Origin: a virus
Virus record (IMG/VR): IMGVR_UViG_3300042691_011822
Coordinates: 1 to 28,481 of that record
Strand: one strand, 5' to 3'
DNA: 28,481 bases
A model generated the notes under the pieces. The model saw only the letters and a program-made list of their open reading frames with translations, was not told where the DNA came from and ran no database searches. Numbering within the stretch: the stretch's first letter is position 1; every line of letters begins with the position of its first letter. Below are positions 1 through 28,481 of this stretch, piece by piece. The position numbers and the translations under genes were made by a program.

Positions 1-2800
1 ATCCGGAAATTCGTTGAAGTATCACTACACGACCTACTGTTGGGGGGTCTGGTAATACAATTGCATTTTTGAACCCAATTCCCGCTCCGCTAGCGGTAAA
101 TGTTACAATATAATCCGTTTCAAACGTTTGCTTTCCGGTTTGGCCGGTTAATACCGCGGCACCGATAGTTCGATAACCTCCAGAGAATGAACCGGATATA
201 TCTAATGTCGTTTTCGGCGAAGTTGTAGCAATTCCAACCTTACTAGATGCTGATGCTGAAATAAATATTTTTGTTGAAAAGTTAGTATACAAATATAAAT
301 CAGACTCATTTCCAGTACCAATAAACATTTTAGGTACAGATGTTGTAGAACCACCAATTGGTGTTGCTTGTATATCTACATTGCCACTTACAGCAAGATT
401 GTCGGCAGATACCGCAGTCGATGCGGTACCATATGTTATCAAAGATAGAGCAGATGTCCCAGAGGTACCTTGTTTAGTAATGCTAAACCTCGAGTAGTAG
501 TCGCCAAACGTAGAATCACCTAGTATATTAAGGAGTGGGCCTTCGGTATTAACAGTAGATGCAATTAATCCAGCAGATCCTGAAACTGTTAAACTAGTCG
601 AGGCCTTCCATTGGTTAGGCGCACCGATTACTACGCCTCCGGAACTAGAAACTACAAGATGATTGTTCCCAACGGTTAAACTTTTTATACCTCCAGATGC
701 TGATACGTTTAACGTTCCATTAATGTTAACATTTTGGTTGAGTGTATTAACATAACTAGCAGTGTTACTAAATGATGCTGATACCGAATTTAGTACATAA
801 CTAGCAGTAGCTGCTGTTGTTGCAAAACTAGAGCTAAGTGCTGAGTCTGCTCTTGAAGCAGATACTGCTCTAGATGCGGAAGTTGCAAAAGATGCTGATA
901 CTGCATTTAGGATGTATGAAGCCGTAGCTGCTGTTGTGACAAAACTTGCACTAAGTGCTGAATCAGCACGTGATGCGGAAGTTGCTCTGGAAGCACTAGT
1001 AGCAAATGAAGAACTTATTGAATTTAATACATATGATGCGGTAGAGGCAAATGATGCAGAAACAACATTACTAGCCCATGATGCTGTTCCAAATAGCGAT
1101 CCGGTGATTCCACCCGTCACAATTAATGAACCAGTAATTTCATAGTTACCCGTTAGTCTAGTACCCCAATTTGCAGCACCATCTGCAGTTTGTGAAATTA
1201 AAACTTTACCAATACCTTGCGTACCATCTTGTAATCGTATAGCATAGTTATTAGTTCCAGATCCGGCTACGCCTTCTAAACCTATATTAATAGTCGCTCC
1301 GGTGGCAGTTGCTTGACCTAAAACACCGACCATAGTGCCGCTGCCTGCTTGTGCAAATCCAAATACCGCAGTACCATTTGCGGTACCGTTATTTGCATAT
1401 ACGGTATATGATTTTGCTGTTTCTAAAATTCCTAGTCTAGCATCAGTTCGTGCAGCTGTACCGATACCTACCGCGCCATCGGATCCGGAGATGAATATTC
1501 TGGCGGATCCGTTGGTTTCTAAATTTAGGTCTTGTGTATCATTAGTTCCTAATAAAGCTGTTGTGCCAAAACTATTACCGCCTCGAATGAAAGCGTTAGT
1601 AGTGGTATTTAGGAATGATGCCGTGCTGGCAAAACTAGATGATAAAGCAGAATCAGATCTAGATGCTGAAACTGCTCTAGATGCGGATGTAGCAAAAGAT
1701 GCAGATACTGCATTGAGTATATACGATGCGGTTGTTGCTGTTGAAGCAAAACTTGAACTCACTGCACTTAAAACATATGATGCTGTGTTAGCGGTAGTTG
1801 CAAAACTGCTAGATACTGCATTCAACACGTAACTTGCTGTTTCAGCAGTATTAACATAACTAGCGGTTATTGAATTATTTGCCCAACTTGCTGTACCTTG
1901 TAGTGATGCAGTTACAGATGTAGCTGTAATATTGCCAGCTACTTGAAGTTTAGCATTTGGAGTTGTTGTTCCAATACCTACATTGTTATTAGAGAACGAT
2001 GCAGTTCCTGGTGTAATTCTAAATTGTTCTGTTAATGTTGCTAATGTGTTTGCTCCGGATGATGTAGGAGCGGTATAGAAAAAGAATCCAGAACTAGGTG
2101 TAGCACCTGCGGCACCATTAGTTTTTATATAAAATAAATTACCACCTCGTTGATTGGACCCGCTATCTAGTATGTAATATGAATTAGATTCTGGGGCTGT
2201 TGAACCTGAGTAATACAAGTTAGAAGCTAAGTAGAGTGTAGAATGAAAACTTGTTTGTCTTATAGTACTAGCTTCGCTACCTGCAGATATTTCTATACGC
2301 ATTCCGCTGCCAGCAATACCCAATTGTTCTCTAGGTGCAGTTGTTCCTATACCAACCTGACCAGAACTTGATACAAATATACGTGTTGATCCTGCAGTTT
2401 CTATGTTTAAGTTTTGTGTATCATTAGTACCTAGAATAGCAGCAGTACCAAAACTATTACCACCTTGTATAAATGCATTTGCTACAAATGATGCTGTACT
2501 AGCAAAACTAGCGCTTACTGCATTTAGGATGTATGAAGCCGTAGTTGCGGTTGTGGCAAAACTTGCACTAAGTGCGGAATCAGCACGTGATGCGGAAGTT
2601 GCTCTAGAAGCTGAAACGGCATTAAGAACATAACTAGCAGTTTGAGCTGTGGTTATAAATGAAGCGGTAATTGCATTTTGTGCCCAACTTGCTGTACCTT
2701 GCAATGACGCAGTTACACCTGTTGTTACAATAAGACTTCCGGTGATATTGGAATTACCTTGGGATTCAAACCCATTTTTTATGCGAAATTCATTTGCCAT
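1..2800 (-). CDS. Large repeat-rich tail fibre protein (3' truncated by window edge)
   Basis: The frame opens at ATG 2800 (MANEFRIKNGF) and stays open to the left edge, giving at least 933 residues; the C-terminus is missing. A leader with AGGGAAAAG precedes the start. Ser/Ala/Thr-rich ASY/ASW repeat blocks lie at about residues 35-107, 296-394 and 567-687, with units such as TASYVLNAVSASF. Between them are fibre modules with GGNSFG (near residues 111 and 400) and VGIGTT-type turns (about 147, 272 and 447, and VGIATTSP at 854), a motif common in phage fibre shafts. The visible end (GRVVILQRISG) resembles the C-terminal region of the 249-aa fibre gene at 6320-7069 (PGRCVEIVRI). The N-terminus matches the next fibre gene upstream (MANEF, then GVTASL, GTASWAQNA). 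Likely role: a distal fibre or receptor-binding component of the virion. The receptor cannot be inferred. An intramolecular chaperone domain could follow beyond the edge. Confidence 0.85.
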   Translation of the reverse strand, partial: MANEFRIKNGFESQGNSNITGSLIVTTGVTASLQGTASWAQNAITASFITTAQTASYVLNAVSASRATSASRADSALSASFATTATTASYILNAVSASFASTASFVANAFIQGGNSFGTAAILGTNDTQNLNIETAGSTRIFVSSSGQVGIGTTAPREQLGIAGSGMRIEISAGSEASTIRQTSFHSTLYLASNLYYSGSTAPESNSYYILDSGSNQRGGNLFYIKTNGAAGATPSSGFFFYTAPTSSGANTLATLTEQFRITPGTASFSNNNVGIGTTTPNAKLQVAGNITATSVTASLQGTASWANNSITASYVNTAETASYVLNAVSSSFATTANTASYVLSAVSSSFASTATTASYILNAVSASFATSASRAVSASRSDSALSSSFASTASFLNTTTNAFIRGGNSFGTTALLGTNDTQDLNLETNGSARIFISGSDGAVGIGTAARTDARLGILETAKSYTVYANNGTANGTAVFGFAQAGSGTMVGVLGQATATGATINIGLEGVAGSGTNNYAIRLQDGTQGIGKVLISQTADGAANWGTRLTGNYEITGSLIVTGGITGSLFGTASWASNVVSASFASTASYVLNSISSSFATSASRATSASRADSALSASFVTTAATASYILNAVSASFATSASRAVSASRADSALSSSFATTAATASYVLNSVSASFSNTASYVNTLNQNVNINGTLNVSASGGIKSLTVGNNHLVVSSSGGVVIGAPNQWKASTSLTVSGSAGLIASTVNTEGPLLNILGDSTFGDYYSRFSITKQGTSGTSALSLITYGTASTAVSADNLAVSGNVDIQATPIGGSTTSVPKMFIGTGNESDLYLYTNFSTKIFISASASSKVGIATTSPKTTLDISGSFSGGYRTIGAAVLTGQTGKQTFETDYIVTFTASGAGIGFKNAIVLPDPPTVGRVVILQRISG
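901..994. repeat. 94-bp direct repeat, copy A (inside fibre gene)
   Basis: This stretch is nearly identical to 2518-2611: I count about 5 differences in 94 positions by eye. The offset of 1617 bp is a multiple of three, so both copies encode the same ASRADSAL/ASY-type repeat in frame. The identity at DNA level exceeds that of other repeat units, suggesting recent duplication or gene conversion. Confidence 0.8.
2518..2611. repeat. 94-bp direct repeat, copy B (inside fibre gene)
   Basis: Partner of the repeat at 901-994, same orientation and same reading frame within the large fibre gene. A more diverged relative lies around 3590-3700 in the neighbouring fibre gene. Confidence 0.8.
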
Positions 2801-2834
2801 ATCTTTTCCCTATCCAAGATTGGTTTAAAAAAAA

Positions 2835-4079
2835 TTAAATACTATTTACGATGGTATTGATAGTCCATCCATTTGACGGAGCTGATGCTGATAGTATCAA
2901 GTCAGATCCATTAACACTCATACCTAATACAAAGCCTGAGGTTGATCCAAAGTCCATAGTAGTAGTTTCTGCATATCTAGCCTCAGATCCTGACCACATA
3001 CCTATAATATGTCCTGCTCGAGCATTCGAACCAGAGCGAATAGTGTAAGCAAAGAATGCACCGTCATAGGTTGCGGTTGGTAAACTATATAGTATAGTAA
3101 CACCAGTGTTTATAGTTGTTTTAACTCCAGCATTGAGAGATTCTCCAACAATTAACGAACCTGTTATGTTAACATTTTGATTAAGCGTGTTTACTGAAGA
3201 TGCTGTGCTGGCAAAACTTGAACTCACTGCATTCAAAACATAGGATGCGGTAGCTGAGGTAGTTGCAAATGAAGAACTTATTGAATTTAATACATATGAT
3301 GCGGTTACAGCATTATTCGCCCAACTAGAAGTACCTAATAAAGAACCTGTGATACTAGGTGCATTGAGACTTCCGGTTACATTTAATGACCCACTAACAC
3401 GTACCGTACCAATTAAAGTTTGTGTATCATTTAACGCATCACCAAATTGGTTGGATCCAGAAGAGTATATTACCGATGCTGTTTCATATACTACATTTAA
3501 ATAAGCAATAGATGCTGTGCCATTTAGTGTTAAGTTACCGTTAAAAGTTAAATCTTGATTTAATGTATTTAAATACGAAGCCGTTGTTGCAAAACTAGAA
3601 CTTACTGCATTGAGTACATATGAGGCAGTTGTAGCTGTTGTGGCAAAACTAGCACTAAGTGCTGAATCAGCTCTTGAAGCAGAAGTTGCTCTGGATGCCG
3701 AAACGGCATTTAATACGTAACTTGCTGTAGCTGCTGAGGTAGCAAATGAAGATGAAACTGCGTTTAATACATAACTAGCAGTAGCCGACGTTGTTGCAAA
3801 TGAAGAACTTACTGAATTAAGAACATAACTTGCAGTTGCTGATGTTGTTGCAAAACTAGCAGAAACTGAATTAACAACATAAGAAGCAGTTTCTGCATAA
3901 CTAGCGCTAACCGAATTAGTAATACTACCAGAGAAGTATGATGCAGTTATGGCATTTTGTGCCCAACTTGCTGTTCCAAATAGAGATGCTGTTACTCCAG
4001 ACGATACATTTAAAGATCCAGTTAACTGCGAGTCTCCAATTACAACTAACCCATTCCTTACTACAAATTCATTTGCCAT
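2835..4079 (-). CDS. Repeat-rich tail fibre protein, paralogue of its neighbours
   Basis: This 414-residue protein begins MANEFVVRNG, with AGGATAAAG upstream of the ATG. Residues 1-40 match the N-terminus of the large fibre gene at 1-2800, probably a shared attachment segment. ASY repeats (TASYVLNAVSSSFAT type) fill roughly residues 45-175 and 250-300. Between them is a module with IYSSGSNQFGD and DTQTLIGT that also occurs in the 611-aa fibre. The last ~92 residues (LYSLPTATYD, then SGSNARAGHI, then NGWTINTIVNSI) match the C-terminus of the 611-aa fibre and are probably the receptor-facing tip. There is no signal peptide or catalytic motif. It is likely a structural virion protein expressed with the other fibres; which structure it forms (fibre or whisker) is unknown. 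Confidence 0.85.
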   Translation of the reverse strand: MANEFVVRNGLVVIGDSQLTGSLNVSSGVTASLFGTASWAQNAITASYFSGSITNSVSASYAETASYVVNSVSASFATTSATASYVLNSVSSSFATTSATASYVLNAVSSSFATSAATASYVLNAVSASRATSASRADSALSASFATTATTASYVLNAVSSSFATTASYLNTLNQDLTFNGNLTLNGTASIAYLNVVYETASVIYSSGSNQFGDALNDTQTLIGTVRVSGSLNVTGSLNAPSITGSLLGTSSWANNAVTASYVLNSISSSFATTSATASYVLNAVSSSFASTASSVNTLNQNVNITGSLIVGESLNAGVKTTINTGVTILYSLPTATYDGAFFAYTIRSGSNARAGHIIGMWSGSEARYAETTTMDFGSTSGFVLGMSVNGSDLILSASAPSNGWTINTIVNSI

Positions 4080-4097
4080 TTTCTTTATCCTATTTTA

Positions 4098-4106
4098 TAT
4101 AAATAT
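4098..4106 (-). promoter_or_regulatory. Candidate promoter element ATATTTATA
   Basis: On the minus strand this reads C-ATATTTATA-TAAAAT, 18 nt before the start codon at 4079, in the gap after the 611-aa fibre gene. It is one of a family of identically oriented sites in this window. Confidence 0.45.
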
Positions 4107-4115
4107 GTTTATAAA

Positions 4116-5951
4116 CTATATTGCTCGTATAATTGATTTTACCGTCCAATTGTCAGTAGCAAATGATCCGGTAAATAGTATTGTGTTTCCTGATATTAAT
4201 GTTGTTAATTGCATTGCCGTTGTGTCTCCGATATCCGTAGTAGATACTTCTGAGTATGAGGCATTAGCTTGATTCCAAACCGTAACAATGTATCCCGCTC
4301 GAGCATTAGACCCGGATTTTGCAGTGTATTCTATATGCAATGAATCATATGATCCTGTAGGTAAACTATATAAAGTATATGATCCAGCTGTTGTGACTAT
4401 TGCATTTGCGGTAGTATGTAATGTTTGCGTTTCTGGGCCGTATGTAATTGGTCCTACAACATTCAAACTACCTGTTATGCCAGCAGAACCGGTGTATGGA
4501 AATGCAGTTCCAGATCCGCTAACATCTATTACAACGGAACTACCTGACAAAAGGCCTAGGTTAGTTAATACGTCTGCAATACCCTGAGATGACGAAACTG
4601 GGCCTTGCGTGTATAGTTTAACCACGTGGCCCGCTTCATTTCGGAAATGTATTGATGCGGTACCAGCTGACGACGTGGCAGAATAAATTGCAACATGTGA
4701 TGCTAAATTTTCTGTTGGGGCACTGCCAGTTTCGATCCAAAAAGTTTTACTCCAAGATTTTGCGGATGTGTTTGGATTGGTACTTAAATATAAATTTCGT
4801 CCGTTTCTTGCATAAAAATATGTAGTGAATTGATCTCGTAATTGAAAACTAGTATATACATCGGATAATCCGGTTTCTCCGAAACTATTTAATCCATAAT
4901 GATAAAATGTACCAGCGAATCCTTCTAACGGGGCAAATGATAACCTATTAGTACTTAATCCGCCGCCAATTAACACATTAGTACCAAACATATATGTTCG
5001 GTTAACAAAATTTGAATATATTTGAAATGCCGGATAGCCATTTTGTGTATCAAAACTAAATGTTCCATCTCCTGATACTGAAAATAAATTAGCTGTGTCT
5101 GTGCTGTTCCTAACTCTAAATGCAGTATCGGTACTTAACGCACCTTGTGCTCTCACATCCAATGGTACCGTGCTGCTACCTATTGCACCGACGCCTAATC
5201 TAGTAACATTCACACTACCTGTTACGCCTAAAGATCCGGTGATTTCTGCAGACCCGGTATATGGGAATGGATCTACGCCGCCTATTACATATGATGCGGA
5301 GGCTGCATATGAAGCCGACGTAATGCTACTAGCACCAAAAGGCCCATAAACTCCAGATGCTGTAATAAATGATGCTGTTGCAGCAAACGATGCAGTTACT
5401 GAATTAGGTGCATATGATGCAGAAATTGCATTTTGTGCTACCGATGCTGATACAGCAAAACTTGAAGTTCCAAGCAATGATCCGGTGATGCTTGGTATAT
5501 TTGCACTGCCGGTTACGTTTAAAGAACCACTAACAATTACTGTTCCGATTAGTGTCTGCGTATCAGTAACAGCGTCTCCAAACTGATTGCTTCCGGATGA
5601 ATATATTACGGACGCAGATTCGTATGTTACATTTAAAAATGCAATAGAAGCCGTACCGTTGATATTAACATTGCCATTAATAGTTTGTGTGCCGGTAAAT
5701 GTGTTGCTGCCGGTGGTAGCAAAATATGAACTTGAATATCCATTTAATAGATTGGCATTTGCTGCGTATGAAGCACTGTCTGTAACAATACCGGTTAATT
5801 GTGATCCGTCGCCAGCAAATGAACCAGTAAATGATCCGGTGGCAATTACAGAAAAGGAACCAGATTCGTTTAAGGAATCGATAATTCTTGTTACATGTTC
5901 TGCTTGAATTACCTGACCGGTAACGATACCTGTTTTACTGATCAATGACAT
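4116..5951 (-). CDS. Tail fibre protein with shared N- and C-terminal modules
   Basis: The protein has 611 residues. The start at 5951 is preceded by AGGA about 9 nt upstream. Residues 1-55 (SKTGIVTGQVIQAEHVTRII, then GSFAGDGSQLTGI) match the N-terminus of the 249-aa fibre gene at 6320-7069, suggesting a shared attachment domain distinct from the MANEF type. A module with IYSSGSNQFGD and DTQTLIGT lies near residues 115-140 and is shared with the 414-aa fibre. ASY repeats are sparser here. A less repetitive middle (about 235-510) carries PFPYTGSAEITGSL and FPYTGSAGITGSL turns. The final ~95 residues (LYSLPTGSYD, then SGSNARAGYI, then NWTVKSIIRAI) are homologous to the 414-aa fibre tip. Likely a virion fibre; the receptor is unknown. 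Confidence 0.85.
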   Translation of the reverse strand: MSLISKTGIVTGQVIQAEHVTRIIDSLNESGSFSVIATGSFTGSFAGDGSQLTGIVTDSASYAANANLLNGYSSSYFATTGSNTFTGTQTINGNVNINGTASIAFLNVTYESASVIYSSGSNQFGDAVTDTQTLIGTVIVSGSLNVTGSANIPSITGSLLGTSSFAVSASVAQNAISASYAPNSVTASFAATASFITASGVYGPFGASSITSASYAASASYVIGGVDPFPYTGSAEITGSLGVTGSVNVTRLGVGAIGSSTVPLDVRAQGALSTDTAFRVRNSTDTANLFSVSGDGTFSFDTQNGYPAFQIYSNFVNRTYMFGTNVLIGGGLSTNRLSFAPLEGFAGTFYHYGLNSFGETGLSDVYTSFQLRDQFTTYFYARNGRNLYLSTNPNTSAKSWSKTFWIETGSAPTENLASHVAIYSATSSAGTASIHFRNEAGHVVKLYTQGPVSSSQGIADVLTNLGLLSGSSVVIDVSGSGTAFPYTGSAGITGSLNVVGPITYGPETQTLHTTANAIVTTAGSYTLYSLPTGSYDSLHIEYTAKSGSNARAGYIVTVWNQANASYSEVSTTDIGDTTAMQLTTLISGNTILFTGSFATDNWTVKSIIRAI

Positions 5952-5981
5952 TTACTAATTTCCTGCTAAATACTTATTTTA

Positions 5982-5990
5982 TATAAATAT
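5982..5990 (-). promoter_or_regulatory. Candidate promoter element ATATTTATA (proximal copy)
   Basis: On the minus strand this reads A-ATATTTATA-TAAAAT, 30 nt before the 611-aa fibre start at 5951. It is identical at most positions to the site at 4098-4106. Confidence 0.45.
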
Positions 5991-5993
5991 TTG

Positions 5994-6320
5994 TTATAAA
6001 TATTTTAAAGTTATTTCTTCATATGGCTGTATATCAGTAACAGCTGTTATTGTTATAATTTCACGATCATCGCAGTATGATGCTATAGCTACAGGATCAT
6101 CCGATGAATTTATATAACTTAAATAATTTAAAGCAATCATCATTTTACCATTAAATGCCCACATGTATTTTTGTAATAAATTTGGATATTCAACTCCGAT
6201 GGGAAAAACGATTGCTGGTGATTGTGTTATTATGTCTCCATTAGCAATATATTCATTACTAAATAAACCAAATTTATGTAACGTCGATGGTCCTACAGAT
6301 AATTTACGGTTTATTAACAT
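5994..6320 (-). CDS. Short SET-domain protein (putative protein-lysine methyltransferase)
   Basis: The 108-residue protein starts at ATG 6320, which overlaps the upstream fibre stop as TGATG. A GTG at 6338 would add six residues but lacks this coupling. The sequence follows the short bacterial SET-domain pattern. KFGLF at 16-20 matches the N-terminal GIGLF strand. NGDII at 27-31 follows. YINSSDDPVA at 69-78 sits where FNHSxxPN is expected. AVTDIQPYEEITLKY at 93-107 matches the C-terminal ARDIKAGEELTYDY segment, with the usual tyrosine at 107. SET proteins transfer methyl groups from SAM to lysine side chains. The canonical NHS histidine is Ser72 and the Asn after Pro is Val77, so activity may be altered. 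It is encoded between fibre genes, so a virion or host substrate is possible but unproven. Confidence 0.7.
   Translation of the reverse strand: MLINRKLSVGPSTLHKFGLFSNEYIANGDIITQSPAIVFPIGVEYPNLLQKYMWAFNGKMMIALNYLSYINSSDDPVAIASYCDDREIITITAVTDIQPYEEITLKYL
5995..6003 (-). promoter_or_regulatory. Candidate promoter element ATATTTATA (distal copy)
   Basis: This second copy lies 43 nt upstream of the 5951 start and overlaps the SET gene stop codon. It makes a tandem pair with 5982-5990, with start-to-start spacing of 13 nt. Confidence 0.35.
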
Positions 6321-7069
6321 CAATATCCGACACCCCACATACTTCCGGTTAATGGTGTTCCTAATGCCATTAGTATTACACTATCACCAACGGTGGAACA
6401 AATAGCTCGATTACCATTGGTTTCGGATTGGTTATTTATCATCAGTGCTGCACCTGTCATCGTAGCAGCTCCAATAACCATTCCGGCGCCGGTACCGGTC
6501 GTTTGTATTCTAACTATTTCTACACATCTACCTGGGGTACTATTCAAAAATGTAGTAATATCAATAGTACATTCAGTGGGTACCGGCGCACTGAGTGTTT
6601 CATCTACAATTAATATCACATCATCTGTAGATGTAATAGTTTGTCCGCCAAAAGGTGTAATATCCGAATCGGTAATATTCAGTACACGATATCTCCTAAC
6701 TCTAGATCCAGATGTTTGTAAAGAGCCTGTTATGATAAGATTTTGATTAAGTGGATTAACATATGAAGCTGTGATAGCAAATGATGCAGACTCAACTGTA
6801 CCTGTTAAATAGCTAGCGCTAGAAGCAAATGATGCCGAACTAATTGTTCCTGTTAAAAAACTTGCTGTAGCAGCATATGATGCCGATGTTGCATTAGTCA
6901 CAGTAATTCCTGTTAACTGTGAGCCATCTCCTTTAAAAGACCCAGAGAAAGATCCGGTGGCTGAAACTGTATCAGTACTGACACTAGTTAATGCATCGAT
7001 AATACGCGTTATGTGTTCTGCTTCAATTAAATTGCCTTCGCCAATTCCTGTCTTATTTATTATCGCCAT
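6320..7069 (-). CDS. Short tail fibre protein
   Basis: The protein has 249 residues and starts MAIINKTGIGEG behind an AAGGATAAATA leader. Residues 1-55 (LIEAEHITRIIDAL, then GSFKGDGSQLTGI) are homologous to the N-terminus of the 611-aa fibre. A short ASY/ASF repeat block follows at about 60-105. The rest (about 125-249) is a compact domain with PGRCVEIVRI and ends GSMWGVGY. That domain resembles the visible end of the large fibre at 1-2800, so this gene may be a minimal fibre: attachment segment, short stalk and tip. The stop overlaps the SET-domain start as TGATG, implying translational coupling. The start lies within the end of the 67-aa gene upstream (17-nt overlap). Confidence 0.8.
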   Translation of the reverse strand: MAIINKTGIGEGNLIEAEHITRIIDALTSVSTDTVSATGSFSGSFKGDGSQLTGITVTNATSASYAATASFLTGTISSASFASSASYLTGTVESASFAITASYVNPLNQNLIITGSLQTSGSRVRRYRVLNITDSDITPFGGQTITSTDDVILIVDETLSAPVPTECTIDITTFLNSTPGRCVEIVRIQTTGTGAGMVIGAATMTGAALMINNQSETNGNRAICSTVGDSVILMALGTPLTGSMWGVGY

Positions 7070-7256
7070 TATTTATCCTTTTTTTATACATGGGCCAATT
7101 TTTAGTTTTTTCATTCAGCCAAGCTTCTCGATCATCACATCCACAATCTTCATCTAGAATCTGTGCTATGCGTTTTGCAATTTGATCTAAACCAGTTGCA
7201 CTAGTTATTTTTTTGATATCGCTACCCAATCCTATTTTATTTGTATCTTGATCCAT
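7053..7256 (-). CDS. Small conserved phage protein with CGC motif
   Basis: The product has 67 residues. The start at 7256 is preceded by GGTGA and overlaps the nucleotidyltransferase stop by 20 nt; the end overlaps the 249-aa fibre start by 17 nt. The sequence has an N-terminal helix-like half (GLGSDIKKITSATGLDQI) and then DCGCDDREAWLNE. A small protein with a GLGD...TGI start and a CGC..R...LN signature recurs, from memory, near structural genes of Bacteroidota phages. Its function is not known. The two closely spaced cysteines could bind metal or form a dimer, but this is speculation. The position between a nucleotidyltransferase and fibre genes suggests expression with the structural genes. 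Confidence 0.65.
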   Translation of the reverse strand: MDQDTNKIGLGSDIKKITSATGLDQIAKRIAQILDEDCGCDDREAWLNEKTKNWPMYKKRINNGDNK

Positions 7257-8601
7257 TTTTCACCGCGTTTTGTAGTTGCATTATCATAGTTTGCCATTGT
7301 GCTGTATGTGGTATTTCGAATACTAACTTACCGGGAAATTGATATTGCTGTTCTGGTTGCATCATTTGCATATGGCCGGTGTTATCTATTCCGAGTACTG
7401 GGTGTGCTACATTTTGCATTGTTATTGCACCGTCCTGGGTTGGTATCATGGTGCAACGTCCCGGATGTTTCCATTGTCCCATCGAATCCATTACGCCATT
7501 GGTTTTTTGTATGATTCGTTTCCAATCAGGAGCTTGAAGTTGTTTTTTTCCTGTAACATGTAAAATAAGAGATTCAGTTACATCATCAGGCTGATCTTTT
7601 GTTTTTTGTAGAGATGATGGTAATAAATATTTATCTGCTTTTAGTGCCTTTGCTAGTAATGCAACTAAACTGCCTCCGGGCGCAACAGCCATTGTTGTTA
7701 ATCCTAAAATCTTAACAACATCTTTCATTTGATTACCAATCCACTTCCATTCTTCAGAAGATAATTTTTCTCCGTTAATATACTGTAATAGCATTGCTAG
7801 TGCCATTTTGGTTTCATCTTTTTCGGTCTTCATTGCTGATACAAAACGGTTTATCTTTTCTTTAGATTTAACGTATGTATCTTGAACAGTCCATTCTGTT
7901 ATAACATGTTCTAATGCTAAGCTACTAATAGTTGATCGTTTTTCTAATTCTTTGAGTTTATCTATATATCCTCGATTTCTTAGATATTTATATGCCATAT
8001 TTTCTATAGAATACTCGCCCTCTGCTTCTAATCCAACTTGTCGTAAAACCTTTAATCGCTTTTTTATGTTTTGTATTTTATGTTCAATATTAGAATCAGT
8101 TAGTTGTAATTGATCGATTTCGTACTCATATGGTTGTGCCTTTAATTTTATGTCAGCATCATCCACCGAAACAATATCAGAACTAGGTTTTCGTATCCAT
8201 TTTTCTTGCATTACAGAATAAACGCCAACAGATGAATGCATATCTTGCTGCGAGTCCTGTGCATATAATTCAATATGCATTCCTTTGTATGTTAACGGAT
8301 AATTTTCATTCCATACACTTTTTTTAGAATGTAAATACTCATTTACCATATGATAATTACTATCTATCTTTAGATAATTAACTAAAATATGCAAATCAAT
8401 GTCACTATGTTCTGTCCAATTGTAATTTGCATTACTGCCAATTATTATGATATCTTCAATATCAGCATCACCTGGTGTATTTAGAAATTTATAAAATGCT
8501 TCAGCAATTCGTATGAATGCCGATCGTAAACCCGGCTTTAATTTATCTTCATGCCAAAGTTTTGGATTAAGTGTACTATGAGTTTTATATTCTGTTATCA
8601 T
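7237..8601 (-). CDS. Nucleotidyltransferase-fold protein with LETM1-like segment
   Basis: This 454-residue protein probably has three parts. Residues about 1-130 form a Pol-beta-type nucleotidyltransferase: GSNANYNW at 55-62, then SDIDLH at 66-71 giving the D67/D69 pair, with E111 in HIELY as a plausible third carboxylate. Residues about 160-270 look helical and charged. Residues about 277-331 (KLSSEEWKWIGNQMKD, GLTTMAVAPGGS, LLPSS) resemble the conserved segment of LETM1-like proteins. The C-terminal 120 residues are unrecognised. NTases of this GSxANYN..SDIDLH type recur in T4-like environmental phages, but substrate and reaction are unknown. The start overlaps no upstream gene; a candidate promoter element lies 4 nt upstream. 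Confidence 0.75.
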   Translation of the reverse strand: MITEYKTHSTLNPKLWHEDKLKPGLRSAFIRIAEAFYKFLNTPGDADIEDIIIIGSNANYNWTEHSDIDLHILVNYLKIDSNYHMVNEYLHSKKSVWNENYPLTYKGMHIELYAQDSQQDMHSSVGVYSVMQEKWIRKPSSDIVSVDDADIKLKAQPYEYEIDQLQLTDSNIEHKIQNIKKRLKVLRQVGLEAEGEYSIENMAYKYLRNRGYIDKLKELEKRSTISSLALEHVITEWTVQDTYVKSKEKINRFVSAMKTEKDETKMALAMLLQYINGEKLSSEEWKWIGNQMKDVVKILGLTTMAVAPGGSLVALLAKALKADKYLLPSSLQKTKDQPDDVTESLILHVTGKKQLQAPDWKRIIQKTNGVMDSMGQWKHPGRCTMIPTQDGAITMQNVAHPVLGIDNTGHMQMMQPEQQYQFPGKLVFEIPHTAQWQTMIMQLQNAVKNGSRYK

Positions 8602-8605
8602 TTAG

Positions 8606-8614
8606 AATAAATAT
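8606..8614 (-). promoter_or_regulatory. Candidate promoter element ATATTTATT
   Basis: On the minus strand this reads TTG-ATATTTATT-CTAA and then the ATG at 8601, only 4 nt downstream. It touches the stop codon of the preceding gene. If it is a -10-type element, the transcript would be nearly leaderless. Confidence 0.35.
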
Positions 8615-8964
8615 CAACTTTTCCAAAAGAGCTGCACAACAATTAAACACAATGCTAATAATAAAGATATTGTAGTTTTTAGATTAATTGCTTCATCACG
8701 AAATAGATATGTCATTGCCGTAAATATGATTATTCCGGCTACAAAGGAAATAAATCGACCGGGCCAGAATAGTCCACCAAAACCAGTAACTATGGCTGAG
8801 GTTGCTTCCATGAAAATCCATGTTATAGGAACCCCCATAAATATCAAAGCCCATTTCCATGTTTTTGCCCAGTCCCATAATAAAGGTCCGTTTAGTTGTA
8901 TCCAAACTAGAATTTGTCCGATTAAGAATAATAAGAAAGATAGTGCAATGTGTTTATAACTCAT
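8614..8964 (-). CDS. Small integral membrane protein
   Basis: The 116-residue product is predicted by eye to have four hydrophobic helices: about 7-24 (ALSFLLFLIGQILVW), 38-53 (WALIFMGVPITWIFM), 70-87 (ISFVAGIIIFTAMTYLF) and 97-113 (ISLLLALCLIVVQLF). FWPGR precedes the third helix. Similar small proteins occur in environmental T4-like phages as far as I recall, with no assigned function. It lies directly downstream of the amidase and holin-like genes, so a part in lysis or in envelope change is possible. No catalytic motif is visible. The 30-nt gap before it carries no clear promoter. Confidence 0.65.
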   Translation of the reverse strand: MSYKHIALSFLLFLIGQILVWIQLNGPLLWDWAKTWKWALIFMGVPITWIFMEATSAIVTGFGGLFWPGRFISFVAGIIIFTAMTYLFRDEAINLKTTISLLLALCLIVVQLFWKS

Positions 8965-8994
8965 ATAACTAATATATGTAAATACTAGTTACAA

Positions 8995-9438
8995 TCAAAC
9001 CTGCGTGTCTCGATCGCCTTTATGTTTGTCAATTTTATCTAAAATAGAATTTAAAAGATCTGCTTTAATAAATCCAGCCATTGAAGCATTTTTTAAAGCG
9101 CTTAGTATTTGAAACACAATGAATGGAACAAGAATTGTTTCGCTCAACCAATCCGTGCCTTTAAATCCATGTTCAACTGCTAAGAGCACAGTCATAAACA
9201 TGACCCATACTACTAACGTTGCTAGAACTTTCAAAGCTTTTCGAGTTTGAAATCCTTCTCGTTTACATCCGGCAATAATTCCGAAAAATCCATCTAATAG
9301 CACGACACATATTAAAGAAAGATATTGTTCAGCATGATCCATTGTCATGTTAAAAAAATAACTCCCTATAAATGCAAGTGTCCCGGTTACTGAAAGTACT
9401 GTCATTAGAGCTGTCGTTTTCAATTTAATTGTCTCCAT
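8995..9438 (-). CDS. Holin-family membrane protein
   Basis: I place the start at ATG 9438, giving 147 residues, because it overlaps the amidase stop as TAATG. An in-frame ATG at 9474 would add 12 polar residues and overlap the amidase by 37 nt. Hydrophobic segments lie near residues 9-29, 40-56, 69-87 and 99-112. The LLDGFFGIIAGCKREGFQTRKALK segment region (about 47-70) and the ALKNASMAGF stretch near 113-122 resemble the phage holin_4 (toxin-secretion/lysis holin) family. A charged tail (KIDKHKGDRD) ends the protein. Holins form inner-membrane lesions that time lysis. Coupling to the amidase supports this role. It could be a different membrane protein of the same fold. Confidence 0.7.
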   Translation of the reverse strand: METIKLKTTALMTVLSVTGTLAFIGSYFFNMTMDHAEQYLSLICVVLLDGFFGIIAGCKREGFQTRKALKVLATLVVWVMFMTVLLAVEHGFKGTDWLSETILVPFIVFQILSALKNASMAGFIKADLLNSILDKIDKHKGDRDTQV

Positions 9439-10109
9439 TACAATGTTTTTAGCATGGTTATCATTCTGGGACATGGATATATGTCAATTTTATCTTTTCG
9501 ATATGAATTGTGTGTGTATAATCCATTTTCGCCTCGCAATGCTTTTGTGTTTACTGTAAAACACTGATCATAGTTAAACGTTAAATCTATATTATACGTT
9601 GTTTTCCAATACACAAGTAAATCATGTACTGCTTCAATTTGAGCATCGGTGTATCGGTGAAAATATTTGTGACCTTTATATGCCTCTGGTAATTCAGTAA
9701 CGGCTTCTTTAGGAACTTCTCGGTTCACATAACTATAAAACTTATCTCCGCGTTTTTCCAATTGTCCCCAATTGCAAATTTCAATTCCAATAGAATGTTT
9801 ATCTAATTCCGTATATGGAACTTTATAGGCGCGAAATACTTCTTGTTTTACACCTAGGTGATATGCCCAATGTTTTGAGGAAAATGCTTGGCAAATTTCA
9901 CCATCTACAGAATTTTTACCAGCCCCTGATATCGTAACACATGTTGCAATTCGGCCTCTGTCATCATTATCCCAATTCTGGATAGTTGCTACTCCGGAAC
10001 TATTTCCAGCTGTGTGATGCAAAACGATTTGATTTTTCTTAGCTTCCACTTTAAAATACTGTGACTCTTTAAGTGGAACCTGCTTAATTTTAGATAACTC
10101 TAATGCCAT
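9438..10109 (-). CDS. N-acetylmuramoyl-L-alanine amidase (endolysin), Amidase_2 family
   Basis: The endolysin hydrolyses the bond between N-acetylmuramic acid and L-alanine in peptidoglycan. I start at ATG 10109 (MALELSKIKQ, 223 residues), 2 nt after the preceding gene's stop; the longer frame to 10184 would overlap that gene. The Amidase_2/T7-lysozyme fold shows IVLHHTAG (His31/His32), HWAYHLG near 80, SIGIEICN near 108 and YPCPRM near the end. Probable zinc ligands are one His of the HH pair, His200 and Cys213, with Lys/Asp (KDKID, 205-209) between them. There is no signal peptide or cell-wall-binding domain, so release would depend on a holin. The stop overlaps the holin-like gene start (TAATG). 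Confidence 0.9.
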   Translation of the reverse strand: MALELSKIKQVPLKESQYFKVEAKKNQIVLHHTAGNSSGVATIQNWDNDDRGRIATCVTISGAGKNSVDGEICQAFSSKHWAYHLGVKQEVFRAYKVPYTELDKHSIGIEICNWGQLEKRGDKFYSYVNREVPKEAVTELPEAYKGHKYFHRYTDAQIEAVHDLLVYWKTTYNIDLTFNYDQCFTVNTKALRGENGLYTHNSYRKDKIDIYPCPRMITMLKTL

Positions 10110-10111
10110 TA

Positions 10112-10315
10112 CTATTCTTCTCCGAAAAAGTTTGTTAAAAATTTTCCAACTACCCCCGTTGCTAATGCTACGATTGCTACCCATTTAGCGTTTTCATAAA
10201 TAGCAAATCCTGTAATAGTAGTGCTAACACCTAGTAACGCATCGCCTAATTTTCTCCAACGTACTGGAGTTGGTCTGTAATAATTTTTCTTCATATCAAA
10301 GTTCCATTTTCTCAT
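10112..10315 (-). CDS. Small membrane protein next to the endolysin
   Basis: The 67-residue product has a basic, aromatic N-terminus (NYYRPTPVRWRKLGDALL), a hydrophobic stretch at about 28-41 (LLGVSTTITGFAIYEN region) and a second at about 45-61 (WVAIVALATGVVGKFL), and ends FFGEE. Met8 is an alternative start (MKKNYYRP). The pattern of a TP..WRK..DALL head and two membrane segments recurs in small proteins of Bacteroidota phages as I recall. Adjacency to the amidase (2-nt gap) suggests a lysis role such as a holin, antiholin or pinholin, but I cannot distinguish these. An ATATTTATA element lies 27 nt upstream. Confidence 0.65.
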   Translation of the reverse strand: MRKWNFDMKKNYYRPTPVRWRKLGDALLGVSTTITGFAIYENAKWVAIVALATGVVGKFLTNFFGEE

Positions 10316-10342
10316 AACGATGCCTGTATTTGGTAACTTTAG

Positions 10343-10351
10343 TATAAATAT
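10343..10351 (-). promoter_or_regulatory. Candidate promoter element ATATTTATA upstream of the lysis cassette
   Basis: On the minus strand this reads C-ATATTTATA-CTAAAG, 27 nt before the start at 10315 and at the end of the glycosyltransferase run. It would separate the lysis/fibre unit from the glycan cassette transcriptionally. Confidence 0.45.
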
Positions 10352-10355
10352 GACA

Positions 10356-11111
10356 CTAGATATATTTCAAGTTATTTTCTGGATTATGTTTTATATAACT
10401 ACCCCATTTATACCGGGCATACTCATGTCCTTTTGATTCGGCTTGTTGGCGTGCTTCTCCATTTGTAGATGCTGATGCGAAATGATAGAAATGGCAATTC
10501 CATGTTCTAATCATTTTCAGACCGGAGAGTTGACATTTCAAAAAGAAATCCCAATCCGCTACCATCCCTAATTCATAATTTTCATCCCAGCCGCCAATTC
10601 GAATAAAATCTTGTTTAGACATAAATATGGGCAATGTAGAGCCGCTTTCTTCTGTCTTATCTCCGGATGCGTAATGATAATCATATAACCAAAACGTTTC
10701 TAAATCAAATTCACTAATTACACGACCAAGATCTTTTATATGAAATTGTTTGAACATACTAGGATATGGCTCAATCTGATTAGGAGTAATTACAGTGTTA
10801 GGTACCCAATCATCTTCCAATGTAGTATCCCAAAAGCGAGGAAATACATTGTCATCATTAACAATTAAAATTTTATCATAACGTGCATTATACACTCCCA
10901 AATTTGTTCCGCGACATAGTCCAATGTTTTGTTCTAGATTTAAAACATCGATAGAATCTTTCCATTTATCTAGAACTTCTTTGTTGATATCATAATGTCC
11001 ATCTACGACAACTATGATTTGATTTTTATTTTGCTGGCCTGTTATTGCTGATTCTAAACATAAATTCAATAACGAGGGACTTTTGTACGTAGGTATTATT
11101 ACCGATATCAT
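10356..11111 (-). CDS. Glycosyltransferase, GT2-like (GT-A fold)
   Basis: I start at ATG 11111, an ATGA overlap with the upstream stop, giving 251 residues (MISVIIPTYKS). The GT2 layout is clear. SVIIPTYKSPSLLNLCLES is the nucleotide-binding start. VVVDG lies at 34-38. NIGLCRGTNLG at 62-72 is followed by LIVNDDNVF, where DDN at 86-88 fills the metal-binding DXD position. GGWDENYELG and ADWDF near 175-192 hold the likely catalytic acidic residues. It should transfer a sugar from an NDP-sugar donor; donor and acceptor are unknown. It is the last gene of the 14-gene glycan cassette. There are no membrane segments, so it is probably cytoplasmic. Confidence 0.85.
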   Translation of the reverse strand: MISVIIPTYKSPSLLNLCLESAITGQQNKNQIIVVVDGHYDINKEVLDKWKDSIDVLNLEQNIGLCRGTNLGVYNARYDKILIVNDDNVFPRFWDTTLEDDWVPNTVITPNQIEPYPSMFKQFHIKDLGRVISEFDLETFWLYDYHYASGDKTEESGSTLPIFMSKQDFIRIGGWDENYELGMVADWDFFLKCQLSGLKMIRTWNCHFYHFASASTNGEARQQAESKGHEYARYKWGSYIKHNPENNLKYI

Positions 11112-11803
11112 AACTGATTCCAATCTGTTAATGGAGATAACCAAGCTGTTTCCCCGTGAGTAGCATATCCTGGGATAGATGTTATTAGTAATTCGTTATT
11201 ATCACGTAGTTCTAAAAACATATGAAAATCATTTGGATGTGTAGTATTAGTATGTTTCCTTAATATCGTTTCGATACGTTTTATCGTAGATACTTTGCTA
11301 GCAAATGTCATTGTAGTTGAATTTGTAATCTTCCAATGACATGATTTAGTTAAATATACACGAGTATCTTCTGCTCCACCGTCACAATAAGGATTACCTC
11401 CTAGACTAGGATCTAAATACTTGTCTGGATGATCATATACCGAAACAAATGAGGCGCCTAAATCAAATCCTTCTTTTAGTATATCCGCAGCATTCGATTT
11501 GTGTAAATAATCGTTTTCTACAAAATAAACTATTTCATCATCTGCCCATTTTATAGCTTTATCCAATGCTAAATTAAATGTACCGGCGCCATGGCCTATA
11601 GATACTTGTTCTATGTTAATCGGATCAATGTAACGTTTAATCATGGCTACCGTAGATTCACTACAATTATCTGCTATAATTAAGATATCATGGATGTAAT
11701 TAAAAAATACATTGCAAAAATTCTTTAAACAAGTTTCATTGTTAATATATTCTGGTTTAACTTTATTGTAACCAGTATCTGATATTCTATAGATTATTTT
11801 CAT
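11108..11803 (-). CDS. Putative glycosyltransferase (GT-A-like, atypical)
   Basis: The protein has 231 residues. Both ends overlap neighbours by ATGA (start 11803, stop 11108). The first half alternates hydrophobic strands and helices as in GT-A enzymes (DILIIADNCSE at 39-49, then GAGTFNLALDKAI). YFVENDYLH at 93-101 gives an END triplet at 96-98 in the DXD position. Later segments YDHPDKY and GGNPYCDGG are followed by HMFLELRDNNELL. This fits a family of phage and environmental glycosyltransferases rather than canonical GT2. Donor and acceptor are unknown. The tight coupling to GT2 enzymes on both sides is the main support for a role in the same glycan. Confidence 0.65.
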   Translation of the reverse strand: MKIIYRISDTGYNKVKPEYINNETCLKNFCNVFFNYIHDILIIADNCSESTVAMIKRYIDPINIEQVSIGHGAGTFNLALDKAIKWADDEIVYFVENDYLHKSNAADILKEGFDLGASFVSVYDHPDKYLDPSLGGNPYCDGGAEDTRVYLTKSCHWKITNSTTMTFASKVSTIKRIETILRKHTNTTHPNDFHMFLELRDNNELLITSIPGYATHGETAWLSPLTDWNQL

Positions 11804-12576
11804 TTAAATGAATTAATTACTCTGTAGTTAGATTCGGTTCTTGTTATTTCTAATAAATTTCCATCTACTGGATTGTTAGTTTGCAGCGGAAATAGCATTC
11901 TGTCATGATATTGATGATATGTCATCGGCGAATCTATAGATATTATGTTCATACCTTTTAATTTAACTCGATCTAAAAAATTATCATCCCCATGGGACAT
12001 ACCGTATGCAAATCTTTCATCAAATCCACCCAAATCATCTAAATCTTTTTTTGTAATAGCAGTACAAAAATTAAAACATGTATTTCGATGCAAACTATGT
12101 TGATACCAACCACCGGTGTGTCCTGGTAAATTTACAGATACAAATTGATTACTAACAATATCATCATATGACATAAGATTTAACTTTTGTGTTGCATCTG
12201 GTGTTAATGATAGTGTAGCATATACTAAATAATCATTAGTTTTAACTCTGTTTAAAACATCCGAGATAATATCGCCGACAAACATACATTCCCCACACAG
12301 TAACACAATAACATCTCCGGTTGCCATGGCAATTCCTTTATTTATAGGAATCACCGGGCAGCCCCACCATTTTTCTTGTTTATTAAATGAAAATATATTA
12401 AAATTTAAATCAGGATAATATGATGGCAAATCATCAATTTTATGAATATCATCAGATGCATCGTCTACTATTATAATTTCTATATCTTGGTAACTATTAC
12501 TTTCCGATATTGATTTTATAGTATTTAACAGCTGATAACGTCTGTTATAATACTGTATTACGATTGATACTTTCAT
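11800..12576 (-). CDS. Glycosyltransferase, GT2 family
   Basis: The protein has 258 residues. The N-terminus MKVSIVIQYYNRRYQLLNTI and VDDASDD at 37-43 are typical of GT2 nucleotide-sugar binding. NKGIAMATGDVIVLL precedes CGECMF at about 94-99, which replaces the usual DXD and resembles the NPE-type variant seen in some GT2 enzymes. GGFDERFAYG at 183-192 and GDDNFLDRV at 196-204 hold the expected catalytic acidic residues, followed by YHQYH. Its stop overlaps the next gene by ATGA. It is separated from the epimerase gene upstream by 10 nt. Probably cytoplasmic; acceptor unknown. Confidence 0.85.
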   Translation of the reverse strand: MKVSIVIQYYNRRYQLLNTIKSISESNSYQDIEIIIVDDASDDIHKIDDLPSYYPDLNFNIFSFNKQEKWWGCPVIPINKGIAMATGDVIVLLCGECMFVGDIISDVLNRVKTNDYLVYATLSLTPDATQKLNLMSYDDIVSNQFVSVNLPGHTGGWYQHSLHRNTCFNFCTAITKKDLDDLGGFDERFAYGMSHGDDNFLDRVKLKGMNIISIDSPMTYHQYHDRMLFPLQTNNPVDGNLLEITRTESNYRVINSFK

Positions 12577-12586
12577 AGTTACCTAA

Positions 12587-13495
12587 TTATGGATGTTCTA
12601 CACTATTAACATCAAATCTTTTAATCCACTCATGTACATGTAATATACCTTCTTCTAACTCAACCTCCGGAGACCATCCTAAATTTCTAATACGTTCTGT
12701 GGATAATCGTTTAACTACAGTTTGCATAGAAGGTGCCGGGATCATTTGTATAAGATCTTCAGATTTGTCTGATAATTTACATGCAATTTTAGCAATATCT
12801 GACATAGGCCTTGGGTCATCATCGCGACCAATATTATAAATTCCACTTTCGGGATGTTCTATAATCATACGAAGTGCCCTCACGGTATCTCCTATCCAAC
12901 ACCATGATCTTTCAGCGCCAATGTGCACAGTCATTGGCATATTATGATATGCTTGCCATAGCATGGTATCCATCGCACGTCTTCCTTTACCCGGGGGAAC
13001 TCCTGGGCCATATGGCATTGATAGTCTAGCAATTACCAAATTATTAGGAGCAAATAATTGTGCTGCTTCTTCTCCCCATCGTTTTGTTAGTCCATACAAG
13101 TTATGTGGTAATTTTAATTCACCATATTCATCGCATATATGATCTCCTTGATCACCATATGCCTCCGATGTTGAAACATATGCTAATCTGATTCCCATAT
13201 CTCCGCAATGTTTAGCAACAATGGTAGTCATTTCAGCATTATGACGTACCGTATGTACAACATCCTGTTCTCCAAATAATCTACCAACTTGTGCGGCTAA
13301 ATGATAACATATATCTGGATTAATAGTTTCTATCCATTCTTTAAAACTATTTTCGTCTAATAAATTACGACCGACTTCGTCATTGATATCAGTACCGTAT
13401 ACATCATATCCATGTTCTTCTAGTTCCTTTTTTAGCCAGGATCCTACAAATCCATTAACACCAGTAATTGCGACTTTAATGTTTTTTTGTTTCAT
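12587..13495 (-). CDS. NAD-dependent sugar epimerase/dehydratase (extended SDR)
   Basis: The protein has 302 residues, the usual length for NDP-sugar epimerases and dehydratases. The Rossmann motif TGVNGFVG puts glycines at 12, 15 and 18. D36 after the second strand suggests NAD binding. HLAAQVG at 65-71 and STSEAYG at 108-114 are followed by the Y134-xxx-K138 pair (YGLTK), the catalytic SDR residues. The C-terminal region has IYNIGRDD, as in sugar-nucleotide enzymes that recognise NDP. It likely makes or converts an NDP-sugar donor for the surrounding glycosyltransferases. The exact reaction (4-epimerase, 4,6-dehydratase or reductase) cannot be fixed from motifs. No Shine-Dalgarno is seen; the leader is A-rich. 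Confidence 0.85.
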   Translation of the reverse strand: MKQKNIKVAITGVNGFVGSWLKKELEEHGYDVYGTDINDEVGRNLLDENSFKEWIETINPDICYHLAAQVGRLFGEQDVVHTVRHNAEMTTIVAKHCGDMGIRLAYVSTSEAYGDQGDHICDEYGELKLPHNLYGLTKRWGEEAAQLFAPNNLVIARLSMPYGPGVPPGKGRRAMDTMLWQAYHNMPMTVHIGAERSWCWIGDTVRALRMIIEHPESGIYNIGRDDDPRPMSDIAKIACKLSDKSEDLIQMIPAPSMQTVVKRLSTERIRNLGWSPEVELEEGILHVHEWIKRFDVNSVEHP

Positions 13496-13509
13496 TTGTG
13501 TTTCTTTTG

Positions 13510-14406
13510 TTAGTTTAAATTAAAAATTTTTAAAATTTGTTCAATAACTTGCTTATCATTATAATAAGGATTCAATGTTACATGTCCAACCTTTGGGAAA
13601 TAATACTCCGGACCTAATTTTGGTTGTTCTATTTTTTTTAATACCCCATTCCAACCATAGAGTTGTAAATTAAAATCTCCAGTAATTATAGTTTTTGTAC
13701 CAACTCCAGCTGCAATTGTTGCTAATCCGCCATCTGTACCTAAAAACGCATCACAGTATTTCAAAACGGAGGCCTCAAATAACAATGACTTACTATCATC
13801 TTCTGCAATATTAGATGTTTGCTGTTGATTTAAATTACCTACACCAACTTCGTAAAATGTAAAATATTCTCGAATCCCGTTCACAATAAAGTTAATATCT
13901 CGATGTTTACCCCCATAACCTAAATTAGGAACATCGATACCTTGTTTATATTGTTCTTCTGTATACAAATATGTTTTAGGTTGCCAATTACTCATCAATG
14001 CAACAACCGGTTTTCCGTATTGTTCTCGTAAATCATTAATTAGTGTCTGTGCTACTTTATCATATTCGGGTTGAGTATATACCATATATTCTGAATTAGG
14101 AGTCTCGATCCCAGCAGTAATCTGATATTCCTCACAAGGAGTAACTACGTAGTTAAGAGACTGCAACTGTATTATCTTATCGTATGAATTACGATCTATA
14201 CTGGATACCGGGTGCGGACTAGGAAATTCAGAAACGTATACTTTATTAATAAATGGATTATTAGACATTAGCCGATACATTTGCGGAAATCCAATTAAAT
14301 AATCTATTTGATCGTACCGACTTTGTAATTTTTCAGCTAAAGATCCAGCAAAGGCAATATCTCCAAAAAATCCGCAAGTAACAATTAAACACTTAGTATT
14401 TTTCAT
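13510..14406 (-). CDS. Glycosyltransferase, GT9-like (heptosyltransferase fold)
   Basis: The protein has 298 residues. The N-terminus (CLIVTCGFFGDIAFAGSLAEKL) matches GT9 enzymes, where a Gly-Asp pair (G15-D16) follows the first strand. The diagnostic C-terminal segment is LGTDGGLATIAAGVGTKTI (about 222-240), corresponding to the GNDTGPMHLAAA donor site of ADP-heptose:LPS transferases. It is shorter than bacterial WaaC/WaaF (about 320-350). It probably adds a sugar from an NDP donor, but heptose specificity should not be assumed. Its start overlaps the DUF6165 gene by 14 nt. Confidence 0.75.
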   Translation of the reverse strand: MKNTKCLIVTCGFFGDIAFAGSLAEKLQSRYDQIDYLIGFPQMYRLMSNNPFINKVYVSEFPSPHPVSSIDRNSYDKIIQLQSLNYVVTPCEEYQITAGIETPNSEYMVYTQPEYDKVAQTLINDLREQYGKPVVALMSNWQPKTYLYTEEQYKQGIDVPNLGYGGKHRDINFIVNGIREYFTFYEVGVGNLNQQQTSNIAEDDSKSLLFEASVLKYCDAFLGTDGGLATIAAGVGTKTIITGDFNLQLYGWNGVLKKIEQPKLGPEYYFPKVGHVTLNPYYNDKQVIEQILKIFNLN

Positions 14407-14764
14407 ATGATTTTTCTTCTATAAACGTAGAACCGTATTTTAAGTTAATTTGTTTTTTAATTTCAGCTCGTTTATCATTGATTATATATACATTTCGAGC
14501 GTGTGCAATAAATGTATCATCAAATTGTTTACGAGATTCCATTTCTCGGAGATTATCTTCAATTTCCCAAAGAATCCCGTTAATATGTAATAGTTCTGAA
14601 AAATCCGAGTCATGTATATTTAACTGTTTAAATACAATATCGTATAAATAATCATATTCTGAGATTACATTTTTTAACTTTTCAGACTCTATAATATTGT
14701 TTCTTTTTAACTGTAGTATTGATAATTTATCTACAATTTCTCCAACTGACACTTCTACTTTCAT
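14393..14764 (-). CDS. DUF6165 family protein
   Basis: I start at ATG 14764 (MKVEVSVGEIVDKLSIL), which overlaps the upstream stop as TAATG and gives 123 residues; an earlier in-frame start at 14800 would add 12. The sequence fits DUF6165 over its full length: VSVGEIVDKLSILQLK at 4-19, a helical centre with LWEIEDNLRE, and the ending NDKRAEIKKQINLKYGS, then EEKSYEKY. The family is found in bacterial glycan gene clusters and in phages. No activity is known to me. The charged, helical character suggests a small accessory or scaffold protein. It lies between the GT7-like and GT9-like genes, overlapping both. Confidence 0.75.
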   Translation of the reverse strand: MKVEVSVGEIVDKLSILQLKRNNIIESEKLKNVISEYDYLYDIVFKQLNIHDSDFSELLHINGILWEIEDNLREMESRKQFDDTFIAHARNVYIINDKRAEIKKQINLKYGSTFIEEKSYEKY

Positions 14765-15513
14765 TAATCTTTTACCGTATAATTTGTACTTTTTATCCAA
14801 CGAACATGTTCAATGCCAGTATTATATTCTTCTACATCTGCTTTTACATTGCGATATCCCAGATGTCTATATTCATATGCATTTGCAAAGATCTGTCGAC
14901 CTGTTATAAAATCTTCTTGATGTTCTCGCGGTTTCTTTGCAATATCTCCGTTATCTTCATGATACAGGCAATAGTATGTTCCAACTTCATTACGTACAGG
15001 AGTATATCCAGCCCATTTAAATCTTTCTCGCAGATCTTCATCTTCATTGCCCCAACCTTTATATAACGGATTAATTCCATTGATCGTATCCCAATGTTCT
15101 TTTCGCATTACGATTACACCACCGTAAAAATTTTCATCAATTCCACTTTCCCATTTTCGATATCCGCCTGGAATATCATAGTAGTCCCGTTTAGTAAAAT
15201 CGGTATTAACAAATACGCCATGGCGTGCCGGAAGTACTGGCTGATCGTGTATTTCGTAACTAACATCATCAGTTGGATAGTAATCTACTTGATGCAACAC
15301 AATGATATTTCCTGTAGCATATTGTGCTGCTACATTTTGTGTATTTGCTAAATTAAAGTTATCTGAGTCGTTTTGTTCAGATACGATGATTTCATACTCT
15401 TTACCAGTAAAGACTTGTTGTAATCTAGGAAGTAATACTTGTAAATGAGCTTCTCGATCTCTATACGGTATGATTATAGAATACTTATCGTTTAAAGTTT
15501 TGGATTCTGTCAT
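14764..15513 (-). CDS. Galactosyltransferase-like enzyme (GT7-like)
   Basis: The 249-residue protein has the layout of beta-1,4-galactosyltransferases. YSIIIPYRDREAHLQVLLPR (11-30) matches their PFRNRxEHL motif. EQNDSDNFNLANTQN at 46-60 matches the QxxxxxFNRAxLxN element. HQVDYYP at 74-80 fills the DVD metal site, with QVD. FYGGVIVMRKEHW and INGINPLYKGWGNEDEDL (to about residue 161) match the FGGV and GWGGEDDD signature. Predicted reaction: transfer of a sugar (often Gal or GalNAc in the family) from UDP-sugar; the actual donor is unknown. There is no membrane anchor, unlike the Golgi relatives. Its start lies inside the upstream gene by 29 nt. Confidence 0.8.
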   Translation of the reverse strand: MTESKTLNDKYSIIIPYRDREAHLQVLLPRLQQVFTGKEYEIIVSEQNDSDNFNLANTQNVAAQYATGNIIVLHQVDYYPTDDVSYEIHDQPVLPARHGVFVNTDFTKRDYYDIPGGYRKWESGIDENFYGGVIVMRKEHWDTINGINPLYKGWGNEDEDLRERFKWAGYTPVRNEVGTYYCLYHEDNGDIAKKPREHQEDFITGRQIFANAYEYRHLGYRNVKADVEEYNTGIEHVRWIKSTNYTVKD

Positions 15514-16258
15514 ATTGATGTACTATTTTATATTTTGAAACATTATTTAAATCAAATTCAACTAAACCAGCATTAATTACATGCAAATGAACTGCAAAGT
15601 GATCATTTAGATCTGTAAATTTTGTTACGTGCTTATATTTTGTTTGTATTAAGTAGTTAAAAGATGTTTGATCCGCTACCTTAGGTTTTCCAGCTGATAA
15701 CAAATATATATCTGAACATATATCTCTAATTAAATCTGCTGGACCACCGAATACACCTACATTGTATACTGGACATTTAAGTAACAAATCTATACCAATG
15801 AATCCTAAATTTTCATACAAATGTTGTTGATTCCATTGTTCTTCATTATATGTTATAATTTCCGATGTTGCTGTTATTTTATCTGGCTCTAACGAATCAA
15901 ATGGGTTTGAATTAAAATAAACATCCCGAATATCAGTTATAATAACATGTTCATAACCGTATTGCATTAAAACTTGCCATATGTGATAAAATCTAATGTT
16001 ATGTATAAGCGTATACGATGATGCTAAATTCATGGTTCCGGTATTTGTAGTAAATTCTTGCGTTCTACCCCAAAAATCATGAGTTGGTTTAATACATTGT
16101 ACATTATTATTAATTAGAAATTCTTCTAATTCAACATTATCGTTGTATAATAGTAATATACGATCTACGTTATCAAATACCGATGTTTCAATCCAAGAGC
16201 TAACATCTTGAATTGTATAATTGCCACTAATGGCACCTATTAGTAAATTAGTTTTCAT
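15485..16258 (-). CDS. Putative glycosyltransferase with DIRDV motif
   Basis: I start at ATG 16258 (MKTNLLIGAISG, 257 residues), an 11-nt overlap with the FkbM gene; an earlier start at 16306 would overlap it by 59 nt. IITDIRDVYFNSNPF at about 106-120 gives a D-x-x-D metal-site motif like those of GT8-like and related GT-A proteins, where TDxRDVxFQxNPF is a recurring form. VYNVGVFGG near 163-171 and ADQTSFNYLI further on match the usual acceptor-side features (a GVFGG turn and DQ..FN). Donor and acceptor are unknown. Probably cytoplasmic and part of the same glycan pathway. Confidence 0.7.
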   Translation of the reverse strand: MKTNLLIGAISGNYTIQDVSSWIETSVFDNVDRILLLYNDNVELEEFLINNNVQCIKPTHDFWGRTQEFTTNTGTMNLASSYTLIHNIRFYHIWQVLMQYGYEHVIITDIRDVYFNSNPFDSLEPDKITATSEIITYNEEQWNQQHLYENLGFIGIDLLLKCPVYNVGVFGGPADLIRDICSDIYLLSAGKPKVADQTSFNYLIQTKYKHVTKFTDLNDHFAVHLHVINAGLVEFDLNNVSKYKIVHQYDRIQNFKR

Positions 16259-16850
16259 TGATAAATAAAATATCTTGTTGATACGATCCGTGATTGCGAG
16301 CTTCATCTAAAATCTCTACCGCACGAAATCCAATTTGATTCATATATGTTATAACATCATCATATAATGGAGCACCTTCATTATATTGTGTTATTGAAAC
16401 TTCTAATAAAATTCCTTTAGCTCGTTTACACAAATTTATTCCGCCTTCTATTATATCTAATTCAGACCCCTGTGTATCTATTTTGATCAAATCAAATTCA
16501 GAATCTGCTTCGAATAAGTCATCTAATCGAATTCCATATTGTTTAATAACATTTAATTGTTCATCTGAATAAAAATGTGTTAATTCTCGATAAATGGAAT
16601 TACCAGTACCAATACCAGTATCTTTTCTACTATAGAAATTATATTCCTCATTATTTTTTGCTAATAATCCTATATAGTAATTTGTTGTTAATTGTTTTAA
16701 ATATGGTTCGCAATCTGCTGAAGCTTCGATTGAAAATATAAAACTATCAGGGAAATGACTTAAACAATGCTGATAAAACTGTCCAACATTTGCTCCGATA
16801 TCTAGAATACGATGTGGATAAAAATATTTTGTTATTTCATGTAAATTCAT
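16248..16850 (-). CDS. FkbM-family methyltransferase
   Basis: The protein has 200 residues. ILDIGANVGQF at 15-25 is the SAM-binding motif I and FSIEAS near 40 is motif II. DLIKIDTQGSELDIIEGG (120-137) with ILLEVS (147-152) is the hallmark of Methyltransf_21/FkbM enzymes, which O-methylate sugars or small-molecule hydroxyls. It is shorter than FkbM (about 260) but retains the core. It probably caps or decorates the glycan built by the neighbouring transferases. The start shares an ATGA overlap with the upstream gene and the stop overlaps the next gene by 11 nt. Confidence 0.85.
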   Translation of the reverse strand: MNLHEITKYFYPHRILDIGANVGQFYQHCLSHFPDSFIFSIEASADCEPYLKQLTTNYYIGLLAKNNEEYNFYSRKDTGIGTGNSIYRELTHFYSDEQLNVIKQYGIRLDDLFEADSEFDLIKIDTQGSELDIIEGGINLCKRAKGILLEVSITQYNEGAPLYDDVITYMNQIGFRAVEILDEARNHGSYQQDILFINEN

Positions 16851-17806
16851 AAATTTAATAATTGAATAAGATTGTTGGTAATATTAGGATATAAAATATT
16901 GTTTAAATACCAATTTCTAGCATTTAATGATATCGAATCGATTAATTCTGTATCATTAATTACATGTTTGTATTTATATGAAATTTCGTGAGCTAATAAA
17001 TCTGGATTTGAATATCTAAATTCACTATCAAATTCAGTATCTACTGATATATAATGAAAGTCAGGTATCAATGGATCTGATGTTTCTATTACGTATTTAG
17101 GACGTAACAATGAAATTCCTAAACCAAACATTTCAATATCACGAAAACATAAATCACCACAAATAGCACCACCTCCTCCACCAATTGATAATGCTAATTT
17201 AAAGTTAAATGATTCTTGCAAATATTGATCATATGGTATTGGGCCAGCTCCAAAATATAATTCAGTGTTTGTTAAATAATTTGGCAGTAATTCCAATGCT
17301 TTTCGAACTCCTAAATATCTAGAATCTACCCCTTGATTATATAAACTACCGCGCCAATATAGTCTCGTGTCTAACTGATTTGATTTTCTAAATTCTTGTA
17401 CAACATCATAATTAATACCTAGTTGCCAAACTGTGTCTGGATACGGTCCGGCTACAATAGATTTACGAATTTTCGTAGATGTGCAGATTTTATTCCAATA
17501 TTGTGGATTATACTGGCCAACAACAGCACCGGCAAATTTAGGTTTGGTGCATAGTAACACTGTTAATGAAGGATGATCCCCAAAATCATATATTTTAAAT
17601 TCTTTAGTATCATCATACTCAAAAATTAAAATAGATCCATGATTTATAGAAACATCATGGAATTTAAAAGAACCGTCACCAGTTACTTCATGTCTAATAA
17701 CTTCAAACTGAGTTGATAATGTATTTTGTAGTGCAATAGAATTATTATGATCAAACCGATGTTCTGCAATGCCTTTATGAAAACTATAAAAATTTAATTT
17801 TCTCAT
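16847..17806 (-). CDS. Putative glycosyltransferase, GT-B/GT90-like
   Basis: The protein has 319 residues, with ATGA overlaps at both ends. The middle has LYWRGSLYNQGVDSRY (about 148-163), like the FRG/WRG element of GT90 (CAP10-like) and related transferases. A glycine-rich stretch follows (KLALSIGGGGGAICGD, about 208-223), then RDIEMFGLGISLLRPKYV. This layout matches the substrate-donor loop before an acidic residue in that fold. The end has helices typical of a C-terminal closing segment. The assignment is to fold and role, not to a reaction. The neighbours are two methyltransferases, so it may supply the sugar that they methylate. Confidence 0.55.
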   Translation of the reverse strand: MRKLNFYSFHKGIAEHRFDHNNSIALQNTLSTQFEVIRHEVTGDGSFKFHDVSINHGSILIFEYDDTKEFKIYDFGDHPSLTVLLCTKPKFAGAVVGQYNPQYWNKICTSTKIRKSIVAGPYPDTVWQLGINYDVVQEFRKSNQLDTRLYWRGSLYNQGVDSRYLGVRKALELLPNYLTNTELYFGAGPIPYDQYLQESFNFKLALSIGGGGGAICGDLCFRDIEMFGLGISLLRPKYVIETSDPLIPDFHYISVDTEFDSEFRYSNPDLLAHEISYKYKHVINDTELIDSISLNARNWYLNNILYPNITNNLIQLLNL

Positions 17807-18429
17807 ATTTTTTCAAAACAGGCTGTTAATATGTTTGGCGATAATGTTTTGTCTTTTCTAATTTTATCTTCAATATTACAATAATTAATCATTGAAAATC
17901 CTTGACGTTTCATAAAGTTGTATAACGTAACTTCATTAAAATGATATAGATGTTCATCTGGTTTTCTATGTTTCCATGTTTCAAACCATACATCATCTAA
18001 TCCATTATAACACCACGGAAGACTTATAACTACATATTTACACCGCAAATCTTTTACCCATTCAATATCTGGAAAATGTTCTAAGCTATCAAAAAATGTT
18101 ATTACTTCAACTTCTTGAGACGCTATATCTTCAACAAATGTAATGTCTGAACTTAAAGGATATGCTGGAACAATATCATTTCCATATAGATTAGGAATAA
18201 ATTCTTTACAACAATCTAAGAAGTCCCCATTTCCATATCCAACATCCATTAGGGAATTTGGAACATGTCCTATAGATCCTATAATATATCCTAATCTTAA
18301 ATTTAAAATATTTCCGCGATCGTTGAAAATTGAATATCTACTGTCTGAATAGTCGGTATCATAGTTAAATGGAGTAACGTTAATTTGTTTAATAACCCCA
18401 TCTGTTGTAAGTTCGTAGTTTGGTATCAT
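17803..18429 (-). CDS. SAM-dependent methyltransferase (class I)
   Basis: The protein has 208 residues. LMDVGYGNGDFL at about 60-71 is a class I SAM-binding motif I. ITFFDSLEHFPD near 109-120 is the motif IV/post-motif segment of Methyltransf_23-type enzymes. HLYHFNEVTLYNFMKRQGF is the usual C-terminal helix-strand of UbiG/sugar-type methyltransferases. The substrate is unknown; a sugar or NDP-sugar is likely from context, between two transferase genes coupled by ATGA overlaps. Confidence 0.8.
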   Translation of the reverse strand: MIPNYELTTDGVIKQINVTPFNYDTDYSDSRYSIFNDRGNILNLRLGYIIGSIGHVPNSLMDVGYGNGDFLDCCKEFIPNLYGNDIVPAYPLSSDITFVEDIASQEVEVITFFDSLEHFPDIEWVKDLRCKYVVISLPWCYNGLDDVWFETWKHRKPDEHLYHFNEVTLYNFMKRQGFSMINYCNIEDKIRKDKTLSPNILTACFEKI

Positions 18430-19073
18430 AATGTTTCGTAGTATTCGTTTTGTCGTTCTTGTCGGTCTATCGTCTTTGGATGGTATAACGCTAAACTAGT
18501 ATCTTGTGGTAAGTTAGCATATGTTTGAAATCCATCAAGTCGTTCATGAACTTTATTAATCCATTTAATCTCAGGCTTACGCTTCCAAATTCTCCACTGA
18601 TAATCAGGCCAATTTACCCATCCAGATCCATTTACATTCCAACCCCATTGTTGTATATGTTGCTCAGTTAATCCTTCAACTGTATTAATTCTAGGAACTA
18701 AGAATACTTCATTTTCTGGATTTTTATCTAATATATCAGGTAAAATTTGAATTAGACTTTCTACTGGTAATTCATCTGCATCAATTTGAAAAATATAATC
18801 GCCAGAACATTGATCAGTTAAATGATTTTTAAATTTTGCAAAATCGTTATTAAGTGGATGAAATATAACTCGTATATGGCCATGTTCTTGATGTTTCATA
18901 ATATAAGCAAAGACTTCATTTTTATCTGTTGGCTGATTGTTTATATCATCTAAATTCAAATCCATCTGAACCACAATTTCATCTTGTGGTCTTTTATGTT
19001 CTAGTAAAAATGTAATGAGCCGTTGAATTTCAATAAATTCATTACAAACCGTAACTGCATAACTTATTTTCAT
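18426..19073 (-). CDS. Glycosyltransferase, GT2 family (WaaE-like)
   Basis: The 215-residue protein opens MKISYAVTVCNEFIEIQRLI, a typical GT2 beginning. QIDADELP at about 96-103 gives the DXD site (D98, D100). YQWRIWKRKPEIKWINKVHE (about 164-183) followed by RLDGF resembles the WaaE/KdtX subfamily of LPS-core beta-glucosyltransferases, where R..R and HE residues follow. It is slightly shorter than those enzymes (about 250), and the end is trimmed. The stop overlaps the methyltransferase start by ATGA. Predicted to add a hexose to a glycan acceptor. Confidence 0.8.
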   Translation of the reverse strand: MKISYAVTVCNEFIEIQRLITFLLEHKRPQDEIVVQMDLNLDDINNQPTDKNEVFAYIMKHQEHGHIRVIFHPLNNDFAKFKNHLTDQCSGDYIFQIDADELPVESLIQILPDILDKNPENEVFLVPRINTVEGLTEQHIQQWGWNVNGSGWVNWPDYQWRIWKRKPEIKWINKVHERLDGFQTYANLPQDTSLALYHPKTIDRQERQNEYYETL

Positions 19074-19098
19074 ATAATTTATAGTATGAATTTATTTT

Positions 19099-20379
19099 TT
19101 ATTCTCCAACCTTTTGTAACTTAGGCAATTCTATCTTTTTTAACTGCGGTAACTTAAGTTCTACCGGTTTTGGTATCTTATTAATGCTTTCATCTGCGAT
19201 GCTTAATACGTTCTTATACACCCCAGATACGGCAGTTTTAGTAAATGTGCTGTTTACAAAATATCTCTGTCGTTTTGCTAGATCTACCCATTTTTTGTAA
19301 TTTTTAATCACATCTTGCATCATTTTCCCCGCATATCCATAATCCGTGGTAAACCAATTTGCCCCAGCAATTAAAAAATCATTTTGTGCTGACTGATGTA
19401 TAGGCGTCAATGCTCCAGGTAGTGCACAGATAAATTCTTTCTTTAAAAAATCAGCTTGGCCTGAGTAATATGGTGCTAGTATTGGTTTTGCGGTAGTTGA
19501 AAATTCTAACAATGGACGACCAAATCCTTCTGCTTTAGTAAATGATACCATTGCTTTTACTTTAGGATGGTTATACAACGAATTCATTTCCGAATCAGTC
19601 AAATCACCATGTAGTAAATAAATGTTTGGTAATCGATCTTTTGTAAACATTGCACGTACTTGATTGATTTTAGATTCCATTTCCATTCGATCAATTACGC
19701 TATATGTAGCTCCACTTGTTTTTAAAATTAAAGCCGGCATATTTTTTGTGTTCTTAAATGTATTCAGAAAACAATGAACTACTCCGCCAATATTTTTACG
19801 ATCTTCTCCTAATTGACCTTGCAGCCAATGTCCCACTGCTAAAAATGCAAAAGTTTCTGGAATATCGTTTAATTGTGGAATTGTTTCTATTGCATTAACC
19901 GCAGATTCTGATTTGTTAGAATATACCGTTTCATTGAAGTATTCTGGAATAACTTCTATACGAGATGTAATTGATTTTCCAGATTCTTTTGCTGTATTTT
20001 CAAATACCGTTTTAGTGAATTCGCTTGGAACAATTACTAGGTCTAATGCATTTAAGTTATCAATCCATTGTGGCGGACATTTATCGCCCTCCGTCCCAGC
20101 AGTAACACCAATGTTATATTTACCTACTCGTTGCAATTCATTTGGTACTGATACTTGAATCCAGACATCCGGTTGGGCTTGTAACGGAAGCGGAACAATT
20201 CGAGACTTCCAATCTGTAGGTATTTCATAATTCATCGGAGTATGTCCCCATGGCAATGAAATTAATTTAATATCCCATTCCGAACCTCGCTGTTCAATAA
20301 TATTTTCTACAATTTCACGTGTATGATGTCCATAACCCGATTGCGTTTGTACCGGTCCTGCTATAACTACTGTTCTCAT
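19099..20379 (-). CDS. Glycosyltransferase, GT4-like, with ELPKL tail
   Basis: The protein has 426 residues. The N-terminal half begins VVIAGPVQTQSGYGHHTREIV, with the glycine-rich loop of GT-B enzymes. VIVPSEF lies near 115-121. The C-terminal half has LAVGHWLQGQ (about 180-189), LLHGDLTDSEMNSLY and the EGFGRPLLE motif at 284-292, the GT4 E-x7-E donor site. The last 21 residues, from about 406, are a basic, hydrophobic tail with LPQLKKIELPKLQKV, outside the expected fold. A near copy (MELPKLRKI) begins the neighbouring GT4 protein upstream. The start overlaps that gene's stop as TAATG. Donor and acceptor are unknown. Confidence 0.85.
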   Translation of the reverse strand: MRTVVIAGPVQTQSGYGHHTREIVENIIEQRGSEWDIKLISLPWGHTPMNYEIPTDWKSRIVPLPLQAQPDVWIQVSVPNELQRVGKYNIGVTAGTEGDKCPPQWIDNLNALDLVIVPSEFTKTVFENTAKESGKSITSRIEVIPEYFNETVYSNKSESAVNAIETIPQLNDIPETFAFLAVGHWLQGQLGEDRKNIGGVVHCFLNTFKNTKNMPALILKTSGATYSVIDRMEMESKINQVRAMFTKDRLPNIYLLHGDLTDSEMNSLYNHPKVKAMVSFTKAEGFGRPLLEFSTTAKPILAPYYSGQADFLKKEFICALPGALTPIHQSAQNDFLIAGANWFTTDYGYAGKMMQDVIKNYKKWVDLAKRQRYFVNSTFTKTAVSGVYKNVLSIADESINKIPKPVELKLPQLKKIELPKLQKVGE

Positions 20380-21869
20380 TATGCTACTATTCCTGTTTGT
20401 TGATATGTTTTATGTTCTACTTGATTAAAAGTAAATTTAGGTCTCGATTCTGTTTTTGCTTCAAATAAATAATTAAACATTTCAACCATTTTTTTACCCA
20501 TTTGTTCTGCAGTCAATCCATTTTTTTCACAAAAACTTCGTCCCTGTAACCCGTATGCAGATCTCTGTGCTGTTTCCATTTTGTACCAATACATAATAGC
20601 GTCTGCTACATCTTCAAATCGAACCCGATCATCAAAAATATACGGTGTTTGTGGTGATCCTTGTAGTGATCGGTTGCTAGGAAATACCGGTTTAGCCCAA
20701 ATACCATGTTTTGTGTATTTACCATTATGGTTTGTTGCAAATTCACCATCAAATCGTATCCATTCGCCATTTTCATCCTCAAATCCACATTGATCTTGCA
20801 ATCCTCCTGTAACATTGTTGATAATAGGCCGGCCTGCTAACATGGCTTCTGTGCTACTAAGTCCCCAACCTTCATTACTACCGATGTTCACTACAACATC
20901 AGCAACGTTATACATTGCATTAAGGTCTTCTGCATTAAGTTTTTGTTCAGAAAAGATAATTTTACAATTAGGAGCCAATGTTGATGCTACCGCACGAAGA
21001 TCGGTTCCGTTATCATCTACTGCCTGTGTGTGCATTAATAAAGCAACACGTAGTTTCTGATCTTCTGGCAACTGATCTACAAAATGTTTAAATGCTAAAA
21101 TTAAATCTCCTGGCTGTTTTCTTCTGATGTTTCTGTTATTCCACATAACAACAAAATCAACATCTGAATTTTGTTTAATTTGTGCGTGCATTTGTTTGTA
21201 TCGATCGTCGGTATGATCTAATGGCTTAAATGTGTTATGATTGAGACCATGTGGAACAAATCCAGTAACTATTTCATTCCATTTTAAATCTGCTGGAACT
21301 GATTTACCCGCATCATAATCTACAACATTGAATCTGTTCTGAGTTAAAACTTGTTTGTGTATGTTATCAGATTGTTTGCTAATACCCATGATCATATCAC
21401 AAGATCCATAATATGGCGCATTCCACATTGGATATGGCAAATCATCCCAAATAGAATAATATGTAATTGGAACACCAAACGTAGTTTTAATTTCATGCTC
21501 TAACTGATACAGCCATATCCAATATCGAGGATCTGTAAAATGCAGAATAGCATCAGGTTGTTCTTGTTCTAATAGTGAAAATAGAATATTTTTATCGCCA
21601 TATCCATTATATGGTATCAGTTTAACTGATGCATCTTCTACACCAGTTATTTGTGCTACTTCAGCTGACACATCAAAAGCCTTTCCTGCTTCCGGGTGCT
21701 GCAATGCGCCTCCTAGTTGTACCCAATCAAAATGTTGTATGGTATTAAAAATAATTTCTTTGCTGATAGTACCTATACCGCTCGGTAAACGAAAATCATC
21801 TGATAGTAATAGAATTTTCTTTTTCTTTGGTGCGTTAGGGTCAATCTTTCGTAACTTTGGTAACTCCAT
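20379..21869 (-). CDS. Glycosyltransferase, GT4-like, first gene of the glycan cassette
   Basis: The protein has 496 residues, larger than most GT4 enzymes (about 350-420). An N-terminal extension MELPKLRKIDPNAPKKKK precedes the first GT-B strand (ILLLSDDFRLPSGIGT, with the G-rich loop). FVPHGLNHNTF near 204-214 starts the second domain. NIGSNEGWGLSSTEAML (about 328-344) contains the E-x7-E donor site (EGWGLSSTE, 333-341), then GRPII and GGLQDQ. AKGGAATG-type LPS motifs are not seen. AAAGGAAG precedes the start, and an ATATTTATA element lies 25 nt upstream, so this may be the promoter-proximal gene of the cassette. Confidence 0.85.
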   Translation of the reverse strand: MELPKLRKIDPNAPKKKKILLLSDDFRLPSGIGTISKEIIFNTIQHFDWVQLGGALQHPEAGKAFDVSAEVAQITGVEDASVKLIPYNGYGDKNILFSLLEQEQPDAILHFTDPRYWIWLYQLEHEIKTTFGVPITYYSIWDDLPYPMWNAPYYGSCDMIMGISKQSDNIHKQVLTQNRFNVVDYDAGKSVPADLKWNEIVTGFVPHGLNHNTFKPLDHTDDRYKQMHAQIKQNSDVDFVVMWNNRNIRRKQPGDLILAFKHFVDQLPEDQKLRVALLMHTQAVDDNGTDLRAVASTLAPNCKIIFSEQKLNAEDLNAMYNVADVVVNIGSNEGWGLSSTEAMLAGRPIINNVTGGLQDQCGFEDENGEWIRFDGEFATNHNGKYTKHGIWAKPVFPSNRSLQGSPQTPYIFDDRVRFEDVADAIMYWYKMETAQRSAYGLQGRSFCEKNGLTAEQMGKKMVEMFNYLFEAKTESRPKFTFNQVEHKTYQQTGIVA

Positions 21870-21894
21870 TTATTCTTCCTTTATAACTATTTAA

Positions 21895-21903
21895 TATAAA
21901 TAT
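21895..21903 (-). promoter_or_regulatory. Candidate promoter element ATATTTATA upstream of the glycan cassette
   Basis: On the minus strand this reads G-ATATTTATA-TTAAAT, 25 nt before ATG 21869. It overlaps the SLOG-like gene stop by one base. It could drive the 14-gene cassette. Confidence 0.45.
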
Positions 21904-22307
21904 CAACCAAGTATAACTACTGGTTTTTTTAATTTGTTTACATTGTTGTATGCTGTTTTTAAAACCGGATCTAATTCGGCTTCATTGGTCATAATCATCA
22001 TGTAGTTGCAATGCTCTGCAATTAGTTTCATGCGATGATGTAATTGGCTAAAATGATACTTTTTGCCATAATATGATTCTGGCATTGCTGAGTATAAATT
22101 ATATCCAGAAAATGATGGATTGAATTCCTGATATTGCATTCCGAATTCTAGTGCAAATTTCCTAACAAAAGAATTAGCTCCTTCATTACCGCCGGCTCCT
22201 ATGATTGTTAAATCATCCGGAAACTTTCTTTTTAACATTTGCAGGGTTTCTTGCACTTTGCGTTTATTCTGCCAATCCGTATTACCTATAACTGCTACTT
22301 TTGTCAT
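21903..22307 (-). CDS. SLOG/YspA-like nucleotide-binding protein (DUF2493-like)
   Basis: The protein has 134 residues. KVAVIGNTDWQNKRKV at the start matches the DUF2493/YspA pattern of a first strand followed by a D-W/D-x turn. TIIGAGGNEGANSFVRKFALE (about 34-54) is the glycine-rich phosphate loop of the SLOG superfamily. RMKLIAEHCNYMMIMTNEAE with KPVVILG at the end fits the family's final strands. SLOG proteins bind nucleotide-derived ligands; this branch has no settled function. It is coupled by ATGA to a small unknown gene and lies before the glycan cassette. Confidence 0.65.
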   Translation of the reverse strand: MTKVAVIGNTDWQNKRKVQETLQMLKRKFPDDLTIIGAGGNEGANSFVRKFALEFGMQYQEFNPSFSGYNLYSAMPESYYGKKYHFSQLHHRMKLIAEHCNYMMIMTNEAELDPVLKTAYNNVNKLKKPVVILG

Positions 22308-22519
22308 TGTGCCTTTTCATATAAAAATTTAACACCCTTTGGCATATGTCCACAAACAATACGAAGCATAGATTCTAATAAAGCTCTATTTTGTTTGCTA
22401 TTAGGTCCGGCCGTATCCGTGCATAATCTATATTCACATTTTTGCCAACCATAATATGGAGCTCGCTTTGATAACTCGTAACCGTATACGTAAATATGTT
22501 TATGTGAATATCGAACCAT
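22304..22519 (-). CDS. Small hypothetical protein
   Basis: I place the start at ATG 22519 (MVRYSHKHIYVYGYELSKR), giving 71 residues. An in-frame ATG at 22558 would add 13 residues, overlap the nuclease gene by 20 nt and put the candidate promoter element inside the gene, so it is less likely. The protein is basic and tyrosine-rich with three cysteines (CEYRLC and VCGH). I see no known domain. It could be a small zinc-binding or RNA-binding protein, but that is speculation. Its stop overlaps the SLOG-like start by ATGA. Confidence 0.5.
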   Translation of the reverse strand: MVRYSHKHIYVYGYELSKRAPYYGWQKCEYRLCTDTAGPNSKQNRALLESMLRIVCGHMPKGVKFLYEKAQ

Positions 22520-22527
22520 ATTGCTAT

Positions 22528-22536
22528 TATAAATAT
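22528..22536 (-). promoter_or_regulatory. Candidate promoter element ATATTTATA
   Basis: On the minus strand this reads A-ATATTTATA-ATAGCA, 8 nt before the preferred start at 22519, just past the nuclease stop. A promoter here would give a very short leader. Confidence 0.4.
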
Positions 22537-22538
22537 TT

Positions 22539-23495
22539 TTATTGACGAATCCTAGCATCCTTAGGACAATTCACATAATCTGTTTTGAACGGACAATACT
22601 TGCAATTTTTATCACCTTTGCCGGATATTGCCATGTATTCGCGAGCCTCATTCTTGTTGCCTTCTGCATCGAAACAAGCTTCAACAAATTCATCAATAGC
22701 TTTTTGAACTTTGCGTTGTGTAACAGTGCCAGATGCTGGTTTGAATTGTTGCACTCGCTTTTGTGGAAACATGGATTCTTCAATTAGCTTTCGCTTCACA
22801 ATAAAGAACTCAACATCGATGTTTTCTTTAGGTGTTCCAAACTGAGTTGAAAAATAATTCTTATATGCAATTAATTGTGCAGCTTTGATAGAATCCTGTT
22901 TTTGAAATTTATTCCAACCTGCTCGACTTGTTTTAATATCGAGTATATAAATTTTATTGTTTACAGTATCTCGAAGTACTACATCAATAAAGCCGTACCA
23001 AAACACAGAAGGATTCTTTTCAGATGCCTGAGTGCACAATTCAATTTCTATGCCTACCAGTTCCCAATTCTTTGTGGAGAAATACTGTTTGCGGCGCTTT
23101 TTTAACCAATCTAATATAGCAGCACCATCTTCTAGGTATTCTGCTAGTTGCAACGGATTTGAAAAATGGGTTCCGCCATTTTCTTCTACACAACGCTTAT
23201 ATTCTTCACGAAGCTTGTTAGTTAAGATGTCACGAAGATTTAAATCATCTGCACGTTTAACAGATTCGGTATACATAACCGTTAAGTAGTGTTGCAAGGT
23301 TTCGTGAAATGCAGTACCGAAACATGTTTCTATGCTGAATGTAAATGGAGCCAAGTTATCAATGTATGACAACTTCCATTGACGTGGACATTTCTCATAC
23401 ATGGACCATTGTGAATAAGATATCTTACGAGGAACCGTAGTTGCATCACGCAAAGATAACTGATAGATGGGTGCTATATAGTTTCCTTGTTTCAT
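22539..23495 (-). CDS. PD-(D/E)XK nuclease with Cas4/AddB-like Fe-S cysteines
   Basis: The protein has 318 residues. ISYSQWSMYEKCPRQWKLSY (25-44) is the N-terminal motif of RecB/Cas4-type nucleases. H64 in GTAFHE, E152, D171 (FIDVV) and D186-x-K188 (ILDIKTS) form the PD-(D/E)XK active site. Cys36 with C298, C301 and C310 near the end makes a C...C-x2-C-x8-C pattern like the 4Fe-4S site of Cas4, AddB and Dna2. It probably cuts or resects single-stranded DNA ends in phage replication or recombination. It is likely a Cas4-like phage exonuclease, not an immunity protein: no CRISPR array or cas1/cas2 is present. Its 5' region faces the lone plus-strand gene. Confidence 0.85.
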   Translation of the reverse strand: MKQGNYIAPIYQLSLRDATTVPRKISYSQWSMYEKCPRQWKLSYIDNLAPFTFSIETCFGTAFHETLQHYLTVMYTESVKRADDLNLRDILTNKLREEYKRCVEENGGTHFSNPLQLAEYLEDGAAILDWLKKRRKQYFSTKNWELVGIEIELCTQASEKNPSVFWYGFIDVVLRDTVNNKIYILDIKTSRAGWNKFQKQDSIKAAQLIAYKNYFSTQFGTPKENIDVEFFIVKRKLIEESMFPQKRVQQFKPASGTVTQRKVQKAIDEFVEACFDAEGNKNEAREYMAISGKGDKNCKYCPFKTDYVNCPKDARIRQ

Positions 23496-23538
23496 ACTAT
23501 TAATATAGTAAAAAAATCAATAAGAACCAAATAATTAC

Positions 23539-23547
23539 ATATTTATT
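23539..23547 (+). promoter_or_regulatory. Candidate promoter element ATATTTATT for the plus-strand gene
   Basis: On the plus strand this reads C-ATATTTATT-AATGTA and then the ATG at 23554, 6 nt downstream. It has the same orientation relative to its gene as the minus-strand sites, which is the main argument that the element is directional. Confidence 0.45.
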
Positions 23548-23553
23548 AATGTA

Positions 23554-24456
23554 ATGAAACTAAAATCACTATTAACAGAAAGTACAAAATTAAAATTTCC
23601 TATATATGTGGAAGGGTCATATCGAGGAAGAGGTTGTGATGAATTTCATGCATTCAATGACACACATGGCCGTACGGTTGGTGGCATGAATATAAAAGTT
23701 AATAAAAAACTTAAAGAAATTTACAATGCTGGATATAATCCAGATATAACTAATGTAGAAATACATATGGATAATAGTAACTATTTTGTTTCATGGAAAG
23801 TTACTATCAATGAAAGTAGAGATGGTAAAGCATGGGTCGGATTAGTAAGTAGAGGTGCTGGATCTGGTTCCGAAACCGATGTAATACACCGCGCGGATCC
23901 TTCTAACTCATCAAATCATACAAGCCCTAGCACAATACTCAATCGGTATTCAAATATCGAGGATATAAAACAAGTATTAGATTATAAATATTTGCCAAAA
24001 ACCGGATGTAAAGTTAGACAAATATTTTATAAGTATACACAAAAAAACTATCCGGTTAGACAAGAATCATATAATAAAAAAATACGAGCAATTATAGGTA
24101 CTGTATACTACATAATAAACAACCCAGAAAAATATTTTTCAAAATTTAAAAGTTGGAATCCTGCGCAAATAAAACAAGATCCAAATATTAGATTTGTTTC
24201 GGGAGATGATGAATTAGCAGCGTCTTCTTGGTTTGCATCTTATGTTAATAAAAATATATTGCCTACATTGAGAAACATATATCCGCATTGCGACAAACAT
24301 GATAAAATTAATATTCAAAATATCTATTCATTGTTAAAAATGATTATTGATGCTATTGAAAATGATAAAGAACTATCTATTAATTTTGTATATTACATAC
24401 ATGAAAATATAGAATGGAATATTAAAAATTTAACATTTACTTGGAATGGATTATAA
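23554..24456 (+). CDS. Hypothetical protein, only plus-strand gene in the window
   Basis: The protein has 300 residues and starts MKLKSLLTESTKLK. There is no signal peptide or membrane segment. An N-terminal half with GSYRGRGCDEFHAFND (about 21-36) precedes a strand-rich region (VEIHMDNSNYFVSWKVTI), AWVGLVSRGAGSGSETD and then HRADPSN. The C-terminal half is helical and Lys/Asn-rich (ASYVNKNILPTL, LLKMIIDAIENDKEL). No known family is recognised. Its DNA is richer in A and T than its neighbours by eye. It converges on the lipoprotein gene and diverges from the nuclease gene with a 58-bp gap. It could be a late-acquired accessory gene (moron) or a virion-borne protein; neither can be shown. Confidence 0.7.
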   Translation: MKLKSLLTESTKLKFPIYVEGSYRGRGCDEFHAFNDTHGRTVGGMNIKVNKKLKEIYNAGYNPDITNVEIHMDNSNYFVSWKVTINESRDGKAWVGLVSRGAGSGSETDVIHRADPSNSSNHTSPSTILNRYSNIEDIKQVLDYKYLPKTGCKVRQIFYKYTQKNYPVRQESYNKKIRAIIGTVYYIINNPEKYFSKFKSWNPAQIKQDPNIRFVSGDDELAASSWFASYVNKNILPTLRNIYPHCDKHDKINIQNIYSLLKMIIDAIENDKELSINFVYYIHENIEWNIKNLTFTWNGL

Positions 24457-24464
24457 ATAAACAG

Positions 24465-24496
24465 TAAAAAAGTGCTAACATTACTGCTAGCACTTC
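24465..24496 (-). terminator. Intrinsic terminator of the replication gene run
   Basis: AAGTGCTA (24470-24477) and TAGCACTT (24488-24495) form an 8-bp perfect stem with a 10-nt loop. On the minus strand the stem ends in TTTTTT, a U tract, so it terminates transcription after the lipoprotein gene. The plus-strand side has no T run and would be weaker for the converging gene. Confidence 0.8.
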
Positions 24497-24503
24497 GTAT
24501 AAC

Positions 24504-24953
24504 TTATTTCAATTGGGACTTGTCAATGACAACATAAATTGTGTCAATTACATGGCCAGCTGGTTTATTGGTATCCCCAAACATGTTACCAATTGGATCC
24601 TTATCAAGCACTACTACCTCTTTAACAAAGTAATTAGTTTCTCCTCTGTTATTAAACCAATTTTTACCAAATGTTTGATGATATTTGATTTTAACTTTCC
24701 ACCCTTCATTTGCTGCACTATCCAATGTGGCAATCGTTTTAGGATCATTCACATCATTATCAACTGAGAACTCAAATGGTTCTGCTGAATTCATTCCGGT
24801 TTGGGTGGTGTTCAAAGTTCCTTCCCATGAACTATAAACCAAACCTTTTTCAGAAAATTTAGTGATCATTCCGATACGTTCTCCGTTAGAATAATTCTCC
24901 GTGCATGATGTCAGTGACAATGCAGCTACTGCTAATACAAATAGTTTTTTCAT
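24504..24953 (-). CDS. Predicted lipoprotein
   Basis: The protein has 149 residues. MKKLFVLAVAALSLTSC is a classic lipoprotein signal with the lipobox LTSC and Cys17 as the modified residue. The mature part begins TENYSNGERIGMITKFSEKG, then LVYSSWEGTLN, then FEFSVDND, a strand-rich, globular layout seen in uncharacterised phage and bacterial proteins as I recall. It ends in VIDTIYVVIDKSQLK. It is exported to the envelope. Phage lipoproteins commonly block superinfection or DNA entry, so that is a plausible role, but the sequence does not prove it. It is followed by an intrinsic terminator. Confidence 0.75.
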   Translation of the reverse strand: MKKLFVLAVAALSLTSCTENYSNGERIGMITKFSEKGLVYSSWEGTLNTTQTGMNSAEPFEFSVDNDVNDPKTIATLDSAANEGWKVKIKYHQTFGKNWFNNRGETNYFVKEVVVLDKDPIGNMFGDTNKPAGHVIDTIYVVIDKSQLK

Positions 24954-24975
24954 TTTTTTCTTTTATTATATGAAA

Positions 24976-25194
24976 TTATTTTGAAAGATCCAAATAATGA
25001 CGTCGTTGTTCTGCCAGGTAAATGTCAATGGTATCTTTGGTCTTTTTTAAATCTTCTTCAAATTTTCCTTTGTGCCGGCATCTTACAATGCGTTTAATGA
25101 TGTCAAACTCATAAGCATTAAGTCCCCAATCTTCTGCAAATTTATATAAGCTTCCTGCTTTGCCTTGATAATGTTTTTGTGTGTGTCCACTCAT
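24976..25194 (-). CDS. DUF3310-like small protein
   Basis: The protein has 72 residues. HYQGKAGSLYKFAEDWGLNA followed by IIKRIVRC, then GKFEEDLKKT and IDIYLAEQ fits the pattern of DUF3310 (HYQ...E.W.LN...IKYI.R....EDL.K). That family is widespread in phages and often annotated as nucleotide kinase, without experimental support that I know. Its start overlaps the gp62-like gene stop by ATGA, which places it with the replication genes. The function is unresolved. Confidence 0.65.
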   Translation of the reverse strand: MSGHTQKHYQGKAGSLYKFAEDWGLNAYEFDIIKRIVRCRHKGKFEEDLKKTKDTIDIYLAEQRRHYLDLSK

Positions 25195-25640
25195 TTTTTA
25201 ACTCCTTTCAGCATATTTTTAATTTCTGCTTCAGTATATCCGTAAAGTTGTAATATTTTAGTGCAATCTTCTTGTGTCATGATTTCTACGTAATCAGTAG
25301 CCTCTGTTTTGCTAACTAGATAATGTTGTGCAATTTGATCAATTAATTTGTCAGAATATTTATCATCCTTTTTGCCTTTAACATATTTTGCATAACTTTT
25401 CGATGTAGGCAATAAATCATGATATAATTTATAAGTCTCTGCCGGTCTTAATAATCCAATTGTATATGTTTGCAATTCGTTAACCAATCCAACTAATTCT
25501 TGCCGCATACTCAACCAACGGTTTATGATATACGGGCTAAACAATTTTCGATCTGGTTCCGACCATTTAGACCATTGTTTCTTTTTATCAGTTATACCTC
25601 CGATAAAATCAAATATAGTAGCAGATTTCTTTTCGCTCAT
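25191..25640 (-). CDS. Clamp-loader small subunit, T4 gp62-like
   Basis: The protein has 149 residues, shorter than T4 gp62 (187). FDFIGGITDKKKQW at the start, FSPYIINRWLS near 34-44, and YKLYHDLLPTSKSYAKYVKG in the middle match the phage clamp-loader A subunit family (F..L..I, P.I.NR.L, Y.L....P). The C-terminal QHYLVSKTEATDYV with ILQLYGYTEAEI is the family's closing helix. It should pair with the AAA+ subunit at 26064-26990 to load the sliding clamp. The start overlaps the 70-aa gene's stop by ATGA, and the stop overlaps the DUF3310-like gene's start. Confidence 0.8.
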   Translation of the reverse strand: MSEKKSATIFDFIGGITDKKKQWSKWSEPDRKLFSPYIINRWLSMRQELVGLVNELQTYTIGLLRPAETYKLYHDLLPTSKSYAKYVKGKKDDKYSDKLIDQIAQHYLVSKTEATDYVEIMTQEDCTKILQLYGYTEAEIKNMLKGVKK

Positions 25641-25849
25641 AGTTTGTATTTTGTCTTAAACTGTTCTTCAAATCTGCTACCCATACCAATTTCTAAAATA
25701 ACTGCAGTATCTGGAATACCTGTTAGTTTCTTGTCCAGTATATCATCAATCGATTTGTTACGAAATGTTTTCATTTTTGTTTTAGCATTGCTACGATTAG
25801 ATGTTTTAAACACTACCGTAACATTTTCTTTGTGATATGGACTAGACAT
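25637..25849 (-). CDS. Small basic protein between clamp-loader genes
   Basis: The 70-residue product is basic in its first half (KTSNRSNAKTKMKTFRNK). A compact, less charged second half follows (IPDTAVILEIGMGSRFEEQF). No domain is recognised. It overlaps the zinc-ribbon stop by one base (TAATG) and the gp62-like start by ATGA. In T4 itself the two clamp-loader genes are adjacent, so this is an insertion of the local lineage. Replication accessory or transcription coupling roles are possible but unsupported. Confidence 0.55.
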   Translation of the reverse strand: MSSPYHKENVTVVFKTSNRSNAKTKMKTFRNKSIDDILDKKLTGIPDTAVILEIGMGSRFEEQFKTKYKL

Positions 25850-26067
25850 TACTTTTTAACTTTAATTGGTTGAAATTCTTCCGGAATGGCTCCACAATCA
25901 TCACAACGAAACACCGGAATAGGTACCATTGTGTCTTTGTCTTGACCTGTTAAGAATTTAGATACTTTGTTGATTGCCATTACTTGCCGGAAATACATTC
26001 CGTTGCATTCTTTGCATGTAATCGGTTGCATATCATTTGGACCGATATTTACATTTAATTTACTCAT
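25849..26067 (-). CDS. Small zinc-ribbon protein
   Basis: The protein has 72 residues. Two CxxC pairs, C18-K-E-C21 and C55-D-D-C58, are spaced as in a zinc ribbon, with a hydrophobic, basic loop between (FRQVMAINKVSKFLTGQD). The rest has no known domain. It is coupled by ATGA to the clamp-loader ATPase upstream, so it may work in replication or in recruiting a partner protein, as many small phage zinc ribbons do. This is inference. Confidence 0.6.
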   Translation of the reverse strand: MSKLNVNIGPNDMQPITCKECNGMYFRQVMAINKVSKFLTGQDKDTMVPIPVFRCDDCGAIPEEFQPIKVKK

Positions 26068-26990
26068 AGTTCTCCTAATAAATTTATAAACATTGCCATG
26101 ATGTTGATTTCTTTGTCAACCACACTAGCATCTTTATATTGTGCTTCTGCGATAATCAAAATAACTGCTCCAATATGACCTGTTGCATATTCATCTAAAT
26201 TATCATATAAAAATGTATACAATGGAGTGAAGTCTTTTACTTTGCTATCTGCAACGATTTGTCGTATCTTGGTAAATGCTGATTGCTTGTTTTTTGGATC
26301 TCGCAATACTTCTAATACTTCTGTCATGTAATTAGCTTGTATCGCACTTGCTTTATCTAGTTGCAATTTACCGTTAACAACAGATGCTTGGGCTGCATTA
26401 ATAGCTCGTCGAATATCTGGATATGATGCATTGATAATTGATGCTACATCTTTAATATCGAACTCTACTCCTTTTTCTTGCAATACTGCAACCAATCTCT
26501 GTGCTACATCAGTTTTACTTGGGGGAGCAATAGCAAATGTCTGGCAACGAGATTGAATCGGATCAATAATCTTTTCTACATAATTACAAGTCAAAATAAA
26601 TCGCGTTGTCTTGCTGTATGTTTCCATTAGATTACGCAATGCTGCCTGTGCATTCGGTGTTAAGTAATCTGCTTCATCCAGAATGATAATCTTCCAACGA
26701 CGAAATCCTACTGTTGATGCATAACGCTTAATCTTATCGCGGACCGCATCTACTGAGTTTTCATCCGATGCATTGATATACATTATATCCGCGTCAACTG
26801 ATCCTGCAATGATTTTTGCCAACGTTGTCTTGCCAGTGCCAGCCGTGCCATAAAATAACAAGTGAGGAACATCCCCATTAGCAATAAAGATTCTAACTTT
26901 TTCAATAATGTGCTCATTTCCAATATAACCATCTAAAGTATCCGGGCGAAATGCTTCTACCCAAAGTGTATTTTCTTGTGTTCCAAACAT
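26064..26990 (-). CDS. Clamp-loader ATPase, T4 gp44-like (RFC-type AAA+)
   Basis: The protein has 308 residues, close to T4 gp44 (319). WVEAFRPDTLDGYIG at 10-24 is the RFC-box start. Walker A is GTAGTGKTT at 48-56. Walker B with DEAD is IIILDEAD at 101-108. Sensor 1 is LTCN at 133-136 and the SRC motif is SRC at 147-149, marking the RFC/gp44 clamp-loader ATPases. The C-terminal helices continue to 308 as expected for the collar domain. It opens and loads the gp45-like clamp in an ATP-dependent step. It lies between the dUTPase and zinc-ribbon genes. No Shine-Dalgarno is evident. Confidence 0.95.
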   Translation of the reverse strand: MFGTQENTLWVEAFRPDTLDGYIGNEHIIEKVRIFIANGDVPHLLFYGTAGTGKTTLAKIIAGSVDADIMYINASDENSVDAVRDKIKRYASTVGFRRWKIIILDEADYLTPNAQAALRNLMETYSKTTRFILTCNYVEKIIDPIQSRCQTFAIAPPSKTDVAQRLVAVLQEKGVEFDIKDVASIINASYPDIRRAINAAQASVVNGKLQLDKASAIQANYMTEVLEVLRDPKNKQSAFTKIRQIVADSKVKDFTPLYTFLYDNLDEYATGHIGAVILIIAEAQYKDASVVDKEINIMAMFINLLGEL

Positions 26991-27001
26991 ACTATATTAT
27001 A

Positions 27002-27430
27002 TTAATTTCCACCCGTAGAACCAAATCCGTTTTCTCCACGTTTTGTCCCTGTCAACACGTCAGTTAAATACCATTCAATACGTTCAACTTTTGCTAACAC
27101 AATTTGAGCAACTCGATCGCCGGCTTCAAATGCTACCGATCTTGGACCATGATTGATTAAAATTACTCCCAATTCTCCTCGATAATCTGAATCGACAGTA
27201 CCCGGTGAATTTAACACAGTAATTCCATGTTTAAGTGCTAATCCGCTTCTAGGTCTTACCTGTATTTCATAGCCATATGGAACTTCGACAAACAATCCGG
27301 TAGGTACTAGACATCTGCCTCCTGGATCAACTGTAAAATCTTCGGTGCAACGAACATCTAATCCAGCAGCTCCCGGAGTTTCATATTCCGGGAGTGCATT
27401 ATTTGATTTATTTACTACTGGTACTATCAT
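27002..27430 (-). CDS. dut: dUTP diphosphatase (trimeric dUTPase)
   Basis: I start at ATG 27430 (MIVPVVNKSN), 2 nt after the sliding clamp stop, giving 142 residues, the normal length for a trimeric dUTPase; an in-frame start at 27457 would overlap the clamp gene. All five motifs are present: PGAAGLDV (19-26), PRSGLA (60-65), GTVDSDYRGELGV (77-89), GDRVAQIVL (104-112) and RGENGFGSTG (131-140), with Asp80 as the probable catalytic residue. It hydrolyses dUTP to dUMP and pyrophosphate, keeping uracil out of phage DNA and supplying dTMP synthesis. It is embedded in the replication operon. Confidence 0.95.
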   Translation of the reverse strand: MIVPVVNKSNNALPEYETPGAAGLDVRCTEDFTVDPGGRCLVPTGLFVEVPYGYEIQVRPRSGLALKHGITVLNSPGTVDSDYRGELGVILINHGPRSVAFEAGDRVAQIVLAKVERIEWYLTDVLTGTKRGENGFGSTGGN

Positions 27431-27432
27431 AA

Positions 27433-28143
27433 TTAATTCTGTAATTGTACTAACCAATAAGATGATTCAAAATCTGAACCTATAAAATCAATACGAGCCA
27501 ATCCGTCTGGCGATACGTGTAATGTACCCATATCTCCTTTGTTTGCAATTAAAACTTCTTTTAGTTTATCTGCCGAAAAACAAATAGGTTCCATATCCTT
27601 TACTGGAGTATTGCCAATTTCAAATGAAATGTTATCTGCGTTGATAGTAGTATAATTAATCACAAAGATAATTTTACCGCCTTTAACTTGAACTGCAAAA
27701 TTTTTGGCATCTGGAAGTGCATTCTTTGCTTTAATAAACTTTGTAGTGAAATCATCATCTACATTGATATCTACTAAATATTCTGGTTCTGCATTAATTG
27801 TAGGAACTGCTGGAATAACTGTGGTATCTGCTAACATGAATGTTAATTTAGTTGATCCTTCAGAAATTTTCATTGCATAGTTTTTCCCGCTAGCTTCCTG
27901 AACTTGAATATCAATATTCTCACCTACCGCGCCAAGCATTTTTGTTAAAGCTCCGGTATGATTAATACCTAACGAACCTTTCATGAACGGAGAAGTTTTC
28001 CATTGCAATTTGCCAACGATAGTTTGATCTTGGTCAATTAAATCACAACCTACACCGGTTGCATTTTCTTTCAAAGTAACCGCTTCGCAGTTTCCTGCTA
28101 AATAATAACGATTAATAAACGATTGTAACTTGCTTTTTTCCAT
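27433..28143 (-). CDS. Sliding clamp, T4 gp45-like
   Basis: The protein has 236 residues, close to T4 gp45 (228). The assignment rests on length, on context (45-44-62 order with clamp-loader subunits downstream) and on a repeated beta-alpha-beta layout. Segments GSLGINHTGALTKMLGAV near 57-74 and CFSADKLKEVLIANKG in the last third fit the clamp-domain pattern of a helix after a hydrophobic strand. The end SYWLVQLQN is a terminal strand. The clamp tethers DNA polymerase and in T4 also activates late transcription. An AAGG sequence lies 6 to 9 nt before the ATG. There are no unusual motifs. Confidence 0.8.
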   Translation of the reverse strand: MEKSKLQSFINRYYLAGNCEAVTLKENATGVGCDLIDQDQTIVGKLQWKTSPFMKGSLGINHTGALTKMLGAVGENIDIQVQEASGKNYAMKISEGSTKLTFMLADTTVIPAVPTINAEPEYLVDINVDDDFTTKFIKAKNALPDAKNFAVQVKGGKIIFVINYTTINADNISFEIGNTPVKDMEPICFSADKLKEVLIANKGDMGTLHVSPDGLARIDFIGSDFESSYWLVQLQN

Positions 28144-28152
28144 TTTTACCTT

Positions 28153-28481
28153 TTAAAATTTAAAGAATTCTGCGAACTTATTTGCATCAGTAGTTGAAAT
28201 AGAATCACCACCGAATTTTTTATATGTCTTTTTGTATTTTGAATAAACGTGCATTGCATTGTCAGGATCTGCAAACATATCATGTAATGATAATACTACA
28301 TTGAATAAATCTGTCGGAATAGCTGTCTCTAACAATTCTACATGTGAATCTACCATTTTATCAATATCCTTAGCAATGTCAACATAAAGATGCGTATTAT
28401 GCACAACCATACGTGGCATACCTTCTTGTGAATAACGATCTAATCCATCTGTCGTTTCTCCACCTAAATATTCATATGTAA
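28153..28481 (-). CDS. Hypothetical protein (5' truncated by window edge)
   Basis: The frame has no stop up to the right edge, so the true start lies outside; at least 109 residues are seen, and the internal Met at 28419 is not a likely start. The visible part reads YEYLGGETTDGLDRYSQEG before MPRMVVHNTHLYVDI. A helical stretch (DIDKMVDSHVELLETAI) and a Lys/Tyr-rich end (KYKKTYKKFGGDSI, FAEFFKF) follow. No family is recognised. It ends 9 nt before the sliding clamp gene and so probably shares its transcript. The AAAAGG before the clamp start is in this gap. Confidence 0.6.
   Translation of the reverse strand, partial: TYEYLGGETTDGLDRYSQEGMPRMVVHNTHLYVDIAKDIDKMVDSHVELLETAIPTDLFNVVLSLHDMFADPDNAMHVYSKYKKTYKKFGGDSISTTDANKFAEFFKF

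Follow-up and report, generated by a model that had tools for sequence, protein, structure and literature searches.

The window, by which we mean the whole stretch of 28,481 bases that was analysed, is an IMG/VR virus record in its own right and, judged by its gene content, represents part of the genome of an uncultivated tailed phage. Two neighbouring genes on its minus strand, GTa and GTb, code for predicted glycosyltransferases that carry copies of one short peptide. The features of the locus are as follows.

21903..22307, minus strand: YspA/YAcAr-type SLOG protein directly upstream of GTa (Pfam YAcAr, E 4e-7)
20379..21869, minus strand: GTa, predicted GT4-type glycosyltransferase, 496 aa (Pfam, PHROG and GT-B fold matches)
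21840..21869, minus strand: GTa N-terminal tag MELPKLRKID (sequence; 80/126 distinct GTa)
20377..20381, minus strand: TAATG stop-start overlap of GTa and GTb, one shared base, the A
19099..20379, minus strand: GTb, predicted GT4-like glycosyltransferase, 426 aa (PHROG, AlphaFold and GT-B fold matches)
19132..19164, minus strand: GTb tail unit 1, VELKLPQLKKI, residues 406-416, P411 invariant (alignment of 113 GTb)
19108..19131, minus strand: GTb tail unit 2, ELPKLQKV, residues 417-424 (pN/pS 0.241 for 418-424)
10356..19073, minus strand: downstream cluster of GT2- and GT7-like enzymes, epimerase, FkbM and other methyltransferases (Pfam; three proteins had no match and one lay outside the scan)

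GTa matched the Pfam family Glycos_transf_1 (E 6.3e-8), GTb no Pfam family at E 0.001, and both matched the glycosyltransferase family PHROG 2170 with E 1.1e-19 for GTa and 7.4e-12 for GTb. Foldseek searches with the predicted models revealed a GT-B fold, with 3oy2_A from a chlorella virus as best match for both proteins (E 5.4e-18 for GTb, 1.5e-16 for GTa). The EX7E acid pair, a hallmark of GT4, is present as E333 and E341 in GTa, invariant in 51 sequences, and as E284 and E292 in GTb, invariant in the alignment. By sequence, predicted fold and acid pair both proteins would thus class as GT4 / GT-B glycosyltransferases, in agreement with the first-pass annotation of this DNA. The AlphaFold model of GTb (43 sequences) reached a mean pLDDT of 90.6, that of GTa was weaker (80.7) and contained several low stretches. 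At the C-terminus of GTa (window 20379-20444) a variable stretch is followed by TGIVA, with G493 and I494 invariant in 51 sequences and a pLDDT below 50 for residues 492-496, possibly a further terminal motif.

The N-terminus of GTa reads MELPKLRKIDPNAPKKKK, the C-terminus of GTb VELKLPQLKKIELPKLQKVGE. An ELPKL-type peptide shared by both proteins had been noticed before and placed at the junction of the two genes. The peptide is real at the GTa start and the GTb end, but its placement has to be corrected: GTa is the upstream gene, hence its N-terminus (~21840-21869) and the C-terminus of GTb (~19102-19164) are the far ends of the pair, and the two copies lie 2.7 kb apart at the outer ends. 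The TAATG overlap noted at the junction was confirmed and comprises a single base. An AAGGAAG stretch is located five bases ahead of the ATG of GTa. Among relatives, the two genes overlapped in 138 of 167 loci, most commonly by 1-4 bases (122/167), and GTa was present wherever more than 1.5 kb preceded the GTb start. Three loci (L200, L209, L219) have ~750-850 bases between GTa and GTb instead of the usual overlap, so another gene may sit there. A natural fusion of the pair was not found: the first 104 loci contained no open reading frame above 700 aa, and the only one of this size in the window was the open frame at its left end.

Aligned without gaps, the two termini matched with a best score of 34, a value reached in 0 of 5000 draws from whole-protein composition and in 34 of 5000 shuffles which preserved the termini's own lysine- and leucine-rich composition, with a stop sign included among the 30 GTb letters shuffled. 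Ranking of 7637 8-mers from 31 minus-strand window proteins (the plus-strand frame 23554-24456 and the open frame at the left end of the window were left out) identified the two GTb tail units as nearest to ELPKLRKI besides itself, with scores of 34 and 28, followed by 21. A scoring matrix was built from 59 distinct tail 8-mers, with no tags in it and the window left out, and run over the open reading frames of six genomes. In the genomes G001-G004 the tag scored 24.0-24.4 and the best tail unit 23.4-25.0, tail scores that are partly given by construction since the training tails, taken from IMG/VR loci, included those of these four genomes; the best unrelated 8-mers reached 11.6, 15.0, 16.7 and 14.2, respectively. 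Lesser tail units scored 19.9 in G001 and 16.6 and 13.0 in G003, there below the internal match of 16.7. In Flavobacterium phage immuto the tail units scored 23.0, 17.2 and 10.9, the best unrelated 8-mer also 10.9, and in Microcystis phage Mel-JY01 nothing was detected in GTb, the top match (16.9) being internal to a 792-aa protein. In G001 the tag is identical to the last tail 8-mer. L224, a locus of another tagged lineage, has a GTa front MQQLQLPKLRKI that closely resembles its own GTb tail QQIQLQLPKLKKI, and this likeness extends upstream of the motif. In the clade of the window, the start methionine of GTa stands at the place of the first leucine of the tail. As far as such sequence comparisons reach, the GTa tag is the same motif as the GTb tail. 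A chance resemblance of K/L-rich termini, for which the 34 equally good shuffles would leave some room in the window alone, conflicts with the conservation of the motif and the proteome ranking across genomes; its probability is practically negligible. For one variable residue, no significant covariation between tag and tail was observed (median p 0.625, few pairs).

To follow both peptides through the relatives, loci were fetched by GTa or GTb with query stretches outside the peptides, yielding the best 80 of 219, 19 of 19 and the best 80 of 592 relatives, so that more distant relatives are under-sampled. The counts refer to 177 loci that were not chosen by motif (L005-L103, L159-L236), with the named phages L001-L004 kept outside. 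For GTb, 112 rows were retained, while 38 were duplicates, 19 were cut by an end and 8 lacked the gene; together with the window's own protein these form the alignment of 113 distinct complete GTb. For GTa, 125 rows were retained (40 duplicates, 8 cut, 2 with the N-terminus not reached, 2 absent), to which the window was added. The bearers constitute a large family of aquatic phages, many of them uncultivated. Named relatives of the pair are immuto and Mel-JY01, whereas in Rhodothermus phage RM378, LR756508 and S-EIVl only GTa was matched. The RM378 relative is distant (27.7 % identity) and the gene following it carries no such tail; the distant GTa of RM378 and LR756508 are also without tag. 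The Far-T4 phages are described as a group in PMC4360716.

The tail of GTb consists of 1-4 units of the motif L-K-L-P-x-L-K-K-[IV]-E, with the overall consensus P-K-x-V-x-L-K-L-P-x-L-K-K-[IV]-E-L-P-K-L-K-K-[IV]. Over GTb with identities to the window protein down to ~43 %, P411 was conserved in all 113 sequences, L410 in 112, P403 in 110, L413 in 108 and L408 in 107; P419 of the second unit was aligned in 89 of the 113, with a gap in 23. The units are most commonly spaced by 8 or 5 residues (range 3-19), in a tally that is biased towards 8 because its set includes loci retrieved with the tail pattern. Variation in unit number and spacing is expected of independent units. By inspection, tagged and tagless phages did not clearly differ in unit number. 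In the codon alignment of the 113 GTb, LKLPxL had a pS of 0.781, a pN of 0.168 and a pN/pS of 0.215; the high synonymous value together with the low ratio argues for a constraint on the peptide, not on the DNA. The second unit had a ratio of 0.241 compared to 0.461 for the GTb core, 0.780 for the linker and 0.901 for the preceding helix. Residues 408-413 ranked 52nd among 418 six-codon windows and are well constrained, not extreme; all these ratios are uncorrected pairwise proportions over related sequences that are not independent. Synonymous change over tag and tail was as high as elsewhere, with the exception of Leu3 of the tag. On the evidence of these codons, purifying selection is acting on the GTb tail. 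Mel-JY01 has kept both enzymes, its tail is only degenerate, FVMPSLSNTNFPALKKH, and its GTb still aligns at P411 and L413.

The abundance of lysine and leucine in the tail could indicate an anchor, by which a basic, leucine-rich peptide would tether the enzymes, through charge and hydrophobicity, to DNA or, with a lipid-linked acceptor, to the inner membrane. Some GT4 enzymes are peripheral membrane proteins. However, each unit contains a proline, commonly at intervals of 8 residues, which speaks against a helix, the fixed proline and leucine positions exceed what charge alone would need, and the same positions recur in tag and tail; a small chance is left to such an anchor. AlphaFold predicted no secondary structure for GTb residues 401-426, with pLDDT values of 66, 52 and 53 per block, which could also result from alignments restricted to close relatives. 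Binding motifs commonly show up as near-invariant stretches for which no structure is predicted, although such a stretch is no proof of one. The position of the nearly invariant unit 1 soon after the C-terminal helix would also suit an intramolecular cap, with the tail folding onto its own GTb, and the tag onto GTa, to regulate or stabilise the enzyme. Such a cap is unlikely given the low-confidence, unstructured tail in the model (judged by its confidence values and secondary structure), the variable spacing and number of units, and the presence of the same motif on the N-terminus of a different protein. By predicted disorder and by conservation against a variable surround, the tail resembles a short linear motif.

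The tag is less widely distributed. LPx[LI] within the first 14 residues was detected in 80 of 126 distinct GTa and was absent from 46. Like the tail, the tag is predicted to be disordered, with a pLDDT of 46 for residues 1-10, a value that is less telling because the GTa model has other low stretches; its conservation as a short linear motif would be confined to the tagged part of the family. In the 80 tagged GTa, residues 2-10 had a pN/pS of 0.201 compared to 0.322 for the GTa core, a ratio lowered by the choice of rows for bearing LPx[LI]; the neighbouring strand had 0.092. Leu3 was encoded by TTA in 69 of 69 sequences, and pS over residues 3-6 was 0.371. Absence of the peptide from close homologues had been named beforehand as an argument against docking, and for GTa it does in part occur: some tagless proteins are 72-75 % identical to that of the window, while the adjoining complete GTb retain the tail. 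Wherever GTb was complete, phages without tag kept the tail, so the tag is ruled out as the binding partner of the tail.

All 80 tagged GTa belong to a group of 98 rows on one side of a branch with an SH-aLRT of 100, and the 28 immuto-like GTa rows are without tag. At least 10 changes of the tag were needed, 7 of them forced by starred branches of a quick GTa tree drawn with a midpoint root. The simplest reading, resting on this rooting, is an old tail and a younger tag that was probably lost repeatedly. A duplication or a former fusion, also considered in the first-pass annotation, may have copied the GTb tail onto the GTa front, as the likeness of tag and tail in L224 and the restriction of tagged GTa to one group suggest. 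As a functionless relic the peptide is very unlikely, since the tail is under constraint and was kept in all 113 distinct GTb sampled; an origin of the tag by duplication is compatible with docking.

Outside the gene pair the motif was sought at several levels. A loose pattern gave scattered matches in other proteins among the open reading frames of six genomes, none of them tail-like by eye. Strict patterns retrieved at least 119 stretches with the tail pattern and at least 119 with the tag pattern from viral_contigs, and all 78 new loci among the tail matches listed, some of them on contigs already covered, had GTb at the match. In 464 loci, many of them fetched through the GTa or GTb genes, 149 of 149 tail matches were in GTb and 189 of 189 tag matches in GTa. 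The search of other proteins of this genome and its relatives that had been proposed earlier therefore ended, among the matches listed for strict patterns, at GTa and GTb only. Among 84,980 prokaryote species (one genome each) the double unit occurred once, on a MAG contig, where it terminates one half of a GTb. The tail peptide matched only the four immuto records in the phages collection and had 0 matches in solved structures.

We assign a probability of about 0.6 to the reading that the peptide is a disordered, multivalent docking motif, with tag and tail sharing one putative receptor and the enzymes being held together. A motif of the form hydrophobic-x-L-P-[KQ]-L-[KQR]-K-[IV]-[ED] would act as short linear docking motif, borne by GTb as a disordered tail of 1-4 units and, in one group, by GTa as an N-terminal copy. 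Both copies would most probably occupy a common groove of a single receptor, so that the two enzymes are kept in one assembly, which could pass the growing glycan from one enzyme to the other. We infer protein binding, a receptor common to tag and tail, and its location inside the GTa-GTb assembly; this location is favoured by the presence of the motif on adjacent, usually overlapping genes and is somewhat likelier than a third phage or host protein, which is nearly as likely. The docking role suggested at first sight from the shared peptide is thus strongly, if indirectly, backed for GTb by near-universal conservation in the relatives sampled, constraint, predicted disorder and variable copy number; strong conservation makes this back-end copy probably a docking handle. 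For GTa it holds with limits. Tagless GTa (46/126), the degenerate tail of Mel-JY01 and the lack of significant tag-tail covariation are observations against docking. A bolder and tentative extension, which we regard as possible but doubtful, is a phage-specific docking code, in which LPxLxK units on GTb, and on GTa in one group, compete for one groove and unit number tunes the valency of a motif-driven glycan assembly line. A description of such a phage code was not found in the open-access literature searched. From its sequence the motif appears to be new, while the mechanism would be of a known kind and the function is plausible.

Short linear docking motifs as a class are brief and disordered, recur in units with variable spacing and keep a few hydrophobic or proline positions constant. 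The peptide of GTb and GTa shares the short disordered repeats, the variable spacing and the fixed hydrophobic and proline positions, but was found only on the glycosyltransferase pair among the matches listed. Pairs of the GtfA/GtfB type are two related glycosyltransferases that are encoded together and act as a complex. GTa and GTb are likewise related and encoded together, their complex being putative; the substrates differ, and we know of no LPxLxK-type tails on GtfA/GtfB-type enzymes. The same gene pair is present in Immutovirus (Flavobacterium phage vB_FspM_immuto) as gp181/gp180, with the GTb tail LKLPTLKKIELPQTKKVEIPRLKKL. There, GTa is without tag, and the record's feature table does not mention a tail.

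A glycosyltransferase held by another phage protein has a precedent. T4-type clamp motifs are usually found at the C-terminal end of the DNA polymerase. With clamp-like and clamp-loader genes in the window, tag and tail might tether the enzymes to a sliding clamp for modification of DNA at the replisome. According to PMC13216743, T4 alpha-glucosyltransferase, like the enzymes here one of a pair, is bound to the gp45 sliding clamp and co-purifies with it; the T4 enzyme works on DNA with the clamp as its partner, both of which would be putative for the present pair. In three relatives, the probable polymerase has the C-terminus NKFFSFG (G003), KKFFSFGK (G004) or SKFFNFK (Mel-JY01); those of G003 and G004 were identified by length and likeness only, and all three ends differ from the LPxLxK motif. 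Docking to the clamp is highly unlikely, because these three ends are FFSFG- or FFNFK-like and the LKLPxLKKI tail, devoid of aromatic residues, is unlike them; moreover, the neighbouring GT2, epimerase and aminotransferase genes are of a kind usually linked with glycans on surfaces or proteins. Should the tail prove to be a docking handle, the partner could be found directly by way of it, and with the partner perhaps the substrate, be it virion, host surface or DNA, on which this glycosyltransferase pair acts in many uncultivated aquatic phages; immuto is a cultured example. Phages would in that case also provide an instance in which multivalent short motifs organise enzymes.

Upstream of GTa the window encodes a PD-(D/E)XK nuclease and the SLOG-type protein. 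In LR756508, a 484-kb phage, a similar SLOG-type protein, below the curated cut-off, precedes GTa; the order nuclease, SLOG-type protein, GTa is common to the window (21903-23495) and this phage (L003:3256-6314), whose nuclease was identified by likeness only. On a MAG contig (L354:5227-7337) GTb is divided into two open reading frames (5933-6457 and 6537-7337), the second half ends in a two-unit tail, and a 232-aa frame, endonuclease-like by eye (5227-5925), separates GTa from the first half. The GTa of Mel-JY01 (L002:7998-9489) is annotated as two frames, 7998-8570 and 8581-9489, which may stem from a frameshift, an error in sequencing or a genuine split. Near the glycosyltransferase cluster, at window positions 2835-7069, three structural-looking proteins contain Ser/Thr/Ala-rich repeats of the SASYAxTASYV type; these are possible candidates for glycan acceptors.
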